DNA of 60,173 nt from Oscillospiraceae bacterium (GTDB taxonomy: Bacteria > Bacillota > Clostridia > Oscillospirales > Oscillospiraceae), in assembly GCA_017432615.1 (NCBI GenBank), contig JAFRIV010000026.1, positions 1 through 60,173 of the forward strand, read 5' to 3'. Positions 1 through 60,173 of the stretch are shown in pieces (positions within the stretch are counted from its first letter, which is position 1; every line of letters starts with the position of its first letter). Under the pieces are notes generated by a model, which ran no database searches, was not told the DNA's origin, and worked only from the letters and a program-made list of their open reading frames with translations. The position numbers were made by a program, and so were the translations under genes.

Positions 1-3000
1 GAGACTGTGCCGAGTGGTGCGGTAGACGGAAAGAAAGACGGCATCACGTATGACGGCAGCAAGCACATTGTTGTGGTAACAGTGGAAGACAACGACAAGG
101 GTGCGCTGGTTGTCAGTGACGTGAAGTACGACGGTGCGGACAGCATTACAATAACAAATATTGTCGAAAAGGGCAGTCTAACCGTTGTGAAGACCTGGCA
201 GGGTGACGACATTGGTGAGGAAGCCAAGGCTAAGCTGAGTATTACCATCAAGGGTAAGGACATAGGCGGAAAAGGCGTTGATACCAAGACGATCACCTAT
301 ACGGATCTTCCGTACACAGCAGAAGGATTGCTTGTAGGCGAGAAGTACACTGTAGAGGAGACCAACGCCGGCACGCTGAATGCTCTGTATGATCTGGTAG
401 CAGCAGAGAGCACACAGAAGGTTGAAAACGTTGAGATCACGGAAGCAGGAGTGACTGCAGAACTCATCAACAAGTACGAACGCAAGACGGGTGATCTGAC
501 GATCAGCAAGACGGTCGTAAGCCCGATCCCGGCGGAAGAGACGAAGGAATTCAGCTTCACGGTACTGCTGAGCGAGAAGATCAGCGGAGAGTTTGCTGTA
601 ACTGGCGGAACGGAAGGCGAGAAGATCACCTTCACCAACGGCAGTGGTACGATCTCTGTCAAGGGTAAACAGACCAAGACCATTACCGGTCTGCCGCAGG
701 GAGTGACCTACACGGTAGTGGAAGCAGTCGACAATCTGTTTAAAGCAGATAAGCAACAGTTGAGCGGAACGGTTTCTACGACAGCAAGCACTGCTGCGTT
801 CGAGAACACACGCAAGACCGGCAATCTGGAAGTGAAGAAGACCGTTGTCAGCAGCAACGCTGCCGATAAGGAGACAGAATTCAGCTTCAAGGTAACGCTG
901 AGTGACACAACCATTACCGGCACATTCGGTGACATGTCCTTCGATAAAGGCGTCGCGGAGTTCATGCTGAAGAATGGCGAAGTCAAGACGGCGACCGGCC
1001 TGCCGACCGGTGTGACCTACACGGTGACAGAAGCCGCGGATGCCGGATTTGCAACGACCTCTACGGGCGAGACCGGGACCATCTGCCTGGCAAAAGCCAC
1101 TGCAGCCTTCACGAACACGAGAAGCGAAGGCGGCCTGGTGGTCAGCAAGAAGGTAGTATCTGCCATCGCTGAGGATCACACCAAGGACTTCACCGTAACG
1201 GTAACGCTGGATGACAAGACGATCAAAGGCAGCTTCGGGGATGCAACGTTTGATAAGGGTGTTGCGACGCTGACGCTGAAGGACGGCGATGTGAAGGTCA
1301 TCAACGGCCTGCCGAATGGCATGGGCTATGAGGTAGCCGAGACGCTGGCCGGTGACGACGGCAACATCTACACGGTAACGTACAGCGGCAAGACCGGAAC
1401 GATCCAGAAGGACAAGACCCAGTCTGCACTGGTGACGAACACCAGAAAGACGACGGAGCTGACGGTCAGCAAGGAAGTTGTGAGCGGCATTGCCTCCGAC
1501 AAGACGGATGAGACGTTCCTGTTCACAGTGACGTTCACCCCGGCGATCACCGGCGAATACAGCGGTGTATATGTCGAAAACGGCACGGTACAGCTGCAGC
1601 TGAAGCACAACCAGACCGTTACCCTGAAGGGCATCCCGTACGGGACGACCTACACGGTTGCGGAAGCGGAAGACACACGGTTTGCCAAGTCTGTGGAAGG
1701 CAAGGAGACCGACAAGCTGACCGACAAGGCGGCGACGGTGAAGTTCACCAACATACGCAAGACGGGTGATCTGGAGATCAGCAAGACCGTCATAAGCCCG
1801 ATCCCGGCCGAGCGGACGGCAGAGTATCACTTTGAGATCCTGCTGAATGATAAGATCAGCGGCACGTTTGGCGGCGTAGCCTTTACAGACGGCAAGGCAG
1901 CCGTTACCGTAAAGGGCGGCGAGACCAAGGCCATTACCGGCCTGCCGGCAGGTGTGAAGTACACGGTGATCGAGGCTGTGCCCAATACGTTTACTGCAGC
2001 ACCGAACAGCGCCGAAGGGACCATCGGGACGGAGACTGCGAAAGCCGCGTTTACGAATACGCGCAAGACGGGCGACCTGGAAGTGAAGAAGACGGTCATC
2101 AGCAGCAACGCTGCCGACAAGACAAAGGAATTCAGCTTCAAGGTAAAACTGAACGATGAGATCATCAGCGGCACATTCGGCGACATGACGTTTAACGCCG
2201 GCGTGGCAAGATTTACACTGGCGGATGGCCAGAGCAAGAAGGCGACCGGCCTGCCGACCGGTGTGACCTATACGGTGGAAGAAGCCGCAGCAGACGGATT
2301 TGTAACAACGAAGACGGGCGAGAGCGGAACCATCTGCCTTGCAAAAGCCATCGCAGCCTTCACAAATACCAAGAGCGAAGGCGGCCTGGTGGTCAGCAAG
2401 AAGGTTATATCTGCCGTTGCAAGTGACCACAGCAAAGAGTTCACCGTGAAAGTTACGTTGGCCGACAAGACGATCAACGGCACCTTCGGGGATGCGGTAT
2501 TTGCAAACGGTGTTGCAACGCTGACGCTGAAGGACGGCGATGTGAAGGTCATCAACGGCCTGCCGAACGGCATGGGTTACGAGGTGGCGGAGACGCTGAC
2601 CGGTGACGATGGCAGCATCTACACGGTAAAGTACAGCGGCAAGACCGGAACGATCCAGAAGGACAAGACCCAGTCTGCACTGGTGACGAACACCAGAAAG
2701 ACGACGGAGCTGACGGTCAGCAAGAAGGTCGTATCGCCTGTGGAAGGTGACCTGAAAGAAGCCTTCCAGTTCACACTGAAGTTTACGCCGGCAATCACCG
2801 GTGAATACAGCGGTGTGTATGTTGAAAACGGCGAGGCGAAACTGTGGCTGAAGCACAACCAGAGCATAACTCTGACAGGCATCCCGTACGGGACGACCTA
2901 CAAGGTTTCCGAAGAAGCGTCCGATAAGTACTCAACGACGGTGAACGGCAGCGAGACCGGTGAACTGAAAGATGCAAGTGCAACTGTTGTCTATACCAAC

Positions 3001-5256
3001 ACGGCAGAGTACACAAAGACGAATGTCGAAAAAGTCTGGGTAGACGGCGATGACAAACACGGTATGCGTCCGGAAAGCATTGAAGTCCTATTGATTGCTG
3101 ATACTGTTGATGCTGGTGAATCCAAGAAGGTAGTGATTGGTAGTGAGATACTCAGTAGCAGCAATAATTGGAAGGTATCCAGAGAGAATCTGCCGAAGTT
3201 CAAGGATGGGAAGCCAATCACGTATGAATGGCGTGAAGCCAGTGTCCCGGCCGGTTATAAGTCTGAAGTAAAAGACAATGTAATTACCAATACGCTTCTG
3301 ACAGGCAAGCTCATCGTTCGGAAGACGGCAACCGGACTGGATGCAACGCAGGCGAACAAAGTGTATTCGTTCACCATTACCAGTGCAGACGGCAAGTATC
3401 TCCATTCGGATGGCACCCTGAGCAGCGCACCCAAGACGTACGAAGTCATAAGCGGAGAATCTGTAACGATTCAGGATGTTCCGTTCGGTGTCTACTTTGT
3501 AACAGAGAATGTTGACAATGCACAGGTAGCCAAGTATACGCTGGCTGCAACGCAGGAAGGCAACGGCGCCATTGATCAGGATCAGACGGAAGCAACGATT
3601 ACCCTGAAAAATGACTATACGCAGGACAAGGGTAACCTGGCAGTCAAGAAGGTCGTGGTTGGCGCACCGGCTGGTACGGACAAGACGTTCGAATTCACTG
3701 TGAAGGCTGAAGATGGACGGTACGTCCAGGATACGAATGGTACGCTTGGCAAAGACGAGCACAAGTTCCAGATCAAGAACAATGAGACGGTTGCAATTGC
3801 CAAACTGCCGGTAGGTACTTACACAGTAACCGAAACCAATAAAGACGGTGACGCGAAGATTGAAAACTACAGCCTTGCGGTCACCGGAGAAGGCGATGTA
3901 AAGGTTGAGAATGGTGCGACGGCGAGTGTGACGATCGTCAACAGCTACACCAACACCACCAACAACCTGACGATCGTGAAGCGGTTTGTGGGGCTGCCGG
4001 CGAATGCCAACACGGCTGCACTGCAGTTCCGCATCGAAGGCCCGACAGGGTTCACGGCACGGACGGTCTACTACAGCGACTTTGCCAACAACGGCAGCTA
4101 CACGCTGACGAATGTCCCGACGGGCACCTACTCCGTGACGGAGCTCAACGCCGGTACGCTGGTTGACGGGTATTATCTGAACAACGCGCAGAGCACTACC
4201 TCCGGTACGGCAACGCTCACCGGCAGGAACTCTGCAGTGATCGTGCTGACCAACACCTACGGACCGGAAGCAGCCTCGCTGATCATCAGCAAGACCTTCA
4301 ATTACCAGGGTGACGGAAATGTGGACAAGGCATCCGAGCTCAAGCTGCAGTTCCGCATCACAGGGCCGAACAACTTCTCGACGGATGTGACCTACAGCGG
4401 TGCTCCAATCACCGTTACGGTTCCCGGCCCGGGCACCTATGCAGTGTATGAAACCAACGCCAATGCGCTCAACGCGGCGTGGACGCTGCTGGGTACGTCT
4501 GTGACGGCGGGGTCTGTGGATGTTGTGGCGGGCAATGTTGCACCGACGATCAACCTGACCAACAACTATGAAGTGGCGACCACATCGGTTGCCGTGGCAA
4601 AGATCTGGTCCGATATGGACGATCTGGATGAATCCAGGCCGGAGAGCCTGACAATGACACTCAGCAACGGCATGACGGTGGAACTCAATGAGGCGAACAA
4701 GTGGACAGCCGAGATCAAGGATCTGCCGCTGTTCGACGCAGCAGGCCAGACCATCACCTACACCTGGACGGAGCCTCCGGTACCCGGATACACCATGACA
4801 GGCATGCTGGTATTGGGCAACCTGACCGTGTTCACCAACACGCACATTCCGGAACTGACGTCGGTATCTGTCAGCAAGATCTGGCAGGACAATGACAATG
4901 CCTCCCACATGAGACCGGCAACGCTTCGCGTTACGCTCTCTGACGGGCAGTCGGTGATCCTCAGTGAGGCAAACGGCTGGGCGGCGACGATCAAGAATCT
5001 GCCGGTATACAAGCACGGCGAGAAGGTGGATTACACCTGGAGTGAGCAGGAGGTCCTGGGTTACACGCAGACGAGTGTGATCATCACGGATGACATGACG
5101 GTCTTCACCAATACGTACCGTCACCGTCCGCCTCCACCACCCGACACGCCGGTGCCGCCCAATGTACCGGGTGAGCCGCTGATTGAAATCGAAGATTACG
5201 GCACGCCTTTGGGCATTGAAGTGATCATCAACCATGTTGGTGACTGCTTCGACTAA
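1..5256 (+). CDS. Giant Cna-B/DUF5979-type repetitive surface protein, 5' end outside window
   Basis: The frame is open from the window edge, so the real start, signal peptide and N-terminus lie to the left; a GTG at 7 is only an internal codon. The visible 1,750 residues are a chain of roughly 90-110-residue beta-sandwich modules. Modules with openings such as LTISKTVVSPI resemble DUF5979. Others resemble Cna protein B-type domains (KVWVDGDD...RPES, KIWSDMDD...RPES and KIWQDNDN...RP in the last 800 residues), a family often stabilised by Lys-Asn/Asp isopeptide bonds. A four-module block at about 481-1755 is repeated at about 1756-3000. The C-terminus has a proline-rich linker (RPPPPPDTPVPP) and ends in IEIEDYGTPLG...VGDCFD. 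There is no LPXTG motif, hydrophobic helix or basic tail, so classical sortase anchoring is not supported. Likely role: cell-surface stalk or adhesin. Confidence 0.85.
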   Translation, partial: ETVPSGAVDGKKDGITYDGSKHIVVVTVEDNDKGALVVSDVKYDGADSITITNIVEKGSLTVVKTWQGDDIGEEAKAKLSITIKGKDIGGKGVDTKTITYTDLPYTAEGLLVGEKYTVEETNAGTLNALYDLVAAESTQKVENVEITEAGVTAELINKYERKTGDLTISKTVVSPIPAEETKEFSFTVLLSEKISGEFAVTGGTEGEKITFTNGSGTISVKGKQTKTITGLPQGVTYTVVEAVDNLFKADKQQLSGTVSTTASTAAFENTRKTGNLEVKKTVVSSNAADKETEFSFKVTLSDTTITGTFGDMSFDKGVAEFMLKNGEVKTATGLPTGVTYTVTEAADAGFATTSTGETGTICLAKATAAFTNTRSEGGLVVSKKVVSAIAEDHTKDFTVTVTLDDKTIKGSFGDATFDKGVATLTLKDGDVKVINGLPNGMGYEVAETLAGDDGNIYTVTYSGKTGTIQKDKTQSALVTNTRKTTELTVSKEVVSGIASDKTDETFLFTVTFTPAITGEYSGVYVENGTVQLQLKHNQTVTLKGIPYGTTYTVAEAEDTRFAKSVEGKETDKLTDKAATVKFTNIRKTGDLEISKTVISPIPAERTAEYHFEILLNDKISGTFGGVAFTDGKAAVTVKGGETKAITGLPAGVKYTVIEAVPNTFTAAPNSAEGTIGTETAKAAFTNTRKTGDLEVKKTVISSNAADKTKEFSFKVKLNDEIISGTFGDMTFNAGVARFTLADGQSKKATGLPTGVTYTVEEAAADGFVTTKTGESGTICLAKAIAAFTNTKSEGGLVVSKKVISAVASDHSKEFTVKVTLADKTINGTFGDAVFANGVATLTLKDGDVKVINGLPNGMGYEVAETLTGDDGSIYTVKYSGKTGTIQKDKTQSALVTNTRKTTELTVSKKVVSPVEGDLKEAFQFTLKFTPAITGEYSGVYVENGEAKLWLKHNQSITLTGIPYGTTYKVSEEASDKYSTTVNGSETGELKDASATVVYTNTAEYTKTNVEKVWVDGDDKHGMRPESIEVLLIADTVDAGESKKVVIGSEILSSSNNWKVSRENLPKFKDGKPITYEWREASVPAGYKSEVKDNVITNTLLTGKLIVRKTATGLDATQANKVYSFTITSADGKYLHSDGTLSSAPKTYEVISGESVTIQDVPFGVYFVTENVDNAQVAKYTLAATQEGNGAIDQDQTEATITLKNDYTQDKGNLAVKKVVVGAPAGTDKTFEFTVKAEDGRYVQDTNGTLGKDEHKFQIKNNETVAIAKLPVGTYTVTETNKDGDAKIENYSLAVTGEGDVKVENGATASVTIVNSYTNTTNNLTIVKRFVGLPANANTAALQFRIEGPTGFTARTVYYSDFANNGSYTLTNVPTGTYSVTELNAGTLVDGYYLNNAQSTTSGTATLTGRNSAVIVLTNTYGPEAASLIISKTFNYQGDGNVDKASELKLQFRITGPNNFSTDVTYSGAPITVTVPGPGTYAVYETNANALNAAWTLLGTSVTAGSVDVVAGNVAPTINLTNNYEVATTSVAVAKIWSDMDDLDESRPESLTMTLSNGMTVELNEANKWTAEIKDLPLFDAAGQTITYTWTEPPVPGYTMTGMLVLGNLTVFTNTHIPELTSVSVSKIWQDNDNASHMRPATLRVTLSDGQSVILSEANGWAATIKNLPVYKHGEKVDYTWSEQEVLGYTQTSVIITDDMTVFTNTYRHRPPPPPDTPVPPNVPGEPLIEIEDYGTPLGIEVIINHVGDCFD

Positions 5257-5272
5257 GCAAAACCCGAAAAAA

Positions 5273-5296
5273 TCCTCCCGGCGCAAGCCGGGAGGA
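5273..5296 (-). terminator. Strong hairpin with T-run on the minus strand
   Basis: A 10-bp GC-rich stem (TCCTCCCGGC / GCCGGGAGGA) with a GCAA-type loop lies 16 bases after the surface-protein stop. The plus strand is A-rich on both sides, so the U-tract of an intrinsic terminator exists only for transcripts read leftwards. For the upstream plus-strand gene it is better seen as a 3'-end-stabilising hairpin or a factor-assisted stop. Confidence 0.55.
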
Positions 5297-5335
5297 ACAA
5301 AAAAACGTGAGCCGCCTGAAAACAGGCAATTTGAA

Positions 5336-5364
5336 TTGAAAGTTTCTTTGTCAACCAGTACAAT
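5336..5364 (+). promoter_or_regulatory. Sigma-A-type promoter for the solute-binding protein
   Basis: TTGAAA at 5336-5341 and TACAAT at 5359-5364 are separated by exactly 17 bp, about 40 bases before the chosen start. This suggests the binding protein is transcribed separately from the surface-protein gene. Confidence 0.6.
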
Positions 5365-5405
5365 TGAAATACAACTTCTTTACCACGAGAAAAGAGGGAA
5401 GAACC

Positions 5406-7664
5406 ATGAGAAAAACCATTGCAATGCTTCTGGCGATGCTGATGCTGTTCAGCCTTTCGGTCAGCGCTTTTGCCGAGGCAGAGCTGCCGGCAGATGAGCT
5501 TTCGGCGGAGAAGGCGGCAGAAGAGACGGAAGAGGAAGAGATCGTCTACCCTGACGAGCTGCTTGTCGGCCACCCGACGACCACGCGGGGCGACTTCTTT
5601 ACCGAGATGTTCGGCAACGATACGGCCGACATTGACGTGCGTGCACTGATCCACGGGTATAACCTGGTCAACTGGGACCAGAACCAGGGCGTGTATGTGA
5701 TCGACCCGACCATCGTGACGGAAGTCAAGGTCGTGGAAGATGACGTCGGCAACCGGTCATACTTTATGGCACTGGCGGAAGATCTCTATTTCTCCGACGG
5801 TACGCCCATCACCGCCTGGGACTATGCGTTTTCCCTCCTGCTGATGATGGCGCCGGAGATCGAAGAGATCGGCGGCAAGATCTACCGTGCCGAGCATATC
5901 CTCGGCTATGACGACTATATCAACGGAGACTTCCCGAGCCTCACCGGTGTGGAAGTGCTCTCCGATCATCAGCTCGTGATCACGCTGGACCATGAGTTCC
6001 TCCCGTATTTCTTTGAAATCGGCCTGCTGCTTTGCGTGCCGTACCCGATCTATGTGATCGCCCCGGGCTGCAAAGTCTATGATGACGGTTACGGAGTTTA
6101 CATCGGCAATGAGGACCAGAGCATCGAAGAGCCGATCTTTACCGCTGAACTGCTCAGGAAGACGATCCTGGATCCGGAGACCGGCTACAACAGCCATCCG
6201 TCGGTCTGCTCCGGGCCTTATGTGCTCACCTCCTATGACGGCACGACCTGCCATTTTGAACTCAACCCGTATTTCAAAGGCGCCTGGGTCAGCAATAACC
6301 TGGTGGCGGAGGAAGGCGAGGATGCGGCTGCCATGGATCCTGAGCATCCGGAAGTAGGCGGCGGCGTGGAACAGGAAGAGCGCATTGTGATCCCGACGAT
6401 CGAGAAGATCGCCTTTACGGTCGTGGACAATGATGAGATCGCCGAGAAGTTTGAAGAAGGCGAGCTGCATCTGGTAAACAAGGTCGTCTACGGCCCGGCT
6501 ATCATGGAATTGATGCAGGGGACGGAAACGGTGAAGCCGCGCTTCCAGAACTACCCGCGCATCGGCCTGGCTTTCCTGACGTTTTCTTATGACTGGCCGA
6601 CGGTGCACGAGATGGAAGTCCGTCAGGCCATTGCCTGGTGCATGGACAGAGAGCAGCTTACGCAGGACTATACCCAGGGCTTTGGTATTACGGTGGACGG
6701 CTATTACGGCATCGAGCAGTGGGAGTATCTGCTGGTGACGCATCAGATCGATTACCCCGTCAACTTCCTGGATGAAGTGCTGAAAGAGGGAGAAGACGAG
6801 GAAGAGTACACCAAATTAAAGAACAGATACGTCAAGGACGATAAGGAATATGACCGGGCCATAGCCGCCTGGGAGATGCTGACGCTGGACAATCTGGTGC
6901 ATTACGGTGTCTATGATCTGGAAAAGGATCCGGACCGGACGGAGAAGATCGGCATCAAAAAGGCAAATGCGCTGCTGGATGATGCCAAGTGGACCCTCAA
7001 CCGCGAAGGCGGCACCTACCGCCCGGGCGTGGATGATGTGCGGTGCAAGGAGATCGACGGGAAACTGGTAGCGCTGGATCTGACGATGATGTATCCGGAA
7101 GGAAACCACATCGTGGATACGATCCAGGAGAACTTCATCGACAACCTGAATGAATGCGGCATCCAGCTCACGCTGGTGCCCACCCCGATGCAGGAACTGT
7201 TCAAAGCCTACTACCGCGAGACGGAGCGCACCACGGACATGATCTATCTCGCCACCAACTTCCATGTAATCGTGGATCCGTCCATTACCTACTATGCGGA
7301 TGACGAAGCCACCCATCTGATGTGGAACAACACCTACTCCGATGATGAGGACCTTTACTGGCGCGCCGAGAACATGCGCAAGACGGAGCCCGGCGACATC
7401 TATGACTATGTGAGCAAGTGGGTCTCCTTCCAGGAGAGATACAACGAAGTCCTCCCGACGATCCCGGTGTACTCCAACATCTATTTTGACTTCTATGTGC
7501 CGGAACTGCAGAATTATCATATTACGGCGCATGTCACCTGGACGCAGGCGATCCTGGAATCCTACTGGGGAGAAGATCCTGTGGAGGAAGTGACGGAGGA
7601 GGAAGACATGGAACTGGAAGAGGAATTTGAAGGTGATGACCTTGTGGAGTTTGATGACTTCTGA
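5406..7664 (+). CDS. Secreted extracellular solute-binding protein, family 5 (OppA/DppA-like)
   Basis: The 752-residue product has the layout of periplasmic-type peptide/nickel-binding proteins (SBP_bac_5): a signal peptide, then a long two-lobed domain with motifs such as YFSDGTPITAWDYAFS and VRQAIAWCMDREQL. The ATG at 5406 was chosen because it follows an AGAGGGAAG ribosome site and begins a clean signal peptide (MRKTIAML...SVSAFA-EA). The upstream in-frame ATG at 5364 would add a non-signal leader. The signal ends in an SPase I AXA site with no lipobox cysteine, which is unusual for a Gram-positive ABC-binding protein. The mature N-terminus and the last 35 residues are very rich in Glu and Asp. 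No permease or ATPase gene is nearby. Substrate is unknown; peptides are the family default. Confidence 0.85.
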   Translation: MRKTIAMLLAMLMLFSLSVSAFAEAELPADELSAEKAAEETEEEEIVYPDELLVGHPTTTRGDFFTEMFGNDTADIDVRALIHGYNLVNWDQNQGVYVIDPTIVTEVKVVEDDVGNRSYFMALAEDLYFSDGTPITAWDYAFSLLLMMAPEIEEIGGKIYRAEHILGYDDYINGDFPSLTGVEVLSDHQLVITLDHEFLPYFFEIGLLLCVPYPIYVIAPGCKVYDDGYGVYIGNEDQSIEEPIFTAELLRKTILDPETGYNSHPSVCSGPYVLTSYDGTTCHFELNPYFKGAWVSNNLVAEEGEDAAAMDPEHPEVGGGVEQEERIVIPTIEKIAFTVVDNDEIAEKFEEGELHLVNKVVYGPAIMELMQGTETVKPRFQNYPRIGLAFLTFSYDWPTVHEMEVRQAIAWCMDREQLTQDYTQGFGITVDGYYGIEQWEYLLVTHQIDYPVNFLDEVLKEGEDEEEYTKLKNRYVKDDKEYDRAIAAWEMLTLDNLVHYGVYDLEKDPDRTEKIGIKKANALLDDAKWTLNREGGTYRPGVDDVRCKEIDGKLVALDLTMMYPEGNHIVDTIQENFIDNLNECGIQLTLVPTPMQELFKAYYRETERTTDMIYLATNFHVIVDPSITYYADDEATHLMWNNTYSDDEDLYWRAENMRKTEPGDIYDYVSKWVSFQERYNEVLPTIPVYSNIYFDFYVPELQNYHITAHVTWTQAILESYWGEDPVEEVTEEEDMELEEEFEGDDLVEFDDF

Positions 7665-7691
7665 TTCCGTATGCAGATCCCGGTGCCGCCT

Positions 7692-8249
7692 ATGCGCGTG
7701 ATCACCGGTTCTGCACGGGGCAGACGGCTGAAGACCCCGAAAGGGGACGATGTCCGCCCCACAACGGACAATGTGAAAGAAGCCCTTTTCAATATCATCC
7801 GGGAGGATGTGGAAGGGCGGCGGGTGCTGGATCTCTTCGCAGGCACAGGCCAGCTTGGAATTGAAGCACTCAGCAGAGGAGCACGGGAGGCGGTCTTTGT
7901 AGACGCCTCCCCGGCTTCTTTGAGGATCGTGAAGGAAAATCTTGCTCTTTGCGGTTTTTCCGCGCCGGCCATCCGGTCTGACGCCGTGCGCTTTTTGCGT
8001 ACCTGCGGAAAGTTTGATCTGGTCTTTCTGGATCCCCCTTATGACTCTGATCTCTATGAAACCGTACTGGAAGCCATGAATTTATTTGACATCCTGACGG
8101 AAGGTGGTATAATAGTCGCGGAAGCGCGGCGGGAAAGACTTCTCCCGGAGATGGATCCTCCCTACGGGAAGCGAAAAGAGTATTTTTACGGGAGTATGAA
8201 GCTCGCTGTTTATACCAAATCTATGCAGGAACCCGGAGAAATACCATGA
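7692..8249 (+). CDS. rsmD: 16S rRNA (guanine966-N2)-methyltransferase
   Basis: A class I SAM methyltransferase of about 185 residues. It has the RsmD opening MRVITGSARGRRL, the SAM-binding loop LDLFAGTGQLGIEALSRGA (residues about 45-65) and the N6/N2-methylase motif FLDPPY (about 115). RsmD methylates G966 of 16S rRNA in the small subunit. The ATG at 7692 aligns with the usual family start; an ATG 21 bases upstream would add an atypical leader. Neither has a good ribosome site. It sits 27 bases after the solute-binding protein with no terminator between, and its last 4 bases overlap coaD (ATGA), the common rsmD-coaD pairing. Confidence 0.93.
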   Translation: MRVITGSARGRRLKTPKGDDVRPTTDNVKEALFNIIREDVEGRRVLDLFAGTGQLGIEALSRGAREAVFVDASPASLRIVKENLALCGFSAPAIRSDAVRFLRTCGKFDLVFLDPPYDSDLYETVLEAMNLFDILTEGGIIVAEARRERLLPEMDPPYGKRKEYFYGSMKLAVYTKSMQEPGEIP

Positions 8250-8737
8250 GCATCGCCATTTGCCCCGGCAGTTTTGACCCGATTACGCTGGGCCACCTGA
8301 ATATTATCCGCCGTACGTCGCGCATTTTCGACAGCGTTGTGGTTTGTGTTATGCACAATGCAGCCAAATCTTCTCCCTGGTTTACGCCGGAGGAAAGGCT
8401 GGAAATGGTGAAAACCGCCACTTCCCGTTATCCCAATGTACGTGTGGATATGCAGAACATGCTTCTGGCGGAATATGCCAAGCAGTTTGATCATCCGGTT
8501 ATTGTGAAGGGGCTCCGTGCGGCATCTGATTTTGAATATGAGTTTCAGATGAACCTGATCAATAAAAACATCAACCCGGATCTTGAAACCATGTTTCTCA
8601 CAGCAGACGGAAAGTACACCTTTTTGAGCTCCTCTGTGGTGCGAGAAATGGCGCATTACGGTGCAGATATTACAGGCCTGGTACCCAGTGAACTGATTCA
8701 GTTGATCGAAAATAAAGCTAAACAATGGAGGAAGTAG
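8246..8737 (+). CDS. coaD: Phosphopantetheine adenylyltransferase
   Basis: The 163-residue product has the family's normal length. It makes dephospho-CoA from 4'-phosphopantetheine and ATP, the fourth step of coenzyme A synthesis. The nucleotidyltransferase signature is at the N-terminus (PGSFDPITLGHLNII, containing the T/HxGH motif). KGLRAASDFEYEFQM and the LSSSVVREMA segment follow. It is translationally coupled to rsmD by a 4-base ATGA overlap and is followed 6 bases later by the coiled-coil gene. Confidence 0.96.
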   Translation: MSIAICPGSFDPITLGHLNIIRRTSRIFDSVVVCVMHNAAKSSPWFTPEERLEMVKTATSRYPNVRVDMQNMLLAEYAKQFDHPVIVKGLRAASDFEYEFQMNLINKNINPDLETMFLTADGKYTFLSSSVVREMAHYGADITGLVPSELIQLIENKAKQWRK

Positions 8738-8743
8738 AGAACA

Positions 8744-9277
8744 GTGGATAATTCAAATGATATTCTTGAACTGTTGGATATTCTCTATGGGATGGTAAAT
8801 GAGGCATGGGGTGTGCCTCTCGGCAACGACAAATGCATCATTGAGCGTGAAAAGGCGATCGACATCATCAATGATATCAAAGCTGCCTTACCTTCCTCAA
8901 TCTCGGAATCCAAACGGCTGGTTGCAGCCCGGGATGAATTCATCGGGAATGCCAAACGGGAAGCGGAAGCACTGCGCAAAAATGCCGAGGAACAGGCCAG
9001 GACGCTGGTTGACCAGCAGGAGATCGTACGGACTGCCCGTGAAAAAAGCACCCGTATGGTCAACGATGCCGAGCTGAAAACCGCGGAACTCAAGCGTGTT
9101 GCCAGCCAGTATGTCGATGAGATCATGCGTCAGGCAGAAGAAAGCCTGAATACGGCGCTTTCAACAGTTCGTCAGACGCAGAATGCCTTCAAACTCAATC
9201 TGACGGAAGCACCCGCCCAGGAAGCTCAGGAAGAAGCCGACGTTCCTCCGGAAGAGGAAGAAGAAGGCTGGATCTGA
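8744..9277 (+). CDS. Coiled-coil protein, F0F1 b-subunit/DivIVA-like
   Basis: The 177-residue protein starts at a GTG behind a strong GGAGGAAGTAG site. The first 45 residues are a compact acidic segment (DILELLDILYGMVNEAWGVPL). Residues about 55-150 are a continuous charged helix with heptad character (KREAEALRKNAEEQARTLVDQQ...). The tail is very acidic and ends EEEEEGWI. It has no signal peptide or membrane segment. Such proteins are often annotated as ATPase subunit-like or DivIVA-like and commonly sit downstream of coaD in Clostridia (from memory). The function is not established; a cytoplasmic scaffold or division-associated role is only a guess. Confidence 0.7.
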   Translation: MDNSNDILELLDILYGMVNEAWGVPLGNDKCIIEREKAIDIINDIKAALPSSISESKRLVAARDEFIGNAKREAEALRKNAEEQARTLVDQQEIVRTAREKSTRMVNDAELKTAELKRVASQYVDEIMRQAEESLNTALSTVRQTQNAFKLNLTEAPAQEAQEEADVPPEEEEEGWI

Positions 9278-9302
9278 TTTTCGGCTCCATTAGAAGTATA
9301 TT

Positions 9303-11267
9303 GTGAGAAAGCTTGCGATCGCGTCGATCGGTTTTTCTGCTGCCGTGTACTGCGCTGTTTATAGCGTGCTGCCGGTGCATATCGGCGTGTTCGCATGCTT
9401 TCTTTTTGGGCTGCTTTTCTTTGCCGGCGGCAGGCGGAGATGGGCAATAGTTCTGCGGACAGGCGCCTTCGGAGCTGCTTTCGGCTTTTTATGGGTGCTC
9501 CTGCAGGAAGCCGTTCTGCCGTACTTCCCGGCGCTGTCTTTTGATCTGCCGGGTAAAGCAAAGGAAGCCGTTTTGCAGCAGATCGATGCAGTCTTTTCCG
9601 CAGCTGACCGGCCCTTTTTCAAATCCCTTTTACTGGGAGATAAGAAGGAGTTTTATCAGGATCCGGCACTGGTAGCCGCCATGAGCCGATCCGGGATCAT
9701 GCATGTGGTTGCCGTTTCCGGTATGCATTTAAGTTTTCTGGTGGGGGCGATCCGGCTTTTCCTCGGCAACAGCCGGAAAAGTGCTCTGCTATGCCTCCTG
9801 CCGGTCTGGTTTTTTGTAGCGGTGACGGGTTTTACGCCTTCTGCTGTCCGTGCGGGCTTTATGCAGACGATGGCACTGGCGGCATGCCTTTTCAATCGGG
9901 AAAATGACGCACTGACGACGCTTTCCTTTGCTCTGGCGGTGCTGCTTTTTGCCGATCCGGAGACGGGGAAGAATGCCGGCACCCAGCTGTCTTTCGCCTC
10001 TGTTGCAGGGCTGATGCTTTTCTCGGAGAGGATCAACGAAGCGATCCTGTCGGCCGTCGGCCGCATTGCCGAGCGGCGCATCGTACAGGCGGTTGTCAGC
10101 ATCCTGGCCAGTTCCGTCAGTGTGATGATCCTGACCGTTCCGCTGACGGCGTTGCAGTTTTCTTCTATTCAGATCCTTTCGCCTCTTACCAATGTGCTGG
10201 TAATGTGGGCGGTTTCTCTGTGTTTTTGCGGCGGTTATCTCGCCTGCGGTGCATCCTTTGTTTCGCTGTCGCTGGGAAGGCTGATTGCCATCCCGGTATC
10301 CTTGCTGGGGAGATGGATCCTCTTCGCGGCAAAAGCGGTATCTTCCATTCCCTTTGCCGCTCTTTACACCTGCAGTGATTTTGCCGTTTACTGGGTCGCA
10401 GGGGTCTACGCAGTGTTTCTGCTGTTTGCGCTGCTGCCGCTCTCCCGGAGGATCAGCGTGTTCTGTCCGCTTGCCCTATCTGTTGCTTCTCTTGCGGTTT
10501 TGCTGATGGGAACACACCGGTATTATGCCGATGCTGCCGCAGTTTTTTCGGCGATCAACGTAGGCCAGGGGCAAAGTGTTGCGGTCTTCTCCGGGGAGGA
10601 GACGCTTGTCGTTGACTGCGGAAGTATTTTTACCCTGGATAACGCGGGGGAGGCAGCGGGGCAGTATCTCCTGTCCTGCGGCAGGCAGCGTGTTGACCTG
10701 CTTCTTCTGACGCATCTCCACAAAGATCATGTCAACGGCATCCCGATGCTGATGGAATATTTGCCGGTCGAGGAGATCGTTTACTACGAGGACGCCGAGG
10801 ACGAGGATAACTGCCTGGAGCAGATCCTCACAGCTGCCGATCGGCACGGGACGCTGGTGACGGTCATCGGGCCCGAGGCGGAAGCGCAGATCGGGAATAT
10901 TTCCGTTTCGATGCAGGTGCCCTGTCTGACCGGCGATGCCAATGACCGGTGTGTATTCGCGCTTGTTTCCGTGGAGGAGTTTGATCTGCTTGTGACGGGG
11001 GATGCGCCCAAGGCTGCAGAGCAAACCTATCTCCGGCAGAAGGATCTTCCGCCGGTCGAACTGCTGATTGCCGGGCATCACGGATCCAAATATTCCACTT
11101 CGCAGGAGCTGATCCGGGCCTGCCGGGGTGCTGATGCCGTTATCAGTTCCGGATATAATACTTTCGGGCATCCTTCCGAGGAGGCACTGCGCGCTCTCAG
11201 CGCACTGCATTCGGTACATCGGACCGATCAGGAGGGAACCGTTCAGTTTTTCTATCGAAAAGAGTAA
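9303..11267 (+). CDS. comEC: ComEC/Rec2-family DNA-uptake channel
   Basis: The 654-residue polytopic membrane protein starts with two short membrane segments. The Competence domain follows (GDKKEFYQDPALVAAMSRSGIMHVVAVSGMHLSF, about residues 105-145, then many helices). A C-terminal metallo-beta-lactamase-like domain carries THLHKDHVNG (about 475) and AGHHGSKYST (about 590). In naturally competent bacteria ComEC carries single-stranded DNA across the membrane and the MBL domain is the proposed nuclease. At 654 residues it is shorter than B. subtilis ComEC, mostly at the N-terminal OB-fold region. The GTG start lacks a strong ribosome site. No comEA or comEB flanks it. holA follows after 3 bases. 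Confidence 0.9.
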   Translation: MRKLAIASIGFSAAVYCAVYSVLPVHIGVFACFLFGLLFFAGGRRRWAIVLRTGAFGAAFGFLWVLLQEAVLPYFPALSFDLPGKAKEAVLQQIDAVFSAADRPFFKSLLLGDKKEFYQDPALVAAMSRSGIMHVVAVSGMHLSFLVGAIRLFLGNSRKSALLCLLPVWFFVAVTGFTPSAVRAGFMQTMALAACLFNRENDALTTLSFALAVLLFADPETGKNAGTQLSFASVAGLMLFSERINEAILSAVGRIAERRIVQAVVSILASSVSVMILTVPLTALQFSSIQILSPLTNVLVMWAVSLCFCGGYLACGASFVSLSLGRLIAIPVSLLGRWILFAAKAVSSIPFAALYTCSDFAVYWVAGVYAVFLLFALLPLSRRISVFCPLALSVASLAVLLMGTHRYYADAAAVFSAINVGQGQSVAVFSGEETLVVDCGSIFTLDNAGEAAGQYLLSCGRQRVDLLLLTHLHKDHVNGIPMLMEYLPVEEIVYYEDAEDEDNCLEQILTAADRHGTLVTVIGPEAEAQIGNISVSMQVPCLTGDANDRCVFALVSVEEFDLLVTGDAPKAAEQTYLRQKDLPPVELLIAGHHGSKYSTSQELIRACRGADAVISSGYNTFGHPSEEALRALSALHSVHRTDQEGTVQFFYRKE

Positions 11268-11270
11268 AAA

Positions 11271-12305
11271 ATGGCTAAAAAAGAAACCGGCTGTGACTTT
11301 AATGCCGAACTGAAAAAACTGAAAAATACATCCCCGCAGCGGATCTATGTTCTGTTTGGGGAGGAAGACTATCTGCGGGATCATTTTCTTGGCCGGCTGA
11401 AGGCAAAATGCCTTCCGGAGGGAGAGGACGGGTTTAACTTCAAACGTTTTGACGGTCCCGGTCTGGATGCCGGAGAGCTGTCAAAAGCGGTGGATATGCT
11501 GCCGTTTCTCTCAGAGTGCACGTTTATTGAACTTCGCAATGTGGACCTCAATAAGCTTGGGGAGCCGGACCGGTTTATCGAAGTCCTCCGTGCCGTACCG
11601 GATTACTGCACGGTCTGTTTTGTTCAGGATGCTCACTTTGAACCGGACGGACGGCTGAAACTGATCAAATTTCTGAAGGGGAACAGTGCCTTTCTCGAAT
11701 TCATCGTGCAGGGGCAGAGCGCCCTTTACGGCTGGATCGACAGGCGTTTCTCCGCCCTGGGGAAAACAATTACCCGGGACGCGAAGGACCGGCTGGTCCT
11801 CATCAGCGGAGATCTGATGAACCGCCTGATCCCGGAGATCGGGAAGATCGCCGCTTATACGGCCGGAGATACGGTCACAGCAGCCGATGTGGAAGCATCG
11901 GCCAGCCACATTCCGGAAGCCGAAGTGTTTGATATGATCAATCTGCTCTCGGAGAAGAAGTTTGACGCAGCTCTGCACATCCTCTCGGAACTTCTGAATA
12001 ATAAAGACAACGAACCGATCGGTATCCTTACACTGATCTCCTATCAGCTGCGACGGATCTACGGCGTCAAGCTGGCTTTGCAGAGCGGGAAGAAGCAGCG
12101 GGACATCAAAACGCTTCTGAACATTCGATGGGACTTTGCGGCTGACAGGCTCATCCTCTCGGCCGGCAGATTCACGCTGCCCCAGCTGAAGCGGGCTTTG
12201 ACGGAGTGCGCAGAGACGGAATACCGGATGAAGTCCTCTTCCGCAGAGGATAAGGAACTTCTGAAAGAGTACTTTATCCACCTGATCCTGGGAGACGCAG
12301 CATGA
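11271..12305 (+). CDS. holA: DNA polymerase III delta subunit
   Basis: The 344-residue protein of the clamp-loader delta family loads the beta sliding clamp on DNA together with DnaX and HolB. It opens with the typical RIYVLFGEEDYLRDHFLGRLK element (about residues 24-44). A central AAA+-like region without a functional Walker motif follows, as is normal for delta, then the C-terminal collar (PIGILTLISYQLRRIYGVKLAL and YRMKSSSAEDKELLKEYFIHLIL). It lies directly behind comEC, the classic comEC-holA order, and overlaps the toprim gene by 4 bases. Confidence 0.93.
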   Translation: MAKKETGCDFNAELKKLKNTSPQRIYVLFGEEDYLRDHFLGRLKAKCLPEGEDGFNFKRFDGPGLDAGELSKAVDMLPFLSECTFIELRNVDLNKLGEPDRFIEVLRAVPDYCTVCFVQDAHFEPDGRLKLIKFLKGNSAFLEFIVQGQSALYGWIDRRFSALGKTITRDAKDRLVLISGDLMNRLIPEIGKIAAYTAGDTVTAADVEASASHIPEAEVFDMINLLSEKKFDAALHILSELLNNKDNEPIGILTLISYQLRRIYGVKLALQSGKKQRDIKTLLNIRWDFAADRLILSAGRFTLPQLKRALTECAETEYRMKSSSAEDKELLKEYFIHLILGDAA

Positions 12306-12943
12306 GCGGTGCCGATTTCAGCCACAGGCCCAGGATCCGGGAAGCCATCATTGTGGAAGGTCGGTATGATAAAAATACCCTCAGCCAGGTAGTGGATGCG
12401 CTGATCCTGGAAACCGGCGGCTTTCAATTGTTTCACAAAGCGGAAATCTGCAGTCAGATCCAGCAGGCGGCCGAGAGGACCGGCGTGATCATCCTGACCG
12501 ATTCCGATGCGGCCGGCTTTCTGATCCGCAACCGCATCAAAGCCTTCATCCCTGAAGAAAAGATCAAAAATGCCTATATTCCGGATGTTTTCGGAAAGGA
12601 AAAAAGAAAGACCGCACCCGGAAAAGAGGGAAAACTGGGGGTGGAGGGCATGCGCCCCGAGCTGCTGCTGCAGGTGCTCAGGCAGGCCGGAGCAACGATC
12701 GAGGAGGAAGAGCCGGAACAGAGCGGCAAAGCTCTTCGCGTGGCAGACCTGTACCGTCTCGGTCTCACCGGCACGCCGGACAGCCGGGAAAAACGGCTCA
12801 GGCTCCTCAGGCGCCTCTCTCTGCCGGAGCACCTCAGCACCAAAGCTCTGGCAGATGCACTGGGGAGGATCGGTTTTGCCGATCCGCATCAACTTGAAAA
12901 ATTCTTAATGGAGGAATCAATATGTACTGCACAAGAAAAGTAA
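12302..12943 (+). CDS. RNase M5-like toprim protein
   Basis: The 213-residue protein carries a toprim fold: an acidic first motif (EAIIVEGRYDKNTL, residues 13-26) and ILTDSDAAGFLIRNRIK (about 63-80), the DxD metal site. A DUF4093-like C-terminal half follows. Ribonuclease M5 (RnmV) matures 5S rRNA in Firmicutes with uL18. The usual opening is VEGxxD, and here it is VEGRYD. The gene is not beside ksgA, the common rnmV context, so it may be the genuine enzyme or a paralog. It overlaps holA by 4 bases and the next gene by 22 bases, implying tight co-translation. Confidence 0.75.
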   Translation: MSGADFSHRPRIREAIIVEGRYDKNTLSQVVDALILETGGFQLFHKAEICSQIQQAAERTGVIILTDSDAAGFLIRNRIKAFIPEEKIKNAYIPDVFGKEKRKTAPGKEGKLGVEGMRPELLLQVLRQAGATIEEEEPEQSGKALRVADLYRLGLTGTPDSREKRLRLLRRLSLPEHLSTKALADALGRIGFADPHQLEKFLMEESICTAQEK

Positions 12944-14124
12944 CCGAAGATCTCACCTGGGTCGGCGCCGATGACCGCCGCCTTGCCTGCTTTGAAGGAG
13001 TCTACGGAGTGCCGGACGGCGTATCCTATAACTCTTATCTGCTGCAGGATGAAAAAACCGTGCTGTTTGACACGGTGGACAAGGCCGTCTATCAGACCTT
13101 CTTTGAAAATGTAAAAGCCGCTCTCGGGGGCAGAAAGCTGGACTATCTCGTTATCCATCATATGGAACCGGACCACGCCTATACGGTTGAAGCGCTTCTG
13201 CTGCGTTACCCGGAAGTCACGATCATCTGCAACAGCAAGGTGGAGGCCATGCTTGGCCAATTCTTTGATCTGGATCTTGCAGGCAGGCTGCAGATCGTAA
13301 AAGAAGGGGATACCTTCTCTTCCGGTCGTCATACCTTCACGTTTGTAATGGCGCCGATGGTGCACTGGCCGGAGGTCATGATGACCTATGACACGACGGA
13401 TAAGATCCTCTTCACTGCCGATGCTTTCGGCACGTTCGGAGCGCTCAACGGGCGCATTTTTGCGGACGAGAGAGATTTCATGGCCGAAGATCTCGCGGAA
13501 GCCCGCCGGTATTATACCAATATCGTCGGCAAGTACGGCCTCCAGGTGCAGAATGCCCTGAAAAAAGCCGCAAAACTGGAGATCTCCCTGGTCTGCCCGC
13601 TGCACGGGCCGGTGTGGAGGAAGGGCTTTGGCGCATTTCTGGAAAAATACCAGCTCTGGAGCACCTATACGCCGGAAGAGAAGGCGGTCTGCATTGCCTA
13701 TGCCTCTGTTTACGGCCATACGGAAAACGCAGCCAACATTCTGGCAGCTAAGCTGTGTGAAAAGGGAGTGCATGTAACCATGTTTGATACCTCTGTTACC
13801 CCCTCCAGTTACATTGTATCCGAAGCATTTCGGTGCAGCCATCTGGTGCTGGCTTCCACCACGTATAACGCCGGCATTTTCGTCACGATGGAGAACCTGA
13901 TCCATGAACTTGTGAGCCACAATCTGCTAAACCGCCATATTGCCATCCTGGAAAACGGCTCCTGGGCTGCGAGCAGCGGAAAACTCATGCGCGAAGCACT
14001 CAGCGCACTGAAGGGCACAGAATTTATCGGAGAGAATCTCAGCATCAAATCAGCACTGAAGGAAGGACAGCTTGCGCAGCTCGAAGCACTTGCAGAAGCG
14101 ATTGCGGCAGAGATCAACGGCTGA
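12922..14124 (+). CDS. FprA-family A-type flavoprotein (flavodiiron O2/NO reductase)
   Basis: The 400-residue cytoplasmic enzyme reduces O2 to water or NO to N2O and protects anaerobes. The N-terminal metallo-beta-lactamase-like domain carries the diiron ligands HHMEPDHAYT (about residues 77-86), MVHWPEVM (about 150), TADAFGTFGAL (about 168) and PLHGPVWR (about 224). A flavodoxin domain starts at IAYASVYGHTENAAN (about 255). There is no rubredoxin fusion, so an external electron donor is expected. The ATG has a good ATGGAGGAATCAAT site lying inside the preceding gene's end. The gene is followed by a bidirectional terminator shared with the convergent motor genes. Confidence 0.93.
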   Translation: MYCTRKVTEDLTWVGADDRRLACFEGVYGVPDGVSYNSYLLQDEKTVLFDTVDKAVYQTFFENVKAALGGRKLDYLVIHHMEPDHAYTVEALLLRYPEVTIICNSKVEAMLGQFFDLDLAGRLQIVKEGDTFSSGRHTFTFVMAPMVHWPEVMMTYDTTDKILFTADAFGTFGALNGRIFADERDFMAEDLAEARRYYTNIVGKYGLQVQNALKKAAKLEISLVCPLHGPVWRKGFGAFLEKYQLWSTYTPEEKAVCIAYASVYGHTENAANILAAKLCEKGVHVTMFDTSVTPSSYIVSEAFRCSHLVLASTTYNAGIFVTMENLIHELVSHNLLNRHIAILENGSWAASSGKLMREALSALKGTEFIGENLSIKSALKEGQLAQLEALAEAIAAEING

Positions 14125-14142
14125 GTCCCTGGAAAAGTGCAT

Positions 14143-14196
14143 AAAAAAGTACAGCAGCACACCCTACCGGGTACAATGCTGCTGTACTTGTTTTTT
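14143..14196. terminator. Bidirectional intrinsic terminator
   Basis: A 13-bp stem (AAGTACAGCAGCA at 14147-14159 with its complement at 14177-14189) is flanked by A6 on the left and T6 on the right. It can stop both the flavoprotein transcript and the convergent motor operon. Confidence 0.85.
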
Positions 14197-14205
14197 CCGG
14201 GATTT

Positions 14206-15246
14206 TTATTCCGTCGTGGCGGGATCGACCATCGTCACATCCGGGACGTCCATCTCCAGATAGGTGTTTACGATGTCCATAACCGTATCATCCTTCAGCG
14301 TGATGGAGATTTCGATACGGCGGTTCTGAGCGCGGCCTTCCGGCGTATCATTGTCAGCAATCGGGCGGGAAGCTCCATAGCCTGCTGCGCAGAAATAATC
14401 CGTATACTGTGCAAGCGGCGTTTCGGTAACAATATAGGAAAGCACTGCGTTGGCGCGGTCAGTGGAGAGAACGCGGTTTGTCTCGGCGCTGCCGGTGGAA
14501 TCGGTGTGACCGGAAATGATGATGCTGTCGATATACCGGGAGTTTTCCGTGCTGGACAGGAACTGGGAAAACACACTGATCAGCTGGTTTAGAACCGGGA
14601 AGGACTCCGCCTTCAGTTCTGACTGCCCGATGTCAAAGAAGACGGTGTCATTCAGGATAATATTTCCGTTTTCACCGATGGAAGCTTTGGAAGTTCCTCC
14701 GCTTACGTCTTCATAACTGGCCATGATCTGATCCAGGATCTCCCGCCGTACGCCGACGATCATCTCCATCTGGCCGTGCATTTTTTCCAGCTCGACCTGA
14801 GCGTTTTCAACATACTGCGCCTGCGCGTCGATCTTGTCTTTCAACTGCATCAGTACGAACTGGCTGTTGGCAAGCTCGGCATTGGCCGCATCCAGACGGA
14901 CCTGAACCGTAGCAAGGATGGTATCCTTCTCGTTGAGCTCATTCTCTTTTTCACTCAGTTCGCTTTCCTTTTCAGACAGCGCATTCTGGGCATCCTGCAG
15001 CTCGGCATTGGCCTCATTGACCTGTGCCTGGGTATTGAGCAGGACAGAGAGCGTGTCGGAAAGCCTTTCCTCCGTATTGCGAAGGTTATTGCCGGTTTTA
15101 ATATTGGAAAGATAGGCCAGAAGCATCAGGAAGAAGAGGATCAGCGCAAAGGAGGACATCATGTCCGCATAGGAAGGCCAGAAGTTCTGCTCCTGGTCGG
15201 TATTGCCGGAAGCTGCCTGCGTGCTCACTTTGGAGCGTTTCCTCAT
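14206..15246 (-). CDS. MotB/ZorB-like stator protein with C-terminal OmpA domain
   Basis: The 346-residue protein has a short cytoplasmic N-terminus and one membrane helix (residues about 29-49). The helix is preceded by the plug/ion-site motif FWPSYADMMSSF, where Asp28 corresponds to the proton- or sodium-binding Asp of MotB, ExbD and ZorB. A long Glu/Asn-rich coiled coil runs from about 58 to 165. An OmpA/MotB peptidoglycan-binding domain lies at about 190-325 (SGHTDSTGSAETNRVLSTDR, GYGASRPI, RAQNRRIEI). It overlaps the channel-subunit gene by 4 bases (ATGA). With that gene it forms an A5B2-type ion-driven rotary motor anchored to the cell wall. No flagellar, Tol, gliding or Zorya effector genes are adjacent, so the driven partner is unknown. 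Confidence 0.85.
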   Translation of the reverse strand: MRKRSKVSTQAASGNTDQEQNFWPSYADMMSSFALILFFLMLLAYLSNIKTGNNLRNTEERLSDTLSVLLNTQAQVNEANAELQDAQNALSEKESELSEKENELNEKDTILATVQVRLDAANAELANSQFVLMQLKDKIDAQAQYVENAQVELEKMHGQMEMIVGVRREILDQIMASYEDVSGGTSKASIGENGNIILNDTVFFDIGQSELKAESFPVLNQLISVFSQFLSSTENSRYIDSIIISGHTDSTGSAETNRVLSTDRANAVLSYIVTETPLAQYTDYFCAAGYGASRPIADNDTPEGRAQNRRIEISITLKDDTVMDIVNTYLEMDVPDVTMVDPATTE

Positions 15247-16136
15247 GGCAGGTCACTCCTCTCCACACGGGAAGTTACCCCGCGCACGGTGTTGCCGAAA
15301 TCACGGATAGCCACATCCAGCCGTTCCACCGTGCCCTGCAGAGCATAATTGAATTCAGTGAAGTCATGGGTCCCTTCATTGAAGGTACGTACTGTTTTAT
15401 TAAACCCGACAAGCGAGGTACGCAAACTCGAGGTTGCCTCGGCAAGGCTGGCCTGCATAGCCTGTGCGGCGGCATCGATTCCGTCAACGACCTGGTGGAG
15501 GGCTTCCACATCATCCTGCGCAACCTTGGTGGGCAGCGTCGGGGCAACAGCCTGGTCAAGCCAGAGCTCCAGCTTGCTTTCCATCAGTTCTCTTGCTGCG
15601 GCAGGGGAGAAGATCGCACGGAGAATTGTGAGAATGATCGAACATCCGACACCGACAAGGGAAGTATAAAACGCAACGCCCATACCGCTGAGGGCGGACA
15701 TCAGCCCGCTGCCTACGCTGTCAAGAATGGTGAGCCATTCATCTGAGTTGCCGTCGGCGATCAGCTGCGTCAGAGAGCCGACAGAAAGGCTGAGCCCCAA
15801 AAAGGTGCCGAACAGACCCAGTGTAACAAACAGGGACACGGCATTGTTCAGAAACCTTTCGCACAGCAGGGAACCGCTGAGCTTGCTGCCCACAGCTTCG
15901 TCGATGATAGCCGGGGTGTTGGTGTCCTTCCCGTAACGTTTATAAGATTCTGCAAACTGATTGACTGTATAACGAAGAAAACGGTTGTCCTGATTCAGGG
16001 TGCCGCTGATCTGAAAAGAGAGACGCTTATAACGTGCGTAAACGCCGAACAGCACCACCAGAGAGAGCCCGAAGAGAATCAGGATCACAACGATTACAAG
16101 AATTCCCACAAAAGGCATATTGCCCAGATTTGCCAA
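15243..16136 (-). CDS. MotA/TolQ/ZorA-like proton channel subunit
   Basis: About 297 residues. There is one N-terminal membrane helix (VGILVIVVILILFGLSLVVLF). After a cytoplasmic loop comes the paired-helix core typical of MotA/TolQ/ExbB: FVTLGLFGTFLGLSLSVG and GLMSALSGMGVAFYTSLVGVGCSIIL. The second element, with its Gly-Met-x-x-Ala-Phe pattern, is closest to ZorA-type proteins. The last 90 residues are amphipathic and coiled-coil-like. I chose the TTG at 16136 because AGGAGG sits 9 bases upstream; the GTG at 16145 abuts the AGGAGG and would be too close. It is first in the operon and overlaps the stator gene. Confidence 0.83.
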   Translation of the reverse strand: MANLGNMPFVGILVIVVILILFGLSLVVLFGVYARYKRLSFQISGTLNQDNRFLRYTVNQFAESYKRYGKDTNTPAIIDEAVGSKLSGSLLCERFLNNAVSLFVTLGLFGTFLGLSLSVGSLTQLIADGNSDEWLTILDSVGSGLMSALSGMGVAFYTSLVGVGCSIILTILRAIFSPAAARELMESKLELWLDQAVAPTLPTKVAQDDVEALHQVVDGIDAAAQAMQASLAEATSSLRTSLVGFNKTVRTFNEGTHDFTEFNYALQGTVERLDVAIRDFGNTVRGVTSRVERSDLP

Positions 16137-16246
16137 AAAAATCACCCTCCTGTAGTAAAATGGTTCAATGACGAGTATATCACAATACCCGGAAAAGATA
16201 AAACATTTTTTTCTCTACTTTGTAAACAGACAATGAAATTTTTAAA

Positions 16247-16274
16247 GAAAAACAGCACCTTTTCAGGTGCTGTT
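16247..16274 (-). terminator. Terminator of the Thr-Tyr tRNA operon
   Basis: A 10-bp stem (AACAGCACCT with AGGTGCTGTT, TTTC loop) is followed on the minus strand by a T-rich run. It lies 4 bases after the 3' end of tRNA-Tyr. Confidence 0.8.
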
Positions 16275-16277
16275 GAG

Positions 16278-16359
16278 TGGGGGAAGGTGGATTCGAACCA
16301 CCGAAGGCATTGCCAGCAGATTTACAGTCTGTCCCCTTTGGCCACTCGGGAATTCCCCC
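16278..16359 (-). tRNA. tRNA-Tyr (GTA)
   Basis: An 82-nt class II tRNA with acceptor arms GGGGGAA/TTCCCCC, anticodon loop CTGTAAA (anticodon GTA), a long variable arm and a GGTTCGAATCC T-arm. CCA is not encoded. It is transcribed after tRNA-Thr from one promoter. Confidence 0.95.
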
Positions 16360-16379
16360 AAATATGAATTTATTGCTGG

Positions 16380-16452
16380 AGCTGGTGGACGGACTCGAAC
16401 CCCCGACCTGCTGATTACAAATCAGCTGCTCTACCAACTGAGCTACACCAGC
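16380..16452 (-). tRNA. tRNA-Thr (TGT)
   Basis: A 73-nt cloverleaf with acceptor GCTGGTG, D-arm GCTCAGTTGGTAGAGC and anticodon TGT in loop TTTGTAA. The discriminator base is T and CCA is not encoded. It is first in a two-tRNA operon. Confidence 0.95.
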
Positions 16453-16469
16453 GTCTCACCAGCTCGAAT

Positions 16470-16498
16470 ATAATAGCAAAATCGAGTCGGTTTGTCAA
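16470..16498 (-). promoter_or_regulatory. Promoter of the Thr-Tyr tRNA operon
   Basis: Read on the minus strand: TTGACA, a 17-bp spacer, then TATTAT, ending 18 bases before tRNA-Thr. It is near-consensus, as expected for stable RNA genes. Confidence 0.88.
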
Positions 16499-16525
16499 CC
16501 ATTATTTTTTTGAAAACAAAAGAAA

Positions 16526-16554
16526 TTGACAGCACTTTCCCGCTGATGTAAAAT
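16526..16554 (+). promoter_or_regulatory. Promoter of the DUF554 gene
   Basis: TTGACA at 16526-16531, a 17-bp spacer and TAAAAT at 16549-16554, 32 bases before the ATG. It is back-to-back with the tRNA promoter. Confidence 0.82.
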
Positions 16555-16585
16555 ACGGCGAAAAGAGAACGGAGGGGATGCTTTT

Positions 16586-17284
16586 ATGCTTGGGGTCATA
16601 GTCAATACGGTTGCCGTCATCATAGGCAGTTCTATCGGGCTGCTGTGTAAAAAAGGGATCCCGAAGAAGTTTTCCGATGCCATCATGACAGGCATCGCCT
16701 TATGTACCCTGTACATCGGGATCAGCGGAGCATTGAAAGGGGAGAACACCATTGTGCTGATCTTTTCCATGGTCCTCGGCGCCATCGTCGGCACGGCACT
16801 GGATATTGACGGGCATTTGAACCGGCTTGGCGGTGTGCTGGAAAATCGTTTTTCCCGTTCCGGAGAGAAGGGCGGTATTGCACAGGCTTTTGTCACGGCC
16901 AGCCTGCTTTTCTGCGTAGGCGCCATGACGATCGTAGGCTCTCTTACAGCCGGCCTTACGGGAGATAACGAGATGCTTTTCACCAAGTCTGTGCTGGATC
17001 TGATCTCCTCCAGCATGCTCTCCGTGAGTCTCGGCATCGGGGTCCTTTTCTCTGCTGCTTTTGTATTTGTCATGCAGGGCGCACTTGTGCTTCTGTCCGG
17101 TCTGTTGGAACCGGTATTGACGACAGCTGCCATCAATGAGATCATCTGTTCCGGCTCGCTGCTGATCATCGGCCTTGGCTTAAATATGCTCGGAATCACG
17201 AAGATCAAAGTGGCAAATTATCTCCCGGCTTTTCTGTTTGCTCCGGTTGTGCTTTGGCTGGCATCGTTTATCCCCGGTATTTAA
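16586..17284 (+). CDS. DUF554 family membrane protein
   Basis: The 232-residue, very hydrophobic protein has about seven membrane segments and the family's pattern: MLGVIVNTVAVIIGSSIGLL at the N-terminus, GALKGENTIVLIFSMVLGAIVGTALDID (about 50-78), and SLLFCVGAMTIVGSLTAGLTGDNEML (about 107-135). The DUF554 (YdfK-type) function is unknown; a transporter is often supposed. The ATG has a GGAGGGGATG site upstream. It is monocistronic with its own promoter. Its stop lies 16 bases before the CIRCE element of hsp20. Confidence 0.88.
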   Translation: MLGVIVNTVAVIIGSSIGLLCKKGIPKKFSDAIMTGIALCTLYIGISGALKGENTIVLIFSMVLGAIVGTALDIDGHLNRLGGVLENRFSRSGEKGGIAQAFVTASLLFCVGAMTIVGSLTAGLTGDNEMLFTKSVLDLISSSMLSVSLGIGVLFSAAFVFVMQGALVLLSGLLEPVLTTAAINEIICSGSLLIIGLGLNMLGITKIKVANYLPAFLFAPVVLWLASFIPGI

Positions 17285-17299
17285 AGGAATCATACGAAA

Positions 17300-17326
17300 T
17301 TAGCACTTAAAACAAAAGAGTGCTAA
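17300..17326 (+). promoter_or_regulatory. CIRCE operator (HrcA binding site)
   Basis: The inverted repeat TTAGCACTT-N9-GAGTGCTAA differs at one position from the CIRCE consensus TTAGCACTC-N9-GAGTGCTAA. HrcA binds it and represses heat-shock genes. It lies about 30 bp upstream of the -35 of the hsp20 promoter. Confidence 0.93.
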
Positions 17327-17358
17327 TATTCATAATTTGTTCATAATATTTGCTATAT

Positions 17359-17387
17359 TTGTTAAAAAATGTATGGTATTTTATATA
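17359..17387 (+). promoter_or_regulatory. Heat-shock promoter of hsp20
   Basis: TTGTTA at 17359-17364 and TATATA at 17382-17387 with a 17-bp spacer. The expected start of transcription is near 17394, just before the tandem repeats, giving an untranslated leader of about 110 bases. Confidence 0.65.
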
Positions 17388-17398
17388 CACGTTGATAC

Positions 17399-17464
17399 GA
17401 AAGACGGAATGATTCCTAGTGAAAGACGGAATGATTCCTAGTGAAAGACGGAATGATTCCTAGT
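17399..17464 (+). repeat. Three perfect 22-bp tandem repeats in the hsp20 leader
   Basis: Three identical, directly abutting copies lie at 17399-17420, 17421-17442 and 17443-17464. Each contains the palindrome GGAATGATTCC followed by TAGT. They lie between the promoter and the ribosome site, so they are transcribed. A 9-base inverted partial copy (AGGAATCAT) lies at 17285-17293, next to the CIRCE. They could be protein-binding DNA sites or an RNA element. Confidence 0.95.
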
Positions 17465-17507
17465 CAACGAAAATACCAAGGTAATAATTTTTTTGGAGGA
17501 TATAGAA

Positions 17508-17936
17508 ATGTTTGAACTGATTCCCTTTGATCACAGAATACGCCACCTTGCCAATACGGATCCTTTCCGCGAGATGAACGAGTTTTTCAATAACGCATCC
17601 AGAACTGCTGTCAATCCCTTTGCAACGGATGTGATCGATCACGGCGATGCTTTTGAGCTGGATGCCGAGCTGCCCGGATTCAAAAAGGAAGATATTTCTC
17701 TGAATATCGAAAACGATTGCCTGACCATCTCTGCCGAGCGTAAGTTCAACAAAGATGAAAAGGTTCCCAACTTTGTGAAGAGAGAGCGCTTCTATGGCTC
17801 TTACAGCCGCAGCTTTGACCTCACCGGTATCGATGTGGACAAGATCACAGCGGCGTATACAGACGGCGTACTGAAGCTCACGCTTCCGAAAGTCGCCGAG
17901 GAAGTGCCTGTCAGCCGTTCCATTCAGATCAGCTGA
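17508..17936 (+). CDS. Hsp20/alpha-crystallin small heat-shock protein
   Basis: The 142-residue ATP-independent holdase binds unfolding proteins in the cytoplasm. The alpha-crystallin domain spans about residues 35-135 (VIDHGDAFELDAELPGFKKEDISLN, ERFYGSYSRSFDLTGIDVDKITAAYTDGVLKLTLPK). The C-terminal tail holds the SRSIQIS segment, which contains the I-x-I oligomerisation motif. I chose the ATG at 17508 because TTGGAGGA lies 7 bases upstream; the earlier in-frame ATG at 17493 would put the ribosome site inside the gene. Regulation by HrcA is inferred from the upstream CIRCE. A strong terminator follows. Confidence 0.95.
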   Translation: MFELIPFDHRIRHLANTDPFREMNEFFNNASRTAVNPFATDVIDHGDAFELDAELPGFKKEDISLNIENDCLTISAERKFNKDEKVPNFVKRERFYGSYSRSFDLTGIDVDKITAAYTDGVLKLTLPKVAEEVPVSRSIQIS

Positions 17937-17960
17937 GCAATTGAAAAACAGTTTCACTTT

Positions 17961-17995
17961 CAGAAAAGCCCCGGCTTGCAGCCGGGGCTTTTCTG
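17961..17995 (+). terminator. Terminator of hsp20
   Basis: A 14-bp stem (AGAAAAGCCCCGGC / GCCGGGGCTTTTCT) with a TTGCA loop. The stem itself supplies the A- and T-tracts. Confidence 0.85.
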
Positions 17996-18004
17996 CGGTA
18001 TAAT
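17976..18004 (+). promoter_or_regulatory. Possible tatD promoter embedded in the hsp20 terminator
   Basis: A perfect TATAAT at 17999-18004 lies 17 bp after a weak TTGCAG that forms the terminator loop. The -10 is convincing; the -35 matches only three positions. Confidence 0.5.
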
Positions 18005-18041
18005 CCCATATACGGTGAAACACAGAGGGGAGAATTCAGCC

Positions 18042-18803
18042 ATGTTTATTGAGACGCATGCCCACTATGACGATAGTGCTTTTGAGGAGGACCGGCATTC
18101 TCTGCTCTCCGCGGTGCACGATTCCGGGATCGACCATATCATCGATCCGGGTTGTGATCTCTCCAGCACGCAGCAAGCCTGCACGCTTGCTGAAAAATAT
18201 GATTTCGTCTCTTTTGCGGCCGGGATTCATCCGGAAGAAGTGCAGGATCTGCCGGAGGATTATCCTGACGTACTCAGATCTTATTTGTGCCATCCGAAGT
18301 GTGTGGCCGTCGGAGAAATCGGGCTGGACTATTACTGGGATACTTTTCTCAAAGAAAAACAGAAGCAGGTGTTTGACCGGCAGCTTCGCTTGGCTTTGGA
18401 AGCGGATAAGCCTGTTATAATCCATGACAGGGAGGCGCATGGCGACTGCCTGGAAACCGTTCGCCGTTATCCGGGGCTTCGGGGGGTATTTCACTGCTAT
18501 TCCGGCAGTGCGGAGATGGCCCGGGAATTGCTGAAAAACGGCTGGTATCTGGGTTTTGACGGGCCGGTCACCTATAAAAATGCAAGGAAGACGATAGAAG
18601 TGCTGCACCTCACCCCTCCGGACAGGATCCTGCTGGAAACGGATTCTCCCTATATGAGCCCCGTGCCGATGCGCGGCAAACGAAACGATTCCCGCAATCT
18701 GCAATACATTGCGGCGAGAATTGCGGAAGTGAAAAATCTCAGCGTGGAAGAAGTCGCCCGGCAGACAAGTACAAATGCCAGAGAGCTTTTCCGCCTGCCA
18801 TGA
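18042..18803 (+). CDS. tatD: TatD-family metal-dependent hydrolase/DNase
   Basis: The 253-residue TIM-barrel amidohydrolase has the metal motif THAHYDD at residues 4-10, where the family usually has HxHxD. Other motifs are FAAGIHPEEV (about 64), VAVGEIGLDYYWD (about 90), VIIHDREAH (about 127), GVFHCYSGS (about 150) and LLETDSPYMSP (about 200). Family members act as 3'-5' nucleases or D-aminoacyl-tRNA deacylases. The ATG at 18042 follows AGAGGGGAGAA; upstream codons in frame are leader read-through. No metG or rnmV partner adjoins it, unlike in B. subtilis. Confidence 0.93.
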   Translation: MFIETHAHYDDSAFEEDRHSLLSAVHDSGIDHIIDPGCDLSSTQQACTLAEKYDFVSFAAGIHPEEVQDLPEDYPDVLRSYLCHPKCVAVGEIGLDYYWDTFLKEKQKQVFDRQLRLALEADKPVIIHDREAHGDCLETVRRYPGLRGVFHCYSGSAEMARELLKNGWYLGFDGPVTYKNARKTIEVLHLTPPDRILLETDSPYMSPVPMRGKRNDSRNLQYIAARIAEVKNLSVEEVARQTSTNARELFRLP

Positions 18804-18819
18804 GCCCAATTTCATAAAA

Positions 18820-18854
18820 AAGGAGACCGCCTGAACCGAAAGGAGCAGGCGGTC
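18820..18854. terminator. Bidirectional terminator between tatD and capA
   Basis: A 9-bp stem GACCGCCTG / CAGGCGGTC with a 12-base loop. Plus-strand reading meets TTCTTATCTT and minus-strand reading meets a T6 run, so it is stronger for the minus-strand srtB-capA operon. Confidence 0.78.
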
Positions 18855-18887
18855 TTCTTATCTTAAAGGCTGGGAAAAGCGGATCGC

Positions 18888-20177
18888 TTAGCCCCAGCTT
18901 GCATAGTATGCGGAATAATCCGCACCCTGAGAACGAGCCTGGAAGGACCCGGTGAGTTTGCTCATCGCTCGCTCATAGCCTTCGGAATCTTCCTCATACG
19001 GGGTCGGACAATAGTTGTTGTAGTTGGCATAGGCATTATAATCAACATTTTTGCCGGCCTTGTAATTTGCCATCGCGTTCCCGCCGCTGATATTACTGCT
19101 GACGCAGCAGGGAATGCAGTCAAACCCTTCGTAGGAGATCGTGCCGTCCAGGTCACGCTTGATCGTTACCTGAATAATGGCAGTATCCGGATCGGACGGC
19201 TGTGTGTTTCCACCGAAGACCCAGTTTCCGAGAGAGTAGAAGATCGGAACGCCGTTATATACTTCGATCGGCTGCAGGCAGTGCGGATGTGTTCCGTAAA
19301 TAATATCGGCACCGGCATCCGCCACCGCGTGGGCAAGTGCTGTCTGGTTATCATTGGGGGAGTAATACAGTTCCTGCCCCCAGTGGAACATGCAGATTAC
19401 GATGTCTGCTCCCTGATCTCTGAGGTCTTTTACGCCCTGAACGGCCTTGTCCTTGCTGGGCAGAAGATCGTTTCCGGCAGTCCATATCCCGAGCTTCAGC
19501 CCGTTTTTTGTTGTCATGATCTGCCCCTGATTTTCATAGCCGTAAGGCAGCCCGGCTTCATCCAGAACACGCTGGGTATGTTCAACACCGGTATCGAAGA
19601 AGTCCTTTGTGTGGTTGTTTGCCATGGTGACAAAATCCACGCCGCCGTCGAGAAGGATGTTCACATACGCGGGATCAGCCAAGAAGGGGAACTGCACCAC
19701 CGTATAGTCATACGCCAGTTTTTCATCGGAGAAAGAACACTCCAGATTGGCAAGCGTATATTCATCTTCCGTAAAATAGGAAACGGTGTTCTGGTAGGGA
19801 TAAGCATAATCGTCTCCGACTGTCAGGGGCAGTGCGATCGGGTTGAAAACAAACTGAGAAGTAGCCCAAAGCGTATTATCGCCGATGAAAGACAGTTTAA
19901 AGAATTCAGGTTCCGGCTCCGGTGTCGGTTCCGGCGTTGGCTCCGGCGTCGGAACAGGGGACGGGGTGCTTTCGGCAGCGCTCAATAATACCGGCGCAGG
20001 TGTCGGTGCTGCATCCAGCGAACGAAAATATGCGGCTGTTTCTTCTGCCTGTTTGCCGCGGGCGCGAAACACCAGCAGCAGCATAAGCCCGATTATCACC
20101 AGCATCACAGATTCCAGAACATACAGGAGTATTGTGCCGAAACCGATTCTGTTTTTCTTTCTCTTTTTCCTCTTCAT
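18888..20177 (-). CDS. CapA-family (PGA_cap) cell-surface metallophosphatase-like protein
   Basis: The 429-residue protein has a basic N-terminus (MKRKKRKKNRIGF), one signal-anchor helix and a Pro/Thr/Glu linker (about 60-88, PTPEPTPEPTPEPEPE). The CapA domain follows. It starts LSFIGDNTLWA and contains LANLECSFSDE, VDFVTMANNHTKDF, MFHWGQELY and YGTHPHCLQPIEVYNGVPIFYSLGNWVFGG, the calcineurin-like metal-binding pattern. CapA was named for poly-gamma-glutamate export in Bacillus, but most homologues lack a known substrate, and no capB or capC is present. It lies 21 bases after sortase B in the same operon. Confidence 0.88.
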   Translation of the reverse strand: MKRKKRKKNRIGFGTILLYVLESVMLVIIGLMLLLVFRARGKQAEETAAYFRSLDAAPTPAPVLLSAAESTPSPVPTPEPTPEPTPEPEPEFFKLSFIGDNTLWATSQFVFNPIALPLTVGDDYAYPYQNTVSYFTEDEYTLANLECSFSDEKLAYDYTVVQFPFLADPAYVNILLDGGVDFVTMANNHTKDFFDTGVEHTQRVLDEAGLPYGYENQGQIMTTKNGLKLGIWTAGNDLLPSKDKAVQGVKDLRDQGADIVICMFHWGQELYYSPNDNQTALAHAVADAGADIIYGTHPHCLQPIEVYNGVPIFYSLGNWVFGGNTQPSDPDTAIIQVTIKRDLDGTISYEGFDCIPCCVSSNISGGNAMANYKAGKNVDYNAYANYNNYCPTPYEEDSEGYERAMSKLTGSFQARSQGADYSAYYASWG

Positions 20178-20198
20178 ACCGGATATGTACCTGCGGGA

Positions 20199-21032
20199 TC
20201 AGTGGATGGGAACCATCTTGCCGTGAACGACGAAACGTGCATCGTCGTATTCATAAGTGCAGGTGGAGAGCGTAAGGATCTTATCACCGGGCTTCACTTC
20301 AACATTCGAGGAGAAAGCAGACTGTGCGATAATGCTGTCAAGCCACTGCTGATTCCCTTCCTCTGTCGCAAACGAGATGTCATAGGTATGGGAATTCATA
20401 TCGGTGATGTATCCGGAGAAGAGCTCTACACGATAGTTCATATCCGGCGTATTCAGATAGAAGACAGGATGCTGCGTGTAGTAATCCTGCTTGGAATAAT
20501 TGACAAGCCTTGCAAACATCTTGCCGTCATTCATATGGTGGCCGTAAATGATGTTGTTGGTATTGTTGAAGTCATTCTGGCACAGGCATTCCACAAAAAG
20601 CGTGCCGTAAGAGCTGTAATTGCCGTCAATATCCTTATGAAGATAAAACATATTGTCATCGGTCTGCACTACAGCATAATTGATTACCGTGTCCGGACAA
20701 TAGAGCCACCCGACAACGTCACCGTTGCGCTGTTTCAACGCGTCAAAATCGACTTCGATGGGGGAGATCTCCGGATCCAGGAGGATCTCTTCCGGTTTTT
20801 CTTCCGGAGTCTGCTGCCCTTCCGCTGCAGGGGAAGCAGAAGGAGAGACCGGAACTGCCGTTGCGGCAGCCGGTTTCACATAGGTGTTCTGCACTTCTTT
20901 GGCATTCTTGTTGGATTGATAATATCCGCCGGGTGCAAGAACCGTATCGTAGATCTTATAGGCACTGTAGCCGAATACACCAATGAAAACGATGCATAAA
21001 ACAGTAAAAAGGATCCGTACAGGTTTTTTCAT
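20199..21032 (-). CDS. srtB: Class B sortase
   Basis: The 277-residue membrane-anchored transpeptidase cuts sorting signals and links proteins to the wall. It has an N-terminal signal-anchor (VRILFTVLCIVFIGVFGYSAY) and a Pro/Ala/Gln linker (about 50-80). The sortase barrel has NIIYGHHMNDGKMFARL (catalytic His), LSTCTYEYDDARFVVHG (catalytic Cys and Arg about 10 residues apart) and the class B marker segment DVVGWLYCPDTVINYAVVQ. The ATG at 21032 is preceded by AGGGAGGGTTTGTT; an upstream ATG at 21053 lacks a site. No gene in the window ends in a recognisable NPQTN- or LPXTG-type signal, so its substrates lie elsewhere. Confidence 0.93.
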   Translation of the reverse strand: MKKPVRILFTVLCIVFIGVFGYSAYKIYDTVLAPGGYYQSNKNAKEVQNTYVKPAAATAVPVSPSASPAAEGQQTPEEKPEEILLDPEISPIEVDFDALKQRNGDVVGWLYCPDTVINYAVVQTDDNMFYLHKDIDGNYSSYGTLFVECLCQNDFNNTNNIIYGHHMNDGKMFARLVNYSKQDYYTQHPVFYLNTPDMNYRVELFSGYITDMNSHTYDISFATEEGNQQWLDSIIAQSAFSSNVEVKPGDKILTLSTCTYEYDDARFVVHGKMVPIH

Positions 21033-21140
21033 AACAAACCCTCCCTGAAACAATTCAACGGTATTATACTATGTGCAGGAGAAAAAATAAAGTGAATAAA
21101 TAGTAAATAAGAAAGTGAATCCGCGCAGGCAGACCCGGAA

Positions 21141-21172
21141 AAACAAAAGACCTTGCCGAGCCCGGCAAGGTC
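21141..21172 (-). terminator. Terminator of the four-tRNA operon
   Basis: A 10-bp stem GACCTTGCCG / CGGCAAGGTC (21149-21172) is followed on the minus strand by TTTTGTTTTT, just after the CCA of tRNA-Cys. Confidence 0.88.
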
Positions 21173-21175
21173 AAA

Positions 21176-21250
21176 TGGAGGCGCCACCCGGACTTGAACC
21201 GGGGAATCGCGGATTTGCAGTCCGCTGCCTTACCACTTGGCTATGGCGCC
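21176..21250 (-). tRNA. tRNA-Cys (GCA)
   Basis: Acceptor GGCGCCA, anticodon GCA in loop CTGCAAA, discriminator T and encoded CCA (21176-21178). It is last of four tRNAs in the operon. Confidence 0.95.
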
Positions 21251-21255
21251 ATTTA

Positions 21256-21284
21256 AAATATGCAGCTTTTCAGGCTGCATATTT
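21256..21284 (-). other. Hairpin in the tRNA-Gly/tRNA-Cys spacer
   Basis: A perfect 11-bp stem AAATATGCAGC / GCTGCATATTT with a 7-base loop fills the spacer between two tRNAs. On the minus strand it is followed by TTTAAAT. It could be a processing signal or a leaky terminator. Confidence 0.6.
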
Positions 21285-21288
21285 CAGC

Positions 21289-21364
21289 TGGAGCGGCTTA
21301 CGAGGCTCGAACTCGCTACCTCCACCTTGGCAAGGTGGCGCTCTACCAGATGAGCTAAAGCCGC
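21289..21364 (-). tRNA. tRNA-Gly (GCC)
   Basis: Acceptor GCGGCTT with matching 3' arm, anticodon GCC in loop TTGCCAA, and encoded CCA (21289-21291). Third in the operon. Confidence 0.95.
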
Positions 21365-21368
21365 AAGA

Positions 21369-21444
<76 letters not shown>

Positions 21445-21451
21445 AAAACAA

Positions 21452-21525
21452 TGGGAACAACTGGACTCGAACCAGTGACCCCCTGCTTGTAAGGCAGGTG
21501 CTCTAACCAGCTGAGCTATGCTCCC
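21452..21525 (-). tRNA. tRNA-Val (TAC)
   Basis: Acceptor GGGAGCA / TGTTCCC, anticodon TAC in loop CTTACAA. CCA is not encoded, unlike the three tRNAs downstream. First in the operon. Confidence 0.95.
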
Positions 21526-21541
21526 GCGCGACAGCTTTGTT

Positions 21542-21570
21542 ATAATACAGGAGAATTGAAAAAATGTCAA
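21542..21570 (-). promoter_or_regulatory. Promoter of the four-tRNA operon
   Basis: Minus-strand TTGACA, 17-bp spacer, TATTAT, ending 17 bases before tRNA-Val. This is the strongest-looking promoter in the window. Confidence 0.92.
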
Positions 21571-21579
21571 GGAAAAATT

Positions 21580-22308
21580 TCACGGATTTCTTCTGCAGGT
21601 GAAAAAAATTCTTCCGAGTTCACCTTGAGGCCCGTTTTTATCGACTTTAAGGACGGAGAAATTTGCCCGTGTGAGGACATTTATCAGGTCATCTACTTCA
21701 TACAGGTACTCGACATGTTCTTCCCTCCGCCTTTCCCAGAGGGAGCCCCGGCGTGTAAAAAGATCGAGCCCGTACAGCAGTGCCTCTCTGTTTTCTTCCA
21801 GATCGGCCCGCCAGAGGCAAAGCAGTTCATCATTTTCATCGACAGAAGTGCTTCCGTCAAGAGATCGAAGCCACCGGGCGGAACGTATATCAAAAATCAG
21901 AAGCCCGTTCGGGCGGATAAACAGACGGAGCCTTTCCAGAACGGCCAGCAGATCCTCCCGTGCCAGATAATTAAAGCTGTCAAGGGAACTGACAGCCGCA
22001 TCGACGGTTCCGTAAAGGTCCAGTTCCTCTGCACGCTGGCAAAGGAACAGCGGAGACACCCCTTTTTCCGTGCTCTTTTGCACGGCCACGGAAAGCATCT
22101 CCGGAGAAGCATCCGCACCGATCATATCATAGCCGCTTTCGGCAAGGGCACAGGTCAGTGTTCCGGTGCCGCAGCAGAGATCCAGAAGCAGACGGTATTC
22201 CCCGGTGTTTTCCGAAAAAATTTTTTGATAATAGGCAAGAAAAGCGGCATACGGCACATCGCCGGTCAATACATCATAAGCGTAAGCAAGAGGCCCGTAA
22301 GCAGTCAC
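21580..22308 (-). CDS. Class I SAM-dependent methyltransferase
   Basis: The 242-residue cytoplasmic methyltransferase starts YGPLAYAYDVLTGDVPYAAF. SAM motif I is LLLDLCCGTGTLTCALAESG (about residues 40-59), followed by MIGADASPEML and AVSSLDSFNYL. The C-terminal half has the beta-strand-rich DUF-type region often found in small-molecule or protein methyltransferases of this type. The substrate cannot be read from sequence. The GTG start overlaps the yerC stop by 4 bases (GTGA), so the two are co-translated. The C-terminus ends just inside the tRNA promoter. Confidence 0.83.
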   Translation of the reverse strand: MTAYGPLAYAYDVLTGDVPYAAFLAYYQKIFSENTGEYRLLLDLCCGTGTLTCALAESGYDMIGADASPEMLSVAVQKSTEKGVSPLFLCQRAEELDLYGTVDAAVSSLDSFNYLAREDLLAVLERLRLFIRPNGLLIFDIRSARWLRSLDGSTSVDENDELLCLWRADLEENREALLYGLDLFTRRGSLWERRREEHVEYLYEVDDLINVLTRANFSVLKVDKNGPQGELGRIFFTCRRNP

Positions 22309-22610
22309 TCTTCTTTTTCTCCCTCTATACCGAGACGGTCAAAAACCAGTTCGTATCCGCCGCTGCCATACTGTAGGGAACGGTTTACACGGCTGATCGT
22401 GGCGCTGGAAGCCCCGGTTTCATTCAGTATATCATTGTAGATCATTCCTTTGTGAAGGCACACAGCGACCTGATAGCGCTGTTCTAAAGCAACCAGTTCT
22501 GTCACGGTGCAAAGGTCATCAAAGAATTTGACGGCTTCTTCTACGGTTTCCAGCTGAAGAATGGCTTTGTACATTGCATCGTTGCGTTTCTTTTTCGGTG
22601 TTTTGTTCAT
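22305..22610 (-). CDS. YerC/YecD-family TrpR-related DNA-binding protein
   Basis: The 101-residue protein has the Trp-repressor fold signature: an N-terminal helical part (YKAILQLETVEEAVKFFDDLCT) and a helix-turn-helix (LVALEQRYQVAVCLHKGMIYNDILNETGASSATISRVNRSL, about 38-78). The YerC branch is conserved in Firmicutes and its regulon is not well known. The ATG follows GGAGGCAATAC. It heads the operon with the methyltransferase. Confidence 0.92.
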   Translation of the reverse strand: MNKTPKKKRNDAMYKAILQLETVEEAVKFFDDLCTVTELVALEQRYQVAVCLHKGMIYNDILNETGASSATISRVNRSLQYGSGGYELVFDRLGIEGEKEE

Positions 22611-22697
22611 GTATTGCCTCCGAAGTGTTGTGAAAATCCTTTAATATTTTAGCACTTTAGTTTAAGAAAGTAAAGGGGGAAAATTTTGCTTTTTCCC

Positions 22698-22726
22698 TTG
22701 CGGATTTCTTCTGCGCAAGGTATAAT
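22698..22726 (+). promoter_or_regulatory. Promoter of the hexokinase gene
   Basis: TTGCGG at 22698-22703 and a perfect TATAAT at 22721-22726, 17-bp spacer, 55 bases before the ATG. Confidence 0.72.
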
Positions 22727-22780
22727 ATCGTTTCAGGTAAAACAAACATGAACTGACAAATCAAAGGAGTGTTGACAGAT

Positions 22781-24055
22781 ATGGACTCAGTGAGGGATTT
22801 CCTGGTAAAACATTCATTGGCACCGGAAACCATCGACCCGGTTTCGTGCAGCACACAGATGCTGGCAAATATGGAAGCGGGGCTGCAGGGTCATGCGGTA
22901 GATATGCCTATGATCCCGACTTACCTCAAAGGTGCCGGCCATGTGCCGATGGGCAGAAAGGCGATTGTAATCGATGCCGGGGGCACCAATTACCGTTGCG
23001 CACTGGCGTATTTCAGCGAAGAAGGCTGCAAAGTCGAGTACCTGAGAAAAAGCAAAATGCCCGGTACGGAAGCGGCTGTCACCTGGGAGGCCTTTATTGC
23101 CTTTGTGGCAGATACCATTATGCCCTTTACCGATGAAGCGGACGTGATCGGTTTCTGTTTCTCCTATAATGCCGACATTACTCCGGACATGGATGGTATT
23201 GTCGAACGGATCGACAAGGAAGTCGTCATTACCGGCTGCGAAGGAAAACGCATAGGCGCCTCTCTCCTGGAAGAGCTTGAACGCCGCGGCGTCACCGGCA
23301 AGAAGGTCGTCATCCTGAATGATACGGTCGCTGCTCTTCTCGGCGGTTCCGCACTGCTGGATAAATCCCGTTACAGTGACTTTATCGGCATGATCTGCGG
23401 TACAGGGGCAAATACCTGCGCAGGCGTTGCCGTGGACAAGATCAAGAATCTTCAAAGCGATGCAGAAGGCAGTATGCTCATCAACCTGGAATCCGGGAAT
23501 TATTCCGCCATGCCGTGCGGGGATATCGATGAAGCGGTCGATGCGGCGAGCCATGTACCCGGAGAGAAAAAAATGGAAAAAATGTGCTCCGGCGCCTATA
23601 TCGGGGAAGTCTGCCATACGGCAATGAAAACGGCGGTGGCAGAGGGCTTTCTCCCGGCGGAAGTTCTTGCCAGAATGGATAAGATTGAAGCATTTAACGG
23701 TGCAGTTGTTGATAACTGGGCGTGCGGGACGGATCCCTACCACGTTTTTGATGCGGATGAGCAGCTCGCTTTTGCCCGGGATGTCTGCCTTGCCATTTTT
23801 GAACGTTCGGCCCGCTGTATGGCAACCAATATCCTTTCCATTCTGCGCCTCAATCATACAGGTTGTGAAAAGGAGAAACCCGCCTGTGTCTGTGCCGAAG
23901 GTTCTTTGGTAGCACGAAGCCGCTATTTCCTCCTGTTTTTGCAGAAAAGCCTGAATGAACTCCAGAATGCGGAAGATGCAAGGTTTGTGGAAGTAGTCCT
24001 CGGGAATGATACCACGCTGCCCGGTTCGGCTGTGGCTGCCCTTTCGAATACCTGA
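22781..24055 (+). CDS. Hexokinase-family sugar kinase
   Basis: The 424-residue protein belongs to the eukaryote-type hexokinase family rather than ROK glucokinases. The N-terminal helical segment precedes the phosphate loop IVIDAGGTNYRCAL (about residues 65-78). The sugar-binding KSKMPG-like stretch and IGFCFSYNADITPD (about 125) follow, then the catalytic-Asp region VVILNDTVAALLGGS (about 180) and the second phosphate motif GMICGTGANTCAG (about 205). It should phosphorylate a hexose with ATP, feeding glycolysis. The ATG at 22781 is 10 bases after AAAGGAGT. It is monocistronic, with its own promoter and a hairpin after it. Confidence 0.85.
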   Translation: MDSVRDFLVKHSLAPETIDPVSCSTQMLANMEAGLQGHAVDMPMIPTYLKGAGHVPMGRKAIVIDAGGTNYRCALAYFSEEGCKVEYLRKSKMPGTEAAVTWEAFIAFVADTIMPFTDEADVIGFCFSYNADITPDMDGIVERIDKEVVITGCEGKRIGASLLEELERRGVTGKKVVILNDTVAALLGGSALLDKSRYSDFIGMICGTGANTCAGVAVDKIKNLQSDAEGSMLINLESGNYSAMPCGDIDEAVDAASHVPGEKKMEKMCSGAYIGEVCHTAMKTAVAEGFLPAEVLARMDKIEAFNGAVVDNWACGTDPYHVFDADEQLAFARDVCLAIFERSARCMATNILSILRLNHTGCEKEKPACVCAEGSLVARSRYFLLFLQKSLNELQNAEDARFVEVVLGNDTTLPGSAVAALSNT

Positions 24056-24076
24056 GCTTTTCCGTAAAAATCAGAC

Positions 24077-24100
24077 AGCCGGTCAGCAGACCGGCTTGTT
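24077..24100 (+). terminator. Terminator after hexokinase
   Basis: Stem AGCCGGTC / GACCGGCT with an AGCA loop, followed by TGTTTGAT. The T-tract is modest. It separates the convergent hexokinase and dut genes. Confidence 0.62.
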
Positions 24101-24126
24101 TGATATAAACGGGTGGATGTTCACTG

Positions 24127-24561
24127 TCATTGCCCTGTAGATCCGAATCCTCCGGTACCGCGTTCGGTTTCCGGAAGAGCTTCGGCAAATTCAAAATCTG
24201 CCTCCGCAAACGGAAGGATCACCAGCTGGGCAATCCTTTCTCCGGGGACGATCGTGCGCGGAGTATCGGTATCATTGTGCATGGCGACGATGTATTCCCC
24301 GCGATAATCGCTGTCACATACGCCGACGCAGTTTGCCGGGCGGAGCCCTTCTTTGGCGGCAAGACCGCTGCGTGCAAATACGGCGCCGAACCATCCGTCC
24401 GGAATCGCAGCAGACAGGCCTGTCCCGATTTTTACTGTGGAGTGCGGCGGAATGACAGCCTCTTCCTCCAGACAGGCAAACAGATCATAACCGGCAGCAA
24501 AAGCAGACCCGCGCGCCGGCATTTTGGCGTTTTCCCGCAGTTTTTTTAAAATGATTTTCAT
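24127..24561 (-). CDS. dut: dUTP diphosphatase
   Basis: The 144-residue trimeric dUTPase hydrolyses dUTP to dUMP and pyrophosphate, keeping uracil out of DNA. The five motifs are in order: ARGSAFAAGYDLFA (1), FARSGLAAKEGL (2), NCVGVCDSDYRGEY (3), PGERIAQLVILPF (4) and the glycine-rich ERGTGGFGSTG (5). The ATG at 24561 follows AGGAGGTCGTCT. It is divergent from gdpP and shares its -35 region. Confidence 0.96.
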   Translation of the reverse strand: MKIILKKLRENAKMPARGSAFAAGYDLFACLEEEAVIPPHSTVKIGTGLSAAIPDGWFGAVFARSGLAAKEGLRPANCVGVCDSDYRGEYIVAMHNDTDTPRTIVPGERIAQLVILPFAEADFEFAEALPETERGTGGFGSTGQ

Positions 24562-24620
24562 AGACGACCTCCTGCATCCGGGCATTTTGCCGATAACCGG
24601 GTTGATTTTGCCCTTCCTTC

Positions 24621-24650
24621 ATTATACAGGGAAAAAACAAACTTGTAAAC
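24621..24650 (-). promoter_or_regulatory. dut promoter overlapping the divergent gdpP promoter
   Basis: Minus-strand TTTACA (plus 24645-24650), then TATAAT (plus 24621-24626), separated by about 18 bp. Its -35 overlaps the plus-strand TTGTAA of gdpP by four bases. Confidence 0.75.
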
Positions 24651-24671
24651 CTTCCTCTTATTTGATATAAT
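24643..24671 (+). promoter_or_regulatory. Promoter of the gdpP-ftsH gene run
   Basis: TTGTAA at 24643-24648, 17-bp spacer, TATAAT at 24666-24671, 41 bases before the gdpP ATG. No clear terminator is seen until after ftsH, so it could drive six genes. Confidence 0.78.
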
Positions 24672-24711
24672 ACATTGATTATTTTTTTCTGGAAGTGTGG
24701 AGAAAATAAAC

Positions 24712-26736
24712 ATGAACAACAGGATCCGTGAGCTTACCGAGTCAAAAACAGGTGCTTCGCTTGTTATATTGTTTATTCTTGCAGCGCTTACGGCAGCTGC
24801 CGGTTTCGCGCTTCTTGGAGTAACGGAGCTTTCCTACCTGCTGATCGGTCTGGGACTGGTCGGTATCGTGACGCTGATCGTGTTCGCAATCCGGCGTCAT
24901 GCGTCACTCCGGCGTATGCGTTCCGCACTGGAAGCCTACGTGGAATCGATTACCAGAGATTCCGAGAATGCCAAAAATAACACACTTATGAATTTCCCTA
25001 TGCCGATTGCGGTTTTCCATATGGAAGATACCCGTATCGTCTGGGCAAATGAGGCGTTTTTTACAGCCTGCGGTGAGCAGGGGCAGCACCTGGATGCCAG
25101 AATTTCAGATTTACTGCCAAACTTTTCAACCCAGTGGCTTGCCGGAGAGAAACACCAGTATCCTGAGCTTTTAACTCTGCAGGAAAGAAAGTATCGTGTG
25201 CACGGCAATATCATCCGCGGGGAAAAACAGAAAGAAGTGCCCCTGATGGGGATCACCTATTGGATCGATGTAACGGACTATGATGACATTCGGATTGAGT
25301 ATGAGCAGTCGCGCCCGGTAACCGGGATCATTGTCATAGACAATTATGAGGAACTGATCCGAAACCAGACGGAACGTGAGAAAAACCGGATGCGGGATGC
25401 TCTGGAAGATAAGTTCCTTGAATGGGCAAAGAAATATAAGGGCTTTGTGCGCCGCTATGAGCGGGACAGATATCTTGTGGTGTTTGAAAAAAGAAATCTG
25501 GAAGCCATGAAAAAGGAAAAGTTCCCGATTGTCGAAGAGATCCACTCTGTTTCCAGTGCGGGAGGGATCACATCCACCATCAGCCTCGGTTTCGGAGAAG
25601 ATGCGGATGATTTTTCCGAGTCTTTACAGTTTGCCGATATGGCATTGGAACTTGCCCTGACCCGCGGCGGAGACCAGACGGTCATTAAAAATAAACTCAG
25701 CTTTGAATTCTTCGGCGGCCGAGGCAGTGAGATTGAAAAACGCACGAAAGTGAAATCCCGTGTGATGGCAACAGCCATCGAACAGCTTATGCGGGATTCA
25801 ACGCGCGTTTACACAATGGGGCATCGTTTCGGTGATCTTGACAGCATTGGGGCTGCGATCGGGATCTGTGCCCTGGCCAGACAAAAGGAAGTGCCCTGCC
25901 AGGTCGTAGTGGACGAGAAAAACTGCAATGCCGTGCAGCTGATCCAGGAAGTACGCCGGCTTCCGGAGTATGAAACAGCTTTTGTTTCAGCACAGGAAGC
26001 GCTTTCCCATGCCGACAGCAGAACGCTTCTTGTCATTGTGGATACAAACCGCCCGGAGCAGCTTGATGCGCCGGAACTGCTCAATGCTTGTTCCCGTGTG
26101 GCCGTGATTGACCATCACCGTATCTCTGCAACCTATATTCACAATGCTGCCCTCGGCTTTCTTGAACCTTCTGCCTCTTCTGCCTGCGAACTCGTGACGG
26201 AGATCCTTCAGGAAGTTGCTGACGTAAAGAAGATCCTGCCGGGTGAGGCAGAAGCACTGCTTTCCGGCATTGTGCTGGATACGAAAAATTTCACGCTTCA
26301 TACCGGAGACAGAACGTTTGACGCAGGGGCATTTCTCCGCCGGGCCGGTGCGGATCCCACTGCGGTAAAAAAGCTTCTGCAGTGCGATCTGCCGGATACC
26401 ATCGCAAAATACAAAGTCCTTCAGAATACAGAGATATACAAAGGAATCGCTGTTTCAGTGGTGCCTGAACCGACGGGCCGTGTCATTGCGGCAAAAGCAG
26501 CGGATGAAATGCTGAATATTTCCGGGGTGGATGCATCCCTTGTCCTCTTCCCTTCAGAAAAGGGAGGATTCCTCATTTCGGCCAGATCCATCGGCGATGT
26601 CAATATGCAGATCCTGATGGAGAAGCTCGGCGGCGGGGGAAGCCGCAGCGCTGCCGCTTCACAACTGAATACAGCATCGATAGAAGAGGCAAAAGAACAG
26701 CTTCTTCATGCTATTGATGATTATTTCGGAGAATAA
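24712..26736 (+). CDS. gdpP: Cyclic-di-AMP phosphodiesterase
   Basis: The 674-residue membrane enzyme hydrolyses c-di-AMP to pApA and so sets potassium and cell-wall homeostasis. Order: two membrane helices (about 17-65), a PAS-like domain (NFPMPIAVFHMEDTRIVWANEAFF, about 95), a degenerate GGDEF domain (about 200-330), then DHH/DHHA1. The DHH part shows MGHRFGDLDSIGAAIG, VDTNRPEQLD and VIDHHRIS. DHHA1 ends with GGGGSRSAAASQL. The ATG at 24712 has TGGAG nine bases upstream; an in-frame GTG at 24697 would overlap that site. The gdpP-rplI-dnaB order is typical of Firmicutes. Confidence 0.95.
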   Translation: MNNRIRELTESKTGASLVILFILAALTAAAGFALLGVTELSYLLIGLGLVGIVTLIVFAIRRHASLRRMRSALEAYVESITRDSENAKNNTLMNFPMPIAVFHMEDTRIVWANEAFFTACGEQGQHLDARISDLLPNFSTQWLAGEKHQYPELLTLQERKYRVHGNIIRGEKQKEVPLMGITYWIDVTDYDDIRIEYEQSRPVTGIIVIDNYEELIRNQTEREKNRMRDALEDKFLEWAKKYKGFVRRYERDRYLVVFEKRNLEAMKKEKFPIVEEIHSVSSAGGITSTISLGFGEDADDFSESLQFADMALELALTRGGDQTVIKNKLSFEFFGGRGSEIEKRTKVKSRVMATAIEQLMRDSTRVYTMGHRFGDLDSIGAAIGICALARQKEVPCQVVVDEKNCNAVQLIQEVRRLPEYETAFVSAQEALSHADSRTLLVIVDTNRPEQLDAPELLNACSRVAVIDHHRISATYIHNAALGFLEPSASSACELVTEILQEVADVKKILPGEAEALLSGIVLDTKNFTLHTGDRTFDAGAFLRRAGADPTAVKKLLQCDLPDTIAKYKVLQNTEIYKGIAVSVVPEPTGRVIAAKAADEMLNISGVDASLVLFPSEKGGFLISARSIGDVNMQILMEKLGGGGSRSAAASQLNTASIEEAKEQLLHAIDDYFGE

Positions 26737-26805
26737 AACGGATAGCAGGATGATCGGAGCCTGCTGAAAAGGATCATTGGAAGTTTATATACGAGGAGAA
26801 AAGCC

Positions 26806-27252
26806 ATGAAAGTTATTTTTAATCAGGATGTAAAAGGGAAAGCCAAAAAAGGTGAAATGAAAGAAGTCTCTGACGGCTATGCCCGCAATTACCTGATTCC
26901 CCGAGGGATCGTCACGGCAGCAACGGCAGATAATATCAACACCATGAAGCTTCAGGAGAAAGCGAAGAAAGCACAGCTGGAGGCTGAAAAAGCCCAGGCC
27001 CGCGAGATTGCGGAAAAACTCTCTTCCGTTCAGGTGACGATTCGGGCCAGGGCCGGCAGTGCAGGCAAACTCTTTGGAGCGGTGACCTCTCAGGAAATAT
27101 CCGACGCCCTGAAACAGCAGCACAATATTGAAATTGAGAAGAACAAGATCGTCCAGTCTGAACCGATCAAGAGTTATGGGACTTACACAGTGAAGGCGAA
27201 ACTCGGCTTTGAACAGACAGGGGACATCAGTGTTCTCGTAGTAGAAGCATAA
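26806..27252 (+). CDS. rplI: 50S ribosomal protein bL9
   Basis: The 148-residue protein has the standard length. The N-terminal RNA-binding domain opens MKVIFNQDVKGKAKKGEMKEVSDGYARNYLIPRG. A long connecting helix rich in Lys, Ala and Glu follows (about 45-75), then the C-terminal domain (GKLFGAVTSQEISDAL). It binds 23S rRNA near the L1 stalk. A GAGGAGAAAAGCC site precedes the ATG. It lies between gdpP and dnaB. Confidence 0.98.
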   Translation: MKVIFNQDVKGKAKKGEMKEVSDGYARNYLIPRGIVTAATADNINTMKLQEKAKKAQLEAEKAQAREIAEKLSSVQVTIRARAGSAGKLFGAVTSQEISDALKQQHNIEIEKNKIVQSEPIKSYGTYTVKAKLGFEQTGDISVLVVEA

Positions 27253-27277
27253 TCTGGAAAAAGGATAATTCCGTTTT

Positions 27278-28624
27278 ATGGACGAGCTTGTCGGAAGAAA
27301 AATTCCATATTCCGCCTCTGCGGAACAGGCCGTCATCGGCTCCATGCTGATAGATTCCCGCTGTATTCCGGATGTGATCGAGAAAGTCAAAGCGGAGGAT
27401 TTTTATCTGAAATCCAACCGGGACGTCTTTGAAACGATCTATCAGATGTTCGCCTATGCGCAGACGATCGATCCGGTCACGGTAGTAGACCAGATGAAGG
27501 TCCGTGGGGTATACAGCGAGGAAACCGAACGTAACCTTGCCGATGTCATGCGTATGACCCCGACGGCTGCCAATGCACTGGAATATGCGGCCATCGTACG
27601 CGACAGAGCACTTCTGCGCCGTCTGGGCGATACCGCCGGTGAGATCAGTGAGATGGTCTATGAGGGATCCGGGGAAGCGGATGCCGTTCTGGAAGCGGCA
27701 GAACGGAAGATCTATATGCTTCGGCAGGGCAGAAATGTCGGCGGCCTGCTGCCGATTTCTGCTGTGATCAACACGGTTTTTGATCAGCTCTCGGAAGCTG
27801 CTGCCTCTGGGAAGAAGATTCCCGGTTTGTCCACCGGTCTCCCGGATCTTGACAGGCAGATCCTTGGTTTGAACCGGTCGGATTTTATTCTGATCGCTGC
27901 CCGTCCCGGTATGGGCAAAACAAGCCTTGCCCTCAACATTGCCCTGCACGTGGCAGTATCCCTGAAAAAAACAGTAGCGTTCTTTTCCCTTGAAATGTCA
28001 AGAGAGCAGCTTGTAACGCGCCTGCTGTCCAAAGCAGCGATGGTGCCCTCTCAGAATCTTCTGACAGGGCAGCTCTCCAATGAACAGTGGCGTCAGATTG
28101 CCGAGGCTGCGCAGCTGATGAGTTCTTCCGACATCCGTATTGATGACAATCCGTCTCTGTCGGTGTCTGATATGAATGCAGCCTGCCGTCGTGTCCCGGA
28201 TCTTGGGCTGGTGTGCATTGACTATCTGCAGCTGATGCAGTCGGCCGGCAGCAAAAACAACTGGTCAAACGAAAGCCGAACACAGGCTGTCAGCGATATG
28301 AGCCGTATGCTGAAGATCATGGCAAAGGAGCTCAACGTCCCGGTCATCTGCCTTTCCCAGCTCAACCGTGCCAGTGAAAGCCGGCAGGATAAACGGCCTC
28401 TGCTCTCTGATCTTCGTGAATCCGGCGCTATTGAACAGGATGCAGACGTGGTAATTGCCCTCTATCGTGATGGATATTACAATAAAGAATGTGAGAATCC
28501 GAATCTGGCCGAAGCCATTGTTCTGAAAAACCGAAAAGGATCTACCGGAACGGTCAATCTGAACTGGCTTGCAGAGTACACCTCCTTTGTATCCTATGAA
28601 GGAAATCGAGAAGAAGATTATTGA
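27278..28624 (+). CDS. dnaB: Replicative DNA helicase
   Basis: The 448-residue hexameric 5'-3' fork helicase. The N-terminal domain (PYSASAEQAVIGSML...) binds primase. The RecA-like motor domain has Walker A ARPGMGKTSLALN (about 208), Walker B LVCIDYLQLMQ (about 315) and motif H4 VICLSQLNRASESR with an arginine finger. No intein is present. Its last 29 bases overlap the start of tilS. Confidence 0.97.
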   Translation: MDELVGRKIPYSASAEQAVIGSMLIDSRCIPDVIEKVKAEDFYLKSNRDVFETIYQMFAYAQTIDPVTVVDQMKVRGVYSEETERNLADVMRMTPTAANALEYAAIVRDRALLRRLGDTAGEISEMVYEGSGEADAVLEAAERKIYMLRQGRNVGGLLPISAVINTVFDQLSEAAASGKKIPGLSTGLPDLDRQILGLNRSDFILIAARPGMGKTSLALNIALHVAVSLKKTVAFFSLEMSREQLVTRLLSKAAMVPSQNLLTGQLSNEQWRQIAEAAQLMSSSDIRIDDNPSLSVSDMNAACRRVPDLGLVCIDYLQLMQSAGSKNNWSNESRTQAVSDMSRMLKIMAKELNVPVICLSQLNRASESRQDKRPLLSDLRESGAIEQDADVVIALYRDGYYNKECENPNLAEAIVLKNRKGSTGTVNLNWLAEYTSFVSYEGNREEDY

Positions 28625-29948
28625 TTTTGCTCAGCGGAAAGAACTGTTTCCGGCGGGCAGCAGGGTGCTTTGCGCTTTGTCAGGCGGGGCAGATTCCGTG
28701 TGTATGACGCAGATCCTCTCGGAGTACCGGGCGGTTTTCGGCATTTCTTTTCTCGCTGCCGCGCACTTCGACCATGGGATCCGCGGAGAAGAATCTCTGA
28801 TGGACGCGTCCTTCGTTCAAGACTGGTGCGGGCAAAGATCGATCCCCTGTGTCGTCGGGCAGGGAGATGTGCCTGCCTATGCCGCTTCTCACCATCTCGG
28901 GCTGGAGGAGGCCGGGCGGGAACTGCGGTATTCTTTCCTGGAGCGGACCGCTGACGCCCTGTCCTGCAGTGTGATAGCGGTTGCCCACAATATGGAAGAC
29001 AATGCCGAAACGATCCTTCTGCATCTTGCCAGAGGGACGGGCAGTCTGGGCCTCGGCGGAATTGCTCCTGTGCGCGGCAGGATCGTTCGCCCGCTTCTCG
29101 CGGTAACTCGCCGGGAAATCGAAGCATATCTTTCCGCTCGGAATCTCCGGCATGTGGAGGACAGCACCAACACAGAAGATGCCTATTCCCGCAACTTCCT
29201 GCGGCATAAGGTGATGCCGGTTATGGAAGAAATCAATCCGGCTTTCTCTGCCGCCTGCCTGCGGCTGTCTGATTTGATGCGGCAGGATGAAGAGTGTCTT
29301 TCTTCTCTGGCGGAAGAATTTATCCGCAGTCACAGTGACGGGGTCTCTCTTCCGACAGATGCCCTTCTGTCCCTTCCGCGAGCTGTTTCTTCCCGCGTGG
29401 TGCGTGCAGTTGCACCGGGGGCTCTTTCCGAGGAGCATGTCAGTGCAGTGCTGGCTATAGCTTCACAGCCGCAGCGGAAGGAGATCTGCCTTCCGGGGGG
29501 GAAGCTGATTTCTGAACAGGGCAGGCTTTTTTTCCATCCGCAGGAGGCCGTTGACCTGCCGGAAGCGGAACTGATTCCGGGGAGTACGGTCGAGCTTCCT
29601 GACGTCGGTTTGCGTATCATAACAGAAATTTCCGTTTATTCCGGAAAAGTTCACGACTTGTTCAAACCTTTCTCGCTTAAATGTGATGAAATATACGGGC
29701 GCCTGATCATTTCCTCCCGTCGGGAAGGGGACAGGCTGCGTCTTCGGGGCAGAGGATGTTCTAAATCTCTGAAGAAACTGTATGCCGAGGCAGGGCTGAC
29801 GCAGCGGGAAAGAAAGCTTCTCCCCGTTATTCGGGATGAAAAAGGTCCACTGGCAGCTTACAAGCTTGCAGCGGATGAGAGAGGGACCCCCCGACCAGGG
29901 GACAGGGTGTTTGAAATAACCATCGAACCGATTAACAGCAAAGGATAA
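28596..29948 (+). CDS. tilS: tRNA(Ile)-lysidine synthetase
   Basis: About 450 residues. It converts cytidine-34 of the CAT-anticodon tRNA-Ile to lysidine so that it reads AUA. The PP-loop ATP-binding motif LCALSGGADSVC is at about residues 24-35. IAVAHNMEDNAETILLHLARG (about 127) and NFLRHKVMPVMEEINP (about 200) follow. The C-terminal TilS domain ends with GRGCSKSLKKLYAEAG. I chose the ATG at 28596 inside dnaB because it gives the usual short leader before the PP-loop. It precedes hpt and ftsH, the classic tilS-hpt-ftsH cluster. Confidence 0.94.
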   Translation: MKEIEKKIIDFAQRKELFPAGSRVLCALSGGADSVCMTQILSEYRAVFGISFLAAAHFDHGIRGEESLMDASFVQDWCGQRSIPCVVGQGDVPAYAASHHLGLEEAGRELRYSFLERTADALSCSVIAVAHNMEDNAETILLHLARGTGSLGLGGIAPVRGRIVRPLLAVTRREIEAYLSARNLRHVEDSTNTEDAYSRNFLRHKVMPVMEEINPAFSAACLRLSDLMRQDEECLSSLAEEFIRSHSDGVSLPTDALLSLPRAVSSRVVRAVAPGALSEEHVSAVLAIASQPQRKEICLPGGKLISEQGRLFFHPQEAVDLPEAELIPGSTVELPDVGLRIITEISVYSGKVHDLFKPFSLKCDEIYGRLIISSRREGDRLRLRGRGCSKSLKKLYAEAGLTQRERKLLPVIRDEKGPLAAYKLAADERGTPRPGDRVFEITIEPINSKG

Positions 29949-29950
29949 TT

Positions 29951-30499
29951 ATGGACAGAGCAGAAAATGACATTGCGTATGTTCTCCTCACGGAGGAGCA
30001 GATCCTGGAAAAGGTCCATGATGTGGGCAGGCGGATTTCCCATGATTTCGAAGGAAAAGATCCGATTTTTGTCGGTGTTTTGAAGGGCTGCTTTATTTTT
30101 ATGGCTGACCTGATGCGCTGTGTCTCCATCAATTGCTCGATGGATTTCATGGCCGTGTCTTCTTATTCCGGTACGACGACTACCGGAGCAGTAAAAATCA
30201 ACAAAGACCTGAATTCCGATATTAGCGGCCGCCATATCATTCTGGTGGAAGACATTCTGGATTCCGGGGTAACGTTGAACTATCTGAAGAACTACCTGAT
30301 GGTCAGTGCACCGGCTTCTGTCTCTATAGTAACGCTGATGGATAAACCGTCACGCAGAAAAGCAGATGTATATGCGGATTACTCCTGTTTTGAAGTTCCG
30401 GATGCCTTTGTTGTGGGCTACGGGCTTGATTATAATGAAAGATATCGTAATATTCCCTATATCGGCGTGCTGAAGCCGGAAATCTATTCCAATAAGTAG
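29951..30499 (+). CDS. hpt: Hypoxanthine-guanine phosphoribosyltransferase
   Basis: The 182-residue purine-salvage enzyme joins hypoxanthine or guanine to PRPP. The PRPP motif HIILVEDILDSGVTL is at about residues 98-112. FVGVLKGCFIFMADLMR (about 41) and SSYSGTTTTGAV (about 75) form the flexible loop and active site. VVGYGLDYNERYRNIPYIGVL closes the protein as usual. The ATG is 2 bases after the tilS stop with AAAGGA upstream. Confidence 0.97.
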   Translation: MDRAENDIAYVLLTEEQILEKVHDVGRRISHDFEGKDPIFVGVLKGCFIFMADLMRCVSINCSMDFMAVSSYSGTTTTGAVKINKDLNSDISGRHIILVEDILDSGVTLNYLKNYLMVSAPASVSIVTLMDKPSRRKADVYADYSCFEVPDAFVVGYGLDYNERYRNIPYIGVLKPEIYSNK

Positions 30500-30513
30500 G
30501 ATGTGAAGTTTTT

Positions 30514-32601
30514 TTGAAACCGAACCGCAACAAGACAAGAGACATTGGTTTTTATGTACTGCTCGCAGTAATTGTTGTAGCGATCGTCTTTACACTCAAC
30601 AATGACACAAAAACCGACCAGCTGGATTCCTACTCTGAACTGGTAGACCTGTTCGAAAACGAGAAAGTCCAGTCCTTTAAGACAGAAGGCTCTACGATTT
30701 ATCTTGAGGTCCGTACCAACGACCCTGTGGAACCTGTCCAGGAACGTTCTTACGATCTCTACAGCTTCTCGGTATTTTATGAGGATTTTCATGATCTGAT
30801 CCTTCAGCAGTATCGCGACGGGATCCTTGAAAAGTATGACTATACCGAAGGCTTTACCCTTCCGTGGTGGGCAAGCTTTATCCCGTACCTGATCATCATG
30901 TTCGGTGCCATGGGCTTGTGGTATTTTATGATGAACCGCGCAGGCGGTGGCGGCGGGGGAATGGGCGGTTTTGCCCGTTTCACAAAAGCGCGCACCAAAC
31001 TCGGGTCTGATGAGAAGGAAAAGAAGACCTTTAACGATGTAGCCGGCTGTGACGAAGAAAAAGCAGAGCTTGCTGAAATTGTTGACTTTCTGAAAGATCC
31101 GAAGCTCTATACCGAGATGGGCGCACGCATCCCGAAGGGCGTCTTGCTCGTGGGCCCGCCGGGAACGGGCAAAACACTGCTGGCCAAGGCAGTGGCGGGG
31201 GAGGCCGATGTGCAGTTCCTCTCCATCTCCGGTTCTGATTTTGTCGAGTTGTATGTCGGTGTCGGTGCAGGCCGTGTGCGCGACCTGTTTGAGCAGGCCA
31301 AGAAAGTAGCCCCGGCGATCATCTTCATCGATGAGATCGATGCTGTCGGCCGGCAGAGAGGCTCCGGTCTTGGCGGCGGGCATGATGAGCGTGAGCAGAC
31401 GCTCAACCAGCTCCTCGTGGAGATGGACGGTTTCGGCAACAACGAAGGCATTATTGTCATGGCTGCTACCAACCGCGCGGATATTCTGGATAACGCTCTG
31501 CTGCGTCCCGGTCGTTTTGACCGCCAGATCTATGTCAGCCTGCCGGATATTCGCGGCAGAGAGGCGATTTTGAAGATCCACTCCCGTGATAAACAGCTTG
31601 CCGATAATGTGGATCTGAACAGCATTGCCAAGGGAACACCCGGCTTCTCCGGGGCGGATCTGGAAAACCTGATGAATGAAGCGGCGATTCTTGCCGTACG
31701 TCGGAAAGAACGCTTTATCACCCAGGATGATATTGATGAGGCAATTCTGAAAGTCCAGATGGGTCCGGAGAAGAAGTCTCGTAAAATGTCGGAAAAGGCA
31801 CGGAAGCTTACCGCTTATCATGAGGCCGGTCATGCCATTGCCGGCAAGTTCCTCAAGAATGTTGACCCTGTGCATTATATTACGATTATTCCCCGCGGGG
31901 CAGCAGGCGGCTTTACGCTTTTCCGCCCGAATGAAGATCTGGAAAACTTTAAATCCCGGGCGGAAATGTTTGAAAGCATCGTGATGGCTCTCGGCGGTCG
32001 GATTGCGGAAGAACTTTTCCTGGATGATATTTCGACCGGAGCCTCCGGAGATATCCAGCAGGCGACCTCCACGGCGAGAGATATGGTCATGCGCTACGGC
32101 ATGAGTGAAAAACTCGGGCCCATACTGTTTGACTCGTCTGATCACAGCATTTTCATCGGCAGAGATTTTGGCACTACAAAGAGTTATTCCGAAGAAACAG
32201 CCGGCCTGATCGATGAAGAAGTTAAAGCTATTTTTGACAAGGCTGCCGCCCAGTGCCGCCAGATCCTGACGGAGCACAGTGATCAGCTGATTGCTATTGC
32301 AGAGTACCTTCTGGTGCATGAGACTATTTCTGCGGATGAATTCCACTATTATTTTGAACATGGTGAGTTCATGCCGGAGTTTATGCGCCAGGCAAAGCAG
32401 GCTGTAAATGATAAGACCATTGAACGCCCTGCCCGTAAAATAGCGATGTTTGACGGTTCCGAAACGGAAGCTCCGGCTCTCTCGGAAGGAGAGGCTGTAC
32501 AAACACCCGCTGCAGATCCTTCTGAAACTTCGGAGGAAGATGATAGTCCCACAGAAGAAAAACAGGATCCTGCTGAATCTGACAGCTCTGAGCAGGGTTA
32601 A
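30514..32601 (+). CDS. ftsH: ATP-dependent zinc metalloprotease FtsH
   Basis: The 695-residue membrane-bound AAA+ protease degrades misfolded membrane proteins and regulators. It has an N-terminal helix (about 10-26), an extracytoplasmic domain and a second helix (about 122-143). A glycine stretch leads to the AAA module: Walker [15 protein letters not shown] (about 210), Walker [12 protein letters not shown] and the [12 protein letters not shown]. The M41 zinc site is [10 protein letters not shown] (about 436). The TTG start at 30514 is the only codon giving the conserved short leader, with GGATGTGAAG upstream. The last 50 residues are an acidic Ser/Glu/Pro tail, longer than usual. Confidence 0.96.
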
Positions 32602-32616
32602 GAAACAGTAAAGAAA

Positions 32617-32654
32617 AAAACGCGTGAGGGCAGTTGGTTGTCCTCACGCGTTTT
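32617..32654. terminator. Bidirectional terminator between ftsH and the PMT operon
   Basis: A 13-bp stem AAAACGCGTGAGG / CCTCACGCGTTTT with a 12-base loop. Both strands present T-rich tails. Confidence 0.85.
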
Positions 32655-32682
32655 CAATTTATTCTGATCTGTTGGTATTGCT

Positions 32683-34443
32683 CTAAAACGGCCAGGTAGG
32701 GAGCCATCCCATTACCTGCGAGGCTTTCACATTGTTGACCGGCGCTCCGCTCAGGGCAGGGTAGAAGAGCAGAAACAGAAGCACGGAAAGCCCGGTAAAG
32801 GAATAGATACAGGCTCTGTAATGTTTTGTGCCGTTTTCCATCAGCTTAAAAACATAGGCCAGTGCCAGCACAAGAAACACACTGCAGGGGAAGTAATGGT
32901 AGGCAAAGGTAAGCCGGCTCACAAACATCCAGGGGACCAGCTGTGCAAAATATCCCGCAGCAAGAAATGCCGCTTTCCAATCATGCCGGTAAACTGCCTG
33001 AAAAACCAGGACAAACAGGGCTAGGAGCCCGCCCCAGCAAAGCACGGGGTTTAAGAACGCACCGAAGCTGGACCGCGTCCCGTCGTTGAAGTACTGCAGA
33101 TAATAGAGGATCGGCCGAATATCCAGCATCCACTGATACCAGACGGAAGCATACGGGTGTTCCGCCACCAGATTTGAATGATAGGAGAACATATACACCT
33201 GGTTGTTCAGCACCATGTCCAGATACGGCCGGGTAAAGATGCCCCGGATCTCGGCAGCCTGCCCGTATGGCAGATAAGAAAGATAATAGATCGTTGCCGG
33301 CACCAGTACAAAAAACAGCAGGCAAGCCAGCACATTTCGGGCAAAAGCAGCAAGCCCCTCTCTTCTGTGCGCGATCCAGTAGGCTGCCCAGATAACGGCG
33401 AGTCCTGCACCGGCATAAAGGCACGTCCATTTACAGGCTGCCCCCACCCCAAAGAAAAGCCCGCTGAGTGCCAGATGAACGGTTTTTCCGCTGGCTATGA
33501 AAAGTGCCATAAAGAGATACATCAGCAGGATAAAGAACACGGCATAGGTGTCAATGGTGGCAATACGCGTCTGCACAAAGTGCATAAAATCAGTGGCAAA
33601 AACGAGGGTCGCACAGGCAGCCACTCTTGTGCTGGAAAACAGCTTTTTCACAAAAATGTAGAGGACCGGGAGCATCAGCACCCCGATCAGCGTCCCGGAA
33701 AAGCGCCAGCCAAAGGGCGTCATACCGAAGAGCAGGATCCCCAGGGAGAGGATCAGTTTTCCAAGCGGCGGGTGAGAGATCTCATAGGGGAAGATCCCGT
33801 GTAAATGCTCCCAAGCCGTGCGGGCATGATAGATCTCATCAAAATAGGTGGAATTGAGGAAAGAATACTCTCTCGTGACAAGCCCCTGCTCATCCCCGAG
33901 TTCTGCTGCACTGCTGCGGAAAGGGATCTGTTCTCCGTCGGGGGAAAAGAAGGCAGCTTCACCAAGCCATGCACTTCCGCTGCCGCTCAGCTGTACGGTT
34001 TTGGCGTGAAAAATGCTGTCCGGCTGAATGTTCGTCCATCGCAGCACATCTCCCGCATTCTGGATAAAAGTCGTGATCGGGAAGTATTCTTCTCCGTCAG
34101 CGGAGGCTTCAAAAGTATACTCGCCATATCCCACCCCTGTAAAAACCACGATTAACGAAACATCCTTTTCCTCCGGAAAAGTCATGAGGACAGGCTCGTT
34201 TTGTACAGGGAGAAACGTCTCCGGCGAAGTCCTGTTTCCCAGGCCGTAAAAATCCACAGCACCGAATACCAGCACAAAACAGCATAGGAGAAGGCAATCA
34301 AGCCGGGTGATGGTGCCGGGCCTGCGTCTCACTTCACCGTCGGGATCCGGAAGATCGACGGGAGTATCCTGAAGCGGCGGCAGACATAGAAAAAACAGCA
34401 GCAGGAGCACACCTGTTGTCACAGGCAGGATATATCGGCTCAT
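32683..34443 (-). CDS. PMT-family dolichyl-phosphate-mannose-protein mannosyltransferase-like glycosyltransferase
   Basis: The 586-residue protein has about 11 membrane segments and a GT39/GT-C layout. An extracytoplasmic region of about residues 75-195 carries a beta-rich insertion (FEASADGEEYFPITTF). The PMT catalytic loop is STYFDEIYHARTAWEHLHGIFPYEISHPPLGKL, with the Asp-Glu pair conserved in protein O-mannosyltransferases. FATDFMHFVQTRIATIDTYAVFF follows and is highly PMT-like. In actinobacteria such enzymes mannosylate secreted proteins; in Firmicutes the acceptor is uncertain. It is the last gene of the minus-strand operon and overlaps the HAD gene by 4 bases. Confidence 0.85.
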   Translation of the reverse strand: MSRYILPVTTGVLLLLFFLCLPPLQDTPVDLPDPDGEVRRRPGTITRLDCLLLCCFVLVFGAVDFYGLGNRTSPETFLPVQNEPVLMTFPEEKDVSLIVVFTGVGYGEYTFEASADGEEYFPITTFIQNAGDVLRWTNIQPDSIFHAKTVQLSGSGSAWLGEAAFFSPDGEQIPFRSSAAELGDEQGLVTREYSFLNSTYFDEIYHARTAWEHLHGIFPYEISHPPLGKLILSLGILLFGMTPFGWRFSGTLIGVLMLPVLYIFVKKLFSSTRVAACATLVFATDFMHFVQTRIATIDTYAVFFILLMYLFMALFIASGKTVHLALSGLFFGVGAACKWTCLYAGAGLAVIWAAYWIAHRREGLAAFARNVLACLLFFVLVPATIYYLSYLPYGQAAEIRGIFTRPYLDMVLNNQVYMFSYHSNLVAEHPYASVWYQWMLDIRPILYYLQYFNDGTRSSFGAFLNPVLCWGGLLALFVLVFQAVYRHDWKAAFLAAGYFAQLVPWMFVSRLTFAYHYFPCSVFLVLALAYVFKLMENGTKHYRACIYSFTGLSVLLFLLFYPALSGAPVNNVKASQVMGWLPTWPF

Positions 34444-35231
34444 TTCAGTACCTGATGAAGCGCATGCACGTCGGGCAGGACGTAATCCGGCTGCCGTTCA
34501 GCCGTACGCAACAGTTCTTCCGTTGTTTCGCCGGACAGCACCAGCACGGATACGGCGCCTGCATTCTGAGCCACGGCGATATCGGTATAAAGCCTGTCGC
34601 CCACGGCACAGATCTTCTCATTGGGGATGCCGGTCATGGTTGAGATCACATCGATCATATTGCGGTTTGGTTTGCCAATATAAGTAGGCTTTACGCCGCT
34701 GGATGCTGTCAGCAGGGCGCAGATGCTTCCGCAGTCGGGAAGTACTTCGTCATGCGGCATGGGGCAGACCCAGTCAGGGTTTGCGGCAATAAACCACGCG
34801 CCGCGGCGCAGAAAATGGCACGCCTTGTTCAGCTTTTCGTACACCAGTTCCGTATCGAAACCGACGACCACAACTTCCGCATCTTCTTCCACGAGGTTGA
34901 TTCCGTAACTCAGCAGTTCACGCCGAAAAGCCTGTGTTCCCACCAGATACACACGCTTGCCCGGTGCTTTTTCATTGAGATACAGCCCGGTTGCCATGCC
35001 GGAAGTAAATACATTTTCCTTCTCACAGGGAAATCCCAGCCGTTTCAGGCGGGTGATGTAGTCTGTCCCGGCACGGGAAGAATTATTGGTAAGATAAATA
35101 TACTGCTTGCCGAGTGCAGGCAGATCTTCCATCAGTTCAATAGCCCCTTCATATACTTCGTCACCGAGATATAGCGTGCCGTCCATATCAAAAAGAAAGA
35201 GCTCGCAGTTTTTTAATTTTGTCAGATCCAT
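34440..35231 (-). CDS. HAD-IIA family sugar-phosphatase (NagD/AraL-like)
   Basis: The 263-residue HAD hydrolase. Motif I FLFDMDGTLYLGD (residues 12-24) supplies the nucleophile and acid Asp pair. Motif II is YLTNNSSR (about 46). The C2 cap spans about 75-180 and has VVVVGFDTEL and IAANPDWVCPM. Motifs III and IV are YIGKPNRNM and CAVGDRLYTDIAVAQNAG. Members dephosphorylate sugar phosphates, nucleotides or 4-nitrophenylphosphate in vitro. GGAGAA precedes the ATG. It overlaps the PMT gene by 4 bases, hinting at a link to sugar metabolism, but no specific substrate can be assigned. Confidence 0.9.
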   Translation of the reverse strand: MDLTKLKNCELFLFDMDGTLYLGDEVYEGAIELMEDLPALGKQYIYLTNNSSRAGTDYITRLKRLGFPCEKENVFTSGMATGLYLNEKAPGKRVYLVGTQAFRRELLSYGINLVEEDAEVVVVGFDTELVYEKLNKACHFLRRGAWFIAANPDWVCPMPHDEVLPDCGSICALLTASSGVKPTYIGKPNRNMIDVISTMTGIPNEKICAVGDRLYTDIAVAQNAGAVSVLVLSGETTEELLRTAERQPDYVLPDVHALHQVLK

Positions 35232-35250
35232 TTTTCTGTTCTCCGCTTTT

Positions 35251-35769
35251 TTATAATTCCTTCAGTTCATTCACATCCAGCAGGTGCACGGTCAGTCCTT
35301 CCCGCTGCGCAATGAGGATCGTGCTCATGGTTCCGCCAGGTCTTCCGTTAAAGCAGGCGATCAGGGCTGATGAACGCTCCACCATATAACGGTTCCTGCG
35401 CTGCATGCAGTCGGGCGTGTAGGCTTCCTGACAGGTTTTTATGGCGTCGCACTGTTCCAGCAGGGAAGCATATTTTGCCTTTTGTTTACTGTTCCATCGG
35501 TTAGCCTGATCTGCACAGGGAATCGCCGCTTCCAGCGTGACATCCGGGTGCTGTGCTTTCAGGGCAAGCACGGCATCGGCAAAATACATGTCACAGCCGA
35601 TGGCCATTCCGCAAAGAAAGTGGCGGTATCCAAGAGTATACAGAGTATTGAGCTGCCCGGCGATCCATTCTTTTGCCCGGATACAGCGTTCATCACTTTC
35701 CCGCATTCCCCAGGGAAGCTTCATCGGGCGGTGACCGCTGAAACAACAGGTGGTTTCACGATCCGTCAT
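35251..35769 (-). CDS. SLOG-family (DUF1273/YpsA-like) nucleotide-binding protein
   Basis: The 172-residue Rossmann-like protein opens CCFSGHRPMKLPWG. It has the glycine-containing pocket FLCGMAIGCDMYFADAVL (about 50-67) and AIPCADQANRW, then RRNRYMVERSSALIACFNGRPGGTMSTI. This matches the SLOG/DUF1273 family, predicted to bind nucleotides or nucleotide-derived ligands. YpsA of B. subtilis affects division and stress, but the biochemical role is open. The ATG follows GAGGT. It lies 24 bases after recG. Confidence 0.85.
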   Translation of the reverse strand: MTDRETTCCFSGHRPMKLPWGMRESDERCIRAKEWIAGQLNTLYTLGYRHFLCGMAIGCDMYFADAVLALKAQHPDVTLEAAIPCADQANRWNSKQKAKYASLLEQCDAIKTCQEAYTPDCMQRRNRYMVERSSALIACFNGRPGGTMSTILIAQREGLTVHLLDVNELKEL

Positions 35770-35793
35770 TGTCGTTTTTTGACCTCAGTTTCG

Positions 35794-37851
35794 TTAATTC
35801 ATGGTGGAAACAGTGTTTAGCTGTACTCTTTCGATCCTTTTTCGCAAAGCCTGATGCTCCGGCAGGGCAAGCGATGCATCCTGCCGGAAAATCATCTCGG
35901 CATCTTCTTTGGCTGCTTTCAGGACCTCGGCATCTGCCCAAAGATCTGCGGCATACATCGCCGGCAAACCATGCTGTCTTTCCCCGAGAAAGTCTCCCGG
36001 GCCGCGCAGCTTCAGATCTTCTTCCGCAATCTGAAACCCGTCGTTTGTCTTGCATAAAATTGCTAGTCTCTGTTTTGCCTCTTCATTCTCCGCGTCTGAA
36101 ACCAGCACACAGAAGCTTTTGTCTTTCCCGCGTCCTACACGGCCGCGCAGCTGATGCAGCTGTGACAGTCCGAAACGCTCTGCATTCTCAATGATCATCA
36201 GGGTGGCATTCGGCACATTAACGCCTACTTCCACAACGGTTGTGGCGACGAGCACATCCAGTTCCCCGCGGGAAAACCGCAGCATCACATCGTCTTTCTC
36301 TTCACTTTTCATGCGCCCGTGCATACAGCCGATAGAAAGGTCCGGCAAGGCCAGCTTCAGTTCTTCGGTCTGTCTCTCGGCAGACTTCAAAGCCGGATCG
36401 GTCTCTTCCTCCGCATCTTCCACCATCGGGCAGATCACGTAACTCTGGTTGCCGTTTTCCGCCTGTTTGTGCAGGAAAGCAATCAATCGGTCGCGGTATC
36501 TGCTGCCTACAGCGTAGGTATCGACAGTTTGCCGGCCGGGCGGCATTTCATCCAGCACGGATACATCAAGGTCTCCATACAGCAGCAAAGCCAGTGTACG
36601 AGGGATCGGTGTAGCGGACATCACCAGCACATGCGGGGTCTCACCCTTATGGATCAGGGCAGCGCGCTGCTCCACACCGAAGCGGTGCTGCTCATCCGTA
36701 ATCACCAGCCCCAGGTTCGGATAGGTTACCCCTTCCGAAAACAGGGCGTGGGTGCCGATGATCAGGTCTATTTTTCCCTCCGACAGTGTTTCGCGCAGGG
36801 CGGTCTTTTCTTTTGCACGCATCGATCCTGTGAGGACCCCCACACGGATCCCAAGCGGCGTCAGCAGTGTTGAAAGAGAGGCAAAATGCTGTTGGGCGAG
36901 CACTTCCGTCGGCACCATAAACGCTGTGCAATAGCCGTTGCAGGCAGCAACCCAGGCTAACGCCGCAGCACAGAGGGTCTTCCCGGATCCCACATCGCCC
37001 TGGATCAGGCGGTTCATGGCCCTGCCGGAGGTCATATCCTTCAGCGCATCTGTGACAGCGCGCTTCTGTGCATTGGTCGGCGGATAGGGAAGCCGGGAAT
37101 AAAACCCGTCCAGTTCCGGTGCGAAAAAAACCTTTCCGCGGGCAGTCCTTCCGCCCAACCGCCTGGCCTCCATAGTACAGGCCAGCGTAAATAATTCTTC
37201 ATAAACCAGGCGCTTTTTCGCTCTGGCAAGGGCGTCAAAGTCCGTCGGGAAGTGCACCTGCCGGTAAGCAAACCCAACGTCGGCCAGCGCATGCCGGGTC
37301 AATATCTCATTCGGGATCCATTCCGGCAGCTGGGCAGCACAGGCGTCGACAGCCAGCGCAACACTTTGCAGAATGTTCTTCTGCGTCAGCCCGTGACAGG
37401 CATGGTAAATGGGGATGATCTTGCCGGTGATCCGGCTCTGTCCGCCGGCAATCTCTGTGACGGGGTTGCTCATCCGGCGTTTCGAGCCGGATAATTCCAT
37501 CTTTCCGTAGAAAGTTACTTCCTGTCCGCGTGACAGGCTGTTTTTCATCCAGTTCTGATTAAAGTAGGTTACTTCCATCATGCCGGATTCATCCACAGCC
37601 TTTACCTTGACAAGTTCCATCCCGCGCCGGATGCGGGCAAGTCGCGGGTCCTCGGCAATAATGGCAGAAATACAGGTTGCTTCTCCGTTTTGCGCCAGTG
37701 CGATCGGTGTGACGGTACTGCGGTCTTCATACCTGCGGGGGAAATAAGACAGCAGATCGTAAAGGGTGACCACCCCAAGCCCCGCGAATGCCCGGGCTCG
37801 TTTCTCGCCGATCCCCTTCAGGCTTTTTACAGGATCCTGCAGTGTTGCCAT
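35794..37851 (-). CDS. recG: ATP-dependent DNA helicase RecG
   Basis: The 685-residue helicase remodels stalled forks and Holliday junctions. The N-terminal wedge OB domain covers about residues 50-150 (YFPRRYEDRSTV...). Helicase motifs: I QGDVGSGKTLCAA (about 285), II VITDEQHRFGVEQR (DEQH, about 380), III MSATPIPRTLA, V VATTVVEVGVNVPNA, VI QLRGRVGRG. It starts 3 bases after apbE and uses a GGAG lying in the end of that gene. Confidence 0.97.
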   Translation of the reverse strand: MATLQDPVKSLKGIGEKRARAFAGLGVVTLYDLLSYFPRRYEDRSTVTPIALAQNGEATCISAIIAEDPRLARIRRGMELVKVKAVDESGMMEVTYFNQNWMKNSLSRGQEVTFYGKMELSGSKRRMSNPVTEIAGGQSRITGKIIPIYHACHGLTQKNILQSVALAVDACAAQLPEWIPNEILTRHALADVGFAYRQVHFPTDFDALARAKKRLVYEELFTLACTMEARRLGGRTARGKVFFAPELDGFYSRLPYPPTNAQKRAVTDALKDMTSGRAMNRLIQGDVGSGKTLCAAALAWVAACNGYCTAFMVPTEVLAQQHFASLSTLLTPLGIRVGVLTGSMRAKEKTALRETLSEGKIDLIIGTHALFSEGVTYPNLGLVITDEQHRFGVEQRAALIHKGETPHVLVMSATPIPRTLALLLYGDLDVSVLDEMPPGRQTVDTYAVGSRYRDRLIAFLHKQAENGNQSYVICPMVEDAEEETDPALKSAERQTEELKLALPDLSIGCMHGRMKSEEKDDVMLRFSRGELDVLVATTVVEVGVNVPNATLMIIENAERFGLSQLHQLRGRVGRGKDKSFCVLVSDAENEEAKQRLAILCKTNDGFQIAEEDLKLRGPGDFLGERQHGLPAMYAADLWADAEVLKAAKEDAEMIFRQDASLALPEHQALRKRIERVQLNTVSTMN

Positions 37852-37854
37852 TCT

Positions 37855-38886
37855 TTACTCCACGTAACGAAGCGTATAGTTACTGTTGCGCAGATCAAAT
37901 TCTTCCAGCAGGCCGGAAGTGCAGATGATCTGTCCGTCGCCTGTGATCATGATCATATCAAACCCGCCGTACTGTCGCCAGTAGTTTACCGCACGGGACT
38001 GCCCGAGAGCAAACATTGCGGTGGAAAGACAGTCGGCCATGGTGCCGTCTTCCGCGATCACGGTTACTGACAGCAGCCCGTTTGTAGTGGGGTATCCGTT
38101 CATCGTGCTGAGGACATGGTGGTATTTCGGGTTGGATGGCATATATTTCTGATAGGATCCGGTTGTGCAGATGGCAGCTTCTCCGACGGACAGCACTCCC
38201 AGATATCCGGAAGGATTATTCGGGTCCGTAATGCCGACGCTCCACAGGCTGCCGTCCGGTTTGTTGCCGAGTGTCTGGATATTTCCGGCCAGCGAAACGA
38301 TTCCGCTTTCCACCCCGTTTTTCCGCATGGCATCAATGGCATATTTTGCAGCGCAGCCTCTTGCACAGGAATCAAAACTGAGTTTCCCGTAATAGGGGAA
38401 CTGCACGGTATAGGTGCCGGATGTGGGGAATTTTGATATCGTCAGCAGATCCATGCATAAATTGCCCAGTTGGATATAGATCTCATCCTGGCTCGGGACG
38501 TAGTACCTTCCGTCAGTAAAACCCCACAGGTCTACCAGCGGGTAGATGGTGATATCATAGGCGCCGCCTGTCCGGTCATAAACTTCCTGAGCATCCAGCA
38601 GCATTTCTGCCACCTGGCCGGAAACATTCACCTGTGCCCCTTCCGCGTGGTTCAGTGCATAGACAGTGCTCGTTTCCACATCCGGGTCACTCATGGCGTC
38701 AATGGCAACCACGGTGGCTTCAGCGGCATTGACCCCTGCCTGTCCTCTTTTCCCGTAGGCGGTGAGGGTAAACATGGTATTCATGGCAAACAGCTGCTTT
38801 TGATGTGCCGTGCCTTCTCCGCAGGCTGCAAGCGGCAGGATCATCAAAATGCAAAGTATCATACAAAGAACGGCTTTTCTGTTCAT
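37855..38886 (-). CDS. apbE: ApbE-family FAD:protein FMN transferase lipoprotein
   Basis: The 343-residue predicted lipoprotein has the signal MNRKAVLCMILCILMILPLAAC with lipobox LAAC. It transfers FMN from FAD to Thr/Ser of flavoproteins such as RnfD/G or NqrB/C. ApbE motifs: FAMNTMFTLTAYG (about 32), SFDSCARGCAAKYAID (about 165), SLAGNIQTLG (about 190) and DCLSTAMFALG (about 280). The acidic metal-site and Ala/Gly pattern fits an active enzyme. I chose the ATG at 38886 because CAGGAGTG lies upstream; an ATG at 38913 would precede the lipoprotein signal with an unusual leader. No rnf or nqr genes are in the window. It is first gene of the apbE-recG-SLOG-HAD-PMT operon. Confidence 0.92.
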   Translation of the reverse strand: MNRKAVLCMILCILMILPLAACGEGTAHQKQLFAMNTMFTLTAYGKRGQAGVNAAEATVVAIDAMSDPDVETSTVYALNHAEGAQVNVSGQVAEMLLDAQEVYDRTGGAYDITIYPLVDLWGFTDGRYYVPSQDEIYIQLGNLCMDLLTISKFPTSGTYTVQFPYYGKLSFDSCARGCAAKYAIDAMRKNGVESGIVSLAGNIQTLGNKPDGSLWSVGITDPNNPSGYLGVLSVGEAAICTTGSYQKYMPSNPKYHHVLSTMNGYPTTNGLLSVTVIAEDGTMADCLSTAMFALGQSRAVNYWRQYGGFDMIMITGDGQIICTSGLLEEFDLRNSNYTLRYVE

Positions 38887-38935
38887 TCGTGCACTCCTGA
38901 AACGGCAATTCATTTCAATTTTAGTCTAAAAACGA

Positions 38936-38964
38936 ATTATACATGATTTCTCATCATCCGTCAA
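38936..38964 (-). promoter_or_regulatory. Promoter of the apbE-recG-SLOG-HAD-PMT operon
   Basis: Minus-strand TTGACG, 17-bp spacer, perfect TATAAT, about 50 bases before the apbE ATG. Confidence 0.85.
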
Positions 38965-38970
38965 ATAAAT

Positions 38971-39008
38971 CTGCCGCCCGGGATCATTCAGGCCAGGGCG
39001 GCAGTTTC
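38971..39008 (+). terminator. Hairpin with plus-strand T-run
   Basis: Stem CTGCCGCCC (38971-38979) / GGGCGGCAG (38996-39004), then TTTCTTTT on the plus strand. No plus-strand gene ends here, so it may block antisense transcription into the solute-binding protein gene or act only as a structure upstream of the apbE promoter. Confidence 0.55.
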
Positions 39009-39038
39009 TTTTATGCGCCCGGCGAGCGCACGAATAAT

Positions 39039-39066
39039 AAAAAACACGCCGGGCGGCGTGTTTTTT
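39039..39066. terminator. Terminator of the sensor operon
   Basis: Stem CACGCC / GGCGTG extended by A6/T6 on both sides. It follows the last gene of the minus-strand sensor operon and works in both directions. Confidence 0.83.
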
Positions 39067-39122
39067 GAATAGACGTGAGACCTTAAATCCCCGGGGAAAA
39101 GCAGATAGATTAAGAGGCACGG

Positions 39123-40301
39123 TCACTCCACAAAGATGCCTTCATCCAGAATATAGTGGAAGGAGGGGGAGGAGGAAGTGCTGTTTTCTTTATAGACGGT
39201 GGAAAGGTCTATGGTGTTGGAGGGGTTTTGCGGGTCGGTGCCGGTATATGGCCCCTGAAATACAGGCAAAGACCCCTTGCGGAATGCCGCAATCAGTTCA
39301 TCAATCTTTTCCCGGGACCCCGGGGCAAGCAGTGCCGTATTCGGCTCCAGGAGCTGTACCCAGTCGCTTTCAAAACCGGCAACGCAGTCATTTCCGAATG
39401 CCGTGGCAGACACGTTTTTCTCGATGCGCCTGTTTTCCATAACCGCTTCTACGCTCCCGATTACATAGGGAGTATAATTCACGCGGAGACTGATCAGTGT
39501 GGAATCGGGCGCCACATCCATCATACTGCGGTTATAGCCGACAAAAAAGACGGGTCTGTCCGCTTCCTCACAGGCTATAGCCGGCCCGATCGTATCGGTA
39601 TGATGAGAAAGCACCATGCATCCTTCGTCGATCAGTTCGCGGGCGGTCTGCTTCTCCAAGGCGAAGTTGTTCCAGGCGTGGATATAACGGACTTTCATCG
39701 TCGCCTCGGGTACGACGCTTCGTATCCCAAGGAAAAATGCCGTATAGCCGGAGATGACTTCCGGCGTCTCAAATCCGCCGATGTACCCTACCAGTGCATT
39801 TTCCGGCCTGATGTATCTGTTGTCGATCAGCTGCTGCAGTTTCATCCCGGCGATAACGCCGCTGATATACCTGGCCTGATAGACAGCGCCGTTAAACATA
39901 TGGTAGTTTGACGGGAAAACGGTCCCTTCCGAATGGGGAAACGACACCTGGCAGAAGGTGACATCCGGGTACTCCCCGGCAAGGGAAACAAGCTGTTCAC
40001 TGTAGTTGTTGCAGAAAATGATGCGGCAGCCTTTGTGGATCAGATCCCGCAAAGGTTCCTCTGTTTCTTCGGGAAGAATATTGCTTCGGGTATAGACCTC
40101 TACCCGGTCCGGATATCTCCTCTGGAGGGCATCCCGGGCCAGCATAAAATTATAAGTGTACGGTGTGCTTTCATCGTTTTCAAAAAGAAACCCGACCTTG
40201 ATATTCTCTTCCGATGCCGGCCTGTTCATCACAAAAATGCCGTAATAGGCCGCCAGGACTACCAGACAGGTCAGAAGCGTTGCAGCAACTGTACGTCTCA
40301 T
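39123..40301 (-). CDS. Membrane-anchored BMP/Med-like solute-binding protein
   Basis: The 392-residue protein has an uncleaved-looking N-terminal anchor (RRTVAATLLTCLVVLAAYYGIFVMN) and a periplasmic-binding-protein fold of the basic membrane protein (Bmp/Med/PnrA) type: KVGFLFENDESTPYTYNFMLARDAL, GCRIIFCNNYSEQLVSLAGEYPDVTF, ARYISGVIAGMKLQ, ALVGYIGGFETPEVISGYTAFFLGIRSV and VLSHHTDTIGPA. Relatives bind purine nucleosides. There is no lipobox and no ABC permease or ATPase gene nearby. AAAGGAGGTTGCCGTC precedes the ATG at 40301. It is third in the operon, after the HD-GYP receptor, so a sensory co-receptor role is more likely than transport (inference). Confidence 0.82.
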   Translation of the reverse strand: MRRTVAATLLTCLVVLAAYYGIFVMNRPASEENIKVGFLFENDESTPYTYNFMLARDALQRRYPDRVEVYTRSNILPEETEEPLRDLIHKGCRIIFCNNYSEQLVSLAGEYPDVTFCQVSFPHSEGTVFPSNYHMFNGAVYQARYISGVIAGMKLQQLIDNRYIRPENALVGYIGGFETPEVISGYTAFFLGIRSVVPEATMKVRYIHAWNNFALEKQTARELIDEGCMVLSHHTDTIGPAIACEEADRPVFFVGYNRSMMDVAPDSTLISLRVNYTPYVIGSVEAVMENRRIEKNVSATAFGNDCVAGFESDWVQLLEPNTALLAPGSREKIDELIAAFRKGSLPVFQGPYTGTDPQNPSNTIDLSTVYKENSTSSSPSFHYILDEGIFVE

Positions 40302-40317
40302 GACGGCAACCTCCTTT

Positions 40318-43300
40318 TCACTGCTCATTTTGTTTCTCCGAAGGCACGTTGTATATTGCGTTCAGATCAATATCACCGTTCCGCAGAAGCTTCAGCATGG
40401 CATCGTCCGCCGTGGGATCAAACTGTGTGCCGCGCCCCTTTTCCATCTCGTTGATCACATAGTCAAAATCCATCTGTTTCCGGTAAACACGGTTGGCCGT
40501 CATGGCATCGAAAGCGTCCGCAACGCCGATGATGCGCGCCATTTCCGGGATCTCTTCTCCCTTCAGTCCATCGGGATAGCCTCTCCCGTCCCAGCGTTCA
40601 TGGTGATACTTTGCACCAACGTCCACATCCCGGATCAGCGTCATGTCTTTCAAGATCCTGGCGCCGCTTGTGGTGTGTGTTTTCATCACGGCATACTCTT
40701 CATCCGTAAGACGGGAAGGTTTGTTGAGGATGTTGTCTTTGATCGCAATTTTGCCGATGTCGTGCATGAGAGCGGCATTTTCCAGATTCTTACAGTAAGC
40801 TTCGGACTTTCCGAGTGCTTCGGCAATCATTACAGCGTATTTGGCGACTCTCTTGGAGTGATCGCTGGTACGGACATCTTTGGCATCCACTGTGTTTGCG
40901 ATGGCAATGATGGTCTGTTTGGACATATCTGCCTTTTCCTGCAGCTTGGCATAGCTTCGGTAACCGATGAAGAACAGAATAAACAGGAGCATCATCATGG
41001 CGACCCCGATAAAGTATAAGCGGAAGCCCAGCGTTTCAAAGAATTCCTCATCCTTGATCAGATCAAAAATGCGTTCGGTAACGATGTTCTGGTCACTGTC
41101 AAATACTGCAAGATGAAGCCGATATTCTCCGGCGGGAAGGTTGGTGTATACGATGGAATTGAGATTCGCCTGGGAGCGGGTCGTCCATTCCGCGTCAAAT
41201 CCTTCCAGATAATACCCCACATTCGGGGTCTGTACCGAATAATTGAGGATCTCCGGAAACAGCTCCATACGGGTGATCCCGGTCCCGACTTCAATGCCTT
41301 CATTAGATTCGATCGGAAAACGTATGCCGTCCAGACGTATTGCCGGGATATCGATACGGATGGAAGGCATCGCGGTGGCAAACGCATTGGTGTCAATGGC
41401 AAAGACTCCCGTATCGCAGGGGAGATAGAGGTTGCCGGAATCGTCACACCAGGACCAGGAATTTGCCGTGAGGGAGCTGTTGAGCCCGCGCCTGGCATCC
41501 AGCAGAACGGCCTTGAGTTCCGATGTATCAGAAAGCAGAGCATTGCGGGAAACCACATAGAGCCCGGCACTGCTCATCACAAAAAGGGTATCGATGTCTC
41601 TTATCCACAGATCGTAATTATTGAAGTAGGGAAAGTTGTCCAACCGGCGGATCGTGCCATCTTCCTCCAGATAGCACAGGCCGTTGCTGGTAACCACAAA
41701 TACCCCGTCTGACTGCGGATCGGCTACGGTACGAAGGATCACTTCGGAGCTGAGACCGTCTGAACGGGTGAGTGACTTTGTCACTTCTCCGTTTTCCAGG
41801 ATCGCGATCCCGGCTCCGTCCGTTCCGGCAAGGATCCGGCCGTCAGAAAGTTCGGTCAGGGTCAGGATCACGGTGTTTTTCAGCCCATCAGCGTGGCCGA
41901 GGGTCTTTTGAATGGCACCGTCGGAAATAAAGCTGATACCGGTGTCGCTGGAGGCCAGGATCGTATCGTCGGAGAGCTGCGTGACAACGCGCGCCTTATT
42001 GCCGAAACTGCTATTGATACTGTTGTAAGTGCGCACGGTTCTGTCCGGAAGAACTTCCATCAGGCCCTGGCTGTAGGTGCAGATCCAGAGATGATCCTCC
42101 CTGTCCACCAACAGGCAGCGGATGCGGATGCCTTCCAAAAGCTCGGTCAGATCGTCATTCACTTCTTCCCGGCGCAGGGTATCCACGGCATCCAGGCCTC
42201 CATCAGTCCCAAAATACAGGACATCCTGCCATTTTGCCACGGCATTTACCACTTTGCTCTCCAGACCGACCGTGCTGTAGATATCCCGGAAGGAAGAGGG
42301 GGCGAGCCGCAGCAGCCCGAGGCGGGAAGAGGCAAACCAGAGATTTCCCTGAAAATCTACCAGCATGTTGTCGATAGAGTTATTGAAATCATTGGTGTTG
42401 ATCCGGTGATAGATGCCGTCGCGGTTTAAATAGGCGACTCCGTTGTCTGCGGAGAGAAACAATTCCCCGTTTCCCGGGAAATACAGATCGTTGATGCTGG
42501 TGAGACCTTCACAGCTCTGCTCATATTGGAGATCAAAAATATCATTGGATACATCAAAAAAGTAGAGATGGTTGCCCGTCGTGCCGACGATCAGAAGGCC
42601 TTCCCGGTCAAAGGCACAGGAGTGATAGTATTCTTCCGTCTCCGGAAGACGGAGGGAACAGAGCACTTCGCCGGCCTGCAGCAGAAAGAGGCGTCCGTCA
42701 GAAGTGATCCCGGCCACTTTTCCGGTTTCATCAGCAGAAAGACAGTCGGTATAATTCATCTCGGACAGGGTGCTGATCTGTTTCAAACCGCCGCTGAGAG
42801 ACAGCACCTGCAGGTTGCCCGTGGTGCCGATATAATAGTACCCATCGGAACTTTGGATGATCGAGCGGACAGAATTGGAAGGAAGGCCATGCTCCTGGTC
42901 CAATACACTTACAACTTTCTCATGGATCGAAATGGCAAGCCCGCTGTCGTTGGTGCCGATCCACAATCTCCCTTCCGGGTCAACATACAGGCAGTTGACG
43001 TTGCGCACGGAATCCATGGAGTCCATCCACTGAAAATCCCTGCCGTTATAGCGGTAAAGCCCGGCATAAGTGCCGATCCACAGGACGCCGTCGTTCGTCA
43101 TGGCGATGTCGTTTGCTTCTCCGCAGGGCAGCCCGTTCGTGCTGTTATAAGTGGTCTGCACATAATCACTGTAAACAGAAGAGGGGGTTTCGTTCTCAGC
43201 CTGTGCGCAGATGCCGAAAAGACCGGACAGAAGCCCTACAGCGGTAAAGAGCACCAGCAGATGGATGCCTTTTCCCGAGGGGTTTCCCGTGTGATGATGC

Positions 43301-43851
43301 TGCAAAGTCCATTCTTCCCTGTGCACAAAGCGGAAAAGAATATATACGAGAAAAATGGTAAGTACTTTGTCCAGAAATTCAAGATAAAGCTGCCCGATGA
43401 TAGCACAAACGACCAGGGGAGTATTGAACTGTCGGAGGTAATGGATGACGCTGTCTCCAAAGAGATTGCCTGTATAGCCGCCTCTCAGGATCATATTTAA
43501 CGGAACGGAAACGACAACACACGCCAGTGTGACCATCAGAGCGACGGTCAGACATCCCTGCAGCTTATCCAGGTATTTTTTTCGGAATGTGATTCCGACG
43601 ATGAGAGCCATCATAACACTGGTCAGGGCATACAGCCAGGTAAGCGGTTCGCTGCCCGCCGTCAGAATATTACTGGTGACCCCGACGAGAATACCGCAGA
43701 CAGGGCCGAGAGTACACGCGCAAAGAATGGTTCCGAAAGAATCCAGCCAGAAGGGAAGATCAAAAGCCATACAAAATGCGTTCCCGCCATAATTCAGGGC
43801 TATGCATAATATGGCAAACAGGCAGACCCAGATCGGTTTCCAGTGCCTCAA
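40318..43851 (-). CDS. Membrane beta-propeller receptor with HD-GYP c-di-GMP phosphodiesterase domain
   Basis: The 1,177-residue receptor has five parts. (1) N-terminal membrane region, about 1-185, with about six helices resembling ECF-transporter S components (NYGGNAFCMAFDLPFWLDSFGTILCACTLGP). (2) After a further helix, a two-component-regulator propeller, about 225-830, with a dozen Reg_prop repeats (DGVLWIGTYAGLYRY, EGRLWIGTNDSGLAI). (3) A Y_Y_Y domain, about 850-920. (4) A membrane helix near 950. (5) An HD-GYP domain with MHDIGKIAI, HHERWDGRGYP and ARIIGVADAFDAMT, all intact, so c-di-GMP hydrolysis is expected. I chose the TTG at 43851, which has AGGAGG upstream and avoids a 53-base overlap from the ATG at 43917. 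It is flanked by two solute-binding proteins. Confidence 0.88.
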   Translation of the reverse strand: MRHWKPIWVCLFAILCIALNYGGNAFCMAFDLPFWLDSFGTILCACTLGPVCGILVGVTSNILTAGSEPLTWLYALTSVMMALIVGITFRKKYLDKLQGCLTVALMVTLACVVVSVPLNMILRGGYTGNLFGDSVIHYLRQFNTPLVVCAIIGQLYLEFLDKVLTIFLVYILFRFVHREEWTLQHHHTGNPSGKGIHLLVLFTAVGLLSGLFGICAQAENETPSSVYSDYVQTTYNSTNGLPCGEANDIAMTNDGVLWIGTYAGLYRYNGRDFQWMDSMDSVRNVNCLYVDPEGRLWIGTNDSGLAISIHEKVVSVLDQEHGLPSNSVRSIIQSSDGYYYIGTTGNLQVLSLSGGLKQISTLSEMNYTDCLSADETGKVAGITSDGRLFLLQAGEVLCSLRLPETEEYYHSCAFDREGLLIVGTTGNHLYFFDVSNDIFDLQYEQSCEGLTSINDLYFPGNGELFLSADNGVAYLNRDGIYHRINTNDFNNSIDNMLVDFQGNLWFASSRLGLLRLAPSSFRDIYSTVGLESKVVNAVAKWQDVLYFGTDGGLDAVDTLRREEVNDDLTELLEGIRIRCLLVDREDHLWICTYSQGLMEVLPDRTVRTYNSINSSFGNKARVVTQLSDDTILASSDTGISFISDGAIQKTLGHADGLKNTVILTLTELSDGRILAGTDGAGIAILENGEVTKSLTRSDGLSSEVILRTVADPQSDGVFVVTSNGLCYLEEDGTIRRLDNFPYFNNYDLWIRDIDTLFVMSSAGLYVVSRNALLSDTSELKAVLLDARRGLNSSLTANSWSWCDDSGNLYLPCDTGVFAIDTNAFATAMPSIRIDIPAIRLDGIRFPIESNEGIEVGTGITRMELFPEILNYSVQTPNVGYYLEGFDAEWTTRSQANLNSIVYTNLPAGEYRLHLAVFDSDQNIVTERIFDLIKDEEFFETLGFRLYFIGVAMMMLLFILFFIGYRSYAKLQEKADMSKQTIIAIANTVDAKDVRTSDHSKRVAKYAVMIAEALGKSEAYCKNLENAALMHDIGKIAIKDNILNKPSRLTDEEYAVMKTHTTSGARILKDMTLIRDVDVGAKYHHERWDGRGYPDGLKGEEIPEMARIIGVADAFDAMTANRVYRKQMDFDYVINEMEKGRGTQFDPTADDAMLKLLRNGDIDLNAIYNVPSEKQNEQ

Positions 43852-43864
43852 ATGACTCACCTCC

Positions 43865-44794
43865 TCAGTAGCCGAGTGTTTCAGCCAGCTTTTCGTATTC
43901 GAAAAACCAGCGCTCATATTCTCCGCTGTCCAGCACTTCGTTGATCACCCCGTTGACAAAAGCAATCAGCTCGGTCTCGCCCTTTCGTGCGGCAATTCTG
44001 TCGCCGTCATATTGCTCTTCCATCACAAATACAACATTCGGCACCAGCATCAGCCCGCACTTCGGATTATTATCCAGATAGATCTGAGCAGACATCTGAT
44101 CGACACAGCCGACGTCCACTTCACGTGCAGAAAGAGCTTCGTAGATATCCTGCACCTGTAAAACTCTGCGAAATTCACGGTAGTTGAATACGCGCTCTGC
44201 AAGCAGGGATTCCTGCAGAGAACCTCGCTGAGCGGCAAGGGCTTTGTCTTTCAGATCGGTAAGGGACCGGATACGATTCCGGTTCTCCTTGCGAATGATC
44301 AGCGTGCTGCCGGCGGATTCTCCGGAATAGTGATATGCCTTTGAAAATTCCGCTTTGGCTGCCCGCCCCGTCGTAAAGGTGAGAGCCGAGATGGCAAGAT
44401 CACAGGTGTTCTCCGCAACAGAGGAAAGCACCTGGGTAAAGTCCATCGGCACGATCTCCAGTTCCACCCCCATGCGTTCGGCAATCAGGCGGGCAAGTTC
44501 CATATCAGCCCCCACATATTGCGCCTGACCGGAGAGCGAAGGATCGATAAATTCCTGCGGGACAAAATAGGGCTCCGTGGCTACACGAAGCAGACCTTTT
44601 TCCCGGATGTAGCCCAGACGCCCGCCGGCATCTTCCGGAATGCCGGCGGTAATATCCATGGCGTCTTCGACAAATCCCCATTCGTTTTCATAAAAAACGG
44701 TTTCGTCGGCAAACACGAAAGAAGGGAAAAGGGCACAGAACAGCAGCACGGCAAGGAGACACAGCAAAACAGGTACTTTTACAGATTTCATCAT
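43865..44794 (-). CDS. Secreted family 3 solute-binding protein (amino-acid-binding type)
   Basis: The 309-residue protein has an SPase I signal (MMKSVKVPVLLCLLAVLLF...FVFA-DE, no lipobox) and an SBP_bac_3 domain: GLLRVATEPYFVPQEF, GADMELARLIAERMGVELEIVPMDFTQVL, CDLAISALTFTTGRAAKAEFSKAYHYS and LKDKALAAQRGSLQESL. Family members bind polar amino acids or act as periplasmic input domains of sensor kinases. About 30 residues rich in Glu (ENEWGFVEDAMDI) precede the domain. It is first in the operon with a strong promoter and no transporter genes. It is probably a soluble ligand-capturing partner of the HD-GYP receptor (inference). Confidence 0.87.
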   Translation of the reverse strand: MMKSVKVPVLLCLLAVLLFCALFPSFVFADETVFYENEWGFVEDAMDITAGIPEDAGGRLGYIREKGLLRVATEPYFVPQEFIDPSLSGQAQYVGADMELARLIAERMGVELEIVPMDFTQVLSSVAENTCDLAISALTFTTGRAAKAEFSKAYHYSGESAGSTLIIRKENRNRIRSLTDLKDKALAAQRGSLQESLLAERVFNYREFRRVLQVQDIYEALSAREVDVGCVDQMSAQIYLDNNPKCGLMLVPNVVFVMEEQYDGDRIAARKGETELIAFVNGVINEVLDSGEYERWFFEYEKLAETLGY

Positions 44795-44859
44795 GATGAT
44801 CTCCAGGTATACAAATTCTCGTAAGCGACTTAAAAACTGACAAATAAAAAGAAGAATAT

Positions 44860-44888
44860 ATTATATCAATCAGGAAAAAATCTTTCAA
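44860..44888 (-). promoter_or_regulatory. Promoter of the sensor operon
   Basis: Minus-strand TTGAAA, 17-bp spacer, perfect TATAAT, about 65 bases before the first ATG. Confidence 0.85.
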
Positions 44889-44989
44889 GAACAATCCAAC
44901 CTCAAAAAGATTACAAAAAAATACCGTTTTCAGGGCCTTGTTTTATCCGGAAATCTTTTCGAAATCTCACGTCGATTCGAATTGAATCC

Positions 44990-45018
44990 TTGCGTTTTAT
45001 CAATTGCCGTGGTAGAAT
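44990..45018 (+). promoter_or_regulatory. Promoter of the secreted LRR gene
   Basis: TTGCGT at 44990-44995 and TAGAAT at 45013-45018, 17-bp spacer, 57 bases before the ATG. The divergent 280-base intergenic region otherwise holds only the opposing sensor promoter. Confidence 0.62.
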
Positions 45019-45075
45019 AAAACAAATTTTTATTCTGGCCTATTTTTTTCCGTTACGGATTTACAGGAGGTCGTT

Positions 45076-45726
45076 ATGAAAAAGATCCTTTCCATATTGC
45101 TGGTAAGCGCATTGCTGCTGGCAATGTCTGTGTTCTCTTTTGCAGAAGAAACCGAAGTCGAGTATTCTTTTGAATTTCTTTCCGACACGGAGGCGGCTGT
45201 TTCGTCCTTCCTGGGGTGTGTGGAGTCCATCCATCTTCCCTCCAACGCGGGACACCGGTATGTCACGGCAGTCGGGGACGGCGCTTTTGAATTCGCTGAC
45301 ACGCTGGTTTACGTGAAGGTATCCAGCTATGTGAAGCAGATCGGGGATTATGCCTTTCACGGATGCACGTTCCTCCAGAAGATCGACCTCCCCCAGTCTG
45401 TTGAGACGGTAGGGAAGTATGCCTTCCAGAGCTGCACCAATCTGAAGGGCATTACGCTCCCGGAGGGGATCACTTCTCTGGAAGAGGGCACTTTCATGTT
45501 CTGCCCGGATCTTTCCGAGGTGAAGCTGCCTTCTACGCTGCAGAGCATCGGGGAGAATGCATTCGTGTTCTGCCTGGCACTGAAAGAGCTTTCCATTCCC
45601 GCATCGGTCACGGCGATTGCACCCGAAGCATTTGTTGACTGCCCCGACCTGACGCTCACCGTGGCGGATGGTTCCTACGCGATGGAATATGCCGAGGAAA
45701 ACGGCATTCCGTTTGTTGTTGCCTGA
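45076..45726 (+). CDS. Secreted BspA-type leucine-rich-repeat protein
   Basis: The 216-residue exported protein has a signal peptide (KKILSILLVSALLLAMSVFSFA-EE) and about five LRR_5 (BspA/TpLRR) repeats of about 23 residues: VGDGAFEFADTLVYVKVSSYVKQ, IGDYAFHGCTFLQKIDLPQSVET, VGKYAFQSCTNLKGITLPEGITS, LEEGTFMFCPDLSEVKLPSTLQS and IGENAFVFCLALKELSIPASVTA. It ends YAMEYAEENGIPFVVA, the usual cap of this family. There is no wall anchor, so it is probably released. Such proteins mediate adhesion or protein-protein contact. AGGAGGTCGTT precedes the ATG; a strong terminator follows. Confidence 0.9.
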   Translation: MKKILSILLVSALLLAMSVFSFAEETEVEYSFEFLSDTEAAVSSFLGCVESIHLPSNAGHRYVTAVGDGAFEFADTLVYVKVSSYVKQIGDYAFHGCTFLQKIDLPQSVETVGKYAFQSCTNLKGITLPEGITSLEEGTFMFCPDLSEVKLPSTLQSIGENAFVFCLALKELSIPASVTAIAPEAFVDCPDLTLTVADGSYAMEYAEENGIPFVVA

Positions 45727-45758
45727 AAAGCAGCGGGGGGCATTTGATTGCTGATCCA

Positions 45759-45797
45759 AGAGATCATGCTCTTCCGAAAGAGTATGATCTCTTTTTA
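45759..45797 (+). terminator. Terminator of the LRR gene
   Basis: A stem of about 16 bp (AAGAGATCATGCTCTT with AAGAGTATGATCTCTT, one mismatch) with a tight loop, followed by TTTTT. It excludes upstream starts for the next gene. Confidence 0.88.
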
Positions 45798-45815
45798 AGA
45801 AAGGGAGGTTTTACC

Positions 45816-46496
45816 TTGTTAACTGTCAAGGCATTGTTTGATCTGGAACATACCCTCGCAAAGGAGTATCTCTCTCAGTTTACCTATCCCTGGGAGGCGC
45901 TTAAAGGCATAAAAGATCTAATTCTGGCTCTCGGCTCGGAACTGGATCCCTATGCGTATACGGAAGTATCCGAGCATGTCTGGGTCCATCAGACGGCAAA
46001 GGTTTTTCCGAGTGCCTATCTCGGGGCACCCTGCATCATCGGGCCGGAGACGGAAGTCCGCCATTGCGCCTTTATCCGCGGAAGTGCGCTGGTGGGTGAA
46101 AACTGTGTCGTCGGCAATTCGGCAGAACTGAAAAATGTGATCCTTTTTGATCATGTTCAGACGCCGCACTATAATTACGTCGGGGATTCCATACTCGGCT
46201 ATTATTCACATATGGGTGCGGGGTCCATTACTTCCAACGTGAAATCGGACAAACAGCTGGTCGTTGTACATAACGGAGAAGAGCAAATCGAGACCGGCCT
46301 GAAAAAATTCGGCGCCATGCTCGGGGATTATGTGGAAGTCGGCTGCAATTCTGTTCTCAACCCGGGCACGGTGATCGGCAGGCACAGCAACATCTATCCG
46401 ACATCCTGCGTACGCGGGGTCGTGCCTGAAGGCAGCATCTTCAAAAACAACGGAACGATCGTGAAAAAGAAAGAGAAGGAAGCAATTTATGGGTAA
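45816..46496 (+). CDS. Left-handed beta-helix acyltransferase-like protein (GlmU C-domain type)
   Basis: The 226-residue hexapeptide-repeat protein starts LTVKALFDLEHTLAKEYLSQFTYPWEAL. Its LbetaH domain includes VWVHQTAKVFPSAYLGAPCIIGPETEVRHCAFIRGSALVG, GNSAELKNVILFDHVQTPHYNYVGDSILGYYSHMGAGSI and GDYVEVGCNSVLNPGTVIG. It resembles the C-terminal acetyltransferase half of GlmU but lacks a pyrophosphorylase domain. It overlaps glmM by 8 bases, so a role in UDP-GlcNAc supply is likely. I chose the TTG at 45816 because GGGAGG lies 7 bases upstream and the preceding codons form the terminator. Confidence 0.8.
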   Translation: MLTVKALFDLEHTLAKEYLSQFTYPWEALKGIKDLILALGSELDPYAYTEVSEHVWVHQTAKVFPSAYLGAPCIIGPETEVRHCAFIRGSALVGENCVVGNSAELKNVILFDHVQTPHYNYVGDSILGYYSHMGAGSITSNVKSDKQLVVVHNGEEQIETGLKKFGAMLGDYVEVGCNSVLNPGTVIGRHSNIYPTSCVRGVVPEGSIFKNNGTIVKKKEKEAIYG

Positions 46497-47835
46497 ATAT
46501 TTCGGTACGGACGGATTTCGGGGAGAGGCCAACAAGGGCCTCACCTATGAACATGCCATCAAAATCGGCAGATATCTGGGATGGTATTACGGCGCAAGGC
46601 TGGATAAAAAGGCAAAGGTCGTGATCGGAAAGGATACACGCCGCTCGTCCTACATGTTCGAGTATGCGCTGTGCACAGGACTGATGGCTTCCGGCGCAGA
46701 TGCTTACATTATGCATGTTACGACAACCCCCTCGGTCTCCTACATCTCCCGTGTGGATGACTTTGACTGCGGGATCATGATCTCGGCATCGCACAACCCT
46801 TACTATGATAACGGCATCAAACTGATCAACAGCAACGGAGAAAAAATGGACGAGGAGACGATCCTTCTTATTGAGGATTATCTTGACGGGAATCTGGAGA
46901 TCCCGGTGGCAGAAGGACAGGAGATCGGGAGGACTGTAGACTATGTGGCCGGCCGCAACCGCTATATCGGATATCTGATTTCCATGTCTAAATTCAGCTT
47001 TAAAAATATGCGTGTCGGGCTGGATACAGCCAACGGTGCCGCCTGGTCGATCGCAAAGGGCGTTTTTGATGCACTCGGAGCAAAGACCTATGTGATCAAT
47101 GATGAACCGGACGGGTTCAATATCAACCTGAACTGCGGCAGCACGCACATCGAGCGGCTGCAGAAGTTCGTGCTGGAAAACCATCTGGATATCGGGTTTG
47201 CTTACGACGGGGATGCCGACCGCTGCCTGTGCGTGGATGAAAAGGGCAATGTGATCACGGGGGATCATATCCTGTATATCTACGGCCTGTATATGAAGGA
47301 ACGCGGCAAACTGCTGAATAATACCGTCGTGACGACAGTCATGTCCAACTTCGGCCTTTACAAGGCACTCGATGCCGTCGGCATCGATTATGACAAGACA
47401 AAGGTCGGGGATAAATATGTTTATGAAAGCATGGTAAAGCACGGCCACCGCATCGGCGGAGAACAGTCCGGCCATATCATCTTTACCAAATATGCCACCA
47501 CCGGTGACGGGATCCTCACCTCCCTGAAGTTGATGGAAGTGATGCTGGCTAAGCGGAAGCCGATGAGCGAGCTCGCTGCCCCGGTAACCTTCTATCCGCA
47601 GGTGCTGAAGAACGTACGGGTCAAGAGTAAACCGGAGGCACAGAATGATCCGGATGTGCAGGCTGCCGTCAAAAAAGTGGAGGAAGCTTTAGGCGACAAC
47701 GGCCGTATTCTGGTACGGGAGAGCGGAACAGAGCCTGTCATACGTGTGATGGTTGAAGCGGATTCTGATGAGATCTGCGAAAAATATGTTGACAGCGTGA
47801 TCAAAGTGATCGGTCAAAAAGGTCATCTTGTCTGA
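46489..47835 (+). CDS. glmM: Phosphoglucosamine mutase
   Basis: The 448-residue enzyme converts glucosamine-6-P to glucosamine-1-P for peptidoglycan precursors. It has KYFGTDGFRGEANKGLT at the start, the phosphoserine loop GIMISASHNPYYDNGIK (about residues 95-110), the metal loop AYDGDADRCLCVD (about 240), the sugar loop GGEQSGHII (about 325) and the phosphate-binding RESGTEPVIRVMVEA (about 405). Length and motifs are complete. It is followed 21 bases later by nrdR. Confidence 0.94.
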   Translation: MGKYFGTDGFRGEANKGLTYEHAIKIGRYLGWYYGARLDKKAKVVIGKDTRRSSYMFEYALCTGLMASGADAYIMHVTTTPSVSYISRVDDFDCGIMISASHNPYYDNGIKLINSNGEKMDEETILLIEDYLDGNLEIPVAEGQEIGRTVDYVAGRNRYIGYLISMSKFSFKNMRVGLDTANGAAWSIAKGVFDALGAKTYVINDEPDGFNINLNCGSTHIERLQKFVLENHLDIGFAYDGDADRCLCVDEKGNVITGDHILYIYGLYMKERGKLLNNTVVTTVMSNFGLYKALDAVGIDYDKTKVGDKYVYESMVKHGHRIGGEQSGHIIFTKYATTGDGILTSLKLMEVMLAKRKPMSELAAPVTFYPQVLKNVRVKSKPEAQNDPDVQAAVKKVEEALGDNGRILVRESGTEPVIRVMVEADSDEICEKYVDSVIKVIGQKGHLV

Positions 47836-47856
47836 TAAAGAAAGGGGAACTGCGCT

Positions 47857-48321
47857 ATGAAATGCCCGTTTTGCGGTGCACCGGATTCAAAAGTGATCGA
47901 TTCTCGCCCGGCAGAAGAGGGGGCCACCATCCGCCGCCGGAGAGAATGCCTGTCCTGTAAAAAGCGTTTTACGACCTACGAGGTGGTAGAGAGAATGCCT
48001 CTGGTCATCATCAAACGCGACAACAGCCGTCAGTCGTATGACAGGGTAAAGCTGATCAACGGGATGGTACGTGCTTGTGAGAAACGCCCGGTATCCCTTG
48101 CACAGCTGGAACAGATCGCGGATGAGATCGAGCAGGATCTCCAGAGCAGGATAGAGCATGAAGTCCGGTCCAGCGAAATCGGCGAGATGGTCATGCAGCA
48201 CCTGAAGGATGTGGATGAAGTTGCCTATGTGCGCTTTGCCTCCGTTTACAGAAGCTTTAAAGATATCAATACCTTTATGGAAGAGCTTACCAAGCTTCTG
48301 AAAGAACCGGAAAAATCCTGA
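47857..48321 (+). CDS. nrdR: Transcriptional repressor NrdR
   Basis: The 154-residue repressor of ribonucleotide reductase genes. It has an N-terminal zinc ribbon ([18 protein letters not shown]...[16 protein letters not shown], four Cys) followed by an ATP-cone domain ([31 protein letters not shown]) that senses dATP/ATP. It is of normal length and ends by overlapping the next ATG by one base (TGATG). Confidence 0.98.
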
Positions 48322-48869
48322 TGAACTCGCAGCTGGAAAATGCGGTGCTGGTCCGTGATGATGTGGACCGGAAGATCCTTATTCTCTTTGTGCTGAACCA
48401 GCTTCCCGCACCGATCGATTCGGAACTGCTTTATGATGTGTGCTTCTGTGATGACGGGCTGGGATACTTTGATTATTCCGTCTGCCTGGAAGACCTGGTG
48501 CGTTCGGCCAATGTGAATGAACTGGATGATGAATATTCCATTACCGAAAAGGGAAGGCGCAATGCGGAAACCCTTTTGACGTCCCTCCCGTATTCTGTGC
48601 GCAATGCAGCCAAAAAGCGTATCGCCCCTGTGGCGGAGATGCTGTCCCGTTATCAGCTGATCACAACGGAATATGAGGAAAGGGAGAGCGGCACGGTGAT
48701 CCATCTGGGGCTGTCCGACGGGGAAGTCCGGCTCCTGGATATGAAGCTTTTCTGCGGCGATGAGACAACTGCCAGAAAAATCAAAAAGAATTTCCGGCGA
48801 GAGGCAGAAATGTATTACAATACGTTTCTCCATAGCCTCACTGCCGGAACCGGAAAGGATAAAACATGA
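48321..48869 (+). CDS. DUF4364 family protein
   Basis: The 182-residue cytoplasmic protein begins VLVRDDVDRKILILFVLNQLPAPIDSELLYDVCF, a winged-helix-like N-terminal half. The second part is an alpha/beta segment (YQLITTEYEERESGTVIHLGLSDGEVRLLDMKLF). It matches the DUF4364 family, widespread in Clostridia beside nrdR or translation genes and without a known function. It is coupled to both neighbours (1-base overlap with nrdR, 4-base with asnA). Possibly a PadR/MarR-like regulator. Confidence 0.85.
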   Translation: MNSQLENAVLVRDDVDRKILILFVLNQLPAPIDSELLYDVCFCDDGLGYFDYSVCLEDLVRSANVNELDDEYSITEKGRRNAETLLTSLPYSVRNAAKKRIAPVAEMLSRYQLITTEYEERESGTVIHLGLSDGEVRLLDMKLFCGDETTARKIKKNFRREAEMYYNTFLHSLTAGTGKDKT

Positions 48870-49879
48870 AAACAAAGATTCCTCAGAATTACCAGAGCTG
48901 TCTTTCAATTTATGATACGCAAAAGGCTATCGGCCTTCTGAAAAGGCTGTTTGAAGACGATCTTGCGGCAAAGCTGAATCTGTACCGCGTTTCGGCACCG
49001 CTGTTTGTTGCGGAGAACTCCGGCATTAATGATGACCTGAACGGATATGAGCGGCCTGTCTCTTTTGATATCCTGCATGCAGAGAGAAGGGCGGAAGTCG
49101 TACAGTCCCTGGCCAAATGGAAGCGTGTTGCCTTGAAGCGTTACGGCTTTTTCCCGGGGCGGGGGATCTACACCGATATGGATGCTATCCGGCGGGATGA
49201 GGACGTGCTGGATAATCTGCACTCGGTCTATGTTGACCAGTGGGATTGGGAAAAGATCATCCTCCCGGAAAACAGGAATCTGGACTACCTGAAGTCCACA
49301 GTAATGGACATTGTTGCGGCACTTTGCGACACGCAGAATACCATGCGCTCGATCTATCCCCAGCTGATGAAGCTGCCGGCTCTGGAGAGAAATGTTACTT
49401 TTATCACGGCACAGGAACTGGAAGACAGGTATCCCGGCATGACGCCGAAGGAAAGGGAAAATGCCTTTACGAAAGAGCATAAAACGGTTTTCATCATCGG
49501 CATCGGAGAAAAACTGAGGTCCGGCAAACCGCATGACGGCCGTGCACCCGACTATGATGACTGGCAGCTCAACGGCGATATCCTCTTCTGGTACGATCTG
49601 CTTGACTGTGCGATCGAGATCTCTTCCATGGGCATCCGTGTAGATCCTGCGTCTATGGACAGGCAGCTCACCATAGCCGGGTGTGATAACCGCCGTGAAC
49701 TGCCGTATCACAAGGCACTGCTCAACGGCGAATTGCCCCTTACGATCGGCGGCGGGATCGGGCAGTCCCGTGTTTCCATGCTGCTGCTGGGCAAAGCGCA
49801 CATCGGCGAAGTGCAGGCTTCTGTCTGGGACGAGGAGACGGAGACGACCTGTGCACGCGCAGGAGTCAATCTTCTCTGA
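48866..49879 (+). CDS. asnA: Aspartate--ammonia ligase
   Basis: The 337-residue enzyme makes asparagine from aspartate, ammonia and ATP. It has a class II aminoacyl-tRNA-synthetase-like fold: LFVAENSGINDDLNGYERPVSFDI (about 48-70), VQSLAKWKRVALKRYGF, GRGIYTDMDAIRRDE (about 100), YVDQWDWEKII, and the C-terminal GGGIGQSRVSMLLLGKAHIGEVQ. All hallmarks of AsnA are present. It closes the acyltransferase-glmM-nrdR-DUF4364-asnA run. Confidence 0.96.
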   Translation: MKTKIPQNYQSCLSIYDTQKAIGLLKRLFEDDLAAKLNLYRVSAPLFVAENSGINDDLNGYERPVSFDILHAERRAEVVQSLAKWKRVALKRYGFFPGRGIYTDMDAIRRDEDVLDNLHSVYVDQWDWEKIILPENRNLDYLKSTVMDIVAALCDTQNTMRSIYPQLMKLPALERNVTFITAQELEDRYPGMTPKERENAFTKEHKTVFIIGIGEKLRSGKPHDGRAPDYDDWQLNGDILFWYDLLDCAIEISSMGIRVDPASMDRQLTIAGCDNRRELPYHKALLNGELPLTIGGGIGQSRVSMLLLGKAHIGEVQASVWDEETETTCARAGVNLL

Positions 49880-49928
49880 TAACTCTTGTTATTTCACAAT
49901 TATTTAACCTTTTCGCTGCTGAAACAGG

Positions 49929-49934
49929 TATAAT
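49929..49934 (+). promoter_or_regulatory. -10 box of the response-regulator gene
   Basis: A perfect TATAAT lies 47 bases before the ATG. The best -35 (TTAACC, 19 bp away) is poor, which suggests an activator-dependent promoter. Confidence 0.5.
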
Positions 49935-49981
49935 AAAACTATACAACTATGAAGTAGCTGAGTAAGGAGGGTAAATACAGT

Positions 49982-50665
49982 ATGAGTAAGAGAGCGCTTG
50001 TCGTAGAAGACGATGCCAATATTGCGGAATTGCTCCGCCTGTATCTCGGAAAAGACGGGTTTGACGTCATGATTACCGGAGACGGATCCCGTGCCGAGTC
50101 CACTTTTGATCTTTTCTCACCGGATGTCGTGCTCCTGGATATCATGCTTCCCGGGAAGGACGGCTGGCAGATCTGCCGGGATATCCGTAAAAAGTCTTCT
50201 GTTCCCATCATTATGCTGACGGCAAAAGGGGAGACGACGGATAAGATCAACGGTCTGGAAATCGGTGCGGATGACTATGTAACAAAGCCTTTCGATGTGA
50301 AGGAACTTCTGGCCAGGATCCATGCCGTCATGCGCAGGACGGATGCGGATGCCCCTGTAGAGAAAAAGCTCACCTTTGATAAGCTGATCGTCAATCTGGA
50401 TTCTTATGAACTGATCGTAAACGGGCAAAAGGTGGATTGCCCGCCGAAAGAGATGGAACTGCTGTATCATCTGGCTTCTTCTCCCAACCGCGTCTTTACA
50501 AGGAATCAGCTGCTGGATGAAGTATGGGGATTTGACTATTTCGGGGATTCCCGCACGGTGGATGTCCACGTCAAACGTCTCCGTGAAAAGCTGGAAGGCG
50601 TTTCTGAAAAATGGTGTCTTAAGACGGTTTGGGGCGTTGGTTACAAGTTCGAGGTTACAGAATAA
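49982..50665 (+). CDS. OmpR/PhoB-family response regulator (orphan)
   Basis: The 227-residue regulator. Receiver domain 1-120: VVEDDANIAELL (acidic pair), phosphoacceptor Asp in VVLLDIMLPGKDG (about 53), TAKGET (Thr about 80) and DYVTKPFDVKELLARI (Lys about 103). The C-terminal winged-helix DNA-binding domain runs from about 130, with LLYHLASSPNRVFTRNQLLDEVWG and SRTVDVHVKRLREKL. All phosphorelay residues are intact. AAGGAGGGTAAATACAGT precedes the ATG. No histidine kinase follows; the next gene is convergent gtrA. Confidence 0.94.
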   Translation: MSKRALVVEDDANIAELLRLYLGKDGFDVMITGDGSRAESTFDLFSPDVVLLDIMLPGKDGWQICRDIRKKSSVPIIMLTAKGETTDKINGLEIGADDYVTKPFDVKELLARIHAVMRRTDADAPVEKKLTFDKLIVNLDSYELIVNGQKVDCPPKEMELLYHLASSPNRVFTRNQLLDEVWGFDYFGDSRTVDVHVKRLREKLEGVSEKWCLKTVWGVGYKFEVTE

Positions 50666-50682
50666 CTGGTATAAAGGTTAAA

Positions 50683-50733
50683 AAACTGTCGGAGTCCTGT
50701 GGTCATTTTCAGATCACAGGGCTCCGGCAGTTT
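50683..50733. terminator. Bidirectional terminator overlapping the gtrA stop
   Basis: A long, nearly perfect stem of about 22 bp (AAACTGTCGGAG... pairing with ...CTCCGGCAGTTT) with TTTTCA in the loop. The right arm includes the last six codons of gtrA. A- and T-runs flank it. Confidence 0.8.
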
Positions 50734-51169
50734 GCCGTCTTTCCCGGCGGAAGATCAGCAGCTTCGAGAGGATAAAATTGATATTTACGCCTATCATGCC
50801 CACGATCAGGGTGGAAAGGAAGATGTTGATGCCCAGGATGCCGGTGAGCATCATATTCATCAGCCAGCCGAGGATCCACACGGCAGCACGTGAGCCGGTA
50901 AACTTCATCAGTTCTTCCCAAATGTGCGGGTTTCTGCTGTGAAATACCCATTTCCGGTTGGCAGGGTAGCCATAAGCAATTGCTGCGATGTTCTCGACTA
51001 CCGAAAGAATGGTGTTCTGTGCCGGCGTCGGGAATGCCGTTCCGCTGAAGAAAAACAGGTTCCATAGATATTTGCAGCCCCACGCTGCTGCAGTGGTCCC
51101 GCCTCCGACAAGGATATAGACAAAGAGTTCACGGTGTTTCAGCCAGAGCGCTTTTATTTTTTCCGTCAT
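50714..51169 (-). CDS. GtrA-family membrane protein
   Basis: The 151-residue protein has four membrane helices. ELFVYILVGGGTTAAAWGCKYLW forms helix 1; NTILSVVENIAAIAYGYPANRKWVF leads into the conserved basic NRKWVF junction; GSRAAVWILGWLMNMML and FLSTLIVGMIGVNINFILSKLLIFRR follow. GtrA proteins are thought to flip or support transfer of polyprenyl-linked sugars in surface polysaccharide or teichoic-acid glycosylation. No glycosyltransferase is adjacent. Confidence 0.9.
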   Translation of the reverse strand: MTEKIKALWLKHRELFVYILVGGGTTAAAWGCKYLWNLFFFSGTAFPTPAQNTILSVVENIAAIAYGYPANRKWVFHSRNPHIWEELMKFTGSRAAVWILGWLMNMMLTGILGINIFLSTLIVGMIGVNINFILSKLLIFRRERRQTAGAL

Positions 51170-51367
51170 CCCGGATCACCTTCTTTCTGACGATTTCTGT
51201 GTGATACGATAGAATTATACGCGAACTGCTGTCACAGAAATGTCACAGGGACAGGAGCGCATGCAACAGAATTCCCAAATCATCTATTTGTGCTGAAAAG
51301 TGAAGAAAAAGTGATTACAGATTAATTACAAAAAGACAAAAATTGATTATACACTGACAGAAAATAC

Positions 51368-51396
51368 TTGCATTTTGTATTGGGCTCCATTATAAT
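51368..51396 (+). promoter_or_regulatory. Promoter of the secreted unknown gene
   Basis: TTGCAT at 51368-51373, 17-bp spacer, TATAAT at 51391-51396, 62 bases before the ATG. The rest of the 51170-51457 spacer shows nothing else I can identify. Confidence 0.8.
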
Positions 51397-51457
51397 GACA
51401 CAAATATTCTGCTAAAAGGAGCTGACAGGGATCCTTATTCGGAGAGAGGAGAAGGTT

Positions 51458-52636
51458 ATGAAAAAGAGAAGCGCTGTATTGTGTTTTCTCCTGCTGATCT
51501 GTATGGTTTTTTCCTCCGTCTCTTGGGCGGAAGAACACTATGATACCCTGGTAAACTGGAATGTCAGGATCGCTGTCCCGGAGGGAGCAACAGCTGTCTT
51601 GGAGGGCAATGAGTATTACATCTATGCCGGGCAGGCGGGCTCCATCCCTTATGTCATGGTGAGAATATACCGGGTTGACGACGCAGAGGCATTTCTCAAA
51701 GACTTCACAGCGTATATGCGGACGCAATACGCAGATCTGAAAGTCACTGCAGATGCGGGAAGAAAGACCATCGGGGATAAAGACTGCTTTGAAATCGATT
51801 ACAGCTATTCGGTCAGCGGTTATGAGGTCAGGGATCGGCGGATCGTAACGGTCATTGACGGGACGGTTTACATGTTTGCTTCAAAAGAGGTGGAAGCACT
51901 CGGCATGACCATCGGCAGCATGCTGGAGGATGTCGTGGCAGACTGCGAGTTCCTGTCGGATGCGGATGCAGGGCAGAAGTCGGGGCTTGCAGACGGCTAT
52001 CTTTACCGGCTGAGTAACGGAATGCCGAAGTATTGGCTGGACTTTACAGGGGCGGTTGCTGATAACCTGGTGCTCCATTGCTATTTCCGTTCCAGTGATC
52101 CTACCTTCTATGAAAAAGTCTATATTCTGGATCTGTCCTCTGCAGTAACCACGGAAAACGGTCTGAAGATCCTGAAGGTTCGCGATCAGTATGGGTTTGA
52201 CCATTCCAATCGGTTCAAGGATCTGTCACTCCGATTCTATCTTGACGGAGCTGTGATGACGGTTGAGCGGGATGAGAAGACGCTTGCCGGCGGCCCCGAG
52301 GATAATATCCTGACGGGTACCTATCTTATGCGCCCGGTGGGCGTCAGGGCGGACGGCAGCAAAAAACAGAGTGTGCTCTGCCCGATGGAGGACGGCCCGT
52401 ATCAGCCCGAAGAGCTGGGTATGTGGGCGCAGTTTTATTACTTCAGAAATACCGGCTTTTTCCCGCCGGAGGCAGAGGTCATCAAGAATGCAGACGGTAC
52501 ATTTACTGTGCATCTTTATGAGGTTTTAACAACCGACGGCGTTGAGCATACGGCTACTTCCGCCTGGTATACGGTTGACGCGTTCGGCGAAGGGCAAAAC
52601 GATATCACCGGGAAAAAGATCTCGTTGATACAATGA
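51458..52636 (+). CDS. Secreted protein of unknown function
   Basis: I do not recognise a family. The 392-residue product has a signal peptide (MKKRSAVLCFLLLICMVFSSVSWA-EE). An N-terminal domain to about residue 165 looks like a stress-type beta/alpha fold (VNWNVRIAVPEGATAVLEGNEYYIYAG, VMVRIYRVDDAEAFLKDF, DKDCFEIDYSYSVSGYEVRDRRIV), reminiscent of PsbP/DUF1795-like proteins. A second beta-rich domain runs from about 180 to 392. There is no lipobox or wall anchor, so it is released or loosely bound. GGAGAGAGGAGAAGG precedes the ATG. It stops 8 bases inside the open frame of the following truncated gene. Confidence 0.78.
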   Translation: MKKRSAVLCFLLLICMVFSSVSWAEEHYDTLVNWNVRIAVPEGATAVLEGNEYYIYAGQAGSIPYVMVRIYRVDDAEAFLKDFTAYMRTQYADLKVTADAGRKTIGDKDCFEIDYSYSVSGYEVRDRRIVTVIDGTVYMFASKEVEALGMTIGSMLEDVVADCEFLSDADAGQKSGLADGYLYRLSNGMPKYWLDFTGAVADNLVLHCYFRSSDPTFYEKVYILDLSSAVTTENGLKILKVRDQYGFDHSNRFKDLSLRFYLDGAVMTVERDEKTLAGGPEDNILTGTYLMRPVGVRADGSKKQSVLCPMEDGPYQPEELGMWAQFYYFRNTGFFPPEAEVIKNADGTFTVHLYEVLTTDGVEHTATSAWYTVDAFGEGQNDITGKKISLIQ

Positions 52637-53735
52637 TCAGGCAATTGACAGTGATCCGAACGATGCCGGAAGCGGCAGGACCGTGAAGCTTATGAGCGAG
52701 GTCGCCGTTACGGAAAATCTGACGATAGAGGGTACTACAGAAAACCCCAAGAAGCGCACGCTGGATGTGAACAGTTTTGACGTGCAGGTCGCCAGCAACA
52801 CAGCCGGAGCGGGCGACGGCTATTCCGACGGCTTTACGCTGAAAAACGGGTGGCTCACCATTGCAGACAACAGCAACACCACCGGTGCGGAAATGGCCAT
52901 CGGCAACAATGCAAAGTTCGTTATTGATGAAGGCGGAAAGCTGATCATTGATGATACCTGCCAGCTTGAGATCGAATGGGACGGGGCGACCACAACCCCG
53001 GCAACGGACGGATCGACGCCCGCTCAGCAGGATGTCCTGAACAACGGTCAGCTGGATCTGCGTGCCGGCGGAGAAATCGTTAACAACGGCATCATCTCCA
53101 TTGAAGGCACTGAAGGAAAGCCGATTCAGCCGGGTTCCGGACAGTCCGGCTCGTCTGAAAAGGGCAGCGGGGAAATGGCCATCGCGGAAGGCGCCACGCT
53201 CACAAATAACGGTGCTCTGGTCGTATACGGAAAACTCAACAATCTCGGCACGCTGATCAATGACGGTTCGATCATGCCGGCTACCGTCGCACTGCTGGAT
53301 AACACAGGCGGATTTGATACCCTCACTCCTATCGGATCGTATCCGGAGCTGTTTATCTTTAAAAATAACGGAAACCTGATCAATAACGGTTACATTTACT
53401 CCCAGCCGGAAAGCAGCGAGACCTCCGGAGCACCTCTGCTCGCAGCCCTGACCGGCAGTGTACAGACCGCCAATGATATGTGGCTGTACCTCTATGAAGA
53501 CGGCACCTTCCTGATGATCCTTCCTGACGGGCAGCATGTGACAGGCACCTATTCCTTCCGTGAGGAGATGCTGGTGTTTACCTTGAAGAACGGAACCGTT
53601 GTGGCGCCTGCAGCAGATGAGGAAGGCAATTTTGCATACAGCATTACCACACCTTCCGGATCGGTATTTGAGTTTGTGCTCACGTCTGATTTCGTCGCAG
53701 CTGTGCGTGCTGATGTGGAAAAACGCAACGGGTAA
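52629..53735 (+). pseudogene. 5'-truncated beta-helix/beta-roll surface protein remnant
   Basis: The frame is open from 52629 to 53735 but has no ATG with a ribosome site and no signal peptide; only a GTG at 52683 and an ATG at 52692 are available. The reading begins inside a domain: AIDSDPNDAG...TVKLMSEVAVTENLTIEG looks like the start of a right-handed beta-helix first turn seen in secreted proteins. Repeats of short turns follow (NNAKFVIDEGGKLIIDD, LNNGQLDLRAGGEIVNNGIISIEG, ATLTNNGALVVYGKLNNLGTLIND). The last 85 residues are a small beta-barrel-like domain (LYLYEDGTFLMILPDGQHVTGTYSF). It has probably lost its 5' end by deletion. Confidence 0.68.
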
Positions 53736-53830
53736 GACAAAAAAACTTGAAATTCCGAAAACGGGAAGAAAATGACCGGGGTGTCATTGTGAAGAAGCTT
53801 CCCGGACGGAACAGAATTCTTAACAGAGAC

Positions 53831-53855
53831 GGGAGCATGGGTCAACCATGCTCCC
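53831..53855. terminator. GC-rich hairpin after the truncated gene
   Basis: A perfect 10-bp stem GGGAGCATGG / CCATGCTCCC with a GTCAA loop, followed by GTTGTG. The T-tract is weak, so termination strength is uncertain. Confidence 0.5.
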
Positions 53856-53887
53856 GTTGTGTCAATAATAGAATAAGGGATGCGCTG

Positions 53888-53919
53888 TGCGGGCTTTCTT
53901 TATGATCCCGCATTTTTTT
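53888..53919 (+). terminator. Intrinsic terminator (plus strand)
   Basis: Stem TGCGGG / CCCGCA with a 13-base loop and a T7 run. It terminates rightward transcripts before the convergent kinase gene. Confidence 0.65.
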
Positions 53920-53935
53920 ATAGAGTACGGAGGGT

Positions 53936-54910
53936 TCAAAGGAAAAGCATCTGTTTTTGCTGTTGTGCCCGGAGAAAGCGGTTTACCTGGTCCCGGTCAT
54001 GAAGTGCCGTGCAGGCGCCGACGGCAGAAGCGCAGATCGCTCCGCAGGCATTTGCAAAATGCAGGGCTTCCGCAACGGGGCTGCCGCGCAGCAGTTCGGA
54101 AGCAAGCCCTGCTACAAAGTTATCTCCCGCACCGGTAGCATCTACCGCCTGTACCTCACAGGCGGGCAGGAGCATGCTGCGTGCGGCGTCTTTATAGAAG
54201 CAGCCCTCTTTTCCGAGCTTGATGACAACATGAGAGATGCCGTGACGGAGGAAAACATCCGCCATATCCTCAGGGTCATGTTTTCCGGTATAATATCGGG
54301 CTTCATCCTCGTTGGGGGTAATATAATCGATCATAGGCAGGGAGTCATGCAGGTCTTCCAGCTTCAGAAAACGAAAGTTGGGCAGCTTGGTATCGGCAAA
54401 AATCAGCAGATCTGCTGCCTTTGCAGAAGAGAGAACGGCATGGATCACGGCAGGATCATCAAAAGGCGCCCGAAACAGGGACCCAAGGATCAAAGCCCTG
54501 CTGTCGGCAAGGCAGCTGCAGCAGCGTTCCGGGTGGAAATTATAACGATGGGCGCTGTTCGTGATGGACTGCCTTCCGCCGTCTTCCCGCACAAACATCG
54601 TCGTTACGGGAGTCGGCTGTTCGGAACGCCGGATCAGCCCGGTATCCACGCCGGCATTGGCCAGTGCCCGAAAGTTCATCTCACCCGCTTCATCATTCCC
54701 CAGCGCACACAGGATGGCAGTTCGCATCCCAAGCTTGGAGGCTGTGATGGCTTCGTTGAGGGCCTCCCCCCCGATATTCAGCGTACAGGATGCCGCCCGA
54801 TATCCGGAAGCGGAGACGGGATTCGGATCAAACCCTTTGATGATGCAGTCGACAAGGGCCATTCCGGCACAGATGATGTCATATTTCCTGTTGTTTTCCG
54901 CCTGAAGCAT
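53936..54910 (-). CDS. PfkB/ribokinase-family carbohydrate kinase
   Basis: The 324-residue sugar kinase opens KYDIICAGMALVDCIIKGFDP. TLNIGGEALNEAITASKLGMRTAILCALGNDEAGE (about 43-77) is PfkB signature 1. The ATP-site signature 2 is VQAVDATGAGDNFVAGLASEL (about 250), with the catalytic Asp in GAGDN. The substrate is not evident; ribokinase, fructokinase or nucleoside kinase specificity are all possible. AGGAGG lies 9 bases before the ATG. It is isolated between two decayed genes. Confidence 0.9.
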   Translation of the reverse strand: MLQAENNRKYDIICAGMALVDCIIKGFDPNPVSASGYRAASCTLNIGGEALNEAITASKLGMRTAILCALGNDEAGEMNFRALANAGVDTGLIRRSEQPTPVTTMFVREDGGRQSITNSAHRYNFHPERCCSCLADSRALILGSLFRAPFDDPAVIHAVLSSAKAADLLIFADTKLPNFRFLKLEDLHDSLPMIDYITPNEDEARYYTGKHDPEDMADVFLRHGISHVVIKLGKEGCFYKDAARSMLLPACEVQAVDATGAGDNFVAGLASELLRGSPVAEALHFANACGAICASAVGACTALHDRDQVNRFLRAQQQKQMLFL

Positions 54911-55081
54911 TGTTTGGATCCTCCTGTAGACCGGGGTAATGGCTGCCGGTCCGTTTTTTTGCTGACCGGTGTTATTTTATCAGCATCTTCTCCGCTGTGC
55001 AAGGCTCTCTTTTCAAAGATCCGTTAACAGGAGCGACTGCGAAAACCGGAAACGGATGGAGGGGCTTTTCTCGATTGCAAA

Positions 55082-56093
55082 AAAAGAAGGAATCTATGCA
55101 AAACTGGGTGTGGCGCTGATGCACGGCCTGTAATCGACCGGAACGATTTCTACCCTGAAGCATTTCCCGGGGCACGGCGATACCGCAACCGACAACCATA
55201 CGGGTCTGCCCCGGGTGGAAAAAACCGCGGAGGAGCTGAAGGCATTTGAACTGATCCCTTTCCAGGCCTGCATCGATGCCGGGGCGGAAGCGATCATGAC
55301 CGCGCATATCCAGTATCCGCGCATTGAAGAACAGACGGCGGTTTCTCTGGAGACGGGAGAAGAGATCAACCTGCCGGCTACCCTTTCAAAAACGGTTCTG
55401 ACAGACCTGCTTCGCGGAGAAATGGGATTTGAAGGCGTTATCATCAGTGATGCCATGGATATGGATGCCATCAAAAAACATTTTGACCCGATGGATACTG
55501 CACGGCTGGCAATAGAAGCAGGCGTCAATGTCATCCTCATGCCGGCAGATACGTCGTCTCCGGAAGGCCTTGCCGATCTTGAACAGTACATCCGGGATGT
55601 CGCGGCACTGGTGGAGGAGGGAAGGATCTCTTCTGCAAAGGTGGATGATTCGGTCCTTCGGATCCTGAAATTGAAGCAGGAGCATTCTCTGCTGGAACCT
55701 TACTTCTGTGAAGATATCGAGGCAAAAGTGCAAAATGCGCTGGAGACTGTCGGCTCTGAAGAACATCATGCTTTGGAGAGCAGCATTGCAGCAAAAGCGG
55801 TTACCCTGCTGAAAAATGAAAACGATCTCCTCCCGATGCAGTTATCGGATGAGAATGTCCTGATCCTTGTCCCTTATGACAGTGAAGTGCTCAGTGCTCA
55901 GTATGCGGTGGAAACACTGCAGGCGTCCGGAAAGCTTCCGGAGCAGGCAGAGATCCGGGTCGTGCCTTATTCCGCCTTTTCAAAAGCAGCCCTGGAGGGG
56001 GTGAAGCATCTGATCGCGGTTTCTGCCGCTTACGGGATGACTTTTTCTCAGTTTTTAAAATTCCCAGTTGACGAATTGTGCCATTTATGCTAA
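55082..56093 (+). pseudogene. Broken GH3 beta-N-acetylhexosaminidase (NagZ-like)
   Basis: The frame reads KEGIYAKLGVALMHGL, then TAA at 55130-55132, then STGTISTLKHFPGHGDTATDNHTGLP in the same frame, continuing to 56093. KHFPGHGD is the GH3 NagZ motif and GVIISDAMDMDAIKKHF carries the family nucleophile Asp. The upstream barrel, about 100-150 residues, is missing. The TAA replaces a codon where relatives usually have Gln or Glu (likely CAA to TAA). The C-terminal domain stops after about 60 residues (HLIAVSAAYGM) and runs into the promoter of tRNA-Thr. An internal GTG at 55215 would miss the motif, so an active enzyme is unlikely. Confidence 0.85.
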
Positions 56094-56096
56094 AAT
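56068..56096 (+). promoter_or_regulatory. Promoter of tRNA-Thr(CGT)
   Basis: TTGACG, 17-bp spacer, TAAAAT, 26 bases before the tRNA. It overlaps the last codons of the broken GH3 frame. Confidence 0.82.
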
Positions 56097-56122
56097 AGCT
56101 ACCGCTGTCGTGAGGCAGGGGT

Positions 56123-56195
56123 GCTGGATTAGCTCAGCCGGTAGAGCGCCTGATTCGTAATCATGAGGTCGCGAGTTCGAATCTCGCATCCAGCT
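56123..56195 (+). tRNA. tRNA-Thr (CGT)
   Basis: A 73-nt cloverleaf: acceptor GCTGGAT / ATCCAGC, D-arm GCTCAGCCGGTAGAGC, anticodon CGT in loop TTCGTAA, T-arm GCGAG TTCGAAT CTCGC, discriminator T, no encoded CCA. The anticodon stem CCTGA / TCATG has a C-T mismatch at the second pair (28-42). Confidence 0.9.
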
Positions 56196-56201
56196 CTTGA
56201 T

Positions 56202-56234
56202 ATCCCCAATACCGTAAAGGTCTTGGGGATTTTT
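56202..56234 (+). terminator. Terminator of tRNA-Thr(CGT)
   Basis: Stem ATCCCCAA / TTGGGGAT with a 13-base loop, followed by TTTT, 7 bases after the tRNA. Confidence 0.83.
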
Positions 56235-56273
56235 CCTTGTCTGTCACAAAATATGCAGCATTTGAGGCCAGTT

Positions 56274-57656
56274 ATGACGCTTCAGGAATATATCGATTCG
56301 ATTCGGGAAAAATCGATCTGCGTAATCGGCATCGGCGTAAGCAACATTCCGCTGATCGAAATGCTGCTTGCCCAAGGCTGCCGCGTTACCGCCTGTGACA
56401 AACATACCCCGGAAGAAATGGGACCCGTGGCGGAAAATCTTCTTGCAAAGGGTGCCGAACTGAAACTTGGTCCGGATTATCTGGAAGACCTGCATTTTGA
56501 CGTGATCTTCCGTACCCCCGGCCTGATGCCCTTTGACGAGCATCTGGAGAGGGCAAAAGCGGAAGGCGCCGTCATTACTTCGGAAATGGAAGTCTTTTTC
56601 CGGGTCTGCCCCTGCAGAGTGATTGCCGTGACGGGCAGTGACGGGAAAACGACGACGACTACCATTATTTCCGAACTGCTGAAGGAAGCGGGATACACCG
56701 TGCATCTCGGCGGGAATATCGGCCATCCGCTGCTGTGCGAAGTGCCCGATATGCACAGGGAAGACATTGCCGTGCTGGAACTCAGTTCCTTCCAGCTGCA
56801 CAGCATGGCCTGCAAACCCGCGGTCTCCGTGATCACCAACATCAGCCCGAATCATCTGGATAAGCACAAAGATTTTGAAGACTATGTGGATGCCAAAAAG
56901 TCCATTTATAAGCTGCAGGATGCATCAGACAGCCTTGTTTTAAACAGAGAGGACCCGCATACGGCAGAATTCGAAGCGGAAGCACATGCTACCAAACGGT
57001 ATTTCTCCCTGGAACAGCCGGTAGAAAACGGCGTCTTTCTTGCGGGCGGATCCCTTTACCGCGCCGTGGAAGGGAATCATACAGCGATCATGAAAGCGGA
57101 TTCGATCCGTATTCCGGGGATCCACAATGTGAGCAATTATATGGCTGCCTTTGCAGCCACGCAGGGGCTGGTCTCCGATGAGGTCTGCCGCCGTGTGGCC
57201 GAGACGTTTCCCGGGGTGGAACATCGGCTGGAGACCGTGCGTGTTTTGCGGGGCGTCACCTATATTAACGACTCGATCGGCACCAGCCCGACCCGCACGA
57301 TTGCCGGATTACATGCGCTGAAGAAGAAGCCGATCATCCTGGTGGGAGGATATGACAAGCATATCCCGTTTGACTCCCTGGGAGAAGCCCTGTGTACTTT
57401 CACAAAAGCCGTGATTGCGACCGGCGCCACCGCAGATAAGATCCTGGAAGCGATGCGCTCCGCCGACGCCTTTCCGTCCTGCCATGTGCCGATCAGGAAG
57501 ATCGATGATTTTGACAGCGCCGTGTCTGCAGCGGCGGAGATGGCCGGCGAAGGGGACATTGTGCTGCTGTCTCCGGCCTGCGCCGCTTTTGACGCATTTG
57601 CTAATTTTGCCGAGAGAGGCCGGCATTTTAAAAAACTGGTAATGGAGTTGCAATAA
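56274..57656 (+). CDS. murD: UDP-N-acetylmuramoylalanine--D-glutamate ligase
   Basis: The 460-residue cytoplasmic Mur ligase adds D-glutamate to UDP-MurNAc-L-Ala. It has an N-terminal Rossmann-like domain (SICVIGIGVSNIPLIEMLLAQGCRVTACD), the ATP loop AVTGSDGKTTTTTIISELL (about 118), the SSFQLHSM and TNISPNHLDKHKDFEDYVDAKKSIY elements (about 165-210) and the C-terminal domain with GVEHRLETVRVLRGVTYINDSIGTSPTRT. ATG 56274 has GAGG upstream. Alternatives are ATG 56253 (no site) and 56163 (inside the tRNA). It is away from the usual mra/dcw cluster. The next GTG abuts its stop. Confidence 0.93.
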   Translation: MTLQEYIDSIREKSICVIGIGVSNIPLIEMLLAQGCRVTACDKHTPEEMGPVAENLLAKGAELKLGPDYLEDLHFDVIFRTPGLMPFDEHLERAKAEGAVITSEMEVFFRVCPCRVIAVTGSDGKTTTTTIISELLKEAGYTVHLGGNIGHPLLCEVPDMHREDIAVLELSSFQLHSMACKPAVSVITNISPNHLDKHKDFEDYVDAKKSIYKLQDASDSLVLNREDPHTAEFEAEAHATKRYFSLEQPVENGVFLAGGSLYRAVEGNHTAIMKADSIRIPGIHNVSNYMAAFAATQGLVSDEVCRRVAETFPGVEHRLETVRVLRGVTYINDSIGTSPTRTIAGLHALKKKPIILVGGYDKHIPFDSLGEALCTFTKAVIATGATADKILEAMRSADAFPSCHVPIRKIDDFDSAVSAAAEMAGEGDIVLLSPACAAFDAFANFAERGRHFKKLVMELQ

Positions 57657-58913
57657 GTGAAGCTTTCTGACTTGAGCCCTGAAATAGAAGAAATGGCGTG
57701 CCGCGCAGAAGCGCGTATTGCCCCGCAGTTTGCCCGCATGGAGGCGACGGCGATGAAAAATACCCGCCGCGTGATGGAAGCGTTTCAGGATAACCGCGTG
57801 TCGGAGGCGTGTTTTGCCGGGACTACCGGTTATGGATACGACGATCTGGGGCGGGAAGTGCTGGAAAAGATCTATGCGCAGGTCTTCGGAGCGGAGAGCG
57901 CCTTGGTGCGGCTGAATTTTGTCAACGGGACGCATGCCATCACGGCAGCTCTTTTTGCACTCTGCCGCCCGGGGGAGAAGATCCTTGCCGTCACCGGTGC
58001 CCCTTATGATACCCTGCGGCAGGCAATCGGTATGGAAGGGGACGCTTTCGGATCCCTGCGTTTTTACGGCATCGGATACAGCCAGGTCGACCTGAACAAT
58101 GCCGGGGAACCGGATCTGCCGGCCATCAGAAAAGCGCTGCAGGATCCGGCGGTAAAGGCCGTGATCATGCAGCGCTCCTGCGGTTATGCTGACAGAAAAA
58201 CATTGGATATTGACACGATCCGCACCCTTACCGCCCTCGTAAAGGAAGAGCGGGCGGATGTAGCCGTCTTCTGTGACAACTGTTACGGAGAGTTTACTGA
58301 AGATCGGGAGCCCACCCATGTGGGGGTCGACCTGATTGCAGGGTCCCTGATCAAAAACCCGGGCGGAGGGATCGCGCCGACAGGCGGGTATATTGCCGGC
58401 AGGGAAGACCTTGTCCGACGCGCCGCCTTTCGCCTGACGTCTCCCGGTATCGGGGGAGAGTGCGGGTCGACCCTGGGATATAACCGGCAGCTCTTCCAGG
58501 GTTTCTTTCTTGCGCCGCACACGGTGCTGCAGGCATTGAAGACGGCCGTATTTGCTGCCGCCATTACGGAAGAACTGGGGTTTGAGAGCAAGCCCGGGGC
58601 AGAAGAAAAGCGCTCCGATATCATTCAGCGCCTCTCCCTGAAAACACCGGAAAAGATGAAAGCTTTTTGCAGGGGCATCCAGGCAGGGGCACCGGTAGAT
58701 TCCTATGTCACGCCTGAGCCGTGGGCAATGCCGGGCTACGCCTGTGATGTCATCATGGCCGACGGATCCTTCATCCAGGGCTCGTCCATTGAGCTTTCCG
58801 CCGACGGGCCTTTTCAGCCGCCCTACAATGTCTTTCTGCAGGGCGGGCTCACCTATGAGTCCGGGAAGCTCGGAATCATGATGGCTGTACAGGAGATGCA
58901 GGATCTCTCTTAG
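57657..58913 (+). CDS. PLP-dependent methionine gamma-lyase/YnbB-family protein
   Basis: The 418-residue protein belongs to the aluminium-resistance/YnbB branch of Cys/Met-metabolism PLP enzymes. It contains GTTGYGYDDLGREVLEKIYAQVFGAESALVR (about 55-85), NGTHAITAALFALCRPGEKILAVTG (about 90-113), VFCDNCYGEF (about 205, PLP-binding Asp) and the Lys-containing LIAGSLIKNPGGGIAPTGGYIAG (about 225). The family cleaves or transforms sulfur amino acids, but its physiological substrate is unclear. The GTG start directly follows the murD stop. Its last 38 bases overlap the convergent protease gene. Confidence 0.9.
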   Translation: MKLSDLSPEIEEMACRAEARIAPQFARMEATAMKNTRRVMEAFQDNRVSEACFAGTTGYGYDDLGREVLEKIYAQVFGAESALVRLNFVNGTHAITAALFALCRPGEKILAVTGAPYDTLRQAIGMEGDAFGSLRFYGIGYSQVDLNNAGEPDLPAIRKALQDPAVKAVIMQRSCGYADRKTLDIDTIRTLTALVKEERADVAVFCDNCYGEFTEDREPTHVGVDLIAGSLIKNPGGGIAPTGGYIAGREDLVRRAAFRLTSPGIGGECGSTLGYNRQLFQGFFLAPHTVLQALKTAVFAAAITEELGFESKPGAEEKRSDIIQRLSLKTPEKMKAFCRGIQAGAPVDSYVTPEPWAMPGYACDVIMADGSFIQGSSIELSADGPFQPPYNVFLQGGLTYESGKLGIMMAVQEMQDLS

Positions 58914-59823
58914 CCCAAAGGTCCTCCCGGAAGATCTTCCTGCGCCCGGATAAGACCGCCAGAGCGCTTGCCAGAAGCAGAAGCAGCGGTGCACTGAGGC
59001 TGCCCTCTATCCCGAAACCTTTCGCATAAAACAGGCTGCCTCCGGCAGATGAGACGTCCGGGTGAAAAAGGGAATACGCGGACGCAACGCCGCTGTTGGG
59101 CAGTCCGAACAGAATGCTCTGGGTAAAGTTCCACCCGGTGTGAAGGGCCGCTGCAGCCTGAAAACTCCCGTGATAATAAATCAGGAGAGAAAGCAAAAGC
59201 CCCATGGAGAAGACCTGCAGTATCCCGAGCGGATCAGGCTCTGGGTTCATCAGATGCAGCAGGGCGAAAAATAAAGCATTTCCCAGAATGGCAACGGCCG
59301 CATTCCGATATCTGCGGCGCAGCTTCTGATAGAGGAAGCACCGGAAAAGCAATTCCTCTCCGCCGGCCTGGATCGCGACAGCCGATAAAAAAAGCAGCAG
59401 GGGAAGCACTTCCAAACGGCCGAAGGAAAAGGCCAGGTCCCCGTGCAAAACGGCCAAAAGAATACACAGGCCGTTCAGAACGGCCCCGGATGTGAAGCCC
59501 GGCAGAACCGACCGGGGTATGCGGCCAAACCCTTCGCTGCGGAGAAATTGCAATATGGGCCTGTCTTCTTTTACCAGGAAAAGCCGGAACAGCGTAACGG
59601 CCCAGATCCCGGCAGATTTCAGATAGCCCAGGAGAAAGCCGGATGCCTGTTCGCTGCCGGTCCATCCCGCCGGCAGGGTCTTCCCGGGTAGGGCGGAGGC
59701 AAGAAGGTTCCCGAGAAACTGTCCGGCCAAAAACAGCAGCAAAGTGAGACCCGCAGCGACGGGCAGCATATCTGTCCGTGGCCTGTCTGCCCGTATGATC
59801 TTTTCACGCATTATCTTCACCAT
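58876..59823 (-). CDS. CPBP-family intramembrane metalloprotease
   Basis: The 315-residue polytopic protein has about eight helices and the CPBP/Abi signature: motif 1 AGGEELLFRCFLYQKLRRR (Glu-Glu and Arg, about 150), motif 2 FFALLHLMN (about 190) and motif 3 HTGWNFTQSILFG (His and Asn, about 228). CAAX-type proteases of this family cleave membrane peptides, and some give bacteriocin immunity. Two starts are possible, ATG 59823 (overlaps the transposase stop) and ATG 59811. It is co-directional with the RAYT-type gene and convergent with the PLP lyase. Confidence 0.88.
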   Translation of the reverse strand: MVKIMREKIIRADRPRTDMLPVAAGLTLLLFLAGQFLGNLLASALPGKTLPAGWTGSEQASGFLLGYLKSAGIWAVTLFRLFLVKEDRPILQFLRSEGFGRIPRSVLPGFTSGAVLNGLCILLAVLHGDLAFSFGRLEVLPLLLFLSAVAIQAGGEELLFRCFLYQKLRRRYRNAAVAILGNALFFALLHLMNPEPDPLGILQVFSMGLLLSLLIYYHGSFQAAAALHTGWNFTQSILFGLPNSGVASAYSLFHPDVSSAGGSLFYAKGFGIEGSLSAPLLLLLASALAVLSGRRKIFREDLWAKRDPASPVQPS

Positions 59824-60173
59824 GCTTCTCCGAACACAGGGGACGGTCCTCTGTGTTGACCGTATTTTCTTACAATCCCGAAGCTCGTCCCGGTCAGTCT
59901 GCTGACCTGACGGATCGAACCGCCCGAAGAGAGAAGAAGCTGCAGAAGTAAAGTTTTCTTATCCTCCGGCAGTGCCTGGAACTGGGATACGTTCTCACAT
60001 TGCCCCTGTTCAGCCAGTATTCTTTTTAATTGCCCGTCCGTGATTCGCCGGACGGGTTTTTCTTCGATGTCCATGCAGGTATCTTCAGCATCTTTTTCAT
60101 TGAAAAGAATGAACGCATCTTTTCCCAGCAGACCAAGAGCAAATTCCGAATCGATCATACTGTTGTCAAAATA
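59817..60173 (-). CDS. C-terminal part of a RAYT/IS200-like Y1 transposase, cut by window edge
   Basis: The frame is open to the right edge (YFDNS precedes an internal Met), so the N-terminal Y1 HUH-nuclease domain is outside. The visible part matches the C-terminal region of REP-associated tyrosine transposases of Firmicutes: DSEFALGLLGKDAFILFNEKDAEDTCMDIEEKP, ITDGQLKRILAEQG and a helix-turn-helix LLLSSGGSIRQVSRLTGTSFGIVRK. A REP-like palindrome lies inside its last codons. Whether the gene is intact cannot be judged here. Confidence 0.72.
   Translation of the reverse strand, partial: YFDNSMIDSEFALGLLGKDAFILFNEKDAEDTCMDIEEKPVRRITDGQLKRILAEQGQCENVSQFQALPEDKKTLLLQLLLSSGGSIRQVSRLTGTSFGIVRKYGQHRGPSPVFGEAW
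59833..59857. repeat. REP-like palindrome at the end of the RAYT gene
   Basis: An imperfect 11-bp inverted repeat: AACACAGGGGA with TCCTCTGTGTT around a CGG loop, containing the GGGGACGGTCC core typical of REP-type palindromes that accompany such transposases in clostridia (from memory). It overlaps the coding end of the transposase. Confidence 0.65.

Follow-up and report, generated by a model that had tools for sequence, protein, structure and literature searches.

Which signal does a gene unit read when it places solute-binding proteins beside a large membrane receptor with an HD-GYP output, and do these genes belong together? We addressed this question for a locus of an Oscillospiraceae bacterium, in a window (the whole stretch of DNA that was analysed) of 60,173 nucleotides. 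The following features make up the unit:

43865..44794, minus strand: open reading frame of the SBP_bac_3 protein, 309 aa; optional third member of the unit
40318..43917, minus strand: open reading frame of the receptor; likely start TTG at 43851, giving 40318..43851 and 1,177 aa
39123..40328, minus strand: open reading frame of the Bmp protein; likely start ATG at 40301, giving 39123..40301
44860..44888, minus strand: candidate promoter-like site, TTGAAA-17-TATAAT with a TG before the -10 (11/12 match, consensus only)
39039..39066, minus strand: candidate terminator-like hairpin of 12 pairs with a T run (consensus match only)

A conserved receptor-Bmp gene pair

The sequence-only reading of this DNA had described three co-directional genes with gaps of 13 and 16 bases, which the list of open reading frames and direct reading confirmed; AGGAGG-type ribosome sites were read from the sequence as well. 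In relatives of the receptor, a start codon falls on the position aligned with TTG 43851 or next to it. A promoter before the first gene and a strong terminator after the last had also been proposed. A promoter-like site and a terminator-like hairpin are present at these places, but as consensus matches only.

When the neighbourhood was sought across genomes, 80 relatives were kept for locus comparison. Bmp lies after the receptor in 77 of them and in all 70 loci with room, and in 52 of the 77 the codons of the two genes overlap (4-base stop-start). The full three-gene order recurs in G015, which belongs to the same genus as the window. SBP_bac_3 was found upstream of the receptor at 26 of the 80 loci, and only three changes on the receptor tree are needed to explain its presence there. 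The HD-GYP motif is present in 79 of the 80 relatives, the exception (L131) being cut by the contig end. No other neighbour family holds a fixed place beside the pair at these 80 loci.

As had been claimed, no ABC permease or ATPase lies within the three-gene unit. A second Bmp gene elsewhere in the same genome is accompanied by an ABC ATPase and two permeases. Moreover, all 27 Bmp genes examined outside receptor loci adjoin a Bmp-type ABC ATPase, whereas among the 77 receptor-linked Bmp genes 1 has a match, and a weak one, to a Bmp-type ABC ATPase or permease within 1.5 kb (in 66 of these loci the sequence runs on for 1 kb or more past Bmp). This contrast (27/27 versus 1/77), together with the frequency of the pair, rules out chance neighbours. 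The layout is not a matter of chance because the same order is found in G015 and the receptor-Bmp pair in 77/80 relatives. A search for the opposite layout, in which the binding proteins adjoin ABC genes and the receptor is solitary, found none. The unit of three genes is genuine and conserved, with receptor and Bmp as its core pair. These data also support the earlier idea of a dedicated sensory unit without a transporter.

Domains of the receptor and its binding proteins

The receptor is composed of the following parts, listed from its N-terminus:

43294..43851, minus strand: ECF S-component domain, receptor residues 1-186 (predicted; model pLDDT 86.9, PDB fold matches, tree)
43207..43269, minus strand: predicted seventh membrane helix, residues 195-215 (helix in the model, low confidence)
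41377..43161, minus strand: propeller region, residues 231-825, taken as extracellular (Reg_prop, 2.8e-26)
41053..41358, minus strand: Y_Y_Y domain, residues 832-933 (PF07495, 2.1e-9; strands in the model)
40972..41031, minus strand: predicted eighth membrane helix, start of a long helix 941-990 (model; relatives have a hydrophobic stretch there too)
40411..40899, minus strand: HD-GYP phosphodiesterase domain, residues 985-1147 (PF13487 (HD_5), 6.4e-39)

The membrane domain stayed under the cut-off both in Pfam (8.9e-4) and against NCBIfam ECF_S_CD3073 (7.2e-22; 77.9 bits, cut-off 180 bits), and it has no sequence relatives in the PDB. When its model was used for a PDB fold search, ranks 1-8 were RibU, ThiT and S-component-length chains from folate ECF complexes, with probabilities of 0.96-1.00 but E-values of 0.016 to 0.47. 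In the tree, the receptor S domain joins six Ecf-linked transporter S components with a support of 100/99. Four of these six adjoin a nucleoside phosphorylase; none was seen in the stretch read around the other two. Fourteen sites that the receptor S domains share with these six are seldom seen in 28 other S components; at shared site 131 the window receptor has F, in contrast to W in all 80 relatives. Among free-standing S loci, at least 12 of 20 with an Ecf module carry a nucleoside phosphorylase or hydrolase, and a phosphorylase was found in 0 of 22 without such a module. The best reading of model and sequence is that residues 1-186 are an S component of the kind serving nucleoside ECF transporters. 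The ECF-S-like membrane part of the sequence-only reading is supported by the predicted fold and the tree, whereas its alternative, a small-molecule channel, was rejected because the predicted fold is that of an S component.

The 5TMR-LYT profile PF07694 gave the receptor 16.2 bits, under its cut-off of 24.6, and a split S protein of G395 25.5 bits, above it. Fusions of ECF-S with HD-GYP or ATPase domains were considered as close kin, but the eight included in the tree fall into a clade of their own, and this idea was rejected.

For the propeller region the closest solved structures are 3v9f, 3ott and 4a2m (PDB). The Reg_prop assignment made earlier held, but the region is better put as an HTCS-type propeller than as about a dozen repeats. 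The Y_Y_Y domain was likewise found, and the HD-GYP domain proved intact: aligned to 4mcw, it has the HD, HHExxDGxGYP and metal-site residues, and H998, HD1030-1031, H1059, HH1083-1084 and D1112, presumably with metal roles, are invariant in 42 sequences. Its solved relatives are 5z7c and 4mcw, the closest being 5z7c, a 3'3'-cGAMP enzyme. Pfam gave no match in the receptor for a histidine kinase or receiver output, and the output is HD-GYP in place of GGDEF and EAL domains. The combination of propeller and HD-GYP, thought to be unusual, is not rare here, since 13 of the loci examined have HD-GYP on a propeller protein that has no S domain. A c-di-GMP-I riboswitch was matched neither in the bacterium's own genome nor in any control genome.

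The Bmp protein (PF02608, 1.4e-19) begins with a hydrophobic anchor. Its pocket residues Y57, E190, W219, H243 and D245 recur in 73 to 78 of 82 sequences each, and the pocket is largely as in the guanine-binding AtzT, with AtzT Ser97, Asn218 and Asn220 replaced. The profile match and the conserved residues support the assignment as a purine- or nucleoside-type protein. A regex test confirmed that neither window binding protein has a lipobox; a lipobox-like tetrapeptide within the first 45 residues occurs in 8 of 83 Bmp proteins. Bmp may stay on the outer face of the membrane via an uncleaved N-terminal helix. SBP_bac_3 (PF00497, 3.9e-25) has a secretory signal, as read by eye. R144 and D227 are kept in 25/25 aligned sequences and D232 in 22/25, in support of an amino-acid-type protein; the Arg/Asp pair presumably holds the amino-acid backbone.

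Ligand and mode of action

We consider it probable (about 0.6) that the unit encodes a receptor that detects purine nucleosides or nucleobases outside the cell and that its HD-GYP domain lowers a cyclic dinucleotide, most likely c-di-GMP. Bmp would derive from the binding protein of a nucleoside-type ABC importer, now anchored outside and serving the receptor. In the receptor, an S component would be wired to the seventh helix, the outside propeller and Y_Y_Y, the eighth helix and the inside HD-GYP domain. The loaded Bmp may dock on the propeller or pass its ligand to the S domain, and this event would move the stalk of Y_Y_Y, helix and HD-GYP and so adjust phosphodiesterase activity. At loci that have it, the secreted SBP_bac_3 could add an amino-acid input. 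More tentatively, and at odds clearly below even, parts of two nucleoside uptake systems, an ECF S subunit and an ABC Bmp, may have been fused or coupled into one receptor, with Bmp handing the nucleoside to an S domain that, without uptake drive, switches HD-GYP.

In favour of the main reading, a purine receptor that lowers c-di-GMP, we counted, beside the conserved pair, the kinship of the S domain and the Bmp pocket, an adenosine-deaminase-like gene that starts at the Bmp stop (a single case, G563), a GGDEF gene that overlaps Bmp by 4 bases (L136) and 9 GGDEF matches above the cut-off in the bacterium's own genome. Against it we counted the two S-component kin without a phosphorylase, the F at site 131, the three replaced AtzT residues, the 3'3'-cGAMP substrate of 5z7c and the neighbours: purine genes were rejected as regular companions of the pair, with adenosine deaminase or phosphorylase homologues at 0/80 loci.

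Propellers of the HTCS type bind glycans in Bacteroides (BT4663), and the propeller may therefore have a ligand of its own. The receptor could then sense a large ligand, such as a plant glycan, through it, as HTCS do, with Bmp and the S domain in a structural or tuning role. HTCS sensor domains are the nearest structures to the outside part, and the record titles of the relatives point to rumen bacteria for many hosts. Behind Bmp lies a carbohydrate-binding gene of the Cthe_2159 type in L123, and in L112 and L116 there are CotH-like genes. However, no family of neighbours holds a constant place at the pair, and the ten genes scanned close behind Bmp were of mixed kinds. Moreover, a purely structural Bmp would have no need of its five well-kept pocket residues, and the S domain keeps the sites common to nucleoside-linked S components; we regard a glycan receptor as unlikely. 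Somewhat less likely still is a gate that requires both an amino acid via SBP_bac_3 and a nucleoside via Bmp. The full layout in the window and in G015, the SBP_bac_3 gene at 26 of the 80 loci and its conserved ligand residues are consistent with such a gate, as is G486, in which SBP_bac_3 precedes another propeller-HD-GYP receptor, although that receptor is followed by a membrane protein of 224 residues and an ABC-ATPase-like gene. The two-ligand logic first proposed holds in part: at the receptor locus, to which this count applies, most relatives lack the amino-acid arm. Two equal ligands as the general logic are not supported, because SBP_bac_3 occurs at 26/80 loci and its presence needs only three changes on the tree, while receptor and HD-GYP motif stay intact.

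Least probable, in our view, is an S domain that still imports the Bmp ligand, alone or with a shared EcfT-EcfA, while HD-GYP reports the flux. The S domain does group with transporter S components and keeps sites shared with them, and in all cases examined a Bmp gene away from receptor loci has transporter genes beside it. The unit has no Ecf module, however, and EcfT was matched at 1/80 receptor loci, about 7 kb away. EcfA queries matched in the fetched stretch of 16/80 loci, mostly general ABC ATPases by score. In addition, among residues typical of the related transporter S components, P14 and P177 occur in 0/80 receptors and G18 in 8/80. AXXXA in helix 1 is present in 10/80 receptors and also in only 1/6 related and 9/28 other S components.

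Known systems and the place of this unit

We know of no HTCS sensor with an S-component domain or a binding-protein partner; to our knowledge, MbaA of Vibrio cholerae has no propeller or S-component domain either, and NspS is not a Bmp protein. Like the HTCS proteins BT4663, BT3049 and BT4673 (4a2m, 3v9f, 3ott), the window receptor combines a presumably outside propeller with Y_Y_Y, but the HTCS output is a histidine kinase chain and here it is HD-GYP. In NspS-MbaA, according to PMC8967002, a periplasmic binding protein and a membrane receptor set c-di-GMP turnover by ligand. Common to both systems is a binding protein tied to one receptor without a transporter of its own (here Bmp follows the receptor at 77/80 loci, with a Bmp-type ABC match at 1 of these 77); MbaA, in contrast, has GGDEF and EAL domains and responds to polyamines. 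Binding proteins also feed signalling receptors in CuaD-CuaS (PMC10384115), XylFII-LytS and GlnH-GlnX (PMC9769921), but there the outputs are kinases or PknG and the ligands sugars or acidic amino acids.

5TMR/LytS-type receptors (PMC11109136, 2024) likewise use a membrane domain of S-component fold as sensor, some with c-di-GMP enzymes. They have an extra N-terminal helix H0, and none is seen in the window-receptor model. That paper describes the common fold as elusive in origin and reports no conclusive trees, whereas here the S domain groups with transporter S components by sequence; the portion searched does not mention propeller, nucleoside, solute-binding or HD-GYP. As in AtzT (6pi5) and 3s99, Bmp retains the stacking Tyr and Trp together with the pocket Glu (PMC6834077), and at two more aligned positions it has His and Asp like 3s99. 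AtzT Ser97 is mostly not kept in receptor-linked Bmp. AtzT is thought in that source to serve uptake, whereas Bmp here carries a hydrophobic anchor and goes with a receptor; unlike usual Bmp/PnrA proteins, the window protein has neither a lipoprotein anchor nor ABC partner genes. In dCache_1PU sensors with diguanylate cyclase output, purines also set c-di-GMP through a membrane receptor, but there the purine binds the dCache domain directly, and the text of PMC11245519 searched does not mention solute binding proteins. PMC9540692 concerns AI-2 receptors and has no bearing on this unit.

Among the matches listed from open-licence literature, no receptor with S component, propeller, HD-GYP and a Bmp partner is described. 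The unit adds a variant to the known binding-protein-gated c-di-GMP receptors and S-component-fold receptors; it is not wholly new, because receptors of the NspS-MbaA type and of S-component fold were already known. The system is testable since isolates, for example Butyrivibrio sp. FCS014 and NC2007, carry the receptor-Bmp pair. For one branch of CD3073-like ECF S components, the neighbouring genes point to nucleosides as the predicted substrate. That many rumen bacteria share this gene set suggests that they sense nucleosides or nucleobases outside the cell and respond by lowering an internal messenger. If true, this would assign a class of signals to many c-di-GMP enzymes of rumen Clostridia and would be a clear case, traceable at the sequence level, of a transporter subunit turned receptor.

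The receptor–Bmp pair and its optional third gene

Reading of the ORFs revealed the three minus-strand genes that the sequence-only reading had placed at 39123-44794, and the gaps of 13 and 16 bases were obtained with the likely starts of the receptor (TTG 43851, in agreement with relatives) and of Bmp (ATG 40301). A strong ribosome site is present just ahead of each, while the promoter and terminator of the unit are consensus matches.

43865-44794, minus strand, SBP_bac_3, amino-acid-type binding protein
40318-43851, minus strand, receptor of 1,177 aa
39123-40301, minus strand, Bmp, purine/nucleoside-type binding protein
45076-45726, plus strand, divergent gene, BspA-type leucine-rich repeat protein (LRR_5, 1.8e-34)

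Among the 37 genomes listed of the same genus, own genome included, two encode the full-length receptor (G000, whose contig C16 is the window, and G015), and G015 harbours all three genes in the order of the window. In the order sample (394 genomes), receptor and Bmp were found in G353, G335 and G413 besides the window. No SBP_bac_3 homologue was found in the stretches fetched from G353 and G335, and the Bmp of G335 is cut short; the G413 contig begins inside the receptor, its upstream side lying outside the data. The G413 receptor has an in-frame stop (L093, 1-3342), owing either to decay of this copy or to an error in assembly. The class sample (391 genomes) added full-length receptors in G563 and G515, both followed by Bmp and both without SBP_bac_3 in the stretch fetched.

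A scan of named genomes gave 421 stretches encoding relatives, in which a single receptor may count twice. All counts out of 80 refer to the best 80 of these 421 (52 to 57% identity), mostly labelled Lachnospiraceae or unplaced Clostridia with a few isolates, many of the titles carrying rumen or gut names. Bmp lies downstream of the receptor in 77 of the 80 loci and in all 70 loci where 1,300 bases or more were available; in the three loci without it (L113, L131 and L138), 2 to 147 bases remain on the contig. The receptor stop and Bmp start codons overlap by 4 bases in 52 of the 77. SBP_bac_3 is located upstream of the receptor in 26/80 loci (25/76 where at least 1,000 bases were available). 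Its presence needs three changes on a quick 85-receptor tree, made without bootstrap and with the window as a long branch, versus 22.9 on average after shuffling; this count omits three rows and scores two others (741 and 989 bases upstream) as lacking the gene. The pattern is compatible with SBP_bac_3 having been gained at the base of the main clade and lost in a 53-row clade mostly labelled Lachnospiraceae. Shadow reading frames aside, the 80 relatives have no further gene family in a constant position near the receptor–Bmp pair. Because Bmp is constant, SBP_bac_3 is not and no other neighbour is fixed, the receptor–Bmp pair is the unit and SBP_bac_3 an addition; the three-gene unit proposed previously is real, with this pair as its core and the upstream gene as an optional member. 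In two related loci, CotH-kinase-like genes immediately follow Bmp (L112, 5005-6225; L116, 12314-13618).

Fold and kinship of the S domain

In the AlphaFold model, the membrane part of the receptor (S domain, residues 1-186) forms six helices (6-30, 39-48, 50-65, 69-90, 97-123 and 146-186), with pLDDT mostly >90, and an extra short helix at 130-140; a further helix (195-215) has lower confidence. RibU, ThiT and S-component-length chains of folate ECF complexes make up the eight top PDB fold matches, with probabilities of 0.96 to 1.00 and E-values of 0.016 to 0.47.

The two top-scoring free-standing relatives in the class search (G592 and G664) sit in ECF operons, in which the S gene is adjoined by EcfT and EcfA, assigned by size, helices and ABC motifs, and by a uridine/purine-phosphorylase-like gene. 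We read 40 further free-standing S loci, drawn from the best search matches, of which 18 bring the loci with an Ecf module (EcfT and EcfA) to 20. At least 12 of these 20 contain a nucleoside phosphorylase (nine) or, without phosphorylase, an inosine-uridine nucleoside hydrolase (three), a lower bound as the hydrolase scan covered chosen neighbours only; locus L250 stops at the contig end. Phosphorylase was found in none of the 22 free-standing S loci without an Ecf module. L245-L247 are dedicated ECF operons of the CD3073-type S family in which, judging from the one scanned (L245), a gene of the NADH:flavin oxidoreductase type stands in place of nucleoside enzymes, suggesting a different substrate. 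In L236-L238 and L240-L243, the free-standing CD3073-type S gene always has a neighbour encoding a protein of 164-179 aa; a scan of the one in L237 (4525-5016) gave no Pfam match.

In a 70-row tree, from which L256 was excluded by a length filter, 19 receptor-domain rows fall together (support 95/90). They are grouped at 100/99 with two split S genes, six Ecf-linked S components and the long-branch row L266. Of the six, L197, L198, L253 and L255 have a phosphorylase beside them and L257 and L258 show none in the stretch read. The six share 83 conserved columns; at least 80% of receptors have the same residue in 36 of them, and 14 of these 36 are rare (<30%) in 28 other S components:

S-domain sites: W35, S38, L43, S71, Y74, T77, S78, S115, N119, N129, W131, G132, P145, T165

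The window receptor has F at site 131. By our reading of helix order and the positive-inside rule, made without coordinates, most of these sites would be at the outer face, which is where substrate is bound in S components.

S domains and propellers are also linked elsewhere. A propeller hybrid kinase is encoded behind a separate S gene in G395 and G353. Four f52 genomes (G797, G764, G455 and G730) have an S-HD-GYP protein next to such a kinase, and a fifth, G645, encodes such a kinase one gene away from an S-domain protein that carries an ATPase-like motif. These S-HD-GYP and S-ATPase domains form a clade apart from the receptor S domains in the 70-row tree, so the link arose more than once or was kept in several forms. 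In L188, L190, L192 and L193, S-domain-HD-GYP proteins of 711-729 aa adjoin propeller hybrid kinases of ~1,400 aa, and a further HD-GYP-type protein is encoded close by. In L201 (G486, 5790-11417), SBP_bac_3 is followed in a row by a propeller-HD-GYP receptor that lacks the S domain, a membrane protein of 224 residues and an ABC-ATPase-like gene assigned by motif; this looks like a propeller receptor within an amino-acid ABC operon. A two-gene arrangement is conserved between L098 (own genome, contig C26, 10662-15570) and L104 (G028, 1567-6536): a propeller protein whose C-terminal part holds several membrane helices is encoded together with a protein of 625-652 aa that has ~7 or 8 of them.

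Proposed ligand and output of the receptor

The 27 highest-scoring order-sample Bmp genes that lie away from receptors served as controls, and a Bmp-type ABC ATPase adjoins all 27. Among the 77 receptor-linked Bmp genes, 66 of which have at least 1 kb of sequence behind them, a single one (L150, 4e-13) has such a match within 1.5 kb. The receptor-linked Bmp has probably changed its job relative to the transporter-linked Bmp. The window genome holds one of the latter elsewhere, next to two BPD_transp_2 permeases and an ABC ATPase.

The closest solved Bmp structures are 3s99 and AtzT (6pi5), with adenine modelled in the former and guanine bound in the latter (PMC6834077). In the alignment, AtzT contacts Tyr45, Glu165 and Trp194 correspond to Y57, E190 and W219 of the window Bmp; in place of Asn218 and Asn220 it has H243 and D245, the same residues as 3s99. 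At these five positions, the 82 receptor-linked Bmp proteins have Y in 78 (F in 2), E in 78, W in 77, H in 75 and D in 73, while AtzT Ser97 is retained in few of them (S 5, against G 63, N 10 and T 4). From this pocket we infer a putative purine-type ligand, nucleoside or free base. All five pocket residues also occur in the transporter-linked Bmp of the window genome, so the pocket alone is no mark of a receptor Bmp. Against a purine ligand, no purine gene of the two families searched recurs beside the pair (0/80 of the best 80 of 421 relatives); a single adenosine-deaminase-like gene, found in G563 where Bmp stops, scores 335 bits, below the model cut-off of 510. The propeller, which matches the HTCS sensor domains 3v9f, 3ott and 4a2m in the full receptor model (pLDDT 80.3, pTM 0.51), may also have a ligand of its own.

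The HD-GYP residues of the receptor are intact. Since the window genome has nine GGDEF matches above cut-off and Bmp shares 4 bases with a GGDEF gene in L136, c-di-GMP is the likeliest putative substrate. A less likely candidate is 3'3'-cGAMP, for which the nearest solved relative, 5z7c, speaks.

Relation to known systems

A binding protein controls c-di-GMP turnover in NspS-MbaA (PMC8967002), as is proposed for this unit. Gram-positive binding-protein co-receptors are likewise described for CuaD-CuaS (PMC10384115), XylFII-LytS and GlnH-GlnX (PMC9769921), as are purine control of a cyclase by dCache_1PU (PMC11245519) and receptors with an S-component fold (PMC11109136). In the open-licence papers searched, we found neither the combination of S component, propeller, HD-GYP and Bmp partner nor a receptor domain related to nucleoside-type S components. 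As binding-protein-gated and S-component-fold receptors are known, the receptor–Bmp unit is a variant on known themes.
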